Source: a virus. From it: 47,047 nucleotides of DNA. Where the stretch lies: positions 1-47,047 of IMG/VR virus record IMGVR_UViG_3300030388_000730; one strand, 5' to 3'. Positions 1 to 47,047 of the stretch are shown here, piece after piece; within the stretch, counting starts at the first letter, position 1, and every line of letters starts with the position of its first letter. The notes beneath the pieces were generated by a model, which ran no database searches, was not told the origin of the DNA, and saw only the letters and a list, made by a program, of their open reading frames with translations. The translations under genes and the position numbers were made by a program.

Positions 1-1410
1 AACTCCCTTGTAAATAATATGCTAAAGTACCCTGAGATTGCGAAGAAAATTATTGAATTGTATCCTCGCTACTCTATGACGTACTTACTAGAACGCCTAG
101 GATTTGGTGCTTCTGAAAAAGTAATTGGTGGAAGCTCATTCGAGTGGAAAATCATGCAACGTTACAAAGCTCCTGCTGGAGTTGATGTAGCTTATGCTGT
201 TAATGCTTCTGTTGGAACTGTAGGAACACTTAAGATTCAAAGTGATACAACAACTACTGGTGTTGAGGAATACTGTATGCTAACTGTAAACGATGTAGTT
301 CGTTTCGAATGTGGTGCTACCGCATTAGTAACTGCTGTAGGTTCAATTAACACTGCTGCAGATGGAAACACTGATGTAACAATTAAGCATATTGATGCTT
401 TTAATTTTTCTGCTACTGGTGCTTCTGCTGCTGTAACAGAAGTTGTTGCCGTAATTGGTTCAGCTTATGGACAAGGTTCTTTAGGTGATGAAGTTGGTGA
501 AGGTTATGCTTACCCAGAAACTCACAGAAACCACTTAACTCTTTCTCGTAGAAAGTGTAAGATTAATGGTATTGATTTACATGATGTTACTTGGGTTGAG
601 CACAATGGTCACAGACTATGGTACTTTACTAAAGAGCAACAAATGACTGACCAATTCATGTACGAACTTGAATTGAATCGTTGGTTTGGTAAGTCTTCTG
701 TTTCTGGAGATATTACTTATCCTGGTGATGCTGGTGCAGTTGCTAACGGTCTTCCAATTATGGGTGACGGAATCTTAGCTCAAATTGCTTCTGCTAATCA
801 ATTTAGTACTGCAGGTAACGGAGTTACAGAAGGTGAGTTATTAAAATTCATTGGTACTTTATCTTTAAGTTCATTAAAGGCAACAGGTAACGAATATGTA
901 GTATTTACTGGAATGCAAGGAATGATTCAATTCCAACAAGCTATGACTGCTCACTTGGCAACAATGGGTTCTGCTTCTAGCTTAATTGCATCTAAATCTG
1001 GTGAAGGTGTAGCTGTAGGAACTAACTTTACTTCTTACTCTGCTTTAGGTAACAACATCAAATTGGTACACAATCCATGTTTTGATGACCCTAATGTTGC
1101 TACTATGACTTCAGGTATTTCTGGTACTGGCTTTAACACTTCACAATTATCAGGATTAATGGTAGTTATGGATATGAGTGTTCAAGATGGTGTAGCTAAC
1201 GTAGAGCTTATCTCTAAAGGTGCTGAAGGATACAACAGAAACTATGTTAAGAAATATGTTCCTGGTATGATTAACCCTAACGACCCGTCTTCAATGATGG
1301 CTGCTAACGGTAATGATACTTTCGAATGTCATATCTTATCTGAATCTGGTATCATTATTCGTAACCCACAATCTTGCGGTGTAATTATGCCTGCTGGATT
1401 AACAATCTAA
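1..1410 (+). CDS. Probable major capsid protein, 5' end cut by the window edge
   Basis: The frame is open from base 1, with six sense codons before the first Met at 19, so the true start probably lies upstream and this is a partial gene of at least 463 codons. The protein is rich in Ala, Gly, Thr and Ser, low in Cys, with a central Gly/Tyr-rich stretch and a C-terminal region of alternating beta strands. No signal peptide or enzyme motif is visible. The assignment rests on its size, its composition, its place at the head of a head-neck-tail gene order, and the strong terminator that closes this two-gene unit, which is common behind highly expressed capsid genes. An HK97-type fold is expected for a tailed phage but was not tested. 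It could instead be another abundant head protein. Confidence 0.65.
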   Translation, partial: NSLVNNMLKYPEIAKKIIELYPRYSMTYLLERLGFGASEKVIGGSSFEWKIMQRYKAPAGVDVAYAVNASVGTVGTLKIQSDTTTTGVEEYCMLTVNDVVRFECGATALVTAVGSINTAADGNTDVTIKHIDAFNFSATGASAAVTEVVAVIGSAYGQGSLGDEVGEGYAYPETHRNHLTLSRRKCKINGIDLHDVTWVEHNGHRLWYFTKEQQMTDQFMYELELNRWFGKSSVSGDITYPGDAGAVANGLPIMGDGILAQIASANQFSTAGNGVTEGELLKFIGTLSLSSLKATGNEYVVFTGMQGMIQFQQAMTAHLATMGSASSLIASKSGEGVAVGTNFTSYSALGNNIKLVHNPCFDDPNVATMTSGISGTGFNTSQLSGLMVVMDMSVQDGVANVELISKGAEGYNRNYVKKYVPGMINPNDPSSMMAANGNDTFECHILSESGIIIRNPQSCGVIMPAGLTI

Positions 1411-1445
1411 TTAAATTAAATTAAAAACTTTTAAATACAAATAAA

Positions 1446-1907
1446 ATGGCTGAAGAAAAATACCTTAAGCAATATGATAAATCCGCAACTGGTAATTATT
1501 TACTACGTTCACGCGGTACATTAAGAAACATTATTACAACAGGCCCTACGGCTAGAATCTTTACTCAAGAAGAGTCAGGTTCTGTAGTAATGGTTACCAT
1601 GACTGATGGTAATGACGTGGTTTACACGCTACCTGCTCTTAAAGCTGGGTTAAACTTTAAATTTATTAACTGTTTAACTAATGCTGGTGCTGGAGATGCT
1701 ATAATTACATCTGCTGATGTAGATACTATAGTTGCTATCTCTACAGCTGATGCTGGTGCAGATGGTGCTAAAAATTTATTAGCAGATACTGTAACTATTG
1801 AAGCTGCCGCTACAGGTGGTGAAACAATTGAATTTGAATGTGACGGTTCTTTTTGGTACTGTACAGTAATTCAAGATGTAATTGGTTCTATAACATTTGC
1901 AGGATAA
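1446..1907 (+). CDS. Probable head decoration or capsid-associated protein
   Basis: This 153-aa protein follows the capsid gene by 35 bp and precedes a strong terminator, so the two probably form one highly expressed unit. The N-terminal 35 residues are basic and polar. The rest is a beta-rich domain with a pattern common in phage decoration and other virion proteins: a strand reading VVYTLPALKAGLNFKF at about 58-73, then Ala/Gly/Asp-rich loops, then a terminal strand around FWYCTVIQDVIG. The pattern suggests a small trimer-forming jelly-roll that coats the capsid surface. Function is inferred from position and fold pattern. An 8-bp A-rich stretch before the ATG replaces a Shine-Dalgarno site. 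Confidence 0.5.
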   Translation: MAEEKYLKQYDKSATGNYLLRSRGTLRNIITTGPTARIFTQEESGSVVMVTMTDGNDVVYTLPALKAGLNFKFINCLTNAGAGDAIITSADVDTIVAISTADAGADGAKNLLADTVTIEAAATGGETIEFECDGSFWYCTVIQDVIGSITFAG

Positions 1908-1918
1908 TTTATAATATT

Positions 1919-1946
1919 CACCCCTTCTTCGGAGGGGGTGTTTTTT
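1919..1946 (+). terminator. Rho-independent terminator after the capsid unit
   Basis: A 9-bp stem, CACCCCTTC paired with GAGGGGGTG (one G-U pair), closes a TTCG loop in the very stable C(UUCG)G context. Six T residues follow directly at 1941-1946. It starts 12 bases after the stop of the decoration-like gene and separates the capsid unit from the connector genes. Confidence 0.93.
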
Positions 1947-1969
1947 AACTAACAATAAAAAAAGCAAGC

Positions 1970-2641
1970 ATGGAGATTACAAAAAACCTTATTCATTACA
2001 AAAACAAGAAGCACTCTAAGATTACTAACTTTAATTTTGGAAGTGCATACAAAGACAAAACAGGAAGATTGCACGAGTTAAAAGATATAAACGGACTAGA
2101 ACAACAGTTTGTTACAAGTCGTGCTTCATTCATCTTAAATACCTCTATAGAAGGAGATGTGATAACAGATGACTGGTTAAAAAACCATCCGTCTATATTA
2201 GCTGCTTGGAGTCGTATTGACATACAAGAAAAAGAAGAAGCTGATACTAAAGAAACATTAACCTCTGCTCAAGCTATTATTGAAGCAGCTAAAATGTCAG
2301 ACGCTGATGTAAAAGTATTTGCAATATTAAGTCGTTTTAACCTTAATGCTAGCTCAGATGTGTTAAGAGCTAAAGCAATTAATGTGGCTCAAAGTAACCA
2401 CGCTAAGTTTATGGAGGTTCATTTTGACCCAGAGAAAGAACTTAGAGTGTTTATCATAGAAGCGTTGAAGGCTAAAAAGTTAAACTATAAGAACGAGACC
2501 TTCTACTATGGTAAAGAAGCTATAGGAACTAACGAAGAACAAGTGCTAGTTTGGTTAAAAGATAACAAAGATATTTTAGCTATCTTGAAGCATGAAATAA
2601 GAGGTGAAGAAAAGCCTAAAAAGAAACTTGCAAAGAAATAA
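1970..2641 (+). CDS. Head-region protein of unknown function
   Basis: This 223-aa protein is mostly soluble and helical, and ends in a Lys-rich tail (about 212-223). It opens with a beta-rich block to about residue 60 that ends in GDVITDDWLKNHP. A helical block follows (about 75-130: ETLTSAQAIIEAAKMSDADV), and then a segment around 160-205 containing FYYGKEAIGTNEEQVLVWLKDN. It is the first gene after the terminator and is followed within 5 bp by the next head-neck gene. I do not recognise a family. By position it may be an accessory head or head-completion protein. Confidence 0.6.
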   Translation: MEITKNLIHYKNKKHSKITNFNFGSAYKDKTGRLHELKDINGLEQQFVTSRASFILNTSIEGDVITDDWLKNHPSILAAWSRIDIQEKEEADTKETLTSAQAIIEAAKMSDADVKVFAILSRFNLNASSDVLRAKAINVAQSNHAKFMEVHFDPEKELRVFIIEALKAKKLNYKNETFYYGKEAIGTNEEQVLVWLKDNKDILAILKHEIRGEEKPKKKLAKK

Positions 2642-2645
2642 TTAA

Positions 2646-3242
2646 ATGACTGTAGATAACGCTGTATCACGTATTCGGAATATTATTGAAAGTGAAACAA
2701 CTGCATACTTTAGTAATAATGAATTAAAAGAATTCATTAAAATGGGTGTGGATGAGTTTATTCAACAATATTATATGGCGTTTGAAAACACGCAAGATAG
2801 TCGTGATAAACTACAAGATTTAGTTATTAATGCAGACCAAGCTTTTGTAGACGGTACAGCTGTAGATATAGGTACAATGGATGGTGCTGTAACAGGTTTA
2901 GAGTATGGTAGATTTTTATCTGCTTATATTAAAACCACACCTAATGTAAATGTTAAAGTTATACAAATAAGCGACATTTCAGCTTATCTGAACGACCCAT
3001 TTAATAAAGCTGATGCATCTAATCCAGTATTGTATTTTAAAGGTGGAAATATACATTCTATTGGTTTTACTGCAAGCACAGTAGTTGTGGTAACTTATTT
3101 ACAATACACTACTGATATTTTAAAATTAAACGCAACTACACACGAAGAGGTGTGTCAGATTGCAGCTCGTAAGGTACTTGCAACGTTGGGAGACCCAAGA
3201 TACCAAATGATTCAGGCAGAAATAACTGAACGACGAGTTTAA
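2646..3242 (+). CDS. Probable head-tail connector (adaptor) protein
   Basis: This 198-aa protein starts with about 45 residues of helix (DNAVSRIRNIIESETTAYFSN) carrying acidic and aromatic residues. A beta-rich centre (about 75-155) follows, and then a C-terminal helix with EEVCQIAARKVLATLGDPRY. A helix-beta-helix layout at this size is typical of neck adaptors that dock under the portal in short-tailed phages. The gene lies between the head gene and two further connector-like genes, which supports that role. The family was not identified, so the exact neck position is inferred. Confidence 0.5.
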   Translation: MTVDNAVSRIRNIIESETTAYFSNNELKEFIKMGVDEFIQQYYMAFENTQDSRDKLQDLVINADQAFVDGTAVDIGTMDGAVTGLEYGRFLSAYIKTTPNVNVKVIQISDISAYLNDPFNKADASNPVLYFKGGNIHSIGFTASTVVVVTYLQYTTDILKLNATTHEEVCQIAARKVLATLGDPRYQMIQAEITERRV

Positions 3243-3268
3243 AGATGCTTTTTGCTCCCTGCTTCTAG

Positions 3269-3303
3269 AAAGGGTAGAGTAGGGTTTCCTTACTTTGCCC
3301 TTT
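3269..3303 (+). terminator. Intergenic hairpin, possible weak terminator
   Basis: The 13-base arms AAAGGGTAGAGTA and TACTTTGCCCTTT pair with two G-U pairs around a 9-base loop. The 3' arm ends in TTT and is followed by CTTATT. It fills most of the 78-bp gap between two connector genes, one of the larger gaps in the window. Without a long T run it may only reduce read-through, or act as an RNA-processing or stability element. Confidence 0.5.
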
Positions 3304-3320
3304 CTTATTAAAAAGATATT

Positions 3321-3962
3321 ATGGCTACATTAAATGAGATAACATATAACATAAAAAACTTAGTCTCTGGAGGCGTTGCTTCTGATGATTCTGATATATC
3401 CAATCGACAGATTAAGTTTATGGTGCATTACCATAGAGCTAATTTATTAATGCAATACACTGATAATGGAAAGAAAGCTTCTAATGTGTGTTTTCAAATG
3501 GATATTATAAGTCCCTCCTCTTCTGGAGTTACAATAAAACATGTAATAGGGTTTAATGACAATAGAGGTATTAGAAGTGTAGCATATAAAGATGATGCAG
3601 CTATTGATTCAAACTACTCATCACTACCTATAATACAACACCACGACAGGATGTTCGTGAATAACTCAAGATTTATATTAAGTGCAGGAAGTAAGATAGC
3701 AACATTATCCGATAGAAAGCTTTACGTTTGGGAAGGAGACACAATAGTTTCTGGAGGTTCTGTAGAGGTTAATGGTATATTTTCTAACCCAACAGAGGTT
3801 AGTTCTTATGTAAATGATGATACAACTCAATACCCTATACCAGAAGAGTTAATAGCTGTATTAGTTAAGGAAGTATTGAAACAAGAATTTAGCATCATTA
3901 TGAGCGTACCGTCGAAAGGACCAAACAACCAAGTTGATGAAAACGCGGCAAAAGGCAAGTAA
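3321..3962 (+). CDS. Probable neck or tail-completion structural protein
   Basis: This 213-aa protein begins with a helical segment (NEITYNIKNLVSGG, then SNRQIKFMVHYHRANLLMQYT at about 27-47) and continues as a long beta-rich region to about 180. It ends in a helix (PEELIAVLVKEVLKQEFSIIMS) and a polar tail. The overall plan of an N-terminal helix pair, a beta core and a C-terminal helix resembles its neighbour at 2646 and is common among connector proteins. It has no transmembrane or catalytic signature. The last 26 bases overlap the next gene, which suggests translational coupling. The exact role is unknown. Confidence 0.5.
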   Translation: MATLNEITYNIKNLVSGGVASDDSDISNRQIKFMVHYHRANLLMQYTDNGKKASNVCFQMDIISPSSSGVTIKHVIGFNDNRGIRSVAYKDDAAIDSNYSSLPIIQHHDRMFVNNSRFILSAGSKIATLSDRKLYVWEGDTIVSGGSVEVNGIFSNPTEVSSYVNDDTTQYPIPEELIAVLVKEVLKQEFSIIMSVPSKGPNNQVDENAAKGK

Positions 3963-4383
3963 TAATACTTACAAGAAATACAAAGACAAATATGTATCTA
4001 TTAAAGATATATACAACTCTATAAAGAGTAGTCTAAGAATTAAGGGGGAGAGAAGTGATAGAGCTATGTCTTATGCTGAGTATTACTCTATTATGGAGTC
4101 TTTCTTAGATAATACAATAGATATAGTAGCAAAACAGCAAGAGGTCTTTAAACTGCCTGTAAAGCTGGGTTCTATTTATACAAAGAAATTACCTCACAAA
4201 AGACCTTTTCATGTAAGATTAGATGTTGAGGCAAGTAAAAGAGAAAATAAGACTGTTTTATATAAAGTTCCTATACTTGATGATGAGTATGTAAAAGTTA
4301 TGTGGGATAGACCTTACAAGTATAATCAATATAAAGTATTGCCCTTGAGGAGATTTAAGGAGATAATAAAACAACAAACATGA
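3937..4383 (+). CDS. Small basic structural protein of unknown function
   Basis: The chosen start is the ATG at 3937, one codon after an in-frame TTG at 3934. It gives a 148-aa protein overlapping the previous gene by 26 bases. The N-terminus is strongly basic (KTRQKASNNTYKKYKDKY). A helical region follows (SYAEYYSIMESFLDNTIDI at about 48-66), then a beta region with LPHKRPFHVRLDVEASK and DEYVKVMWDRPYKYNQYK. This layout recalls small proteins in the neck region of Bacteroidota podophages. No enzyme motif is visible. It ends in an ATGA overlap with the next gene. Its basic charge could serve DNA or portal contact, which is speculation. Confidence 0.5.
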   Translation: MKTRQKASNNTYKKYKDKYVSIKDIYNSIKSSLRIKGERSDRAMSYAEYYSIMESFLDNTIDIVAKQQEVFKLPVKLGSIYTKKLPHKRPFHVRLDVEASKRENKTVLYKVPILDDEYVKVMWDRPYKYNQYKVLPLRRFKEIIKQQT

Positions 4384-4991
4384 AAGGAAATCCTAGAATA
4401 AGTGTTAAACAAGTTGTAGCAGCAGTTATACGTAATTTAGGTATACAAGATGCTGCAAGAGAATTTCATAACTTTGTAGAGTGGGCTTTTGAGGCAGAAA
4501 AAAAGATTGGCTCTTACACTACTTTTGATAAAAAAGTTGTTTCACTTGTAGTTACAAGCAAGAAAGTTTTACTTCCTTCTGACTTTCTTAATATGATAGA
4601 ACTCAAGAACCCTTTAGATATATCGGGTTCTTCTTATGACCAGGGTGTAGATATGTATGTATCAGGGGGTTTTTTAAATATAGATGTAGCAGACGGAACA
4701 ACTATAAAGCTTCATTACGATGCTATATCAACTGACGAAGAAGGATACCCTACTATATCGTCAGCTCATGAAGATGCTATTGCTTCTTACATTATGTATA
4801 AATACAAAGGAAGAGAATATTACAATCAAAAACTTCCTAGATATGTTTATCAAGATTTAAAGCAAGAGTGGTCTTTTCAGTGTGCTCAAGCTAGAGGTAG
4901 AGATAATATGCCTACTAAACAGCAGTGGAGAAATATCAGTAAATACTGGAACACTCTTAAGCCTAATAGTAATGAAAACAAATTGTTTTAA
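4380..4991 (+). CDS. Probable tail tubular protein A-like neck protein
   Basis: This 203-aa protein starts with a helical bundle segment (RISVKQVVAAVIRNLGIQDAAREFHNFVEWAFEAEKKIG). A beta-rich centre begins with KKVLLPSDFLNMIELKNP. A C-terminal helix pair contains SAHEDAIASYIMYKYKGREYYNQ. A phrase of the type 'HEDAIASYI.YKY' near the C-terminus is common in the neck or tail-tubular-A-like proteins of podophages. The gene sits directly before the very large nozzle-like gene, the same order as T7 gp11-gp12. Family assignment is by pattern and synteny. Confidence 0.55.
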   Translation: MKGNPRISVKQVVAAVIRNLGIQDAAREFHNFVEWAFEAEKKIGSYTTFDKKVVSLVVTSKKVLLPSDFLNMIELKNPLDISGSSYDQGVDMYVSGGFLNIDVADGTTIKLHYDAISTDEEGYPTISSAHEDAIASYIMYKYKGREYYNQKLPRYVYQDLKQEWSFQCAQARGRDNMPTKQQWRNISKYWNTLKPNSNENKLF

Positions 4992-4993
4992 CA

Positions 4994-7900
4994 ATGGCAC
5001 AACCTACTAAGAAACCAAATTCATTCTCTAAGGGGATGATGTCAGATATAGATGCAAATGTATTACCAGCAGACACATACAAATCAGCTACTAACGCAAG
5101 GTTAATTACTAGAGATGACAATTCTTTTGTACTTAAAAACGCAAAAGGTAACACTTTATTTGATACTCTTAGTGTAAGCACTATTGCTAATACTATGAGT
5201 AATGCTACCATACTAGATAACTCTACTATTGATGACCTTACTAACCCTAGTGTTACAGGATTTACAGTTATTATTACAGGAAATGTAAATTTTACCTCAG
5301 TAACTACAAATTTTAATTCTGGAGATGTAAGCACGCTTGGAAGTGTAATATCAATAAGTAATAATAATGGTGCTAGAGATTTTTTATATCATTGTGTTTT
5401 AAAGGCTTTAACTAATTCAACAGTAGCAGCAAAAATATCTATGTCAGTAGTTTTTGGTGCTGGTGCTTCAGGAACAATAACTGTAGCTCAAGAAGATTTA
5501 ACTTCTGAGGAAATGACAATTTTTTTTAGGCCTCGGATTACGCATACTCTTGGTAATGGTCAACAATCCATCACTAATTATACAATAAGTAGTGGTAATG
5601 GATACAGTTCTGCTTCATATTCAGGAACTGTATATAGCATAGTAGGAGTTGCTAATTTTTCTGATTATATAGTTGTTTTAACTACTGCAAGTAATGCTGA
5701 TGTACAAGATGCTATTTTTAAAATTACAATTAACGATGATGGTTCTTTATTAAGCAGAAGTACTTTACTTAAATCAGACTTAGGATTAACAGATAAAACC
5801 TCTTTAAGAATTGAGGTTTCTGAAGAAAACGAGCATTTTCATAGGATATATTGGACTGATGGTGTAAACCCTTTAAGAACTTTAAACCTTAAAGAAGACC
5901 CTAGTTATTATGTTAATTTACCTGCTGAAAAATTAAATGTTTTTCGACAATCTATATTATTAGCCCCTAATGTTACTGATATTATTGGTGGTGGTAATGT
6001 AAGTTGTGGTTCTCATTCTTATTGTTATAGGTTAGTTACAACAGACGGTAAAACATCAAGAGTATCTGCTATAACCAATCCTATACAAATATTAAAAACA
6101 GGTTCTAATTCCGATTATCACGAATCACTTGGTGGTAGTTTAGATACAAACTCTGCAAATGCAGTGCAGCTTTCTATAAATAAAATTGATGAATCGTATA
6201 GCACTATACAACTTATAGATATAACTTATACTTCTAGTGAAGGTGCTATAACAGCAAATATAATTTCAGAAAGTATAATTACTTCAAGCTCATTTAATTA
6301 CACTCATAATGGTAATGAAACCAAAATTTCTTTATCTATAGGTGAGTTATTAAGAAGTCATGTAAGTTGGGATACTTGTGCTGATTTAGCAATAAAAGAC
6401 AATAGATTGTTTGCTGCTAACTTAAAAAACAATGCAGATTCTATAGATTTAGATTTTAGAGTAAAATCATATAAATACAATTCTAGTGGAGCGGGTAACC
6501 CAGCAGTGCATACCGAGCAAGAAAACCCTAACATACATGCAGATACAATGTATTTAGATGGTAATTATGGTTGGATAAATGCAGTTCATGGTGTAAAAGT
6601 ACCTGGAGCAGAAACAGTAGGTTTTGCATCAGCAGCAGATGGGGTAAGGATAACTTTTGCAACAAAAACATTTGACTTAACTAAAGTACAGTATTTTGGA
6701 AATTCTACAACACTTGATACGGGTAGTAATAATAATAAAGCAGAAACAACTGTTGGTAGAGTTCCTCATTATGGATTTTTAGAACCAACTGAAGCAGGAG
6801 GTTATAAGAATTACAAAAACCCTTTATTTACCAAAGATTTTACAGGATACCAAAGAGGTGAAGTGTATAGGTTTGGTATATTGTTTTATGATAAAGCAGG
6901 GAATCCAGGGTTTGTTAGCCCTATAGGTGATATTAGAATGCCTGACGGAACAATGGATTATGTAAGTAATAATTCATCTGGCAGTAGAATTACTCAAAAT
7001 GATGATGGTGTAACAACCTTTAAACATGCTGGAAACATACCTAATAGAAGTTCTTCTTGGGCTTGGAATGGCTCTACAGCTACTACGATTAATAAGACAG
7101 GTGGTGGTGTAGGAGTAAATGTTCACGATGTAGTTTCAGGAACTGGTATAGCACCACACACTACGGTAATAAGTGTAGCGTCTGACAATAATTCTATAGT
7201 AATAAGTAGGGCTACAACAGCTACAGGAACAGCCACAACTTTAACTTTTGACACTACAACAGATGATGTTAAAGGATTTGCTTTATATCCACAATTTAAT
7301 GTAAAATTATCAGCAGCTACAAGAGCTAAAATAAGCGGATATTCTATTGTAAGAGTAGATAGAACTCAAACAGATAAGTCTGTACTATGTTCTGGTGTAA
7401 TAAATCAATCTATAATACACGCAAACGTTGAAGGTAATGGTAGTTTAAGACATAAAAACGGACATCATTATGGTAATATTTATTCTGGACGACAAAGTCA
7501 CGAATGTTTATCAGACGCTGATTTTACTTTAGATAGTCCAGAAATTGTATTAGGGAAGCTGCAATACACTAGAAAAGACGAGGATAAAATAAAAGTAGTA
7601 GGTAGGCTTGATGCGGGAGCAGAAGATTTAAACGATGAAAGTTTTCCACATTCTAGTACAATAACTGACTTAGATGATTTCAAACATTTAAAGCAAAGGT
7701 TTAGTACTAATGGTATCTACACTGGTAATATTCTTTCGGGACGTTTTAATCCAAATTCAAATGATGCAGATGTTGGATTCCAACACTCTCAAAAAGTAAT
7801 TTACAATCAATTTAAATCAAGTATTGTACACACTAAAGCAGCAACAGAAGCTGAATCTATTAAAGGTGTAGAGTATGGTGAAGTAGTGTCTCCAGGTGCT

Positions 7901-9724
7901 TCTGTAGATAAAGGTAGGATGGGATTTGATGCACACGGAACAGGTAGGATAGGTCATAATTTTGTAAACAGATGTAGGTTTAATGAACATACTTTTGTAT
8001 TTTCTCAATTTCCAGAAGCTTCTACTACTGATAAATATGATTCAGGTTCATTAAATAGTGGACAACAAGTGACATTATTTGGTGTAACAACTTTATTTTT
8101 TAGTTTAGGACCAGACGTAGGAGACCAAATAAAACATATTGATTTTGAGATAGGAACATCTGATATGTCTACTTTTAGTCCTTTTATTTTAAACAGGAAA
8201 GATGCTTCTAGAACGGCAAATATTGCTTTTGCTTCTAAGTTGTATGTCCAATTAAAAAGAAATGTATCAGCAATTCAATACGGAGGTAGCTCAGCTTCTA
8301 ACTACGAAGCAAATCAATATATATCTACTGGGCATGTAAGATTTACACCAACAGCTAATAATTTTGATACTGTATTTGGAGGGGATACATATATAAATAT
8401 GCATTCTTTAAGAAAATGGCACATAGGGTCTACAACTTTTACGTCTAGAGCTTTTCCGTCAACAGCTATAATATTTCCAGTAGAGTCAAGCGTAAACTTA
8501 GATTTAAGAGATGGAATCTTTTTTGGCTCAACTGATGATTTTTCAGCTGTTGTAGAAGATAATTTCCTTATTAACGAAACGTATTCAAGTAGAAATACTA
8601 ATAAAACGTTTTTACAAAAACCATCAAATTTTAAAAATGTTAATAGCTATAGTAATTTAATAGCAGCATCTAATCTAAAATTAGCAGGTAATTTATTTGA
8701 TTCTTTTACTACTTGGGATGCAAATGAAATTCACGAACTAAGTAATAATAAAGGAGCTATATATAGTATATTTAATTTAAGAAATGAATTATTTGCTATA
8801 CAACAAAACGCAGTAGCAAAACTTTCTATTAACCCTAGAGTAGTTGTAGATAATGCAGATGCAGCAGAAGTAACTATTGTCACAGGTACTGGACAAGTTA
8901 TACAAAGAAGTGATTACATTGACACTATGTATGGTAGTCAACACTTTAATAACATGTTAGTAACTAACACATCGGCATATTGGTACGATAATAATATGTC
9001 CTCTTTTTGTAAGTTAGTACTTGGTAAAGGTATAGCTGTACAGGATTTAGGTATTACTACTCAGAATTCTAGCATATTTAATGCTTTAAAAAACTCCACT
9101 ATAGGGGATAAGCCATTGGATTATTCGGTAGGTGGGATAGCATTATATTATAATAAAGTATTCGACGAAATAGGTATTTGTATAACTACAGCAAATAATG
9201 CAAGCGTTACACATTTAGTTTATAGTGAGTTAAATGATTTAATGGTTTCTAAAAAAGAAGACGTTGTATGTTTATCTGCAAACGTTCCAGGAGAACTTTT
9301 AACAATAGGCCGCAATAACGCGACTACATCTATTAATTCTTCAAAAATATATAGAGAAGATAATAATTCTAGCCATATTTCTTATTATGATGTAAACAAC
9401 ACGAATAGTTTAGATGTAACTTTTGTTTGTAATGAGAATGTATACACCTCTAAAAAGTTTGATAAATTAGTCATGTATTTATCTGGAAATGAAAATGCAC
9501 AAAAATTTACTACTTTTACATTTACAGACTCAGTTAGTAATACTGCTTTCACTAGTAACGCGTCTTTAAGTAGAACAGCAAACGGTAAACACATAATACC
9601 AATAACAAATACTGCTGGTACTGCAAAAGCAACAGGGCAATATTTAATTATAAAAACACAAAGTACAAATACAGGTTTAATAGAGTTGTTTGGTGCTTTA
9701 ATACATAATAGAACTACGACATGA
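4994..9724 (+). CDS. Large tail nozzle / tail tubular protein B-like protein
   Basis: This 1576-aa, almost entirely beta-structured protein opens with KPNSFSKGMMSDIDANVLP, an Asn/Arg segment and a Lys-Gly-Asn turn (LKNAKGNTLF). An N-terminus of the type 'F(T/S)xGMxxDxDxxxLPxxTYxxAxNxR' marks the nozzle or tail-stabilisation proteins of crAss-like and other short-tailed phages. These have a beta-propeller platform, as in T7 gp12. It is rich in Asn, Ser and Thr with no membrane segments. It is about twice the length of T7 gp12, so extra beta domains must be inserted. It follows the tubular-A-like gene by 2 bp and ends in an ATGA overlap with the first internal-virion gene. It probably forms the distal tail tube. 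The role is inferred. Confidence 0.62.
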   Translation: MAQPTKKPNSFSKGMMSDIDANVLPADTYKSATNARLITRDDNSFVLKNAKGNTLFDTLSVSTIANTMSNATILDNSTIDDLTNPSVTGFTVIITGNVNFTSVTTNFNSGDVSTLGSVISISNNNGARDFLYHCVLKALTNSTVAAKISMSVVFGAGASGTITVAQEDLTSEEMTIFFRPRITHTLGNGQQSITNYTISSGNGYSSASYSGTVYSIVGVANFSDYIVVLTTASNADVQDAIFKITINDDGSLLSRSTLLKSDLGLTDKTSLRIEVSEENEHFHRIYWTDGVNPLRTLNLKEDPSYYVNLPAEKLNVFRQSILLAPNVTDIIGGGNVSCGSHSYCYRLVTTDGKTSRVSAITNPIQILKTGSNSDYHESLGGSLDTNSANAVQLSINKIDESYSTIQLIDITYTSSEGAITANIISESIITSSSFNYTHNGNETKISLSIGELLRSHVSWDTCADLAIKDNRLFAANLKNNADSIDLDFRVKSYKYNSSGAGNPAVHTEQENPNIHADTMYLDGNYGWINAVHGVKVPGAETVGFASAADGVRITFATKTFDLTKVQYFGNSTTLDTGSNNNKAETTVGRVPHYGFLEPTEAGGYKNYKNPLFTKDFTGYQRGEVYRFGILFYDKAGNPGFVSPIGDIRMPDGTMDYVSNNSSGSRITQNDDGVTTFKHAGNIPNRSSSWAWNGSTATTINKTGGGVGVNVHDVVSGTGIAPHTTVISVASDNNSIVISRATTATGTATTLTFDTTTDDVKGFALYPQFNVKLSAATRAKISGYSIVRVDRTQTDKSVLCSGVINQSIIHANVEGNGSLRHKNGHHYGNIYSGRQSHECLSDADFTLDSPEIVLGKLQYTRKDEDKIKVVGRLDAGAEDLNDESFPHSSTITDLDDFKHLKQRFSTNGIYTGNILSGRFNPNSNDADVGFQHSQKVIYNQFKSSIVHTKAATEAESIKGVEYGEVVSPGASVDKGRMGFDAHGTGRIGHNFVNRCRFNEHTFVFSQFPEASTTDKYDSGSLNSGQQVTLFGVTTLFFSLGPDVGDQIKHIDFEIGTSDMSTFSPFILNRKDASRTANIAFASKLYVQLKRNVSAIQYGGSSASNYEANQYISTGHVRFTPTANNFDTVFGGDTYINMHSLRKWHIGSTTFTSRAFPSTAIIFPVESSVNLDLRDGIFFGSTDDFSAVVEDNFLINETYSSRNTNKTFLQKPSNFKNVNSYSNLIAASNLKLAGNLFDSFTTWDANEIHELSNNKGAIYSIFNLRNELFAIQQNAVAKLSINPRVVVDNADAAEVTIVTGTGQVIQRSDYIDTMYGSQHFNNMLVTNTSAYWYDNNMSSFCKLVLGKGIAVQDLGITTQNSSIFNALKNSTIGDKPLDYSVGGIALYYNKVFDEIGICITTANNASVTHLVYSELNDLMVSKKEDVVCLSANVPGELLTIGRNNATTSINSSKIYREDNNSSHISYYDVNNTNSLDVTFVCNENVYTSKKFDKLVMYLSGNENAQKFTTFTFTDSVSNTAFTSNASLSRTANGKHIIPITNTAGTAKATGQYLIIKTQSTNTGLIELFGALIHNRTTT

Positions 9725-10677
9725 TAAAAGATTTATCGTTTGAACAAGAAAAGAAATTAGCTAACAACTTATATTACGGAGGTGGTTATACTAAAAAATA
9801 TTTAGGAGGTGGTGAAACAGATATACCTCTTACTCCAGAACAAATAGCAGAAGCTGACGCAGTTAAAGCTGAAAAGAAAGAAAACACTTCTAACCAGTTA
9901 GGTGCTGGATTAGCCATAGGTAGTTCTGCAATTGACGCTTTAGATACAGACGATAAATATGGAGGAGCTGATGTAGCTTCTTCTACATTGAAGTATGCTT
10001 CTATGGGTGCAGCAGCAGGACCTTGGGGTGCAGCAGCGGGTGCAGTAGTTGGTTTAGGAGTAGGCTTGGTTCAGAAAAGTAAATTTGAGAAGCAGGAAGA
10101 GAAAGGTAGACGTGACAAAGGTCAGAAGGATTCGAAAGCTTCCTTTATGAAAGGTCAAGAAGAATTTGCTGGATACCAAGAAGGTGGGACTATAAAGCCT
10201 AACAAGCAAATGGAATACGAACAAGACCCTGCTTACAGAAAGATAAAAGCAAAGTACGAAGCAGAGGCAGCCTTTATGAAAAAAATACAAGGAGATGATT
10301 TTAAAGACGATTTCTTTAATCAGTTCAATAGTACGTACTCTGACAATACTAAAGTGAGTCTTCCAAGTAAAGACCGTTTAGAAATGTTTAGAACTAACGT
10401 AGAACGAGATTATGAGAATACACCTTTGGAAGATAGGAAAACATATATGAATACCTACAAAACAGGTGGTATGACTAAAGGGGCTTATAGCCATTCATCC
10501 AACCCTCTTACTGTAGTAGACAAGAGTGGCAAGCCTACAGGTATGGAACTCACTGGTGGTGAGGGAGTATTTGATAAACCATTCATGGGTAAGGTTAAGA
10601 ATTTATTGGCTGGTGGTAAATACCAAGAAGCTGGTAAAGCAGTTCAAAATGAAATGACAACTTGGAAACATAAATAG
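9721..10677 (+). CDS. Probable internal virion / ejection protein with a glycine-zipper membrane segment
   Basis: This 318-aa protein has a Gly/Tyr-rich N-terminus (YYGGGYTKKYLGGGET) and one hydrophobic Ala/Gly segment at about 93-116 (SMGAAAGPWGAAAGAVVGLG) of glycine-zipper type, which can span or perforate a membrane. A highly charged region follows (about 119-150), and then a C-terminal region with GGMTKGAYSHSSNPLTVV and MELTGGEGVFDKPFMGKV. It follows the nozzle gene with a 4-base overlap. In T7 the matching slot holds gp14, which enters the outer membrane during DNA ejection. That parallel is inference from order and the membrane segment, not from recognised homology. Confidence 0.5.
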   Translation: MIKDLSFEQEKKLANNLYYGGGYTKKYLGGGETDIPLTPEQIAEADAVKAEKKENTSNQLGAGLAIGSSAIDALDTDDKYGGADVASSTLKYASMGAAAGPWGAAAGAVVGLGVGLVQKSKFEKQEEKGRRDKGQKDSKASFMKGQEEFAGYQEGGTIKPNKQMEYEQDPAYRKIKAKYEAEAAFMKKIQGDDFKDDFFNQFNSTYSDNTKVSLPSKDRLEMFRTNVERDYENTPLEDRKTYMNTYKTGGMTKGAYSHSSNPLTVVDKSGKPTGMELTGGEGVFDKPFMGKVKNLLAGGKYQEAGKAVQNEMTTWKHK

Positions 10678-10679
10678 AT

Positions 10680-12842
10680 ATGAGTAATAAAGCTATAGTT
10701 AAAGGGACAAACCTTACAAAGTCACAGAAAGCAAAAAACAGAGCTGCATTCTTGAAAGAGGAAGGGGTTAACGATAAGATTAATAGTATAGCTGAATCTA
10801 TGGGTGTTAGCCCTGACGAGATACTTCATGCTATTGAAAAAGAAACTGCTGGTAGTTATTCTCCTGCTCAGAAGAATCTAGCTGGAGGTAGTGCTGTTGG
10901 TTTAATACAGTTCGTTGGGACTGGAACTGACAAAGGTAAGGGTGGTAAAACTGTAAATGGTACTTTCTATAAGTCTTCAGACTTAGAGGCTATGACTACT
11001 CTTGAGCAATTAGATGTTGTTGAAGGTTACTTTACTGAGAATTTCAAAAAGAAAGGCGGTAAACCAGGTCAGATATACAACTCTATAGCAGCACCTTCAA
11101 GTGTAGGTAAGGCTGGGGATAAAGTTATATACGAAGCAGGAAGTGACGCTGCTGAACAGAATCCAGGATGGCAAAATGAGGACGGCTCTGTTACCACAGA
11201 CAGTATGGCTAACTTTGGAGGTAGTCCAGAATTCTTTACATATACCCCTCAAGTTGCTGGTTGGTCTGAAACTATAGAAGAACCAGAAGAAGAAGAAGAA
11301 GAAGAAGAGGATAAGGATTACAGCGTAACAAAAGAAGATGTAGATTCTGGAGTTAGTAAATTGGTTGACTGGGCTAATTCAGACAATCCAGAAGATGTCA
11401 TACTAAAAGCTGTAAAGGAAGTAAACGATAAAGCGAAAGCTAAAAAAGCTGCAAAAAAGAAAGAAGAAGAAGAGCCTGAGAAAGAAGTTAGAAAGAATGT
11501 GGCTTCAGATTACGATTATAGTGCAGATGGAGACAAAGAAAAAATTGAAGACTTACTTAGAAAAGAAGCTAATGGCGAGTCATTAACGGAACAAGAAAGC
11601 GACTACCTATACAATGCTCAGTTAAATAATCATGAAGTGTTTTATGAAGCCACAGAAGCCTCTAAAAACACTAAAGGTATTATGACTGATGCTGATATAG
11701 CTTTAATGTTAAAGAATAAGAAAGACCCTGATTCTTTAACTGAAGATGAAAAAGTTGCTCTTGCTGTAATAAATAAAGAAGGAGATGCTTTACGTAATTC
11801 TTTAAATGTTCAAGCTACAGACGATTCGTTAGTTAGGATTGACGAAACTGGAGGCTTAGGTCCTGCTGTTAAAGCAACTGAAAAAACAGCAGAAAGAACT
11901 GAGGTTGAAACGGGTCTTATAGCTGGAGGTGATGCAGAGCAAGACGCTACAAATAAGGCTCTTAGAATAGCACAGGGAGAGGCAGACCATGATGCTCGTA
12001 TTAAGCAAATGCTTAAAGATACTGACTCTTACAATGAGGATGGAACTTTAATCACAGAGGAACAAGTTAAAGCTAGACAAGCCGCAGAAGACAAATTAAA
12101 TCAAGATAAGCTTAATGCAGCAAACGCTGAAAAGAGAGAAGGTCAAATGCGTAAAGCAGAAATGGCTCTAACAGGTTTGAAAGCTGCTGCAGGAATACTA
12201 TCTTTGTCTCAAGCATTAAGAGCACCAGATGTTGAAACGCCTGAATTAGACCCTTTAATATATGAAGCTTTATCAAAACAAAAAGCATTATCAGAGTCGG
12301 GTCTTACGGCTAAAGAAAAAGGTGCTGCAATGCAGAACATGGGTGATGCTTATGCAGGAGCTATGAAGAATGTATTAAGAGCTTCAGGAGGTCAAAGAGG
12401 TATGTACTTAGCTAATCAAGGAACTGTAGATGCACAGCGTATACAAGGACTTAATCAATTAGCCGCACAAGACGCAGCTGTCCACAGAGAGAACATAAAG
12501 GAGTATAACTCTTTAGCTACATCTGTAGGTTCTATGAAGTTAAACAGAGATATGAACGTAGAGCAAATGAGACAAGCTACACTAAGTAATAACAGACAAA
12601 TACTTTCTGGAGTTGGTAGTAACTTATTGTCAGATGCTATTAGTGATGTATCATACTACATGAATCCTAACAGGAAAGCTACAGAAGACCTAATAAAAAA
12701 CTTGTCTGGAAAAAAGGGTAAAGATGATGGTTATGATAACCCTTTACTAAATCAAAAGATTACCACTGCAAACATAACACCAGAAGAGCAAGCAGCAATA
12801 GATAAAGCAGCAGTAGCAAACGCTAAAAACACAACAAACTAA
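10680..12842 (+). CDS. Virion-associated transglycosylase / lysozyme-like internal protein
   Basis: This 720-aa protein carries an SLT/lysozyme-like domain at about 30-175. The region around the likely catalytic Glu55 reads IEKETAGSYSPAQKN and is followed by GLIQF at 74-78. A further segment (YNSIAAPSSVGKAGDKVIYE) resembles the tail-tip muramidases of many phages. The domain would cut peptidoglycan during DNA entry. After it come an acidic run of Glu residues (about 200-212, encoded by a GAA repeat), long Lys/Glu/Ala-rich helical stretches to about 520, and a helical C-terminal half. It overlaps the next gene by one base. Its place among the internal virion genes, away from the holin and endolysin, argues for an entry role rather than lysis. 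Confidence 0.72.
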   Translation: MSNKAIVKGTNLTKSQKAKNRAAFLKEEGVNDKINSIAESMGVSPDEILHAIEKETAGSYSPAQKNLAGGSAVGLIQFVGTGTDKGKGGKTVNGTFYKSSDLEAMTTLEQLDVVEGYFTENFKKKGGKPGQIYNSIAAPSSVGKAGDKVIYEAGSDAAEQNPGWQNEDGSVTTDSMANFGGSPEFFTYTPQVAGWSETIEEPEEEEEEEEDKDYSVTKEDVDSGVSKLVDWANSDNPEDVILKAVKEVNDKAKAKKAAKKKEEEEPEKEVRKNVASDYDYSADGDKEKIEDLLRKEANGESLTEQESDYLYNAQLNNHEVFYEATEASKNTKGIMTDADIALMLKNKKDPDSLTEDEKVALAVINKEGDALRNSLNVQATDDSLVRIDETGGLGPAVKATEKTAERTEVETGLIAGGDAEQDATNKALRIAQGEADHDARIKQMLKDTDSYNEDGTLITEEQVKARQAAEDKLNQDKLNAANAEKREGQMRKAEMALTGLKAAAGILSLSQALRAPDVETPELDPLIYEALSKQKALSESGLTAKEKGAAMQNMGDAYAGAMKNVLRASGGQRGMYLANQGTVDAQRIQGLNQLAAQDAAVHRENIKEYNSLATSVGSMKLNRDMNVEQMRQATLSNNRQILSGVGSNLLSDAISDVSYYMNPNRKATEDLIKNLSGKKGKDDGYDNPLLNQKITTANITPEEQAAIDKAAVANAKNTTN

Positions 12843-14575
12843 TGGATTATTCTAAAGTAAATAGTGCACTTAATGGTTGGGTTGGTTCAGGAGCTAGAAG
12901 AGATAGAGCTCAAGCTGAACTAGGTCAAGCTATGCAGTTGCAGCAGGCTCAAAGTCAAATGCAAGCAAATGAAGATGCTAAGACGCAAGAGATGGACCAG
13001 TGGATGCAACACATCCATGACATGTCTAGTCAGGTTGCTATACGTAATGAGGATAAAGAAAGAATCCAAGCTATGTACGACCAAGAGAAGGATACCTTCT
13101 TGTCTGAATTAGAGAAGTCTGGTAACGACCCTATTAAGTTTATGAATTCTGGTGGTAGAAAAACCATGAAGAATTTCTATAACAACATAGCATTTTCAGA
13201 GGACGCTAAAAGAATTAAAGGTAACACATCTCAGGTACAGCAATTCTACGAACAACAAGAGAGTGATAATGGGAATCTTGCTCACCTTATACCTAATCAA
13301 GTTAGGAGAGAGTTTGATGCTTTCATGAATGGTGACATAGATACATTCAAGCATAGACAGTTATCTCAATGGGAAGAACCAGGTAATGACGTAGAGGGTA
13401 ATACTAAGGCTGATAGATTCTTAAATCAAGGTTCTAACATGCAGATATTTACAGGAAACTATATGAAAGAATACGACCTAACTCAATCTGAGGCTATGGA
13501 TATTCCTATAGATGAATTAAGAAGGTATACAGCGTCTTACATAGGTGGTATTAACCCAGAACAGTCATTACAACCAAGCGGTGAACTACAAGTTAGTAAA
13601 GCAGTGTCTGGTAGAATACAAAGACAACACAGAAGACTTAAACCTATTAGCACAAGTTTGATAGGTAAGAACTCTAACGACCACAAAGTAGCTTTAGGTG
13701 ATTATGATATGGGTGGTTTTGAATATGGAATCAATCCTGAGAACACTGAGATAATGGGTAATAGAGGGTTTGTCGGTGATGAACTTGATATGGCTAAAGC
13801 TTCTTTAGGTGTTGAAAAGGTTGTAGACCTTGAAGGGTTTATACCAGATGTTAAAGCTAAAGGTATGTGGTACGATGAAGATGGTGGCACTGTAACTCCA
13901 GGAGATGACTTAGGTGACATAAGGCCTGGTGCTATCTTTATGGGTTACAAACTTAAGCAGTCTGACGGTTCTTACAAGTTAGTTAAGGCTGAAGATTTAG
14001 AAGGAGAACCTAAAGATGCTGAACATGCTCTTATACAAGAGTACGAAAGTGATGATGTCTTGTGGTTTAATAGTTATTTCTACAACGAAATAGACCCTAA
14101 CGACGCTAAGGTTATGTCTGTTTATGAGTCTTTAAAAGCTGGTGAAAGCGCAGGTTTAGCTAGGTATACTGCTGGTGCTTCGTTTGAGCAACCAGCTCCT
14201 ACTGCTATCGCTAACATAGGGTTTGATTCTAGTATAGAAGAAATATCTGCACAACTACCTAACTACGACGCTAAGGTAAATAGAGTTATGCAAACTTTAG
14301 GTCTTGGAGAGAAAAGAAAGGACAACACTACTAAAAGTATTTTATTATCTTTAGCTGCTCTTGACGGAGATATGGATAAAGGAATCAGTGGCCTTTCTGA
14401 AAGGTTTAACAATAACGATTTCCCTGAACTAAACGATGCTTTAATGAAAGGCGACAGTAAAGTTTTCTTTGATGCTTACTATAAAGTATTGATGGGACTT
14501 GGAGCTAGTTCGGAACAAGCGTCAAGCTACCTTAAAATGGTAGACGAGTTAAGAAATAAAATACAAAAGGCTTAA
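12842..14575 (+). CDS. Probable internal virion protein (T7 gp15-like position)
   Basis: This 577-aa soluble protein starts with a Gln/Ala-rich helical region (residues about 20-60, QAELGQAMQLQQAQSQMQAN). Further helical, charged sequence runs to about 165. A mixed centre contains the acidic beta-like phrase KGMWYDEDGGTVTPGDDLG. The C-terminus is helical (NNNDFPELNDALMKGDSKV). There is no membrane segment or enzyme motif. It sits between the transglycosylase gene and the giant 4701-aa gene, which matches the slot of T7 gp15, an internal core and ejectosome tube component. The assignment rests on position and helix-rich composition only. Confidence 0.5.
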   Translation: MDYSKVNSALNGWVGSGARRDRAQAELGQAMQLQQAQSQMQANEDAKTQEMDQWMQHIHDMSSQVAIRNEDKERIQAMYDQEKDTFLSELEKSGNDPIKFMNSGGRKTMKNFYNNIAFSEDAKRIKGNTSQVQQFYEQQESDNGNLAHLIPNQVRREFDAFMNGDIDTFKHRQLSQWEEPGNDVEGNTKADRFLNQGSNMQIFTGNYMKEYDLTQSEAMDIPIDELRRYTASYIGGINPEQSLQPSGELQVSKAVSGRIQRQHRRLKPISTSLIGKNSNDHKVALGDYDMGGFEYGINPENTEIMGNRGFVGDELDMAKASLGVEKVVDLEGFIPDVKAKGMWYDEDGGTVTPGDDLGDIRPGAIFMGYKLKQSDGSYKLVKAEDLEGEPKDAEHALIQEYESDDVLWFNSYFYNEIDPNDAKVMSVYESLKAGESAGLARYTAGASFEQPAPTAIANIGFDSSIEEISAQLPNYDAKVNRVMQTLGLGEKRKDNTTKSILLSLAALDGDMDKGISGLSERFNNNDFPELNDALMKGDSKVFFDAYYKVLMGLGASSEQASSYLKMVDELRNKIQKA

Positions 14576-14583
14576 AAATAATT

Positions 14584-17500
14584 ATGGAAGAGAAGAAGTT
14601 AGCACCGACAATACAACCATCAAATGATTTTTGGAATATAGACGAACCTAAAGAAGGAGTACAACAGTACGACTCCTCTTTAGATAGTTCGTTTAATGAA
14701 CCCTCTTCTTCGGAAGGTTTGAATGTTCCCCAAGATGATGTGCCTGTTTATAGACGAAATTTAAATCTAGAAAACGAAGCTATACAGGACGCTACTACAG
14801 CGTGGAGGCAACCAGAGCAACCAAAGGTTGAAATAGACGAGGATATGAACTGGTTTGAAATGGCTGGTAAATCGTTTGTTGTTGGTTTAGGTGATATGGT
14901 GGATAGCTTTGGTGACATAGCTGACTTCATGGGAGGTAGTACTTCTTCTGAAATATCTCAACAAGTATATGGCACAGACACATCTAAACCTATTTCTGAT
15001 TCATTGCATGGTTTTGCTGACTACTTACAGTCTTATGGTGATGACGTTCCTGGATTAGCGGACTTAGAAAATGTAACTTGGGATGATTTATCTGATATAG
15101 ATTTCTGGGGAACGGGCGTAGCTCGTATGCTTCCGTTTGCTTTATCATTAATGATTCCTGCTACGGGTGCTGCTAAATTAGCAGGTATGGCGACTAAAGG
15201 TCGTAAGTTTACTAAGGCTGCTGCAGCTATAGCTAAAGGTTCTAAGTCTATAGGTATAACTAAATATGCTGACCCATTAGTAGCTAGAGGTTTAATAACC
15301 GCTGGTATCTCAACTGTATCTGCGGGTGCTACAGCTAACCTTATAGAAGGTGCTGCATTAGCAGGACAGACATTAAATGAAGGTGTTAAACAAGGTCTTA
15401 CTGAAGCGGAAGCAATGAATGCTGCAAGTTTAGTATATAGAGACAACCTTGCGTCTATGGGTGCTGATATTGTTCAGTATGGTTTGTTCATGGGACAAAT
15501 GGGTATTGGTAAAGGTGCTATAGCAAGTGCACAGAAGTTAGGTGCTAAATTCGCAGGTACTAGCACGGCTAAGGCTGTTGCTGGTGTTGCTGGTAAAGCA
15601 GCTGCAAAGTCAGGAGTTAGTGCTTTAAAAGCTCCAGGAATGAAGGATGTTATTCGTAGTTCATTTAAGGCTATTGGGATGGGTGCGATTCATGGTATTA
15701 CTGATGGTGTTGTAGAGCAATTCCAAGAGGTGTTTCAAGACTGGTCTGTACAAAGAAGGATAGCAGAAGCTAAAGGTGAGGGGGATGAATTTCCTGATTA
15801 CTTAGATTTCTTCTTAGCAGACGAACAAAGACCTACAAGGGTTCTTTCTTTTGCTACAAGTTTACTTATGTCTGGTGCTAGTAATACTATTAGAACAGCT
15901 ACAGAAAACAGAACTACACTACAGACTGCTATAGATGAGAGAAATGAGTCTCATGAAATGATTAAGATATTTGAGAAGGATTTAGATGAAGGAGTATACA
16001 GAACTAAGCGTAAGGTTAATGTAACTAATGAAGACGGTACAATAAGTCAGAAAGAAGTTATAGAGGAGTTAAACGCTGAAGAAGCTAGTAACTGGGGTAG
16101 AGATGCTGCAGCTCATACTATGATTCTTAACGCTGTAAAACAAGGAGATGAACAAGTTATATTAGACTTTTTCCAATCTAAATTAGATTCTGGTAATATA
16201 TCAGAAGAACAGCACAGCTCTTACAAGGGTACTTTTGATGAGATTAAAGCTGCTATGGATGGTAAGCCTAGTAGTACCTTAGATAATAAAGGTAAGACTG
16301 AATTAGTTTATAACTCTTGGCTAAACAGTACAAGTAAAGTTCAGTTAAATAAACAAAAAGAAGCTCTTCAAGCTCAGATTGATGAAATTCAAGCTCAGGT
16401 TGATGATGGTCCATTAGACCAACCTAGTGCTGATATAGAAATTAATGGATTAAAAGAATTAACTAAGTCTTCTTTACAAGCTCAAGAAGAGATAGTTGCA
16501 GCTACAGAGTCAAGGATAAATGAAATCTATAGTGAATCTAAAGTTAGAACGGATGAAAAGACTTGGAAGAAAGATACAGGTAAGAAGTTAGAAAGTATTG
16601 TAGAGAAGGAGCTTAAGGGTGAGGACTTAACGGCTGAAGAACTAGCTTTAACAACTTCAGACGATAAGGCTAAGGAGTTTTATAGCGAGAAGAAACTAGA
16701 AGGACAAAAGTTTAACGCTTTAAAGGCTGCCAAAAAGAAAGCAGGTAGAAAGTTTAAAGGTCATAAAGCTAATGCTGCTAGTTCAAAGGATGGTACTTAT
16801 GTATATACTAAAAGGAATGAGAAGGATAATACTTTAAGTGTTATAACTGTATCTCCTGATGGTTCAGTTGAAATGAAGACTGATACAATTGATGAGAACT
16901 TATCTGAGATAGAGAAAAAATCTAAAGAGAAAAGCGAAGCTAAAACAGAAAAAGAGAAAGCACTTAGAGCTGAAAAAGAAAAAGCTAAAGATGAGAAAGA
17001 CGAAAAAGAAGAGAAGGAGAAAAATCTAACTGAGAAGAATAGTCAATTTAAAGGAAAGGTTATATCTCCTTCGGCACTAGCCTTAGCTAATAAGCTAGGT
17101 ATAGACTTAGAAGAGTCTGGTTTAATAGGTAATGGTAAGGGTAAAAATGGTAGACTTACTAAGGCTGATATAGAAAACTATAAGCCTGAAGTAAAAGCAG
17201 AAGAGAAAGCAGAAAAGAAAGTAGAAGAAAAAGGTAAGGAAACTATACCTAAGTACTTGACTGGTAGCAACTTAAAAGCTACAGCAAAGTTAGCTCTAGA
17301 CGCTACAACTGGTATTATTAAAGCGTTCTTTAATAAAGAAAGAGCCGTAAGAATAGTAGATAAGGTTGAAGCTGCTTTACATAGACGTAAAATACGTAGA
17401 GCGTATACAATGGGTAAAGGTTCGCAAAGAACTCTTGCTAATTTATATGCAAAGAAATCTGCAGACGGATTAATTTCCGTACAGTTTTTAGATGAGATAT

Positions 17501-20500
17501 ATAGTAGGGGCGATGAAGGTGCTGCTTACGCAATGGGATTAGGGGTGTTTATTAACCCAGACGCTGCGACAGACAGTGCTGAAGAAGCTATATTTCACGA
17601 GAACTTTCACATATTTAGAATGCTTTATGGGCATCTAAAAGAAGTTAAAGATATGATGCTGTCCGTAGTAGGTCAGCCTGTATACAAGACAACTAAACTA
17701 GATTACCAAGAAGAGCTTTTGTACTTCTTTGTAGATAAGGAAGGTAATAAGAATACAATGACTCAAGAAGAAGCTTTAGAATACTTAAAGCTTAAGCAAG
17801 AGAATGCATCTCAACAAGAGTTATTTAATGTTGTAACTTCCGTAGAGAAGTATGCCTTAGATAATGGGAAAGATATTACAGAGAAATTACGTAAAGAGTT
17901 CTATGAGTCTTCTTTAAATGTGCTAACACAAGCAGGATTTGTTGAGTTAAAAGAAGAAGCACAAGTACATATACAAGATGAAGCTTTAGCTAAGTTAGGT
18001 GGTTTGTATGGTTCTGTTAATCAAGATTTATTCATTTCTGGTCAAAACAAGACAGAGTACAATAGCAAGCTAAAAGCTTGGAAAGAAAAAATAAAAGATT
18101 CTGTTACTAAAGAAGAAGCAGAGTCTGCTTTTGAAGCTGTATCTAAAGGCTTGTATAAAGCTAATGGAGAGCAGAGTTTAGAGGAACAGTTTAAGAATGT
18201 TAATAAGTTAATAGCTGATAACAAAGCTAAGTACGGTGCTTACACTGCTACAACTCAACAGTCATTAAATAAGAAACTTCTAAAGCAGTCTAGAGTAATA
18301 GATGAAGTTAATTATTTACTAAATGACTTAAAGGGCTCTGTTCATCAAAGAGCTAAAGCATTTGTAGCTACTGAACTAGATGTGATACTTAAGGTAGATA
18401 AGAAAAAGGACTTTACTGTTAATGAATTATCTAAATATATACAGGAGAAGTTACTACTAACTGAGAGTATAAATAAATCTTATGTAGATATAGCAAGTGA
18501 TGTACTATCTGATTATTATAACACAAAAGACTACAAACAAGCTTTACAGTTAATAAGAAACAATGAGGGTACGATAAAAGCTCTTATTCGTAATCAACAC
18601 CTTACAGGTCTTACAGCTGAAGCTTCTAAGGTTTTATCTAAGAAGTTGTCTGAATCTGATAATGCCTACTTAAAAGCTTTAGAAGCTAAGTTCTCTAAGG
18701 CTCAGAAGGAAGTTCTATCTACGGATAATAATGGTGATAAGTTATCTATTGATGCAGATGATATATTCTCTGCAATGATAGATGATAACCCTCAGCAATT
18801 GTCTGATAAGTTATATTCTATTCTTGAGTTCCATTTACAAATTGTAAGTCAAACTTACAGAAGGGATGTAATCATTGGTAAGGATAAATTATTGTTCCAT
18901 ATAAAAAGTTTTGCCCAAGGAAAGACTAAAGAGGAGTTTGTTAAAAATGCTTATGGTCTTATAGATGCATTAAGGTTACAAGAAGCAGGTAAGAGCTTTA
19001 CCTTCATGGAAAATAACGACGAGCATGTTGCCAGATTCCTTACAACTTTAGTAGAGCAACATGAGTTAATGCCAAAGACTGCAATACCATACACAAAGAA
19101 AGGTGCTAACATGGCATTTGGTTCTGTATTAGGTGGGTTATATCTTCAGATGAACTCTATGACTACAGAGAAAGGTCTCTTTCTTACTGCTGATGGATAC
19201 GCTCCTGCTTTGTCAAGACAAGACGCAAATAGAGTACAGACTGCTCTTAAGGATGCTGTAATGTTTGGTTCTGAGTTTTTAAATAAACAAAGAACAGGTA
19301 ATGTACCATTAGGTTTATTAACTGAGAATGTTAATGCAACACCTACAAATGAAAGACAAGCTGGAATGTTATCTCAGCTTAGAAAAAGAATACTATACAC
19401 TAGGAATTTAGCACGTCTTGTATACGCTCCTAAACACACATATGAAAAAGGGCAACGAGACAAAGACTTACTTCATTTTATAAACGCTTTCTTTTTACCA
19501 TTTGGTACTAACGAGAGTGGAGCTTCTTTTAATTTCAATGAATTAGCTTTAGATGAGTTCCGTATATACGATGAAGAAACAAAAAAGAACCTTACGCTTA
19601 GAGAGTACTTTGAAGGCGACAGGCTTAAAGCTTTATATAACCAATCAATTAGTTTTGATTTAGCCGAGAGCGTTAAAAATAACAATATTTCTCTTGAAGA
19701 CTTAAAGAAAAAAGCTAATGCTGATGTGTTTATGCCGTTCTTTATTGCTAAAATAAGAAACAAGATAGGTGGAGATAAAATACAAGACAATACACTTATA
19801 GATAAAGATATTATGTCTCAGATTAGAGACGACTTTGATAAGCAAATTGAAGACGCTTACAATTCTATGGATAAGTTTCCTGCAGATAAAGTAGATGATG
19901 TTAAATATGTTCAGACACTTCCTGAAGCTGGTTTAACTAATTCCCCTAAAGGACCAGAATATCAAAGGAATGGTAAAGTTACTAGACAGATTAAGCTTAC
20001 AGAATTAAAGACTGAAGAGCAAAAAGAAGCCTATGCTAAGAAAAACGGGCTTATGTCCTTTTCCACTTCTGGAATACAGCCTGGCGAAAAAGTATGGGAG
20101 AGAGAGATAGTAAAAGAGTGGAAGACTTCTGAAAGGGGTTCTATTGCTATGTATACTGTTATAGGTGAAGACGGAGGGAAGAATAATTCTAGTTCTCTTA
20201 ATGATTTACAGGGGCATAAAAAACTAGCACAAGCAGTTATAGCCACATTTAATTCAGAGCATAACGAAGGTTACATGTCTACTATATTGACACCAGAAGA
20301 CAAGACTCTTAATCTTAATACAAGAAAGTACTTCTTAGAATACAATGCAGACTCACTAAGAGACTTTATGAATAAGGGTGACGGAATGGCTTTTGCTGAA
20401 TTATTCTCTTACGAAGGGTATCAAAACCCTTATGCTATGAGGGCTCTTGAGGATGACTATAAGTTAGAGTTCCTTTCTTTACTTGGTGATTCAAAATCTG

Positions 20501-23500
20501 AATTAGATAGACAAAACATATCTAGTGTAGGTATTACTGAAGGAGATATTAATGAAATTAATAGGGCTTTAAAGTCTGGGTCTAAAGAATATAATCAGGT
20601 TGTCCGTGACTACTCTGATAAGTCTAGAAGATACTACGCTAAGGCTACTCTAATTCCTGCAGACAATCAATACAACTTAGAAGGTGGTGTTGCTATATTT
20701 ATAGAGAATGCTGTAAGCAATCGTAATGACTTTACTGAAGAACAATTAAGAGCTATAGATAAGCACTTAGAGTTAATGGTTGATATAACCGCTACTAAAA
20801 GTCAAAAGTTATTAGCTTTAAATAATGTTAAGAGAAAGTATGTAATGGCTGTAACCACAGAGTTGCAAGCCAAGATGGATGAGGTCGTAGATTACCACAA
20901 CGCTAAGACTAGAGAGATTATAGCTAATCATAATAGCAACAGTGACTTTGACTTGTTTAAGGTTACTGGTCAAGCCACTATAGATAGCTTATTATCAGAA
21001 GGTTATAAAATAAAGAACTCTGACACTCAGAAGTCTAAGGTAAAAGGAGAGCTTAACCTATTAGGTAAACTAGCGTTCCAACAAACTATAAATGGTAAGA
21101 TTCAATACTTAAATAATGTAGAGACTCATGTAGCCATGATGGATAAGTTAGGAAGAAGTCCTCTCGATGCCGTATCTTCTATGAATTACTTTACAAACAA
21201 GTTCTGGTTACAAGACCTGAATGCTAACACAATGGAAGAGCAGAATTTTAGTATGAAGAATAAGCGCTCTACGGGTCTTATTGCTCCACACGATTCTTCT
21301 TATTCTGGCAACAGAGTAGAGACCATTATTTTTGATGACCAAGATTTAGAATTTGAAAACGAATCTCAGAAAGTACAAATATTCAATTATGAAACAGGTA
21401 AACTTGAAGAGGTAACACTAACTCCTAAGCTTGCTGATTCAGCCTCATACATAACGCAAGAGGAAGCAACAAGATTAGAGGGTAATCATGGTGGTTTATC
21501 TGATGTTAAGGGCTCATTCAAGCTTGTTGGATACGGTAGAAATGTAGACAACAAAAGGATAGCTTCTCATACAGGGCAGAAATCTAATCAATTCTACTTT
21601 AAAGGTCATACTATTGTATTAAACAATAAGGTTAGAGGACCTCTTAGTGGAGTATATAAGTCGTTAAAAGCTAGAGAGAAGTTCTATTCTGATGAAGGTT
21701 TAAAGAACCATAGAGTTTTATCTTATGCAGATAGTGGTGTTAAGAAGTTTAACATTAAAGGAGTTAATACATTCTCTTTAAAGGAGTTAAATGATGGAAA
21801 CTTTGACCTTAATGGTCGTTTAGATAAGTGGAGTTACGATGAGGTTAACAAACTTAGAGGATTTGATGGTAGATTCTTTGGTGTACAGAATGAGTTAGAT
21901 AAAGAAGCTAATTCAGCAACTGTAGCAAAGCAAGGTATATCTAACATGAATGTATTTGCTGACCACTGGGATACGAACGTACAAGCTCTTTCTCAGAAGG
22001 TTATGAATGCTTACGCACTTGCTTTAGATTTACAATATAACGAAGAGATTGCTAGCCTTACATACGAAGGATTAGCTAAACAAGATATGGAGTCATCATC
22101 TATGCCTCCTGTCCAAGCTGTTATGTTCCAAGAAGGTAACGATTCTTTACCTACTATTAGAGCGAGAGTTCTAGAGTTGGCTAATTCTAAATTAAGAAAA
22201 AAAGGATTTAAATTAAGAACTGAGGGTACTCTATCTTTACAAGAGTCTGATATAATTCAAGGATTTGAAATGTCAGGTGAGGGTAAATTGGTAGAAACAG
22301 ACAAAGCTTTAAAGCCTATTAGTGTAAGCGGTACAGAAGGTAACTTAAAAGTATCGCATGCTGAAGCATCTATATCTCAACACATGGCCAAAATGCTAGG
22401 TGTAACTAAAGAGGATGTAGAAAAAGCTAGAACTAGTGGTGAAGAAATATTATTTCTTGCTACTCGTATACCAGCATCATCTGCAGGTTCTACTGTAGTA
22501 TTGAGAGTTGCTAAAATATCTGACAAGCAAGGTAATACTATTGCTGTTAACTCTAAGACCTCTTCTATTATGGGAGCTGACCTCGATGGGGATATGCTAC
22601 ACATTAATATAGTAGAGACAGGTAAAGATTTAACTGACTTACAGAATGCTAAAAATAACGTTATACAATCTATTATAGATTTATACTCAGAGCCTTCTGT
22701 GGTTAATATGTTAATTCAAGAGATTGAAATTGAATCTACTACAAAATCTAGTAACCTTGCTTTGTTTGGAAATGAAGAAGGAAGTACTGAAGTAAATAAT
22801 GATTTAGGTTTATTAGGTGCAAGTAATATATATGAGACGACTAAGGGTAATGTACCGATGATTGGTATAATTGCATCTCAGAACCTTATGTACAACTATA
22901 TATCTCAAGGTAATCCTGAACTTCTTTATGATGGTACAGCTATAGAGTTTCAAATTGATAAAGGGTTTAGTAAAAGTTCTTTAGGTTTAGATTTTTATTC
23001 TAACAATAAAAAGTTATCAGAAATTGGAACTGCAGAAGAGTATTCAGAATTCTTGGAAACAGTATTCCCTAATAGTGAAGTGAAGGACGTTGTGTATAGA
23101 GGCTCAGACCCATTAGCTTCAAGCTCAACATATCAATATTTTACAACAGTAAAAGGAGAAGCAACTCTTTTTGCTAAAGCTAACGTTCCTAAAAGCGGTA
23201 TAATTTCTGAAAGAAATCCTACCAATTCTATTGATAAAAACTTTAAAGAGGGATTAAAAAATAAGTATGATGAAAGTCTAATAAAAAGTTTATATCATGA
23301 GCCGCTAGCTCCAGATGACTTTTTTAAAGGATTTGTACCAAATGCTATAAACAAACTTAGTCCGTCTGATAAGTCTATTTTTAACAAGATAGAGAAGTTA
23401 AAAAGAATGTATGATATAGTTAAGATAGAATCAGAGAGTGATGCAATGAAGCCATTTGATGATACAGACTATAGAGACACAATAGATGATTATAAAAAAT

Positions 23501-26500
23501 TATTAGCCGAATTAAAATCTTTATACTTTAAATCAAGTGACGTAGGGAAGGTACAGGAAGTATTGCTAAATATTAAAAACTCATACAAAGAAGAGATAGT
23601 ACAAGAAGATTTACAAAACAATAGAGATGCTTATAAAAATGGTCATGACGGGGCTATGCTTAATGATGGCGACCACTTCCTTGTTAAAAGGGATACTAAT
23701 CAAATTCACGAACTAGGCTCAGAAAAAGACATACAAGGATTTAATAATTTTGTAGCATCGAATAAATCTACTTTAACTACACTAGATAACGTAGTTAAAA
23801 AAGATGGTACTGGAACTTACTATGAGGTATGTAAGTACTTAAACTTAGTATTAGATGATGGTAAGAATAATAACAGAGCTAACTTCCAATTCATAAAAGA
23901 AACTGCTGGACAGTTTATAATGATGATGAAGTATGGTATTAAGCCTGCTCAAATATCTACGTATATAAGAGATATGAATTGGGCTGCCCTTAAAGGGTTG
24001 AACTCTAAGGAGATATACGATAGGGCTAATGAGGCTGCAATGAGCTTAGATGCTGAATACAACATAGGAGGTGAAGAGCCTGCAAATTTAAGTCAAGTTA
24101 TACAGTCAGTTTTTGGTGGTGGAGTAGGTCTTTCTTTTAACATACCTTCTATCGCTGAAGAGTCTAAGAATGATGAAAAAGATGTTAATGATAAAGCTAT
24201 GCTTCTTTATTATGTTACTAGTCAGATAGGTCAAGACCTTAAAGATTTAAGTCTATTCGTAGGTTTAGATAAGAAGTTTACTGCAAACCCTCTTGACAAC
24301 TTAATACAACATCAAGCAGCGTTAGAAGCTTTAAAGGTTCAACCAAGTATAGATGAAAGATTAAGAGCAAAGAATCCTTTGTATAAGAGACAGTTAGAAA
24401 CAAACGAAAAGCTTATACAGAAAGCTATAGACGAGTCTGCAGAATTAAGTAATGGTTATGCTGAAGGATTACTTGGGGATTACAATTTCGAAGAAGTTAA
24501 AGGTACTTCAGGAATTTTAGGTATAGAGAATATTCAAAATAGTGCTGGTGAAGATATACCTCTTGGAATATTTAATAAAAACCTAAACGGTCTAGTTAGT
24601 GACTCTGATTTAATAAGTCAACTGACTAAAGCTTTAACGTTATCAAGAGCTCTTATTCATGCTGGTTATGATGTATCTAATAAGATTCTACAACTAGGTG
24701 GTATGTTTAAGGAGGAAATGGGGCTTAAATACGAAGAGTTTGCTGCACTACCAACAAATGCAGGAAAGTTAGTACACCTAACAACTGCTGCTGGTAATGT
24801 AGCTAAAGCATTCCAAAACGATAACTCAAACAATCAGAACAAATGGTTGGGAGCTGACGGTATACTAAAGATTATGCCTACTAAGGGTTATATAACAGAG
24901 AAAGGTAAAACACAAATAGCAGATTATATTAAGTTTGATATAGATGTTGCTAAGCTTCAACGAGAGTTAGAGTTTACTGAGCATGTTGATATATATAGAA
25001 AGGATTTTGAAAAGCTTCCTGAATCCCTTAAGAGGTTCTTAGTATTTAATGACTTGTTATCAACTGGTTGGGGTTCTAAAAACCCTGGAAAGTCTATGAT
25101 ACCTTACATGTCTGCTGCTTATTCTTCTAAAGTGAATAGTATGTTTAGTGTTATAAACGACCCAGCTGTAAGTAACTTCACTGATGACATGGCTATAATG
25201 AAAGAAAAGCTAAGTCATATAATGAACTTCACTGGGGATAATGAACTAGACAACAGAAGAATTGCTTTAGTGCTTCAGATTGGGTTGAATGGCCCTAATG
25301 CTAAAGTGACTACTAATACAAAGACTGGAGAATCAACTATAAGGAATAAGCATAATGGAGGGTTGTTTACTGTAACAACTAATAAGATAGGTGCTAACCC
25401 ACTTAATCAAGTGTCTGAAATTAAATTTGATAAACAAGCAACTTCTGCTTATAGAGATGTAAACCCTTCAGAAACTTTCCCATTCCAATATGGTAAAGGA
25501 ATCCCTTATTTCAATCAGTTTCCTGAGTTATCAATGCTCAACACTATGGAAGCTTTAACTAAAGTTAAGCATGCTGAGAATGGTACTTCTGTACATGAGG
25601 TTAGTAAAGGGCCTAAAAAGAAGTTTTTAAAGATAGCATCTCATAGTAGAGACCATTTCGGAGATACAGGTGTTGCTTACACTAAAAATGAGTATGCAGC
25701 TAAAGTTCTACTTAAAGGTCAAAAAATAGAAGATTTAAGTGAGAACATGCAGGAAGACCTGGATTTAAGGTTTAAAGTTTATGAAGAGTCTGTAAAACGA
25801 GCTGCTGAAATAAATAAAGAAATTAGTAAGGAATTAGACGATACCATATACAGACTAGACCATAATAATAAAGAAAAGAGCAAGAAAGCTTTAGATAAAA
25901 AGTTTGAAGATGTTAGAGATATATACACTAACCTTAGAGATGTAATAGATAAAAGTACTGTAGTTATAGGTAAAGAGTCTTACAAGTTAGATTCTATGGC
26001 TTTTGATACATTACTTCGTTTAGCTCAACATAACTTTGGTAATCATATAGCTGAAAAACAAATCACTGATTGGGAGTATGCACACGGTAAGAAATTTGTA
26101 GAAACGGTTATCAATGAACAACACAAAAAATCTAAAGATATTTCTAGATTAAATCTATGGATGTCTCCAGGTGATTTTGGTAAAACTAAGCCAGCGATAG
26201 CTTATATAAACAAGAACATCAAAATGACTCATATGAAGTATACAAGAAACATATCTCTTGTTGCTAAAGAAATGAACGATAAATTGGATTCCTTATTCAA
26301 GCACAAGTTTGGTAGCGATTTAGCTGCTAAAGGAATTAAGGCTTTTATGGCTTACATGCCTATAGGTACAATGGGTTATAGTGAAAAGTTGTTTGAGAAT
26401 TTCTACAAGTCTTACACTGGTCTTGAAAAGATAACAGATAAGGAAGGTGTAGTATCTTACAGAGATAGGTCTAATTTAGAGTTGCACCCAGATTTATTTA

Positions 26501-28689
26501 ACAAAGGTGGTAAGTATGGTAATACTATATCTTTAAAGAAAGAAGGTAAAAAATACAAAAATTTACACGAGTCTGAGAAAGAGTATATAGAAATGTATGT
26601 TAAGTATACAAACTTCTACAAAGAATTAATAAAAGCTAAAAACTTATATAAGACGACTAAAGGAGCTAACTATGTTGCTAACATAAACTCTAGTACCTGG
26701 GAAACTTACCATAGAAGAGGTTTGTTCGGTATGTACTACCAAATGTTTAAGGGTGATGAAATGCTTTCTGATGTAATGATTAAAGGTGTTAACCCTATAA
26801 CGGGTGAACCAGCAACTTTAGATTACTTTAGTTGGAAGGCTATCTTTATGCATGCTCCAGGAGAGTCGTTTAAAATATCAAGAGCTCAGATAGTTAAAGG
26901 TGGGGTAAAGATGATTTCTTCTAAAGGTAATAGCAAACAAGTTATGACTGGAACTCAAAGAGTTGAAGCATATAGAGTTATACAAAAAAGAGCTCAAGAG
27001 TTATGGGACAACAAGAAAGACGACAACGATAACGATATAAACGTAACATCACCAGTTAATGACGTTATGGCTTTAGAATCTGAAGAAGCTGTTAACAGGT
27101 ATGTACACTCACGTTCTATGACTTCTGGTTACTTAGCCACTCATAATATACACCAGGCTTTAAACACTTATGTAAGAGACTTTATGTTCTTGCATGGTAA
27201 TATGTTCTATGACCCTAAAGCTAAAGTTTGGAATACTCTTTCGTGGGCTGGAAACGATAAAGCTTTAGAGCACTCTTATATAAGCGACAAAAAAGTTACT
27301 GATTCTAGATATTCTGGATTAAAGCATATAAGGTCAAACGAAGGAGATGCAAGTCTTAAGGATTACAAGCTGGCTTTTTCAGGATTTAATGATAAGACTG
27401 CTGAGATAGATGCAGCTATGTCAAGTCTTGGAGATAATCATATAAACGCTAGAAAGTTTCTACAGAAAGTAGTTAAAGAAGGATTCCTTATTAAAGAAAA
27501 AAATCTTACTTTGAGTGACTCTTCATCTAAAATTACGAGGTATACATTTGGACAACAACCAGAAAAAGTTCTAGCTAACTTCTTCACTCAATGGACTATG
27601 TATATTGCATTAGGATTTAATATTCCTGCTGCAAAAGGTAACGTGTTGATTGGTAAATACAATGCTTATAGACAAGCTGGTGGTAAAGCCTTAATAAAAG
27701 GTGAAGCTAGATATTGGGGATTAAGTAGCGATAAGATTTACGACAACTCTGCTAGGCTTAAAGCTCGTAAGATGATTGACGAACTAGGTATACTTACATA
27801 TCGTGCAGAGGAATTAGCCGAAGGTTTAGGTGCAAGTTCTTTAAGTTCTGTTGTCTTCTACCCTATGGTAGCTGCAGAGAATTGGATACAACAAGCACAA
27901 TTTTTAGGTCAATTAACTCAAAAGCAATGGGATGGTTATTTTATAGACAAGAACGGAGACCTTAAATTTAATGGAGCAGAAGAAGATAGACTAACTCAAC
28001 AGGATGTAGCTACCTTAGAAAGAAAAGTAATTGATGTACAAGGTAGAGGGTATTCCGAAACTGATGTACGTTACATACAACTATTCTCTCTTGGTACTAT
28101 GGCCATGCAGTTTAAAAGATGGTTTCCAACTTTCTTAGCTGACAGGTTTAAGTCTGAAGATGTGGATGACTTAGGTAATTTACGTATGGGCTCAATAATA
28201 GGAGCTAGGAAGTTTATAGATAAAATGCATAAGGAAGGTAAGCTGTGGAAATTTAGTGAGTTTAGAAAAGAACTTAATGAGAACTTTAAACCGCACGAAC
28301 GTGAAGCTGTAATGAGAGTAATGTATGGAACTAACGGTATTATGGTTGCTTCTTTACTATACGCTATAGCTATTGCTACTAATGATGATGACGAGCCAGA
28401 AGATGAAACTGCTAAGTTGTTTGAGAAACTTTTAGGAGATATGCTTTTATTAGGTAACGTTCCAAAGCTTACGTATATGACTAACATACCTGCAACAGAC
28501 ACGATAGAAAATTTAGCTCTTGCACTTTATCATACAGCAAAACAAACTGAATACCAACGTAAAGCTAAGTATGGAGATAAAGGAGACTTAAAATCTGTAG
28601 CACACTTTGCAAGGTTATTACCAGCTCCTCTTAGAAAACCTTTACAGTTAGAAAATAAAAAAGACAAAAGACAAAGACCTTTAAACTAA
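14584..28689 (+). CDS. Giant multidomain virion protein with RNA polymerase-like, peptidase-like and ADP-ribosyltransferase-like segments
   Basis: This 4701-aa open frame has no interruption. Visible in order: hydrophobic Ala/Gly segments at about 180-203 and 236-262; a Lys/Glu linker (773-819); an E3-binding-like domain (826-866, SPSALALANKLGIDLEESG then GRLTKADIENY); a second Lys/Glu linker; HENFH at 1005-1009 in EEAIFHENFHIF. Then come segments found in two-barrel RNA polymerases of phages: DSASYIT (2285-2291), YFKGHTIVL (2338-2346), FFGVQNEL (2431-2438), R2628-x-P2630, and GAD2666-L-D2668-G-D2670. An ADP-ribosyltransferase-like segment follows (FPNSEVKDVVYRGS at 2828-2841; HELGSEKDIQGFNNF near 3045). 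The C-terminal 900 residues include FSLGTMAMQFKRWFPTFLADRF-type sequence split over about 4500-4520, and one hydrophobic stretch at 4585-4599. It ends the internal-virion gene run, so injection with DNA is likely. Catalysis is inferred from motifs only. Confidence 0.8.
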   Translation: MEEKKLAPTIQPSNDFWNIDEPKEGVQQYDSSLDSSFNEPSSSEGLNVPQDDVPVYRRNLNLENEAIQDATTAWRQPEQPKVEIDEDMNWFEMAGKSFVVGLGDMVDSFGDIADFMGGSTSSEISQQVYGTDTSKPISDSLHGFADYLQSYGDDVPGLADLENVTWDDLSDIDFWGTGVARMLPFALSLMIPATGAAKLAGMATKGRKFTKAAAAIAKGSKSIGITKYADPLVARGLITAGISTVSAGATANLIEGAALAGQTLNEGVKQGLTEAEAMNAASLVYRDNLASMGADIVQYGLFMGQMGIGKGAIASAQKLGAKFAGTSTAKAVAGVAGKAAAKSGVSALKAPGMKDVIRSSFKAIGMGAIHGITDGVVEQFQEVFQDWSVQRRIAEAKGEGDEFPDYLDFFLADEQRPTRVLSFATSLLMSGASNTIRTATENRTTLQTAIDERNESHEMIKIFEKDLDEGVYRTKRKVNVTNEDGTISQKEVIEELNAEEASNWGRDAAAHTMILNAVKQGDEQVILDFFQSKLDSGNISEEQHSSYKGTFDEIKAAMDGKPSSTLDNKGKTELVYNSWLNSTSKVQLNKQKEALQAQIDEIQAQVDDGPLDQPSADIEINGLKELTKSSLQAQEEIVAATESRINEIYSESKVRTDEKTWKKDTGKKLESIVEKELKGEDLTAEELALTTSDDKAKEFYSEKKLEGQKFNALKAAKKKAGRKFKGHKANAASSKDGTYVYTKRNEKDNTLSVITVSPDGSVEMKTDTIDENLSEIEKKSKEKSEAKTEKEKALRAEKEKAKDEKDEKEEKEKNLTEKNSQFKGKVISPSALALANKLGIDLEESGLIGNGKGKNGRLTKADIENYKPEVKAEEKAEKKVEEKGKETIPKYLTGSNLKATAKLALDATTGIIKAFFNKERAVRIVDKVEAALHRRKIRRAYTMGKGSQRTLANLYAKKSADGLISVQFLDEIYSRGDEGAAYAMGLGVFINPDAATDSAEEAIFHENFHIFRMLYGHLKEVKDMMLSVVGQPVYKTTKLDYQEELLYFFVDKEGNKNTMTQEEALEYLKLKQENASQQELFNVVTSVEKYALDNGKDITEKLRKEFYESSLNVLTQAGFVELKEEAQVHIQDEALAKLGGLYGSVNQDLFISGQNKTEYNSKLKAWKEKIKDSVTKEEAESAFEAVSKGLYKANGEQSLEEQFKNVNKLIADNKAKYGAYTATTQQSLNKKLLKQSRVIDEVNYLLNDLKGSVHQRAKAFVATELDVILKVDKKKDFTVNELSKYIQEKLLLTESINKSYVDIASDVLSDYYNTKDYKQALQLIRNNEGTIKALIRNQHLTGLTAEASKVLSKKLSESDNAYLKALEAKFSKAQKEVLSTDNNGDKLSIDADDIFSAMIDDNPQQLSDKLYSILEFHLQIVSQTYRRDVIIGKDKLLFHIKSFAQGKTKEEFVKNAYGLIDALRLQEAGKSFTFMENNDEHVARFLTTLVEQHELMPKTAIPYTKKGANMAFGSVLGGLYLQMNSMTTEKGLFLTADGYAPALSRQDANRVQTALKDAVMFGSEFLNKQRTGNVPLGLLTENVNATPTNERQAGMLSQLRKRILYTRNLARLVYAPKHTYEKGQRDKDLLHFINAFFLPFGTNESGASFNFNELALDEFRIYDEETKKNLTLREYFEGDRLKALYNQSISFDLAESVKNNNISLEDLKKKANADVFMPFFIAKIRNKIGGDKIQDNTLIDKDIMSQIRDDFDKQIEDAYNSMDKFPADKVDDVKYVQTLPEAGLTNSPKGPEYQRNGKVTRQIKLTELKTEEQKEAYAKKNGLMSFSTSGIQPGEKVWEREIVKEWKTSERGSIAMYTVIGEDGGKNNSSSLNDLQGHKKLAQAVIATFNSEHNEGYMSTILTPEDKTLNLNTRKYFLEYNADSLRDFMNKGDGMAFAELFSYEGYQNPYAMRALEDDYKLEFLSLLGDSKSELDRQNISSVGITEGDINEINRALKSGSKEYNQVVRDYSDKSRRYYAKATLIPADNQYNLEGGVAIFIENAVSNRNDFTEEQLRAIDKHLELMVDITATKSQKLLALNNVKRKYVMAVTTELQAKMDEVVDYHNAKTREIIANHNSNSDFDLFKVTGQATIDSLLSEGYKIKNSDTQKSKVKGELNLLGKLAFQQTINGKIQYLNNVETHVAMMDKLGRSPLDAVSSMNYFTNKFWLQDLNANTMEEQNFSMKNKRSTGLIAPHDSSYSGNRVETIIFDDQDLEFENESQKVQIFNYETGKLEEVTLTPKLADSASYITQEEATRLEGNHGGLSDVKGSFKLVGYGRNVDNKRIASHTGQKSNQFYFKGHTIVLNNKVRGPLSGVYKSLKAREKFYSDEGLKNHRVLSYADSGVKKFNIKGVNTFSLKELNDGNFDLNGRLDKWSYDEVNKLRGFDGRFFGVQNELDKEANSATVAKQGISNMNVFADHWDTNVQALSQKVMNAYALALDLQYNEEIASLTYEGLAKQDMESSSMPPVQAVMFQEGNDSLPTIRARVLELANSKLRKKGFKLRTEGTLSLQESDIIQGFEMSGEGKLVETDKALKPISVSGTEGNLKVSHAEASISQHMAKMLGVTKEDVEKARTSGEEILFLATRIPASSAGSTVVLRVAKISDKQGNTIAVNSKTSSIMGADLDGDMLHINIVETGKDLTDLQNAKNNVIQSIIDLYSEPSVVNMLIQEIEIESTTKSSNLALFGNEEGSTEVNNDLGLLGASNIYETTKGNVPMIGIIASQNLMYNYISQGNPELLYDGTAIEFQIDKGFSKSSLGLDFYSNNKKLSEIGTAEEYSEFLETVFPNSEVKDVVYRGSDPLASSSTYQYFTTVKGEATLFAKANVPKSGIISERNPTNSIDKNFKEGLKNKYDESLIKSLYHEPLAPDDFFKGFVPNAINKLSPSDKSIFNKIEKLKRMYDIVKIESESDAMKPFDDTDYRDTIDDYKKLLAELKSLYFKSSDVGKVQEVLLNIKNSYKEEIVQEDLQNNRDAYKNGHDGAMLNDGDHFLVKRDTNQIHELGSEKDIQGFNNFVASNKSTLTTLDNVVKKDGTGTYYEVCKYLNLVLDDGKNNNRANFQFIKETAGQFIMMMKYGIKPAQISTYIRDMNWAALKGLNSKEIYDRANEAAMSLDAEYNIGGEEPANLSQVIQSVFGGGVGLSFNIPSIAEESKNDEKDVNDKAMLLYYVTSQIGQDLKDLSLFVGLDKKFTANPLDNLIQHQAALEALKVQPSIDERLRAKNPLYKRQLETNEKLIQKAIDESAELSNGYAEGLLGDYNFEEVKGTSGILGIENIQNSAGEDIPLGIFNKNLNGLVSDSDLISQLTKALTLSRALIHAGYDVSNKILQLGGMFKEEMGLKYEEFAALPTNAGKLVHLTTAAGNVAKAFQNDNSNNQNKWLGADGILKIMPTKGYITEKGKTQIADYIKFDIDVAKLQRELEFTEHVDIYRKDFEKLPESLKRFLVFNDLLSTGWGSKNPGKSMIPYMSAAYSSKVNSMFSVINDPAVSNFTDDMAIMKEKLSHIMNFTGDNELDNRRIALVLQIGLNGPNAKVTTNTKTGESTIRNKHNGGLFTVTTNKIGANPLNQVSEIKFDKQATSAYRDVNPSETFPFQYGKGIPYFNQFPELSMLNTMEALTKVKHAENGTSVHEVSKGPKKKFLKIASHSRDHFGDTGVAYTKNEYAAKVLLKGQKIEDLSENMQEDLDLRFKVYEESVKRAAEINKEISKELDDTIYRLDHNNKEKSKKALDKKFEDVRDIYTNLRDVIDKSTVVIGKESYKLDSMAFDTLLRLAQHNFGNHIAEKQITDWEYAHGKKFVETVINEQHKKSKDISRLNLWMSPGDFGKTKPAIAYINKNIKMTHMKYTRNISLVAKEMNDKLDSLFKHKFGSDLAAKGIKAFMAYMPIGTMGYSEKLFENFYKSYTGLEKITDKEGVVSYRDRSNLELHPDLFNKGGKYGNTISLKKEGKKYKNLHESEKEYIEMYVKYTNFYKELIKAKNLYKTTKGANYVANINSSTWETYHRRGLFGMYYQMFKGDEMLSDVMIKGVNPITGEPATLDYFSWKAIFMHAPGESFKISRAQIVKGGVKMISSKGNSKQVMTGTQRVEAYRVIQKRAQELWDNKKDDNDNDINVTSPVNDVMALESEEAVNRYVHSRSMTSGYLATHNIHQALNTYVRDFMFLHGNMFYDPKAKVWNTLSWAGNDKALEHSYISDKKVTDSRYSGLKHIRSNEGDASLKDYKLAFSGFNDKTAEIDAAMSSLGDNHINARKFLQKVVKEGFLIKEKNLTLSDSSSKITRYTFGQQPEKVLANFFTQWTMYIALGFNIPAAKGNVLIGKYNAYRQAGGKALIKGEARYWGLSSDKIYDNSARLKARKMIDELGILTYRAEELAEGLGASSLSSVVFYPMVAAENWIQQAQFLGQLTQKQWDGYFIDKNGDLKFNGAEEDRLTQQDVATLERKVIDVQGRGYSETDVRYIQLFSLGTMAMQFKRWFPTFLADRFKSEDVDDLGNLRMGSIIGARKFIDKMHKEGKLWKFSEFRKELNENFKPHEREAVMRVMYGTNGIMVASLLYAIAIATNDDDEPEDETAKLFEKLLGDMLLLGNVPKLTYMTNIPATDTIENLALALYHTAKQTEYQRKAKYGDKGDLKSVAHFARLLPAPLRKPLQLENKKDKRQRPLN

Positions 28690-28715
28690 CAAAAAAAACT
28701 AAAAACTTTAATTAG

Positions 28716-28723
28716 TATATTTG
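28716..28723 (+). promoter_or_regulatory. Bacteroidota-type -7 promoter box
   Basis: TATATTTG matches the TAnnTTTG -7 consensus of the Bacteroidota housekeeping sigma factor exactly. It lies 16 bases before the ATG at 28739 in the 49-bp gap after the giant gene. No clear -33 TTTG was found at the usual distance; the upstream sequence is A-rich. It would let the fibre region be transcribed separately by host polymerase. Confidence 0.4.
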
Positions 28724-28738
28724 TATAAATAATAAAAC

Positions 28739-29248
28739 ATGGCTACTACTTTAAATACAGATGTTGCAGTAAACTTAGATATTACTGCTAGAAGAAACGA
28801 TACATTTAAAATGATACTTACAGTTAAGGATTCTGTAAGTAATGTAGTAGCATTCCCTGCTGCAAGTGGGGGAGCTGGTCCTTCTTATCAAGGAAAAATG
28901 ACTATTGTTAATTCTAGTGGAGATAAAGTTATAAGTTTTTTTAGTGATTATTGGAGAGATAACCAAGAGCACGGTAGTACTTTTGATGGTATTCATCCTA
29001 AAGATAGATTCCCTGAAGCTAATCAAGAAGGGTTTTACACAGGGGGTACAACAACTAGCTCTGCTATATATTTTGCTCCAAACACAGGTGTTGTTACGAT
29101 TAATGTTCCTTTTAACAATATTGATTTTCAATCTGGAGAATACAATTATGACTTCCAAGTTTATAAGTATCCTGACGGAGGAAGTGTAGAGTATATAACA
29201 TGGTTGTACGGAAAGTTTACATTAAGAGCTGACATAACACAAATATAA
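28739..29248 (+). CDS. BppU-like tail adaptor protein, copy 1
   Basis: This 169-aa protein has an N-terminus of the form NTDVAVNLDITARRNDTFKM, an immunoglobulin-like beta sandwich core, and the ending 'YGKFTLRADI'. It resembles the N-terminal domain of BppU-type baseplate proteins that anchor receptor-binding proteins. Two paralogues lie at 35779 and 39308 with the same opening (D.A..IDI.ARKN.SF) and closing (YG.FK). It ends in a TAATG overlap with a fibre gene whose N-terminus carries short 'V.I' strands, so the pair is probably co-translated. This copy has a longer loop region at about 38-100 than the other two. The anchoring role is inferred from family resemblance and the repeated gene pairing. 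Confidence 0.6.
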   Translation: MATTLNTDVAVNLDITARRNDTFKMILTVKDSVSNVVAFPAASGGAGPSYQGKMTIVNSSGDKVISFFSDYWRDNQEHGSTFDGIHPKDRFPEANQEGFYTGGTTTSSAIYFAPNTGVVTINVPFNNIDFQSGEYNYDFQVYKYPDGGSVEYITWLYGKFTLRADITQI

Positions 29249-29958
29249 TGGCAACAGAAGTAGCTATATCAGTATCAACAGCATCACAGACGTTAAATAT
29301 TACAACGTCTGTGTCTAATGTTGCAATATCGCCAACTGCAGCTACTACAGATGTATTTGAACCTCAACCCATTAATAATTATCAATTTACTCACGTACCT
29401 AAAGAGATATATAGTTTAACAAATACTACAGGGACAGCTAACATTGGAAGCTTTGATTTGTCTGGTGCAGTTAATATTACTATGGGTTCTCTTCCTTACA
29501 GTCAACTAGCTAAAGAGCTTGATGGCTTTAAGTATGTTTTTCCTAATTTTGCAAGCACAGGAACTCTTAATTTATCTACTTTAGTAGCAGGAGATATAGT
29601 GTACTTTGCAACTGATGCTTCAGGAACAGCTAACGCTTACGCTTCAACTTTAAATAAAGTTAACTTAAATAGCACAACTGGAGGAGCGTATAATAATTTA
29701 ATGTTATTTTTATCTTATACAGGAACTACATTAACTTTATTGCATAAGGGGTATTTTGATTTTAGTAATTCAGCTTCTAATATAACTAATTGGACTGCTG
29801 GAAGAACAATATATTTAAATTCAAGTGGTAATTTAGATACCACCCCAACTTCCTCTTCTGGGCATTGGATAAAGTCTTTAGGTTTTTGTATACCTAATAC
29901 AACGTCAACTAAAAGAATATGGTTCGAATCGGACTCAACTTATTTAAAACTAATATAA
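29248..29958 (+). CDS. Tail fibre or receptor-binding-type protein
   Basis: This 236-aa protein has a short N-terminal beta region (TEVAISVSTASQTLNITTS) that resembles the N-termini of other fibre genes here. It also has a C-terminal beta domain of a kind common in phage tail proteins: AGDIVYFATDASGTANAYAS, LLHKGYFDF, GRTIYLNSSGNLDT, and WIKSLGFCIPNTTSTKRIWF. This domain probably sits at the distal end. It overlaps the adaptor upstream by one base and is followed by the large fibre gene after one base. An inverted repeat lies 37 bases inside the start. No enzyme motif is seen. Confidence 0.5.
   Translation: MATEVAISVSTASQTLNITTSVSNVAISPTAATTDVFEPQPINNYQFTHVPKEIYSLTNTTGTANIGSFDLSGAVNITMGSLPYSQLAKELDGFKYVFPNFASTGTLNLSTLVAGDIVYFATDASGTANAYASTLNKVNLNSTTGGAYNNLMLFLSYTGTTLTLLHKGYFDFSNSASNITNWTAGRTIYLNSSGNLDTTPTSSSGHWIKSLGFCIPNTTSTKRIWFESDSTYLKLI
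29285..29313 (+). repeat. Perfect 10-bp inverted repeat near the start of a fibre gene
   Basis: CACAGACGTT at 29285-29294 and AACGTCTGTG at 29304-29313 are exact reverse complements around the 9-base spacer AAATATTAC. It lies inside coding sequence 37 bases after the ATG. The RNA hairpin could slow translation or stabilise the message, or the site could bind a dimeric protein. There is no T run after it. Confidence 0.6.
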
Positions 29959-29959
29959 A

Positions 29960-32900
29960 ATGGCACATTACCCATTAATTACAGGAAACAATCACACTAC
30001 TGCAAATAGCGTAGCTGCAAGCACTTTTGATTTAGACAATAACGCTGTAGAGGAGGGGTTTGATGTTTACACATTTCAAAACACTAACGATAGTGTGCAA
30101 GCAGCTTACGCTGTTATTGTTGTAAAAAACACAGGAGCTGCTGGTAGTTTGTTAAACATAAGTGAAATAAAATTAGAAAGACAAACATCATATGTGCTTC
30201 TTTCAACCGTTACGGGTAATAGTACTATTGGTTCATTTAAAATGAACCCTGAAAACAATGCAGGTAAAGTGTTTATGGGAAAGCCACAAAATCTTGCTAC
30301 TGGAACTAACGTTTTAGTTAACCCTGTAGCACTTCCAAAATTTGGTGTTTCTAGTGATAACACTGCTCATGCTGCTAATATGTTCCTTCATCTTACAGCT
30401 GATGCAAATATAGATAGTACTCAAATTAACAACACTCAATTAGGACAAACTGGAAGAACTATTCCTATATATAAAATTGATAGCTTATTAGCTAATAGTA
30501 TTCCAGCTAACTCTTACGGAGCTTTTATTTTACAATACAATCCTATTGTCGTAGAAACACAAAACTCTTCAACTGCAATAAAAATAACTTCAAATACAGG
30601 TTCTCATACTATTAATATACAAAGTGAATCTTTTAATAACGTTGTTCTTAATGCAAAGTTAGGGTCTCTTTCTGGTGAAGTATTTACTACAGAACAGACG
30701 GCTGTTGATACTGGTACTTTAGATTTAGGTTATTATGGTACAGCAAAAACAAATACTCTTTTTAGAGCCCATGTAGGTCAAACTAAAAGTGTTATTGAAG
30801 TTAGTGACGTAAGTACTCAAGTTGGAGGTGATTTTGCTTGGACTACTTCTGAAGTAAGTGCTTCTAGTGGTTCTCTATCTTTAGGTGGCGACACTGCGGT
30901 TGCAGTTCCTAGCGACCTTTCAAAACATAACATAGGCCAAAATTTTGTTGGAGGTAATGCCTCTGGTTGGATGAAAATATCTGCTGTTACTGATATTGAT
31001 TCTGTAGAGGAAGGTTTATATACGTTAACTTCAGATTCCTCGGATTTTGATGTAAATAATACTAATATAAGTCTTTATAAAAATGTAGATTACACTCACC
31101 TTAATACTGGGTTTTTTAATGGTACTAAAAATTTGATTGACACAAACACTCAAGCTACAGGACATAATTACATTCTAAATGAATTTGCTATTGGTCAGGT
31201 TTATGGACTTCAATTTAACAGTGATTCGTTTGCTTATACAACTGCTCAGAAAAACTTTATGTTTAAGTTAAAGGCTGGTATTTACGAAAGAATGACAATA
31301 CCATCAACTCAGTCACAAAAAGTTGCAGGATATAATAGAAAATCTACAGGCAATGGAGCTACACCACCTAATTTAGACTCTCAAGACTCTGTAGCTTTAA
31401 ATGAAAGTACAATTAATTTAATTATTAATGTTCGTTGGAACAATTGGGCAAGAGCAACTTCAGGAGAAGATAACGGTTCAGAAATTACATTTACAACTGG
31501 AGGTAAATCTGGAGTGTTTAATTTGACAAATACTGATTTATTTTCAAGTAGTGTTGAGCCATCAAAATTTGCAATAACAGCTGCCAATAACGGTGATGGT
31601 AATTTTGTTACAGGTTCATTTGCTGCTTTTGGCTTTTCTAATGCAGACACTAAAGATGTAGCATTACATTATGACTGTAATATATCACTTACAACAAGTA
31701 AACTTTGGGGTGGTGCTTATGATAATTCTAAGATTACATCTGAATACCTTAATGATTGGGGTGTAGCTAAGTCTTCTTTTACAATGGATTCAAATGACTC
31801 AATTGGATGGAATATAGATGGTGATTATCCTCATATTACTCTTCCTAGTGCAAACTTTTATACTTTAAAACACCAACTAAGACCTAGTTATCCTGATTTG
31901 ACACCACAAGAAAATGGTGTTAATACTTCCTTTCCTTCGTCTATATACACACAATTAAGTAATGTTCCAAACACTACTTCAGGTGCTACTAGTGTTATGG
32001 ATGGTACTATAAATAAATCTCCAGTAACAAGTTGGTATAATGCTAGTAATGCTACAATTAACAACACGACTGGTAGTTTTCCTCTTAGCACGGCTATGGG
32101 CGTTAGAACAATGTATTCTGGACATAGAGGTGGAGTTTATGTAAACGAAAATGTTACTGTTCAAGCTTCTGGTTCTAGCACTAGTGCTGGTTGGTCAGCC
32201 CTTGCAGATACTATTGGTAGAGCTACTAATTCTATTAGTACCTCTACAAATTTATCTTATCCAGAAACACATATACAAGCGTCTTCTACTTTAGATAGCG
32301 GTAATGCTGCTGCTGCTGACCACATTACAGGTAATACTGACTATGTAACTGTTGGTATGAAAGTTTATTTAACTAATGAAAGTGGGGCTTATTTAGGTAA
32401 AGTATCTGCTATAACTAATTCTACTGCATTTAAAATAGATACTGCTATACTTGTTGCTAATCAAGGTCCTAATAAGACGTTATATTTTAAAGGAAATAAA
32501 TCTTACAACACGTACACTCCTTATATAAAGAAAGCAGACAACTCACAACTTAGAGATTTTGTACCAAACAATAACATCTATAAGATGTTAAGTGCAGTTG
32601 CAGCAGTTGATGGTTCAGGTAAGTACGTTTCTTTTGGTAGAGTTCTTTTAACTAACCCAGGAGATAGTATTTTATATTTACATAGTATAGAGACTGGTAC
32701 TAACTCTGGAATGTATGATTATAACATAAATGGTTTAACAAACAATAGTTCAGCTGACTTAGGGTATAAACCAAATACAAATGCTAACGACCCTGTTCTT
32801 TTGGTTTCTATACAAGGTGTAGATGGAAATGTCCACGGAACAGGAGGAACACCATCGTTTAATACAAAATATTCGTTTTACACAGAAAACGCTGCTAGTA

Positions 32901-33523
32901 CTAGTACTGTTGGTGATTCTAATAGATGGTATTCAGATAACCCAACAACTTATTATAAAAATTTAGGAAGACAAAACGCTGTTGCAGTTCATTCTTTATT
33001 GGTTCATAAATATACTGGTGAATCTACCGTTAACAATTTTGAGAATCTTGCTAAAGACAATCAAGCTGGATATGGGGCTGGAGCATTAAATTTTACTCCA
33101 AGTTCTTCAAGTGGGCTTATAGAAAGACTTGATAAAGACCCTGCTTTAGAAGCCGACTCACTTACAACAATCACGGGATTGACTTTGGTAGGTGGGGCAA
33201 AAGTAAATCCTACTTTAAATATAAAAATGGAAATTCCTTTTGCTACATCTTCAGCAAATTCTTTTGGTAATTACCAGTCTTGGATGAGGATTGTATTTAT
33301 GCCTGCAGATTATTATAATCACAGGTATTATAATACTACAAACGATGCGTTTGAAGTCTTAACACCTTCTGCTTACAACTCAAATGGTATTAGATTATAT
33401 GAGTCTATTTATTTATTTAAAACTACAGTAGCTAATAATGCTCAAATAATAACAGCTGATGCAGAAGGTGATGCAGTTTCAAGTGGTCAGACTATAAACT
33501 TTGGGAATATAAGTATAGGTTAA
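29960..33523 (+). CDS. Large tail fibre / adhesin-like protein
   Basis: This 1187-aa protein is low in charge, rich in Asn, Ser, Thr and Gly, and almost wholly beta. It has no signal peptide or membrane segment, which fits a virion fibre. The N-terminal 90 residues look like an Ig-type domain (YAVIVVKNTGAAGSLLNIS). Beta repeats follow, including FVPNNNIYKMLSAVAAVDGS at about 870 and HSLLVHKYTGEST near 1014. The C-terminus ends in a plain beta strand (GQTINFGNISIG). It lies between smaller tail genes, with gaps of one base on either side. No known fibre family was recognised; the role is inferred from composition and location. Confidence 0.5.
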   Translation: MAHYPLITGNNHTTANSVAASTFDLDNNAVEEGFDVYTFQNTNDSVQAAYAVIVVKNTGAAGSLLNISEIKLERQTSYVLLSTVTGNSTIGSFKMNPENNAGKVFMGKPQNLATGTNVLVNPVALPKFGVSSDNTAHAANMFLHLTADANIDSTQINNTQLGQTGRTIPIYKIDSLLANSIPANSYGAFILQYNPIVVETQNSSTAIKITSNTGSHTINIQSESFNNVVLNAKLGSLSGEVFTTEQTAVDTGTLDLGYYGTAKTNTLFRAHVGQTKSVIEVSDVSTQVGGDFAWTTSEVSASSGSLSLGGDTAVAVPSDLSKHNIGQNFVGGNASGWMKISAVTDIDSVEEGLYTLTSDSSDFDVNNTNISLYKNVDYTHLNTGFFNGTKNLIDTNTQATGHNYILNEFAIGQVYGLQFNSDSFAYTTAQKNFMFKLKAGIYERMTIPSTQSQKVAGYNRKSTGNGATPPNLDSQDSVALNESTINLIINVRWNNWARATSGEDNGSEITFTTGGKSGVFNLTNTDLFSSSVEPSKFAITAANNGDGNFVTGSFAAFGFSNADTKDVALHYDCNISLTTSKLWGGAYDNSKITSEYLNDWGVAKSSFTMDSNDSIGWNIDGDYPHITLPSANFYTLKHQLRPSYPDLTPQENGVNTSFPSSIYTQLSNVPNTTSGATSVMDGTINKSPVTSWYNASNATINNTTGSFPLSTAMGVRTMYSGHRGGVYVNENVTVQASGSSTSAGWSALADTIGRATNSISTSTNLSYPETHIQASSTLDSGNAAAADHITGNTDYVTVGMKVYLTNESGAYLGKVSAITNSTAFKIDTAILVANQGPNKTLYFKGNKSYNTYTPYIKKADNSQLRDFVPNNNIYKMLSAVAAVDGSGKYVSFGRVLLTNPGDSILYLHSIETGTNSGMYDYNINGLTNNSSADLGYKPNTNANDPVLLVSIQGVDGNVHGTGGTPSFNTKYSFYTENAASTSTVGDSNRWYSDNPTTYYKNLGRQNAVAVHSLLVHKYTGESTVNNFENLAKDNQAGYGAGALNFTPSSSSGLIERLDKDPALEADSLTTITGLTLVGGAKVNPTLNIKMEIPFATSSANSFGNYQSWMRIVFMPADYYNHRYYNTTNDAFEVLTPSAYNSNGIRLYESIYLFKTTVANNAQIITADAEGDAVSSGQTINFGNISIG

Positions 33524-33524
33524 T

Positions 33525-34103
33525 ATGCCTAGTTCTATTGAATGCGTAGCTAGTGTGTTTAATGGCTCTGGATTAAATCTAGAGCCAACACCTGCTAGGT
33601 ATATGCAATTTGAAATTAAAAATACTACTAATCAAGATGTAACTATACATTCTGGATGCGTTATTCCTGCTATAAATTATGCAACATTTAGTAATTATTC
33701 TAAATTTAATTGGTATATACCGATAAGCCAGCAAAGTGGGGGTTCTTTTATAGCGAATTCTAATGAATATCCTTGGTCTGAAACCCCTTTAATACCTTTA
33801 ACGGGTATTATAAATAATATAAGGTTAGTTAATTCTATTACTTTAAGTCCTTTTTCTAGCACCAACCAAGTGCTTCTTTTTAAGGTGTTATTTGCTCCTA
33901 ATTCTCCAGCTAATTATATACATAATGCTGAATTAGTTTTAAAATACTCTACATTAAATTCTTTAATATTAGAATTTAAAGCTCAATTAGTAGGTGTTGT
34001 TCAAAATTCAGGTGCAATATCAGAATTTGATTGGAAGTCTTATCCAGAAATAGTTTTTTCTATAAACGGAATAGAAACTAGTAATATATTTAGCTTTACA
34101 TGA
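33525..34103 (+). CDS. Tail protein with Ig-like domain
   Basis: This 192-aa beta protein contains a centre typical of Ig-like domains of the ASPM/SPD-2/Hydin (choice-of-anchor) type: SSTNQVLLFKVLFAPNSPAN, then AELVLKYSTLNSLILEFKA, then a final strand LVGVV at about 108-160. The N-terminus (MQFEIKNTTNQDVTIHSGCV) resembles the start of the large fibre upstream. It has no signal peptide. It lies in a run of tail genes with one-base gaps and probably forms a fibre segment or spacer. The function is inferred from context. Confidence 0.42.
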   Translation: MPSSIECVASVFNGSGLNLEPTPARYMQFEIKNTTNQDVTIHSGCVIPAINYATFSNYSKFNWYIPISQQSGGSFIANSNEYPWSETPLIPLTGIINNIRLVNSITLSPFSSTNQVLLFKVLFAPNSPANYIHNAELVLKYSTLNSLILEFKAQLVGVVQNSGAISEFDWKSYPEIVFSINGIETSNIFSFT

Positions 34104-34104
34104 T

Positions 34105-34929
34105 ATGCCAGACTTTACAGTATTAGAAATATCCGACGTAGAAGGTCAAAAAGCTTTATACCCTGCAGTTTTTTCAGCCCCAAACGTAGTATCTTCATAC
34201 GAAAGTATAGATATAGTTTTCCCTAATACTCTAGGTAGTTCGGGAGAGGTTGATATTTCAGATTCAAATTATTTTGAAATACATACTAGGGTTTCTCCAG
34301 CTAGTTGGTCTATGTTCTGTTTAACTATAGATGTAGATGGAGATTATGATGATTCTAGTGGTTCTTTTGTTAATAGTAAAAACTTAAGTGTTTTAGGAGC
34401 TCAACAAAATCCTTCAGATAATATTATTATAGTAAAAGACAACCTTGGTAATTCTTATTTACCAGCATTTAATTTTAATGGAATTGGTAATTTTACTAAT
34501 AATAAAGCTTATTTTATGAAATTAACAAATGCTCAATCTTTTAGCTTTAAAGGAAATCCTTTAAGTGAAGCTGATTCTAATGGAAATAGAGCTTACGGCA
34601 GTATTATTCCATTAAAAACTGGGTATAATTTAATAGGAAATCCATTACCTAATGTTGATGGACTAACAGGAGAAGAGTTTCAACACCCTACTTGGCCAAT
34701 GATATTTAATGGAGTTACTAACTCTGATTTTAATAATGTCAACTTTCTTAACATTGAACAAGGTTTAAATGGTACATTAATTATTGTAAAGGATTTTCAA
34801 GGTAATGTTTATTTACCAAAATGGGGGTTTGATGGTATAGGGGTTTTAGTCGCTGGTCAAGGGTATCAATTAAAGATAGAGTATACAGGGTCTCAAACTA
34901 ATTCTGGAAGTATAGAAATAACAATGTAA
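34105..34929 (+). CDS. Tail protein carrying two host-surface-protein-like repeats
   Basis: This 274-aa protein has two copies of one motif: IIIVKDNLGNSYLPAFNFNG at about 107-126 continuing with IGNF and AYFMKL, and LIIVKDFQGNVYLPKWGFDG at about 225-244 continuing with IGVL and GYQLKI. Before the second copy lies GYNLIGNPLPNV. This 'GWNLIG...IVKD..GN.YLP...F.GIG......GYQ.K' pattern occurs in many secreted surface proteins of marine Flavobacteriia. The phage copy has no signal peptide and sits among fibre genes, so it is probably a virion part that was borrowed from, or mimics, host cell-surface proteins. The N-terminal 90 residues are another beta domain (SWSMFCLTIDVDGDYDD). Confidence 0.55.
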   Translation: MPDFTVLEISDVEGQKALYPAVFSAPNVVSSYESIDIVFPNTLGSSGEVDISDSNYFEIHTRVSPASWSMFCLTIDVDGDYDDSSGSFVNSKNLSVLGAQQNPSDNIIIVKDNLGNSYLPAFNFNGIGNFTNNKAYFMKLTNAQSFSFKGNPLSEADSNGNRAYGSIIPLKTGYNLIGNPLPNVDGLTGEEFQHPTWPMIFNGVTNSDFNNVNFLNIEQGLNGTLIIVKDFQGNVYLPKWGFDGIGVLVAGQGYQLKIEYTGSQTNSGSIEITM

Positions 34930-34933
34930 CGAT

Positions 34934-35668
34934 ATGGGAAAGAGAAGAGGCAAGTTTTCAAGGTCAACAACTTTAAATGCTATTAGAGTGTCTAACGTTT
35001 TTACAGGAGTAACTGTTAGCCTTGCTGACCCTATTACTATTCCAGATAAGGTTGACGATATAGTATCTAAAGGTTCTGATTTTCAGGTTATTTTTATATA
35101 TAACACGTTATATAATTTTTTTACTACTCTTGAGACTTCCTCATTAACAAGATTTAAGTTAAATATAATAAACAAACTAAAAGGTAGCCTTTTAGAGTAC
35201 TATAGAAATAATGGGTACAGAGCTTTTTGGTTGGCTTTTTATAATAATGAAGGAGATTTAAATTTTAATGAAGAAAGTGCTGAAGTGGGTTTAAGTTATG
35301 CTGAAATATTGCAAGATATACAGAAATTTCAACAACACATATCTTTTGATATAAAACTTAAAGATTCTGGAGGGGTAACATACGCAAGCTCTGCGACTTT
35401 AAAGTATAATGAGTCAGTTACGTTGCCAAATAATTCTTATTCCTTTAGCGCACCTCTAAATGACTCCCTTACTACAGCTAAAGATGGTTTTGCAGCTAAC
35501 GAAACAGTATTTTATCACTTGACTGATGATAGTGGTAATACAGTCCCTCTTACTGTTTCAGCTAGTCCTACAGTCGCAGCAAACTTAAGTCAAATAAGAG
35601 TGTCTTCTTTATCTATTAGTACACTAAACTTAAAAACATATAACAACTTATTATATACATTACTGTAA
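34934..35668 (+). CDS. Tail-region structural protein of unknown function
   Basis: This 244-aa protein has a basic N-terminus (MGKRRGKFSRSTTLNAIRV) and a beta strand pair (VFTGVTVSLADPITIPD). A helical centre follows (about 55-115, FTTLETSSLTRFKLNIINKL), and then a C-terminal beta domain. The combination of a helical core and beta ends suggests an assembly or trimerisation part of a fibre. No known family was recognised. It is followed after one base by a 32-codon open frame. Confidence 0.4.
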   Translation: MGKRRGKFSRSTTLNAIRVSNVFTGVTVSLADPITIPDKVDDIVSKGSDFQVIFIYNTLYNFFTTLETSSLTRFKLNIINKLKGSLLEYYRNNGYRAFWLAFYNNEGDLNFNEESAEVGLSYAEILQDIQKFQQHISFDIKLKDSGGVTYASSATLKYNESVTLPNNSYSFSAPLNDSLTTAKDGFAANETVFYHLTDDSGNTVPLTVSASPTVAANLSQIRVSSLSISTLNLKTYNNLLYTLL

Positions 35669-35669
35669 T

Positions 35670-35768
35670 ATGAAGATTAAAATAAAATCAATTAAAGTTA
35701 CTGCTTTAAATAATAATATACAAGTAAAAGTAGTGTCAAAAAAAAATGTTAAATTAGCATTAAAATAA
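35670..35768 (+). CDS. Very small beta-pattern protein, possible orphan fibre anchor
   Basis: This is a 32-codon open frame, ATG to TAA, starting one base after the previous stop and ending 10 bases before the next adaptor gene. Its alternating pattern (KIKIKSIKVTALNNNIQVKV) resembles the N-terminus of the fibre at 36180 (KINISLKVKSQPTVNI). It may be a real small tail-anchoring peptide, or the leftover N-terminus of a lost fibre gene. Its short length makes the call uncertain, but it fills an otherwise empty 110-bp gap in an operon with almost no gaps. Confidence 0.4.
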   Translation: MKIKIKSIKVTALNNNIQVKVVSKKNVKLALK

Positions 35769-35778
35769 ATAATATATA

Positions 35779-36180
35779 ATGGCTAGTAAACTTTCAGCAG
35801 ATATTGCACAAAAAATAGACATTACCGCAAGGAAAAATGATTCTTTTTACTTACAAATAACATTAACTAATACTGATGGTACTATATACAATATAGTAAG
35901 TGTAGGGGGTTCAAACTACGTTGCTTATATGGAAGTATATAACGCAAACGACGAAATGATTCTAGGGTTTAATTCTTTAGCTTCTAATTTTGGTGCTGGA
36001 TATGTACAAGCTCAAATAATAACTGTAGTTGGTTCTACAGCTGTGCTTACTATAGACTCTCCTTCTACTAACATGGGTATAAGAGCTGGTTCTTATAAGT
36101 ACAAATTATACGTTAAGGAGTCAACAGACAATCAAACAAACACAGTTATGTATGGAAAGTTTAAGATAGTAGATTTGTAA
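35779..36180 (+). CDS. BppU-like tail adaptor protein, copy 2
   Basis: This 133-aa protein begins SADIAQKIDITARKNDSFYL and ends GKFKIVDL, paralogous to the copies at 28739 and 39308. The core is an Ig-like beta sandwich with SYKYKLYVKESTDNQTNTV near the C-terminus. It ends in a TAATG overlap with the 792-aa fibre, which repeats the adaptor-plus-fibre pairing seen with copy 1. Its likely job is to attach that fibre to the tail. The start at 35779 has an A/T-rich leader and no Shine-Dalgarno site. Confidence 0.6.
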   Translation: MASKLSADIAQKIDITARKNDSFYLQITLTNTDGTIYNIVSVGGSNYVAYMEVYNANDEMILGFNSLASNFGAGYVQAQIITVVGSTAVLTIDSPSTNMGIRAGSYKYKLYVKESTDNQTNTVMYGKFKIVDL

Positions 36181-38558
36181 TGTCTAATACAAAAATAAAC
36201 ATATCTCTTAAAGTTAAGTCACAGCCTACTGTAAATATTACTACCGTAGACAGTGGTACTTTGTCTGGTTCTGCTTTGGTTTCACCTACTATAAGTGTAG
36301 TTGCTACAGGGCCAATAGGAGTTGCTGGACCTCAAGGTGTTCAAGGAGAAACAAACATTCAAAACAGCTCTATTACTACAGCTAAAATAGCAAACAACGC
36401 TATTACTTCAGATAAAATAGCTGACAATACCATAGCAACTAATGATATAGGTAATCAACAAATAACTTCAGCTAAGCTAGGTACTAACTCAGTAACTACA
36501 GTTAAGATTACTAACAACGCTGTAACTTCTGCTAAAATAGCTGCAGATGCTATTAATGCAGGTCATATACAGGCTGGTACTGTAACTAGAGAGCTTATAT
36601 CTGATGGTACTATTCAAGGAGGTAAGCTTGAGGACTTTACTGTTACTGAGGGTAAGATTGCAAACAACTCTCTTAGTACTATAAAATATCAAGAAAGAAG
36701 TATTACAGGTGCTAAGATAGAAACAAACCCAACTTTAACAGGCACAGTAACAGCAACTAATCTTACGTTAAATGGTAATATATCTTTAGCAGGAACTGTA
36801 GACGGTATAGATATAGCTTCAGCAGTTCCTTTAAATACTGCTAAGACGGGTATAACATCTGCTCAAGCCAATAATATAAATGCTATTAAAGTAAAGACAG
36901 ATTATATATCGGTTACACAGGCTGTTAATTTAGATACTATAGAATCTAATGTCTCAACAAACAACAGTAAAGTATCATTTCCTGGATTAGGAACATCTTC
37001 TTCAACAGCATTAGCAGGTAATACTGCTTTACTACAATTAGGGACTAGCAGTTCAACTGCCCTTGCAGGTAACACTGCTCTACTTGCTTTAGGTACAAGT
37101 AGTTCAACTGCCTTAGCTGGTAATACAACTACAATTACTACTGGCCAAGCATCGGCTATAAGCGCAAATACATCTAAGTCTACAAACGTTACTACTAATC
37201 TAGGAGTTACTACAAGCGAGACTACAGTAATAGTGACTAGCTCTGATGGTAATAACGCTACTGTACCTGTAGCTACTACTAGCGTAGGTGGTGTTATGTC
37301 TAAAGCTATTTTTGACCAACACACTGCTAATGTTGCAAAGAATACAAATGTAGTTACTAATTTAGCAATCACAGGTTCTGCAGCAGCTAGAACAATAACA
37401 TCTTCTGATGGTACTGATGCTGTAATTCCTTTAGGAACTACAAGTGTTTCTGGATTACTTAGTCCTGCGTTGTTTGATGAAATAGATGCAAACACAGCAA
37501 AAGTTTCTAATGTAGCAGGAAATCTTACTGTTACTGCGGTTGCTACTAAACTACAACTAAATACTTCGAACGGTTCTAATATATCAATTCCTGCAGCTAC
37601 AAACACTGCTTGGGGTGCAATGTCAGATGATTTAGTTATAGCTTTAGAAGCGAACTCTGCTAAAGCAACAAATGTAGTTACTAACTTATCTGTAGCAAAT
37701 AGTACAGGTGCTAGAGTAATAGCATCTTCAGATGGAACAGACGCTACTATACCAATAGCAACTACTTCTGTAAGTGGGGTAATGTCAAAAGCAATATTTG
37801 ATGAGCATGTATTAAACAATGCTAAGAATACAAATGTTGTTCAAACTACTATATCAGGTAATGCAGCTACAGCTACAGCTTTAACTACTGGTGATAAAGA
37901 TATAACAGGAGATTTAAACCTTACAGGTTCTACTGATAAATTACTTATTAATAATACAGAAATAGCTCAAGTTGTTTCTAATGTAATTAATATTGGTCAG
38001 ACGAATAGAGTTTTAAAATTAAATTCATCAGAGACGCAAATACTTTCATCTACAGGTGTACAATTAGGTCACGCAACTGACACTACTATAGCTAGAGTTT
38101 CAGCTGGTGTAGTATCAATAGAAGGTGTTAATATACAGAAAGAAAATGCTCACCATCACTTTATACATGCTGGGTTTTTTCTAAGCTTTCCTTTTGCAAG
38201 ATACATACCGTTAAATGGTAGTTTGAATGAGCAAAATACTGCAACCTTATCTCCAGAGTATGTAAACTTTACGTTTCCGTATGACGGTTTTGTAAAGAAA
38301 ATGATTCTTAGGAGTGAAACTAATATGGGTAGCACTAACTTAAAGCTATATAAAGGAGCTAGTGGTGCTACTGTAACTACAGTTTTAGGTAATGTTACTG
38401 CTGCTGTAGGTGCAAGTGCTGCAGTTTTATTTGATTTTAGTTCAGTAAGCAATGCCTATAGTAAAGGAGATACGATGGCTATAAAGGTTGACCCTACGGC
38501 TGACCCTGATGGTGGACAAAATATAACAATCGAATTAGTATTTGATTTAACAACATAA
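36180..38558 (+). CDS. Repeat-rich tail fibre with C-terminal receptor-binding-type domain
   Basis: This 792-aa fibre has five visible parts. The N-terminal anchor strand is KINISLKVKSQPTVNI. Next is a beta-helix-like region of 'I(T/S)xxKIAxNA' repeats at about 60-185. Then come three tandem 17-aa units, each LGTSSSTALAGNT plus four residues (270-320). After these are about four 55-aa repeats of the form NTNVVTNL...SSDGTDA.IP.ATTSVSGVMSKAIFDEH (about 325-560). Last is a unique 135-aa C-terminal domain starting HHFIHAGFF, with VNFTFPYDGFVKKMILRSET. Such C-terminal domains usually contact the host or drive trimer formation. The repeats are conserved as protein but vary in codons, so they are kept by selection. 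It overlaps its adaptor by one base. Confidence 0.65.
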   Translation: MSNTKINISLKVKSQPTVNITTVDSGTLSGSALVSPTISVVATGPIGVAGPQGVQGETNIQNSSITTAKIANNAITSDKIADNTIATNDIGNQQITSAKLGTNSVTTVKITNNAVTSAKIAADAINAGHIQAGTVTRELISDGTIQGGKLEDFTVTEGKIANNSLSTIKYQERSITGAKIETNPTLTGTVTATNLTLNGNISLAGTVDGIDIASAVPLNTAKTGITSAQANNINAIKVKTDYISVTQAVNLDTIESNVSTNNSKVSFPGLGTSSSTALAGNTALLQLGTSSSTALAGNTALLALGTSSSTALAGNTTTITTGQASAISANTSKSTNVTTNLGVTTSETTVIVTSSDGNNATVPVATTSVGGVMSKAIFDQHTANVAKNTNVVTNLAITGSAAARTITSSDGTDAVIPLGTTSVSGLLSPALFDEIDANTAKVSNVAGNLTVTAVATKLQLNTSNGSNISIPAATNTAWGAMSDDLVIALEANSAKATNVVTNLSVANSTGARVIASSDGTDATIPIATTSVSGVMSKAIFDEHVLNNAKNTNVVQTTISGNAATATALTTGDKDITGDLNLTGSTDKLLINNTEIAQVVSNVINIGQTNRVLKLNSSETQILSSTGVQLGHATDTTIARVSAGVVSIEGVNIQKENAHHHFIHAGFFLSFPFARYIPLNGSLNEQNTATLSPEYVNFTFPYDGFVKKMILRSETNMGSTNLKLYKGASGATVTTVLGNVTAAVGASAAVLFDFSSVSNAYSKGDTMAIKVDPTADPDGGQNITIELVFDLTT
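36987..37139 (+). repeat. Three tandem 51-bp units inside the fibre gene
   Basis: The units at 36987-37037, 37038-37088 and 37089-37139 each encode LGTSSSTALAGNT plus four residues. They differ at many synonymous positions (for example TCTTCTTCAACA against AGCAGTTCAACT). This argues for old duplications held by protein-level selection rather than recent slippage. Confidence 0.75.
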
Positions 38559-38559
38559 T

Positions 38560-39306
38560 ATGGCATTAGCAAGTAAAAAGTCAAACCCTATACACGACAA
38601 AGATGGGTCAGATAAAGTTAAACTTAAAGATGAGTTTGATGCTGGTCACATTGGTAAAATTGCAACTGCCCCTGATGAAGAGCCTGCGATTGCAGGAGTT
38701 ATATATCAAATAGGTTTAGTACAAGAAGATGTAGATGAACTAAGAAGACATGTAGTTTCTGATGTTGTAGGCTCACGAGGCCCTAAAGGAGATGATGGTG
38801 ATGCAGGCTCAGATGGTTCTAACGGTAACAATGGTAGCACAGGCTCTAGAGGGCCTACAGGTAACACAGGTGCAAGAGGAGCTGCTGGAGCTGCTGGAGC
38901 TGATGGTGGTGTATATGGAAACACAATTAAGATACTACCTACACAGTTTATGGGTAACGATGATGCTAGTTTAGAGCGTACCGTTATTGAGGATGATATA
39001 AGAAATAAGATAGGAGTTAGAGTGGTTAGCTCTGCACAAGAAATATTTGCATCTGTTGCTATACCAGAAGGTAAGAAAGTAACAGGGTATGCTGTATATT
39101 CTAGTAGTACTGTGGTAACTTTTTTAAATGGTGTAATTGCAACTACAGGAGTATTATCTGTAATAGGTAATGGAAACTCTGGTGCTGTTATAAATTTAAG
39201 AACAGCTTATAATTCAGCAGCAACTAACTATGTAGCTATAAAGGTTATAACAACAACAACATCACAAGTAATATACGGAGCAATAATAAATATAGCAGAC
39301 ATATAG
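38560..39306 (+). CDS. Collagen-like tail protein
   Basis: This 248-aa protein has a charged N-terminal region (DKDGSDKVKLKDEFDAGHIG) and a helical segment (VQEDVDELRRHVVSDV). Fifteen uninterrupted Gly-X-Y triplets follow at residues 71-115, and then a 130-aa C-terminal beta domain. Collagen-like stretches in phage fibres form a trimeric rod, with the helical segment before it able to start trimer formation. It lies two bases after the main fibre gene and is followed after one base by a third adaptor copy. The C-terminal domain may be the binding tip; this is inferred. Confidence 0.62.
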   Translation: MALASKKSNPIHDKDGSDKVKLKDEFDAGHIGKIATAPDEEPAIAGVIYQIGLVQEDVDELRRHVVSDVVGSRGPKGDDGDAGSDGSNGNNGSTGSRGPTGNTGARGAAGAAGADGGVYGNTIKILPTQFMGNDDASLERTVIEDDIRNKIGVRVVSSAQEIFASVAIPEGKKVTGYAVYSSSTVVTFLNGVIATTGVLSVIGNGNSGAVINLRTAYNSAATNYVAIKVITTTTSQVIYGAIINIADI

Positions 39307-39307
39307 C

Positions 39308-39673
39308 ATGGCAACAATAAACACAGATATATCTCAAAAAATAGATATTGTAGTTAGAGAAAACAATAGTTCGATTATCAACTTAGTGATAGCTGATAGT
39401 AGTGGTTCTGCGTTTAACCTTACAGGATACACAACAACTTTCTCTGTTTATGATAACAACAACAGCAATGCTATAACATTATCTAATGGTAGTGGTATTG
39501 CAAATACTACAGGAGGTTCGGGAACATTAGATTCTACAGGTAAAATATCTATATCTATATCTACAACTAACAGTTCAATAAACCCTGGTACATATAAATA
39601 CAAATTAGTATTAACAAAAAGTCCATCTATTCAAACATGGATGTACGGTAATTTTAAAGTAAATGCAGACTAG
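39308..39673 (+). CDS. BppU-like tail adaptor protein, copy 3
   Basis: This 121-aa protein begins NTDISQKIDIVVRENNSSII and ends MYGNFKVNAD, paralogous to the copies at 28739 and 35779. It is an Ig-like beta domain with GTYKYKLVLTKSPS near the end. Unlike the other two it is not followed by a fibre but overlaps a 47-aa acidic protein by 11 bases. It may serve the collagen-like protein upstream, or the fibre that once followed may be lost. Confidence 0.57.
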   Translation: MATINTDISQKIDIVVRENNSSIINLVIADSSGSAFNLTGYTTTFSVYDNNNSNAITLSNGSGIANTTGGSGTLDSTGKISISISTTNSSINPGTYKYKLVLTKSPSIQTWMYGNFKVNAD

Positions 39674-39806
39674 TAAAGACGAAAAAGAGAAAAATGAAGA
39701 AACTGCTAGACTCCAATGGGATAGCTGGTTAGTTGATTTAGAAGAACAAAAACAACCTGAGACTTGCGGGATTGATGATGATGACTGCGAAGCATGTGGT
39801 TCATAA
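39663..39806 (+). CDS. Small acidic Cys-containing protein
   Basis: This 47-codon frame overlaps the last 11 bases of adaptor copy 3. The protein is highly charged, with Trp residues in LQWDSWLVDLEEQ and a C-terminal tail TCGIDDDDCEACGS carrying three cysteines. The codon pattern and tight packing support a real gene. Three Cys with acidic residues could bind a metal, but there is no known family match, so the function is unknown. Confidence 0.5.
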   Translation: MQTSKDEKEKNEETARLQWDSWLVDLEEQKQPETCGIDDDDCEACGS

Positions 39807-39822
39807 ACAAATTTAAAATAAT

Positions 39823-39830
39823 TATATTTA
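39823..39830 (+). promoter_or_regulatory. Possible weak -7 promoter box
   Basis: TATATTTA differs by one base from the TAnnTTTG consensus and lies 22 bases before the ATG at 39853, in a 46-bp gap. In such AT-rich sequence a one-mismatch match can arise by chance. Confidence 0.2.
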
Positions 39831-39852
39831 CAACAACTTAAAAATTAAGACA

Positions 39853-40110
39853 ATGGCTTCAATACATGATTTAAACACAAGATTAACAGCTGCTAAAGGC
39901 ACTGACATACATAAAGGTACAACTGTAACTACTGCTACTTCAGGTAAGTATTTTGGTTGTCAATTCTTAAATGATGGTACATACACTTTTATTATGGACG
40001 GAGTAACAAGTACTTCTATTCTAATAAACGGAGGGTGTGTATTGTTTGGGGATATAACATCTATGGATGCAGCAGATGCAGCAGATGCAGTAGCTTTATA
40101 TAAAAACTAA
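39853..40110 (+). CDS. Small beta-rich virion-type protein
   Basis: This 85-aa protein contains a compact beta pattern (GKYFGCQFLNDGTYTFIMDG then SILINGGCVLFGDITS) and ends in an Ala/Asp repeat encoded by a 9-bp tandem repeat. Similar small proteins occur beside tail genes in marine phages. It has no signal or membrane segment. It may be a decoration or tail accessory protein; the function is not established. Confidence 0.5.
   Translation: MASIHDLNTRLTAAKGTDIHKGTTVTTATSGKYFGCQFLNDGTYTFIMDGVTSTSILINGGCVLFGDITSMDAADAADAVALYKN
40066..40090 (+). repeat. 9-bp tandem repeat
   Basis: GATGCAGCA is repeated about 2.8 times near the 3' end of the small 85-aa gene and encodes Asp-Ala-Ala units. Slippage would change length without shifting frame. 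Confidence 0.7.
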
Positions 40111-40113
40111 ACC

Positions 40114-40281
40114 ATGAAAGGTGTAAAACATTATTTAAAAAATGGTACTGAATGGAAAGGTACTAGTCATAAAATGTCTAACGGTAAATTACATACAGGA
40201 AAGACGCATACAAAAACTAGTAAACCATTAGTTCACATGAAAGATTTATCTAAAGCAGTTAAAGCTAAATTAAAAAAATAG
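40114..40281 (+). CDS. Small basic phage protein
   Basis: This 55-codon frame starts MKGVKHYLKNGTEWKGTSHK and ends with a Lys-rich helix (KDLSKAVKAKLKK). Proteins of this kind, with a 'MKGVKHYLKDGT...GKTHTKTSK' pattern, recur in podophages and cyanophages near structural genes. It starts three bases after the previous stop and leads a run of three very basic genes. Nucleic-acid contact or virion DNA packing is possible from the charge, but the role is unknown. Confidence 0.6.
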   Translation: MKGVKHYLKNGTEWKGTSHKMSNGKLHTGKTHTKTSKPLVHMKDLSKAVKAKLKK

Positions 40282-40288
40282 ATAGACT

Positions 40289-40483
40289 ATGGCTAGTAAA
40301 GGTTTGTACGCTAATATACACGCTAAACGCAAAAGAATAAAAGCGGGTAGTAAAGAAAAGATGCGCAAGAAAGGTAGCGATGGAGCTCCTACTAACGCAA
40401 ATTTTAAACGAGCAAAAAAAACTGCAAAGAATTATAAAAATGGTGGTATGGTTAATTGTAATTTTGATAAACAACATGACTAA
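40289..40483 (+). CDS. Small highly basic protein
   Basis: This 64-aa protein is rich in Lys and Arg (YANIHAKRKRIKAGSKEKM), followed by DGAPTNANFKRAKKTAKNYK and a C-terminal NGGMVNCNFDKQH. Small proteins of this type are common in phage late regions next to structural genes. It is the middle gene of a basic cluster and overlaps the next gene by one base. It may bind phage DNA or a scaffold; no proof. Confidence 0.6.
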   Translation: MASKGLYANIHAKRKRIKAGSKEKMRKKGSDGAPTNANFKRAKKTAKNYKNGGMVNCNFDKQHD

Positions 40484-40782
40484 TGCCTAGAAAAAAAGAC
40501 ACACCAATACGAAAAACTACTAAAGGTAAAGGAGCTAATTACAGACCTACTAAAAGTGGTGCTGGAATGACAGCTAAAGGTGTTAAGGCTTATAAGAAAG
40601 CTAATCCTGGTAGTAAACTTAAGACTGCCGTTACAGGCACAGTTAAGAAAGGTAGTAAGGCTGCGGGTAGAAGGAAGTCATATTGTGCTAGGTCTGCTGG
40701 TCAGTTAAAGAACAGTAGTGCTAAGACAAAGAATGACCCTGATTCAAGAATAAGACAAGCTAGAAGAAGATGGAAATGTTAA
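40483..40782 (+). CDS. Basic DUF6321-like phage protein
   Basis: This 99-aa, very basic protein ends with a motif typical of a small phage family: GRRKSYCARSAGQLKNSS followed by DPDSRIRQARRRWKC. The Cys pair in SYCAR and RWKC is the hallmark. Family members occur widely in marine phages, usually with unknown or proposed DNA-binding function. The N-terminus is Lys/Thr/Gly-rich and likely disordered. It overlaps the start of the exported protein at 40770 by 13 bases. Confidence 0.7.
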   Translation: MPRKKDTPIRKTTKGKGANYRPTKSGAGMTAKGVKAYKKANPGSKLKTAVTGTVKKGSKAAGRRKSYCARSAGQLKNSSAKTKNDPDSRIRQARRRWKC

Positions 40783-41819
40783 AGCAACTACTATATTTAA
40801 TATTATTTTGTCCGTTAATAGCTAACGCACAATTATTAAAGTTTGCTACGTTCTATGCAAGTTTTTCAACAGGAGCTCCGTTTTCAGAAAACCAATCATT
40901 TATCGTTGATGGTGTAGCTGGTTCAGGACAGTTAGTAGAAATTACTAACGTAAGCAAACCAAATTACAATGTAAGCATTGGTCTTAGAAAGATAGCACGT
41001 TTTAATTACCAAGTAAAACAAGGTAATTTTTACACGGGCTCAGAGAATGAAATAAGTGATTACGCTACAATATCTAACGCTCCTGGCTTAGAGTATTTAT
41101 TTGAATATTCCTCTATACGAAATAGAGGTATGACGTTTCGTCAACATGAATATAAACTTAGGTACATATCAAACAACTATACAGCAAGAGCATCGTATAT
41201 AGATGATGGATTAATTGACCTTAAATACACTCTGAGCGAGGTTAGGCTACGCAAAAGTTTTGGTAATCTCGACCTTACTTTAGGCGTAGCCCATCGTTCT
41301 CACCCTGTATATGGTTACTCTCCAATTACAGAATGGTTTGCTGACCCTTTAAACAAACACTGGTGGCAATTAGCTCAGGAGTTTGGTGTTTTTAGTACAA
41401 CAGGAGGTAGTGAAGATTGGATGCAGATAGATACAGAGGCAGGTACTGCAGAGTGGATTGCTGAGTCAGATAGAGAGTTCTATATGTATTATTTTGGTGA
41501 CCTAGTTAATAGATACAACAAAGAACAACTCGACCTTTTAGGGTTACAACAAGAAGTTTCTGCAGTTGTAGGAGCTGATTATTATCTCTATACAACACAG
41601 TCATGGATACACGCTTGGGTTTCCTTATACCCTATACACAAAGGGCTGAGTGATTATTCATATTCTTATCCTAACAAACAGACTGAATGGGATTTAGGTT
41701 TTGTGGCAGGCTCAAAAGTTAACAGACATTTTAGTATATTTGTAGAAGGAAGACATCTCAAGTACTGGGATATACTTTCTTACGAAATGAAAGTTGGATT
41801 AAATTATATAATATTCTAA
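40770..41819 (+). CDS. Predicted outer-membrane beta-barrel protein
   Basis: This 349-aa protein has an N-terminal signal peptide (MLKQLLYLILFCPLIANAQ, cleavage after NA) typical of Bacteroidota. Long runs of alternating amphipathic beta strands follow (NVSIGLRKIARFNYQVKQG; HEYKLRYISNNYTARASYID; YTLSEVRLRKSFGNLDLTLG). The C-terminus ends in Phe in KVGLNYIIF, the classic outer-membrane barrel signal. The start could be the ATG at 40770 or 40776; the second gives a cleaner signal peptide. An export-competent barrel does not belong in a virion. Its place directly before membrane and lysis genes suggests a role in the host envelope, such as lysis support or blocking superinfection. No known family was recognised. 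Confidence 0.6.
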   Translation: MEMLKQLLYLILFCPLIANAQLLKFATFYASFSTGAPFSENQSFIVDGVAGSGQLVEITNVSKPNYNVSIGLRKIARFNYQVKQGNFYTGSENEISDYATISNAPGLEYLFEYSSIRNRGMTFRQHEYKLRYISNNYTARASYIDDGLIDLKYTLSEVRLRKSFGNLDLTLGVAHRSHPVYGYSPITEWFADPLNKHWWQLAQEFGVFSTTGGSEDWMQIDTEAGTAEWIAESDREFYMYYFGDLVNRYNKEQLDLLGLQQEVSAVVGADYYLYTTQSWIHAWVSLYPIHKGLSDYSYSYPNKQTEWDLGFVAGSKVNRHFSIFVEGRHLKYWDILSYEMKVGLNYIIF

Positions 41820-41822
41820 ACG

Positions 41823-42101
41823 ATGGCTAAAGAATTAAGTGAAGATACTTCAATACAATTAAGTTTAAAAACATTAGGCGGTATAGCTTGTGGAATTGCA
41901 ACTCTAGTAGGTATGTGGTTTGTATTACAAAACGATATAGCAGAGGCTAGAAACTTACCCTTACCTATAGACCCTGTTATTACTCGTATGGAGTTTGATA
42001 TGAAGGACAAGCTAGTCCGTCAAACGATAATGAATACACAAGACGATGTATCTGAGATTAAAGAAGACATGAAACTTATTAAGCAAAAACTTTATGAATA
42101 A
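41823..42101 (+). CDS. Small membrane protein with coiled-coil tail
   Basis: This 92-aa protein has one membrane segment at about 18-36 (LGGIACGIATLVGMWFVLQ) and a C-terminal coiled-coil (about 65-92, DDVSEIKEDMKLIKQKLYE). The topology recalls inner-membrane spanin subunits or holin-like regulators, but without a spanin partner lipoprotein the name cannot be assigned. It overlaps the following secreted thioredoxin-like gene by 8 bases, so the two are probably made together. It lies between two exported proteins and upstream of the endolysin-holin genes. Confidence 0.5.
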   Translation: MAKELSEDTSIQLSLKTLGGIACGIATLVGMWFVLQNDIAEARNLPLPIDPVITRMEFDMKDKLVRQTIMNTQDDVSEIKEDMKLIKQKLYE

Positions 42102-42462
42102 GTTTATATGTTTATTACTGATTACTACAAATATTGTAGCTCAAGAGTTCATCACTTCTAGCTCATTTGATTCTAAAACAGCTAAAGGAATAGTGGTAAT
42201 TGAATTCTACGCTGCATGGAACGATGGTAATAAAGTTGATTTTCTACCTTCATTAAAAGATTGCAATAGTTATAAGCTATCTATTGTTAACAACTCTTTA
42301 ATACAACAACGTTTTAACGTTACTTCTATACCTACCTTGATTGTCTTGAACAACGGTATTGAAGAAAAGAGATTTAACCCTAACATAATGATGCAGTTAA
42401 AGACTACCCAAAAGGAAGTCCAGTCATTTATAGATGATATAATATTTAACAAATTTCAATAA
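42094..42462 (+). CDS. Secreted thioredoxin-fold protein lacking the CxxC motif
   Basis: This 122-aa protein has a signal peptide (MNKFICLLLITTNIVAQ). It then has a thioredoxin-like core: strand VVIEFYAAWNDG at 34-45 where the redox CxxC would be, and the cis-proline loop VTSIPTLIVLNNG at 76-88 with Pro80. The CxxC cysteines are absent; the position after FYAAW reads NDGN. It therefore cannot act as a standard disulfide reductase, but could bind peptides or serve as a chaperone-like or structural protein in the periplasm. It overlaps both neighbours and belongs to the exported cassette. Confidence 0.6.
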   Translation: MNKFICLLLITTNIVAQEFITSSSFDSKTAKGIVVIEFYAAWNDGNKVDFLPSLKDCNSYKLSIVNNSLIQQRFNVTSIPTLIVLNNGIEEKRFNPNIMMQLKTTQKEVQSFIDDIIFNKFQ

Positions 42463-43010
42463 TGAATAAAGAGAAACTTGAAGAATATGGGTGGATAGTA
42501 TTAGTTACAGCTTTACTATTTTTTGTAATAATGTTTGCATCAAAAACAGCTAATGCTCAACAGCAAACAGTGTTTGTAGAGTGTACAACAGGAGAATACC
42601 CTGCTGAAATTACTTGGCAGATACTTACCTGCAATGGTGGCATACTACTAGAAGGTATATCTCCTTACTTAGGTGCTGTTGTTTTGCCAGAGTATTACCA
42701 GATAAGTATGATAGATTCATACGGTGATGGATGGAATGGTGCTTATCTTTATATAGACGAAACAGAGTATGGATTTTTATCTGATGTAGATTGGATAGAC
42801 TCTCTTGGTACTTGGCCTCAAGAGTTTAAAGAACAGCTTGTAGATGTAGGTTGTCTTACAATAGGAATTAAAGAGTTAGGTGATTCAAAATTTATTCCAA
42901 CACATTATTATGATGTATTGGGTAGAGAAGTAAAACCCGTTAGAGGTTTCTATATAGCAAGCGACGGCATACTAACTAGAAAGATTTACATAGATGAGAT
43001 TAAGCGATAA
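42462..43010 (+). CDS. Exported protein with a T9SS-like C-terminal region
   Basis: This 182-aa protein has a hydrophobic N-terminus with a signal-peptide-like cleavage after NA (WIVLVTALLFFVIMFASKTA then NAQQQ). A small extracellular domain contains the motif DSYGDGWNGAYLYI. The C-terminal region is THYYDVLGREVKPVRGFYIA then LTRKIYIDE. The pattern 'Y(D/N)xLGREV...G.YI....KI' resembles the type IX secretion C-terminal sorting domain of Bacteroidota, here in short form. If functional, the protein would cross the outer membrane through the host T9SS. The last 17 bases overlap the endolysin gene. The short tail could instead be a relic of a longer host-like protein. Confidence 0.55.
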   Translation: MNKEKLEEYGWIVLVTALLFFVIMFASKTANAQQQTVFVECTTGEYPAEITWQILTCNGGILLEGISPYLGAVVLPEYYQISMIDSYGDGWNGAYLYIDETEYGFLSDVDWIDSLGTWPQEFKEQLVDVGCLTIGIKELGDSKFIPTHYYDVLGREVKPVRGFYIASDGILTRKIYIDEIKR

Positions 43011-43449
43011 TTTTGTACTGTCTGAGATAACTCGAAGCAATACAGCTAAACGATTAGGTATAGACAATGGCCCGAATAAAGAACATTTACAAAATATTCA
43101 AAGGATTATTACTAATCTTATACAGCCTATGCGTGACGCTATTGGTCCTATTAGGATTAGCAGTGGTTACAGGAATCCAAATGTCAATCGGGCTATCGGT
43201 GGAAGTACTAAAAGCCAGCATTGTAAAGGTGAAGCTTTGGATTTGCAATTTTGGAACGATGGCCAAATATCTAACAAAGAAATTTATGACTGGGTACTTA
43301 GAAGCAATGTTGAGTTTGACCAAATGATTAATGAGTTTGACTTTGCCTGGATACATATCTCTTTAATTAAAGAAGGTAATAGAAAGCAGGTGTTGGAGGC
43401 TTATAAAGACGAAGACAACGATACTAAATATAAATGGGCAGACCTGTAA
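42994..43449 (+). CDS. Peptidase M15-family endolysin
   Basis: This 151-aa protein belongs to the M15 group of zinc peptidases, which cut peptidoglycan stem peptides. It has RISSGYRNPNVNRAIGG, then S74-Q-H76-C-K-G79-E-A81-L-D83 (the SxHxxGxAxD zinc motif), and the second metal site W119-I-H121-I-S123. All key residues are present, so it is probably active. No signal peptide is visible, so release needs the holin that follows. It starts inside the previous gene and its stop shares a TAATG with the holin gene. This is the clearest enzyme in the lysis block. Confidence 0.85.
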   Translation: MRLSDNFVLSEITRSNTAKRLGIDNGPNKEHLQNIQRIITNLIQPMRDAIGPIRISSGYRNPNVNRAIGGSTKSQHCKGEALDLQFWNDGQISNKEIYDWVLRSNVEFDQMINEFDFAWIHISLIKEGNRKQVLEAYKDEDNDTKYKWADL

Positions 43450-43832
43450 TGAGTAAACTACTAAACATATTAGGGGGAAACATTATATCTAGTGTAGGTA
43501 ACATAGTAGATAACCTTACAACCTCTGGTGAGGAAAGATTAGCCGCTAAGAAAGCTATAAAAGAAGTTCTTATGAAAGCCGAAGCACAGGCTCAACAAGA
43601 AGTCACAAAGCGATGGGAAGCTGACATGAAGTCTGACAACTGGCTTAGTAAGAATATACGACCACTGATATGCATATTTTTAACTGCAATATTTGTGGTT
43701 GTTTCTATTTTTGACGGAAACGCTGGTAGTTTTGTTATATCACCATCTTATATACCTATTTATCAAACACTTCTTATTACTGTATATGGTGCATACTTCG
43801 CTGGAAGAACCATAGAAAAGATAAAGAAATAA
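43449..43832 (+). CDS. Three-TM holin
   Basis: The start at the ATG at 43449, within TAATG, gives a 127-aa protein; an upstream in-frame ATG at 43434 would add five residues inside the endolysin gene. The N-terminal half is helical and charged. A motif typical of the 'holin of 3TMs' family follows (DNWLSKNIRPLICIFLTAIF), then hydrophobic helices and the C-terminal phrase YGAYFAGRTIEKIKK. The protein would form lesions in the inner membrane that release the M15 endolysin. The arrangement of endolysin then holin, with overlap, supports this. Confidence 0.78.
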   Translation: MSKLLNILGGNIISSVGNIVDNLTTSGEERLAAKKAIKEVLMKAEAQAQQEVTKRWEADMKSDNWLSKNIRPLICIFLTAIFVVVSIFDGNAGSFVISPSYIPIYQTLLITVYGAYFAGRTIEKIKK

Positions 43833-44212
43833 TGATTGAGTATTTAATAATACATTCTACAGGTACAGAGAAAGATTACGTACCTGAAAAGAAAGAATAT
43901 AATTTAACTGTATCTTGCGATATAATACACTTCAACGGGCAACTTTCAAGATATAAAGCTGGTAAAAATCAACCACCTACAGATGAATCCTATAAGCATA
44001 TAGCATATATAGGAGGTAAATTAGATGGTAAATCTTCTGACACCGCAACTTGGAGGCAATACGATAGCATGGAGAATATAGTAATGTATCATTTACTATA
44101 TAACCAGAACTTAAAGATAGGTTACTCTTCTTTATTTTTTAACACTGATGCTGGTATAAAAGTTAGAAGGTGGTTGGAAGATATAGGCATTAACAAAAAA
44201 AACATAATGTAA
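43832..44212 (+). CDS. Degenerate N-acetylmuramoyl-L-alanine amidase-like protein
   Basis: This 126-aa protein starts with EYLIIHSTGT, like the first zinc-His strand of amidase_2/T7-lysozyme-type enzymes. A segment HIAYIGGKLDGKSSDTATW matches the 'hSIGi.yeGG.....DtrT' region. The usual Tyr, the second zinc His, and the C-terminal Lys/Cys site are missing; the C-terminus reads FNTDAGIKVRRWLEDIGI where 'KACPSFD' would lie. It therefore probably binds or has lost zinc catalysis, and may be a regulator or peptidoglycan-binding relic. It follows the holin with a TAATG overlap. Confidence 0.6.
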   Translation: MIEYLIIHSTGTEKDYVPEKKEYNLTVSCDIIHFNGQLSRYKAGKNQPPTDESYKHIAYIGGKLDGKSSDTATWRQYDSMENIVMYHLLYNQNLKIGYSSLFFNTDAGIKVRRWLEDIGINKKNIM

Positions 44213-44355
44213 TGACTATAGATATAGGACTATACACAGGTATTCTTTTTGGAGTGAGAAGCTTTGAGCCTTCAGATACTCACCCATACTGGGAGTTTCA
44301 TATTTATTTACCTCTTTTTTATATAGCATACATGAATGTAAACACAAATTATTAG
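44212..44355 (+). CDS. Small hydrophobic/aromatic protein
   Basis: This 47-codon frame overlaps the amidase-like gene by one base at TAATG. The protein has a short hydrophobic N-terminus (MTIDIGLYTGILFGV) and an aromatic C-terminal half (THPYWEFHIYLPLFYIAYM). It is too short to fold alone and could associate with the membrane or with the lysis proteins. No family is known. It is followed by the basic protein at 44358 after two bases. Confidence 0.5.
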   Translation: MTIDIGLYTGILFGVRSFEPSDTHPYWEFHIYLPLFYIAYMNVNTNY

Positions 44356-44357
44356 TT

Positions 44358-44636
44358 ATGGCACGAAATACATTAGCTGGAAAAGGTAAAGGTAAGAGTA
44401 GGAGTGCTAAATACTACGCTGCAAACCCTGATGCTCGTAAAAAAAAGCAGGCTTACGATAAGAAGTATCACTCAACTGATGAGCGTAAAGATTATAGGGC
44501 TAAATTGAATAAGAAAAATCGTAAAGCAGGAACTTACGGTAATAAGGACGGTAAGGATATGTCTCATACTAAGAAAGGTAAGTTAGTTAAGGAAAATCAA
44601 TCTAAAAACAGAGCAAGAAATCGTGGAAAAAAATAA
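44358..44636 (+). CDS. Small basic phage protein with a conserved KGKSRSAKYYA/NRARNRGKK pattern
   Basis: This 92-aa protein is extremely Lys/Arg/Asn-rich. It has the pattern GKGKSRSAKYYAANPDARKK at the N-terminus, DGKDMSHTKKGKLVKENQSK in the second half, and NRARNRGKK at the end. Close relatives occur in many unrelated phages, usually near DNA-packaging or structural genes, with unknown function. A GTG start for the next gene overlaps its last 14 bases. A role in binding nucleic acid is suggested only by the charge. Confidence 0.7.
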   Translation: MARNTLAGKGKGKSRSAKYYAANPDARKKKQAYDKKYHSTDERKDYRAKLNKKNRKAGTYGNKDGKDMSHTKKGKLVKENQSKNRARNRGKK

Positions 44637-45945
44637 GAATGATAAGCTACGTGCTTACCTATTAAAGAATCCAGAGAAGCTTAGTGGAGATTATTCTTAC
44701 ACAGCTCACATGTTCAATACTACATACGAAGCTGTAAGAGGGCAAGCCAGAAATTTAAGGGCAGCTTTTAATCAAGAGATACAAGCAGCTTCATACTCAT
44801 CGGCAGAAATACCAAATGAGAAAGTCATCACCAATGAAAAGGATGACTCGTTAACAATATCAGTAGAAGACAGTAATAGAGTTAAATCATTAGATGACCT
44901 TATACAGAACTGTAGAGTAGACCTGGATACCTGGGAAGTTGACTGGTTCGACATCGGTACATACGAGGTAACAGGATTTGACAACGACAGGAAGCCTGTC
45001 ACTGTTACTATGTATAGAACGAAAGCTAAGTTTAAAAAGATAGACATCTGGAAAAACATAGCTATATTAAGAGAAGATTTAAAACAAGACTTACTAGAAG
45101 CATTCCAAGCTTATGCATTTGAACCTACTTATACTATTAATAAGAAAGAAGGCGAAGGCTATCTGCTTGAGATTGGGGCCTACGACCTGCATTTGGGGAA
45201 GTTGGGCATTACTGGTGATAACTATAGTCTTGATGTGGCTAGGGATAGGCTTTTCAATGCTCTTCATTCCTTATTTGATAAAGCGAGAGGATTCAACATC
45301 GAAGAAATAGTATTTGTAGTAGGTAATGACTTCCTTAACATAGATAGAGCTAACCCTTTTAACTCTACTACAGCAGGTACACCACAAAGTAATACAGTTT
45401 CTGCATACGATGCATATAGATTTGGGAGGAAATTGCTGGTTGAGGCTATTAATGGTTTGGCTGCTCAAGCTCCTGTTCGTGTCGTTGTTGTTCCTGGTAA
45501 TCATGACGAAGAGTCTATGTTACACATGGGCGACGCATTGGAAGCTTTATATGAGAACACTCCACATATTACAGTAGATAATAGTAGACCACTTATGAAG
45601 GCTTATCAATATGGTGAATGTCTTCTTATCTTCGACCATGGACACAGAGTAAAGAACTACAAGAATCTTGCGTCTGTTATCTCTCAAAGATTTAGAGATG
45701 TTTGGAGTAGCGTAAAGCACATAGAGGTTCACAGAGGGCATCTACATAGCCTTAAATCAAGTACGATGGGTCAAGTTGAAGAACTAAACGGTATTGCAGT
45801 AAGGCACTTGGGTAGTATGTCTGCAACAGACCAATGGCATGATGATAGTGGATACATCTCTTCAATCAAGAGAGCTCACGCTTTTATATGGCATAAGAAG
45901 AACGGTATGCAGTGTGAGTATTACTATAACGTTCCAATGGCTTAG
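44623..45945 (+). CDS. Calcineurin-like metallophosphoesterase
   Basis: The start is a GTG at 44623 overlapping the previous gene; the next in-frame Met lies about 29 codons later and would remove a helical, HTH-like N-terminus (YSYTAHMFNTTYEAVRGQAR). The 440-aa protein has all the metallophosphoesterase metal motifs: D188-x-H190, GND at 234-236, GNHDE at 292-296, DHGH near 337-340, and GHLH at 372-375. It resembles the SbcD/Mre11-type phosphoesterase group found in phages and could be a nuclease or phosphodiesterase. No SbcC partner is seen here. The N-terminal helical part may bind DNA or protein. Confidence 0.8.
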   Translation: MEKNKNDKLRAYLLKNPEKLSGDYSYTAHMFNTTYEAVRGQARNLRAAFNQEIQAASYSSAEIPNEKVITNEKDDSLTISVEDSNRVKSLDDLIQNCRVDLDTWEVDWFDIGTYEVTGFDNDRKPVTVTMYRTKAKFKKIDIWKNIAILREDLKQDLLEAFQAYAFEPTYTINKKEGEGYLLEIGAYDLHLGKLGITGDNYSLDVARDRLFNALHSLFDKARGFNIEEIVFVVGNDFLNIDRANPFNSTTAGTPQSNTVSAYDAYRFGRKLLVEAINGLAAQAPVRVVVVPGNHDEESMLHMGDALEALYENTPHITVDNSRPLMKAYQYGECLLIFDHGHRVKNYKNLASVISQRFRDVWSSVKHIEVHRGHLHSLKSSTMGQVEELNGIAVRHLGSMSATDQWHDDSGYISSIKRAHAFIWHKKNGMQCEYYYNVPMA

Positions 45946-45998
45946 CCACTACCGTCCATAGGTGATGGTAATTTTAAAAAAATGTAACATAATTATTT

Positions 45999-46166
45999 AT
46001 GCCTAAAGTATCTAAACCTTACCTAGACTCTTCATATATTATACTACAAGACTTTATATATTCGTTAAATCCATTAGACTCAGCTCCAAAAGAGCTGGTC
46101 AATGAATGTATATACCAACTTGTTTGTGATTGGTATGAGACTTGTGGTAATAGCTGTAAGAATTAG
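45999..46166 (+). CDS. Small protein at the end of the late operon
   Basis: This 55-codon frame encodes an acidic-to-neutral helical protein (LDSSYIILQDFIYSLNPLDS, then NECIYQLVCDWYETCGNSCK) with four cysteines. It is the last plus-strand gene; its stop abuts the last base of the minus-strand gene at 46167. No family is recognised. A 6-bp perfect hairpin lies inside it but is likely coding coincidence. Confidence 0.5.
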   Translation: MPKVSKPYLDSSYIILQDFIYSLNPLDSAPKELVNECIYQLVCDWYETCGNSCKN

Positions 46167-46364
46167 TTATATACCTAAAGCTTTATGTAAGTTTAATAGG
46201 TATTGTTGGTTGTCTGCTAATTCATCTATTCTATTTCTGTTTGCCATATATTGACAAAACTCTTGAACAGTTGGATTAGTGTCTGGGTTTCTTAACTTTT
46301 CTGTGTAATACCATTCACCAAACAAATCTAACACTACAATTACAGGTTTTCTTTCGTTACTCAT
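46167..46364 (-). CDS. Small early-region protein
   Basis: This 65-aa protein starts MSNERKPVIVVLDLFGEWYY and continues as a helical segment ending HKALGI. No membrane segment or motif is visible. Its start overlaps the stop of the upstream minus-strand gene by 4 bases (ATGA), and its stop touches the last plus-strand gene, so it is the final gene of the leftward operon. It may be a host-takeover or regulatory protein. Function unknown. Confidence 0.5.
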   Translation of the reverse strand: MSNERKPVIVVLDLFGEWYYTEKLRNPDTNPTVQEFCQYMANRNRIDELADNQQYLLNLHKALGI

Positions 46365-46573
46365 CTTTTAAATACTTTACTCGTTTCTTTAATACTTTTA
46401 AGCTTGCACTTACATTGTATTTTATCCTTAGATACCTTTGAACAACATTTAATGTTTTTTTTCTTTTCTTTGATTTCTTCAAAATCTCTGTAATAATCCC
46501 TTTCATCGTATAGATATTCTTTAGCTATTAGCGCAACGCTTGCACCTAATATAATAAGCAATAGTAATGTCAT
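46361..46573 (-). CDS. Small single-membrane protein with Cys-rich tail
   Basis: This 70-aa protein has one N-terminal membrane segment (MTLLLLIILGASVALIAKEY), then an acidic stretch, then a Lys/Cys-rich tail (KKNIKCCSKVSKDKIQCKCK) with four cysteines. It lacks a typical signal peptidase II lipobox. It may be an inner-membrane protein of the early region. It overlaps the next gene by the ATGA arrangement. Function unknown. Confidence 0.5.
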   Translation of the reverse strand: MTLLLLIILGASVALIAKEYLYDERDYYRDFEEIKEKKKNIKCCSKVSKDKIQCKCKLKSIKETSKVFKR

Positions 46574-46574
46574 C

Positions 46575-46787
46575 TTATTTTTTTAGTCTAGTTAATATAT
46601 TTACAGGCTCTTTGCCTCTTCCTATTAGTAACTTATCTACTGCAATAGCTGCTTTTCTTTCTGTATCAAACTTACTTTTACTAACTCCATTTATGTTTAT
46701 GTACCAGCTTTGGATGTTATTATTTCTAACGCTAGCTACATGCTTATACATGCTTTTAACGTAATTCATTTTATTTAACTTACTCAT
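46575..46787 (-). CDS. Stand-alone AP2-like DNA-binding protein
   Basis: This 70-aa protein carries an AP2-type pattern: SWYININGVSKSKFDTERKA, continuing AAIAVDKLL and GKEPVN. The aromatic-strand-turn-strand layout followed by a helix ('W.I.I.GK...F.TE..AA.A.D....G...N') is the AP2 fold often found beside HNH endonucleases. Here it stands alone without an HNH part. It could be a small DNA-binding regulator of the early operon. Its stop is one base from the gene to its left. Confidence 0.6.
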   Translation of the reverse strand: MSKLNKMNYVKSMYKHVASVRNNNIQSWYININGVSKSKFDTERKAAIAVDKLLIGRGKEPVNILTRLKK

Positions 46788-46790
46788 ATA

Positions 46791-47009
46791 TTAGTTTTGT
46801 TTTAGTTGTTTTATTCTATCTTTTAATCCCTTAACGGCATACAAGCCGTCTTCTTCAAAGTATGATAACGCTACCTCCAACTCTCCGATTGCTCGATGGT
46901 TGGCTTGTGATTCTAAATAATCTATGTACTTTTCTTGTTCTTGTGTATATTTATAAGCATCTGCCCTGTAAATAGTTTCCGTAAAGTCTGTTACTATTGG
47001 TCTTTTCAT
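46791..47009 (-). CDS. Small helical early-region protein
   Basis: This 72-aa protein starts MKRPIVTDFTETIYRADAYK and continues as a charged helix (QEKYIDYLESQANHRAIGEL), ending with GLYAVKGLKDRIKQLKQN. A coiled-coil is possible. It is the first complete minus-strand gene; its reading direction suggests the operon begins beyond the right edge. No known family. The 38 bases after it to the edge hold no complete gene. Confidence 0.5.
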   Translation of the reverse strand: MKRPIVTDFTETIYRADAYKYTQEQEKYIDYLESQANHRAIGELEVALSYFEEDGLYAVKGLKDRIKQLKQN

Positions 47010-47047
47010 CTTAGTCTTGTTTTAATTTATATTCCGTATTCCGATAT

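Follow-up and report, generated by a model that had tools for sequence, protein, structure and literature searches.

What do genes for a predicted outer membrane (OM) barrel and other exported proteins do when they lie directly beside the endolysin and holin genes of a phage? Work on spanins leaves open how phages without them breach the OM (PMC6139136, section 15). In that review, no spanin could be identified for approximately 13% of phages, Bacteroides and Croceibacter phages among them, and an OM protein (OMP) was proposed as a possible o-spanin (PMC6139136). In a later survey, u-spanins were the only spanin type reported for Bacteroidetes phages (PMC12596118). The locus examined here lies in a window of 47,047 nucleotides that is part of a 54,917-base IMG/VR virus record (IMGVR_UViG_3300030388_000730; the record may be incomplete), downstream of the head and tail genes of the source phage. 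An initial annotation had flagged its genes, here called B, C, T, S, E (endolysin), and H (holin), as a possible new envelope or lysis system that may replace spanins.

Results

Gene organization of the locus

All six ORFs are present in the order first described and mostly overlap, on the plus strand. B (positions 40770 to 41819) encodes 349 amino acids (aa), C (41823 to 42101) encodes 92 aa, T (42094 to 42462) encodes 122 aa, and S (42462 to 43010) encodes 182 aa; the genes for an M15-family endolysin (42994 to 43449) and a holin (43434 to 43832) follow. C and T overlap by 8 nucleotides (nt), and S and the endolysin gene overlap by 17 nt. The set had been described as ending at 43449; the holin gene runs beyond this point, to 43832, while the other coordinates hold. 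The endolysin contains a Peptidase_M15_3 domain (PF08291, 1.6e-17) and matched phrog_894 (1.1e-32) and 1lbu (0.001). No signal peptide was found in it, and the five envelope-directed genes initially counted thus come down to four products predicted to be exported or membrane bound. The holin is a three-transmembrane (TM) protein of the GTA_holin type (PF11351, 1.9e-6, with 28.9 bits, above the gathering score of 24.8; phrog_3427, 3.7e-27). Comparisons with close relatives (at least 55% aa identity) gave dN/dS values of 0.06 to 0.22 per gene, and the six ORFs are therefore real genes under purifying selection; the exception to this range was S compared with its far copy in locus L004 (0.62). 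Promoter and terminator scans gave results at or near the shuffle level, and a search for fusions among the module genes found none.

The holin gene is followed by a gene of 126 aa (43832 to 44212, plus strand), which is kept with the holin in 15 locus clusters; it had no significant Pfam or PHROG match and appears amidase-like by eye only. On the other side, a plus-strand gene for a basic DUF6321 protein (40483 to 40782; PF19846, 5.4e-12) runs 13 nt into B. This gene is outside the module and is common to pelagiphages and cyanophages. Its DNA is about 73 to 77% identical to that of several pelagiphages over about 270 to 300 bases, and cyanophage DNA matched near the same positions, such that similar DNA occurs in phages of different host phyla. 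The structural region of the window contains a single giant ORF of 4,701 codons (14584 to 28689; 14.1 kb), and giant ORFs also lie a short way upstream of B in loci L207 and L208.

B is a predicted OM barrel found in viral contigs

B has a signal peptide that ends in ANA, with Q21 as the first mature residue, and an aromatic C terminus (NYIIF). An AlphaFold2 (AF2) model built with 63 homologs (mean pLDDT of 80.8) contained twelve long strands and was used instead of a model built with five barrels only (pLDDT of 36.5). The signal peptide, the closed antiparallel barrel, and the C-terminal aromatic residue are those of an OM barrel, the predicted location of B, and the barrel called by the initial annotation is now backed by the 63-sequence model. 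Q21 is present in 61/63 homologs and F349 in 54/63. The structural neighbors of B (Foldseek/VIA) were the OM barrels NanC, KdgM, Tsx, EstA, and OMPLA. The acidic-oligosaccharide channels NanC and KdgM were the top matches, but barrels of other functions (Tsx, OMPLA, and EstA) scored within about 1 Z of the best, and with several OM barrels at similar Z, fold searches alone do not give the function of B. B resembles the 12-strand porins KdgM and NanC, and OMPLA, in its predicted 12-strand OM barrel fold; it differs from them in sequence (∼10% identity), in a large external segment (residues 180 to 258), and in being confined to viral or virus-like contigs in our searches. By strand parity, most of the invariant polar or charged residues of B (R73, E108, R131, R159, R161, R176, E326, and N345) face the lumen, and the invariant lumen residues are of the types Arg, Glu, Tyr, and Trp. 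These residues suggest ligand binding or transport and to that extent count against an OM-opening role.

No sequence relatives of B were found in Pfam, in the PDB, or, by tblastn, in cultured phages. A search of 295 Bacteroidia genomes returned one metagenome-assembled genome (MAG) only, already among the known relatives, and the matches on MAG contigs look viral. An enzymatic B, with an OMPLA-like H-x-S in AHRSHP, was considered and dropped; the H and S lie outside the positions conserved in at least 48/63 homologs. Some barrels (L106:2586-3644, L127:4560-5654, and L201:3182-4309) have a lipobox-like Cys together with a CC[AG]Q signal-peptide end (ISCA.PKKCCAQ), and two processing routes are therefore possible.

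C is a small membrane protein and T is a redox-dead thioredoxin fold

C has one TM segment (about residues 14 to 36) followed by a short heptad-like helix (V76, I79, M83, I86, and L90), which suggests a coiled-coil protein anchored in the inner membrane with its helix in the periplasm. Only ∼55 of its residues are predicted to be periplasmic. C is kept in 104 clusters, mostly at 89 to 97 aa; it gave a weak Rz-like PHROG match (phrog_7686, E value of 0.049) and no tblastn match in cultured phages.

T was initially described as a secreted thioredoxin-fold protein, and both the fold and the signal peptide (ending in IVA, before Q17) stand. T is homologous to thioredoxins (PF00085, 1.5e-5, above the cutoff; PDB thioredoxins, 2e-7), with which it shares the fold, the cis-Pro, and the Trp that precedes the active-site motif. 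T differs from thioredoxins in its predicted export and in lacking the CXXC: its active site reads W-N-x-x-N in place of W-C-x-x-C. Because both Cys residues of the WCxxC motif are Asn, T is redox dead rather than an active thioredoxin. The substitution is conserved, with N43 in 109/109 relatives, N46 in 108/109, P80 in 109/109, and C57 in 101/109; in a second set of relatives, NxxN was present in 122/122. In cultured phages, tblastn with T gave weak thioredoxin matches only.

S is a secreted accessory with a T9SS-like tail

S has a Sec-type signal peptide (ending in ANA, before QQQ), a domain with the pattern YPxExxW...DSYGDGWNG, and a tail (YYDVLGREVKP..GFYIASDG..RKIYI) that resembles a short T9SS type A sorting end. 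The T9SS-like end initially assigned to S was borne out in some relatives and not in the S of the window. The S of the window matched neither TIGR04183 nor PF18962, as did none of 35 window-type tails, while S homologs of one other group, located in the same slot, gave a T9SS type A match in 12/12 scanned tails. The tail of the window S is related to A8-group tails (hhalign, 95.8%) and scored only 13% against confirmed T9SS tails. Homologs of S range from about 160 to 1400 aa. S was present in 24/30 B-seeded loci and was detected in none of the divergent C-seeded loci; S is thus dispensable, and the core of the module is B-C-T. A phage-encoded T9SS cargo has been described for Cryophage (PMC7468147). 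Relatives of S likewise carry T9SS type A sorting ends, but their genes belong, along with B, C, and T, to a fixed module that in most cases adjoins lysis genes, and the T9SS model does not recognize the window's own S.

Export signals point to a Bacteroidota host

Substrates of SPase I in Bacteroidota follow a "Q-rule," with Gln at position +1 of the mature protein (PMC5837995). Mature B, T, and S of the window all begin with Gln, and among relatives, Gln was found at +1 in 61/63 B, 98/109 T, and 77/82 S proteins (the last by a simple heuristic). One relative of the module sits in a Flavobacteriales MAG; the remaining MAG matches, whose labels name unrelated taxa, appear to be viral contigs binned in error. 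Because the +1 Gln fits the Q-rule and a relative occurs in the Flavobacteriales MAG, the evidence for a Bacteroidota host, as first suggested, is strong but indirect. Some T genes (L177:5289-5651 and those of L179, L200, and L203) are without the +1 Gln and perhaps belong to phages of another host phylum.

B, C, and T are co-conserved and B and T codiverge

A lack of co-conservation had been named at the outset as a result that would refute the proposal; the three genes proved to be tightly co-conserved. The first comparison covered about 111 distinct contigs, and co-occurrence was counted in loci with enough flanking sequence, with "near" defined as within 4.5 kb. C was adjacent to T and B was within 4.5 kb in 44/44 T-seeded loci, and C and T were present in 30/30 B-seeded loci; in the more divergent sets, T and B accompanied C in 60/61 and 61/61 loci, respectively, and C and T accompanied B in 33/36, although these counts are not independent events because the loci share ancestry. 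The matches listed included over 580 stretches that encode B. The gene order varies (BCTSEH, HBCTS, BSCT-U6-H, and CTSB), and in locus L095, unrelated small genes lie between module members, with the set still together. The set holds even where B identity falls to about 30%. On some contigs, which may be incomplete, C and T occur without B. The B-T distance correlation was 0.80 over 91 clusters and 0.74 given C. Over 56 clusters with a holin, the correlation was 0.85 for B-T, 0.34 for B-H, and 0.39 for T-H.

Other genes recur near the module. About seven loci have a gene for a DUF2279-like small exported protein (L012:7304-7606; 1.3e-5, just below the curated cutoff) inserted between C and T, and a similar-looking gene follows T in L237. 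Several loci have, next to the module, a gene of the PAP2-like phosphatase family (L104:4173-5036; PF01569, 5.8e-6, just below the cutoff).

The module adjoins lysis genes without a recognizable spanin

The proximity to lysis genes seen in the window holds for most relatives. A recognized endolysin or holin gene was within 4.5 kb in 54/68 loci and in 57/61 loci of the C-seeded divergent set. In the other 14/68 loci, no recognized lysis gene was found within 4.5 kb, and in several of these, the module lies among small late or structural genes. A contiguous B-C-T-endolysin arrangement is frequent, and the type of the neighboring endolysin changes (M15; Amidase_2 in L206; DUF5675; and a further family, which hit an endolysin PHROG at 6e-13).

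A strict lipobox scan of both strands of the 54.9-kb contig, which may be incomplete, found no lipobox ORF, and a relaxed scan found one antisense ORF near 2.5 kb; as a control, the scan recovered lambda Rz1, lambda Bor, and the T7 o-spanin. By the strict scan, the contig thus carries no canonical o-spanin or u-spanin, although one may be encoded elsewhere in the phage if the record is incomplete. A search for a recurrent lipoprotein beside the module in 111 loci found mostly chance ORFs or B and T members with lipobox-like N termini. A 66-aa lipobox ORF lies just upstream of B in L125 (3972-4172), and L126 has one as well; it is possibly an o-spanin-like gene of a subgroup.

The module shares with two-component spanins (lambda Rz/Rz1 and T7 gp18.5/18.7) a lysis-gene neighborhood and overlapping genes, and C, as a small predicted type II inner membrane protein with a periplasmic helix, would be i-spanin-like. 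It differs in that the lipobox partner is absent and its place is taken by a barrel integral to the OM and a soluble protein with a thioredoxin fold; it also often adds a surface-directed fourth protein. With unimolecular spanins (T1 gp11 type; PMC12596118), the module has in common the apparent host phylum and the proposed task, but it has no lipobox ORF by the strict scan and consists of at least three proteins. Because it lacks the lipoprotein, we do not class the module as a spanin; because no known system searched has such a composition, we call it new in kind.

Discussion

The B-C-T module is a genuine and widespread gene set, of which the sources searched contain no description. We see an even chance that B, C, and T, with S where present, form a lysis-linked module that acts on the OM and works like spanins without being one of them. 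The three proteins would be made late and exported through the host Sec/BAM machinery, B to the OM and C to the inner membrane, with the helix of C in the periplasm. T, as a redox-dead fold, may serve in the periplasm as an adaptor whose main docking partner is B, and S may be a surface-directed accessory, which in some relatives at least is T9SS cargo. Together with the adjacent holin and endolysin, B, C, and T would open the OM of the Bacteroidota host in a spanin-like manner, with an integral OM protein standing in for the o-spanin lipoprotein. The replacement of spanins first suggested is compatible with the data. Several observations count against an OM-opening role: a surface-exported S is needless for opening from inside, C has only its short periplasmic part, some loci have no lysis neighbor, and on some contigs, perhaps incomplete ones, C and T lack B.

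The main rival to OM disruption is late remodeling of the surface or superinfection exclusion. In this reading, the four products would mask or alter the phage receptor, shielding both the infected cell and the released progeny, and the location beside lysis genes would reflect late expression only. Such an action on receptors has been proposed for Llp- or Lom-type proteins. The T9SS type A ends in one group of S homologs, which mean that these are meant for the outer surface, the wide spread of S lengths, and the 14 loci without lysis neighbors fit such a role, and the lambda envelope gene bor likewise adjoins Rz/Rz1. We nevertheless judge it unlikely, if worth serious attention, given that the conservation of B-C-T is far above the expectation for receptor-masking genes, that S went undetected in the divergent C-seeded set, and that contiguous B-C-T-endolysin recurs with differing endolysins.

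The lumen of B and its closeness to NanC and KdgM could instead reflect an Arg-lined porin of that kind that imports anionic sugars or nutrients, with T and C as accessories; barrels of unrelated function score nearly as well, however, and by the module, it is lysis genes that are linked and no transporter or sugar-enzyme genes that recur, which makes this reading improbable. That the proteins are virion or ejection components for crossing the envelope at infection would agree with a late region that also holds tail and structural genes, and in some loci (L183 and L207), the module comes directly after giant ORFs. This we regard as very improbable, since B, T, and S carry signal peptides followed by the +1 Gln typical of Bacteroidota, which indicates export from the infected cell and not packaging. 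Least credible is a set of unrelated accessory genes hitchhiking together in one phage lineage: many loci do share ancestry, so that their counts are not independent, but the set has stayed intact despite changes of order, the separation in L095, and the depth of B divergence.

Returning to OM disruption, a stricter reading, if it proves true, could be that the module is a variation on the spanin step of lysis. We put at somewhat below even the broader proposal that B-C-T represents a third, lipoprotein-free class of phage OM disruption, in which a barrel and a redox-dead thioredoxin adaptor replace the o-spanin and by which abundant uncultured marine phages lyse Bacteroidota. If the module instead remodels the surface, it would reveal a widespread, undescribed rewriting of the Bacteroidota envelope by phages, with the host T9SS used in some relatives. 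Hundreds of uncultured marine phages, apparently of Bacteroidota, carry the module beside their lysis genes. It thus provides named, co-conserved candidate genes on at least several hundred viral contigs and makes the idea of an OMP acting as o-spanin testable.

Follow-up and report, generated by a model that had tools for sequence, protein, structure and literature searches.

The window analyzed here is a 47,047-nt stretch of viral DNA contained in a 54,917-base IMG/VR record. Its MCP, encoded at 19–1410, matches phrog_11589 (8e-28) and shows ~27% identity over 68% to crAss-like MCPs, with E values reaching ~1e-18 to 1e-20. Because of this capsid similarity the phage is classed as crAss-like and, judged by sequence, it is a marine relative of the gut crAss-like phages. 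A 4701-aa ORF at 14584–28689, occupying 30% of the window, probably encodes a giant virion protein, ejected or internal, of the crAss-like type and has no near DNA match in INPHARED; another gene, in the tail-fibre region, has a collagen-like GXX repeat stretch at 38560–39306.

A sequence-only reading had drawn attention to the ORF at 42462–43010 as a candidate cargo of the host type IX secretion system (T9SS). This ORF, hereafter the cargo gene, is real and reads exactly as described. The gene, the parts of its product, and its neighbors are as follows.

40770–41819, + strand: module gene 1, encoding an exported, probable outer-membrane beta-barrel of 349 aa with a signal peptide and a C-terminal aromatic residue (by inspection)
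41823–42101, + strand: module gene 2, 92 aa, with one N-terminal TM helix and a predicted periplasmic coiled coil (from sequence)
42094–42462, + strand: module gene 3, an exported thioredoxin fold (TRX) with CxxC replaced by NxxN, redox-dead (PF00085, 1.5e-5)
42462–43010, + strand: cargo gene, 182 aa, with an export signal, a DSYGDGWNG domain, and a short T9SS-like tail (ORF read)
42462–42557, + strand: N-terminal hydrophobic export signal of the cargo, residues 1–32, with predicted cleavage at A32^Q33 (inspection, Q-rule)
42567–42860, + strand: core beta-domain, residues 36–133 (98 aa; cellular-only profile, AF2 model)
42714–42740, + strand: DSYGDGWNG motif, residues 85–93, a possible Ca2+ loop (alignment)
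42891–43007, + strand: short T9SS-like sorting tail, residues 144–182 (39 aa; tail profiles, dN/dS, AF2)
42994–43449, + strand: endolysin, an M15 peptidase, its start overlapping the end of the cargo gene (PF08291, 1.6e-17; phrog_894)
43434–43832, + strand: holin (phrog_3427, 3.7e-27)

The C-terminal residues quoted in the sequence-only reading are found at positions 149–165 and 171–179 (LTRKIYIDE) of the protein, and the DSYGDGWNG motif is where it was said to be. Successive scans for relatives of the cargo yielded 12, then 26, then 29 viral loci. In IMG/VR, ~28 relatives share 59–91% identity with the window copy; divergent forms go lower, and the more divergent ones sit downstream of the same barrel gene. 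The signal peptide was assessed by inspection: the N-terminus is hydrophobic and ends in ANA^QQQ, but the n-region of the window copy is acidic (MNKEKLEEYGW). Conventional signal peptides are seen, again by inspection, at the same place in the relatives L030, L031, L260, and L266–L274, and the A/G^Q cleavage junction is kept in all relatives read, though their N-terminal signals vary. This junction agrees with the Q-rule described for Bacteroidetes signal peptidase (PMC5837995) and points to a Bacteroidota host. As judged by inspection, the protein carries the Sec signal peptide of a type A cargo.

The core domain (residues 36–133) belongs to a family that is repeated many-fold in surface proteins of marine Flavobacteriales, Saprospiraceae, Marinimicrobia, and SAR92-type bacteria. 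A profile built from 313 cellular domain copies only matches the window cargo at 2.8e-25, residues D85, G88, and W91 are invariant in 102 alignment rows, and no Pfam model matches the domain. An AF2 model computed with 102 rows, including the cellular domains, has a mean pLDDT of 79.7 and superseded a run with 11 close relatives (pLDDT 41). A Foldseek search of the model against the PDB returned nothing at E <= 0.001, and with VIA-align the core was found to be weakly similar to Ca-dependent CBM60 and CBM36-type folds, with Z scores of 5.4 and 4.7 that fall in a range possibly meaning a common arrangement only. Calcium-dependent carbohydrate-binding modules are the nearest solved folds, with weak scores; since the similarity is weak, Ca2+-dependent sugar binding by the core is a guess. 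From the model, the core looks like a small binding domain. Matrix digestion, one of the uses suggested for the protein, is not supported, the 98-aa core matching no enzyme family and containing no catalytic domain.

Cellular proteins with the same core end either in a canonical type A C-terminal domain (CTD) or in a short tail, for example LVKITDVLGKEVNGNEKDVMLLYIYDDGSIERIFIKK. Such short tails close unrelated proteins in small, streamlined marine Flavobacteriales genomes (G013–G026; e.g., in L058 and L069). Profile searches at E <= 0.001 detected 11–41 of them per genome in all 12 genomes searched from one Flavobacteriales family, and up to 43 per genome at a looser cut-off; 62 of the 66 cellular profile matches end no more than 5 aa from the stop. 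SprA was found in 7/7 genomes tested, and canonical CTDs occur there too. Three cellular protein families show a swap: at one and the same junction, the short tail of one genome gives way in another to a canonical type A CTD. In a 2450-aa family, L058, L060, and other members share 44–57% identity with L050 as far as the junction; in the second family, L202 and L102 are 64% identical over 211 aa; in the third, L155 and L090 are 36–39% identical to L186. Of the sequence evidence, these swaps argue most strongly that the short tail may stand in for a CTD.

The central claim of the sequence-only reading was that the C-terminus resembles a type IX sorting domain, with a search by T9SS profiles as its check and the absence of any match as the outcome that should count against it. 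That outcome is what was obtained: TIGR04183, TIGR04131, PF18962, and other curated T9SS models have no match in the window protein or its close relatives. It is not decisive, however, because the curated profiles miss the whole short-tail class, the cellular members included, for which NCBIfam contains no model. A search with TIGR04183 over 13 viral records gave a single sub-threshold match of 12.2 bits, in a different ORF (a 2740-aa frame), which was discounted.

With a profile built from 52 cellular short tails and no phage sequences, the window tail scores 13.6 bits, a value reached by none of 5000 shuffles of this tail (best shuffle, 10.4). Of 1399 ORFs (window plus 26 viral loci), the 23 best-scoring all have C-termini of the cargo family. 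The best phage score with this profile is that of L039 (E 2.3e-5), and the window copy alone is weak (E 0.042). Comparison of the phage-tail and cellular-tail profiles by hhalign gave an E value of 1.4e-7 and a probability of 94, and the phage-tail profile, run against 246 Flavobacteriales genomes, gave five matches, all C-terminal, the best being TQYYDVMGRKVSNPSKGLYIEVQ. Thus, the resemblance is beyond chance, but not to a full type IX domain. On sequence grounds, the window tail can be assigned to the short C-terminal tail class of marine Flavobacteriales defined here. Full CTDs align with the short tail around the YDxxG[RK]xV motif only, and most of the seven-strand fold is missing from it; at 39 aa, it does not amount to a seven-strand Ig-like CTD. 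In the AF2 model the tail has three strands of at least 3 residues plus a two-residue bridge and is predicted to be folded, with pLDDT 84–92 over residues 141–180. Values of dN/dS are 0.09 for the tail, 0.10 for the core, and 0.47 for the linker, so that the tail is as constrained as the core. In L261, where the core has diverged (31% as aligned) and the DSYGDGWNG motif is absent, the tail is kept.

The barrel, TM/coiled-coil, and thioredoxin genes precede the cargo gene in essentially every relative whose contig extends that far. The barrel gene itself was found at 51 viral loci; it has no Pfam, NCBIfam, or PDB match, and the Pfam and NCBIfam models, those for PorP/SprF included, match neither the window barrel nor the divergent ones, the barrels diverging fast. 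The barrel and coiled-coil genes nearly always lie side by side, also in phages whose endolysin and holin genes are located elsewhere, and their products are a possible trans-envelope pair, spanin-like or acting as a shuttle or anchor. In the window and in the viral homologs read, both catalytic cysteines of the thioredoxin fold are changed to asparagine (WNxGN/WNxxN for WCxxC); by its sequence, this redox-dead protein beside the cargo is possibly chaperone-like. The cargo gene is absent from some module-bearing phages (L258, L259, L267, L273, L277, and L278), and is therefore not essential to the module.

Other phages carry different proteins in the slot held by the window cargo. Viral contigs were scanned with a DNA pattern modeled on the canonical cellular tail, which identified L282, L284, and L285. 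In these, a cargo of ~740 aa repeats the core domain several times, ends in a canonical short tail (E to 3.6e-15), and is neighbored by homologs of the TM (59–63%), thioredoxin (33–36%), and barrel (31–37%) proteins. Two further pattern matches, L286 and L288, lie within radical-SAM-like ORFs and are due to chance. A search for the barrel over 395 genomes identified L291, a T4-like phage contig with a helicase 54% identical to that of Flavobacterium phage immuto. Its 994-aa cargo, flanked by homologs of the barrel, TM, and thioredoxin proteins, ends in a curated type A CTD (TIGR04183, 4e-14, 52.3 bits against a cut-off of 23), and its C-terminus also matches PF18962 over the cut-off (3.2e-13). 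The L291 and L285 cargos share 50% identity over 353 aa, up to the tail junction. Interchangeability with the canonical type A CTD is thus seen in the three cellular families and in this phage pair, and, to go by the sequences, three kinds of C-terminus occur in one module slot: the curated CTD of L291, the canonical short tail of L282, L284, and L285, and the divergent short tail seen in the window. INPHARED contains nothing that matches the cargo of the window or of L291, the L291 barrel, or the TM gene of the window.

Taken together, the cargo gene quite probably encodes a small, late phage cargo for the host T9SS that is either displayed at the cell surface or set free. This is the best supported reading, through the tail swaps and the curated CTD of L291, although a curated profile match is absent for the window protein itself. 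Three other explanations were weighed against it. A periplasmic protein of the lysis module, which would stay in the periplasm to aid the endolysin and holin or act in a spanin-like manner, with the tail as a protein–protein interaction motif, would suit most close relatives, where the cargo gene overlaps the M15 endolysin gene and precedes the holin gene, and the neighboring 92-aa TM/coiled-coil gene has a weak spanin-like match (phrog_7686, E 0.049). Linkage to endolysin and holin otherwise varies, however, and in L260, L262, L266, and L268–L272 it is lost with the barrel, TM, thioredoxin, and cargo genes still together; moreover, there are matches to host secretion tags in the tail and to host secreted proteins in the core, and the same slot in L291 is occupied by a curated T9SS CTD, all of which renders this explanation improbable.

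Still less likely is a virion-associated decoration or adhesin, that is, a host-derived domain and tail carried on the particle rather than secreted. The gene does lie in the late region, and at least one structural-region gene (34105–34929) shares a domain with host secreted proteins, but in the relatives read the export signal obeys the A/G^Q rule, none of the other phage ORFs examined at these loci has the tail, and the gene travels with three envelope genes and not with fixed tail genes. The resemblance of both core and tail to host cargo proteins could also reflect capture of a host gene fragment, with the tail left as a functionless relic; the strong purifying selection acting on both parts (dN/dS ~0.09) largely refutes this, and with conservation over dozens of contigs and the retention of the tail beside the diverged core of L261, such an origin is hardly credible.

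As a T9SS cargo, the protein would be made late, as the observed arrangement of a tight gene run with overlapping frames ending in endolysin and holin suggests. The Sec pathway would export it, and signal peptidase would cut before the conserved glutamine. The 39-residue tail, as a short type A version, would then direct the folded protein through the outer membrane, a passage that we infer from tail homology, tail swapping, and the synteny of the module. The 98-residue DSYGDGWNG domain would be placed outside the cell, either displayed or released, and this domain family may, on weak indications, bind Ca2+ and glycans. As the linkage to its three neighbors is constant, the cargo would be expected to work with the barrel, the inner-membrane coiled-coil protein, and the redox-dead thioredoxin fold. 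The surface of the dying cell could thereby be masked or altered, such that progeny or competing phages fail to adsorb to the cell or its debris; this is the most likely use, but it is speculative and falls short of being probable. Superinfection exclusion, also suggested by the sequence-only reading, is possible, and a lasting effect on a living lysogen is made less likely by the late position of the gene. A broader and rather doubtful proposal is that of a horizontally shared phage surface-display cassette, comprising its own barrel (as shuttle or anchor), a coiled-coil protein, a redox-dead thioredoxin chaperone, and a T9SS-tagged cargo, which would remodel the Bacteroidota exterior late in infection by crAss-like and T4-like phages.

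Among known systems, type A cargo (TIGR04183/PF18962, PorV-dependent) is similar in its export signal, the YDxxG[RK]xV tail motif, and the terminal K-rich strand; the phages are of Bacteroidota, and the same phage module has a true TIGR04183 domain in L291. In contrast, the window tail has ~39 aa rather than ~72–100, is without the YPNP start and most strands, and has no curated match. Whether a CTD is compatible with a given T9SS can differ from species to species (PMC11285876). Phage T5 Llp is an early lipoprotein that masks the host surface and reaches the outer membrane by lipoprotein sorting. Llp and other surface-masking lipoproteins share with the cargo, as proposed here, the presence of a phage protein on the host surface during infection; the early synthesis and lipoprotein sorting of Llp set it apart, and the window cargo has no known receptor. 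Type B T9SS cargo with PorP/SprF shuttles (PMC12618676) likewise has a cargo gene linked to the gene for a ~350-aa outer-membrane barrel, but the phage barrel is without detectable PorP/SprF similarity and the tail is not of type B.

Phage use of the T9SS was fairly called unusual, but phage-encoded proteins with T9SS signals have already been proposed to hijack host secretion in Cryophage (Bellas et al., 2020; PMC7468147). The Cryophage cargos also carry T9SS sorting signals, but are an endoglucanase, a GH39 protein, and a PA14 protein; their type A domains are of the standard kind, and their genes lie in variable islands. The window cargo, by contrast, has a small non-enzymatic domain, a short tail, and a place in a conserved envelope module of crAss-like and T4-like phages. 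A crAss-BACON ORF with a T9SS domain has been mentioned (PMC6949934), uncultured phage proteins in UniProt are named for the sorting domain, and the mention of T9SS in the FLiP-2 paper is unrelated. Neither the short-tail class nor the four-gene module turned up in the literature searched, and both appear to be new. The data support a wider phage use of host type IX secretion than the single published case, extending to crAss-like and T4-like marine phages, and the cassette is a concrete candidate for a late-infection role in masking, exclusion, or release. Because curated models miss the short-tail class, secretome sizes for these abundant marine bacteria, the Flavobacteriales, are probably underestimated.

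Two further observations concern phage genes outside the module. The structural-region gene at 34105–34929 contains a repeated domain of the GWNLIGYP/FNGIG type common to large host T9SS cargo proteins (phmmer E to 1.7e-18), a similarity that, from the sequences, would represent domain exchange between phage and host surface proteins. On two phage-classed contigs, exported proteins of ~376–399 aa with canonical short tails are encoded at L287:1862–2989 and L283:6879–8075, the former gene lying directly after that of a T4-type major head protein (phrog_138).
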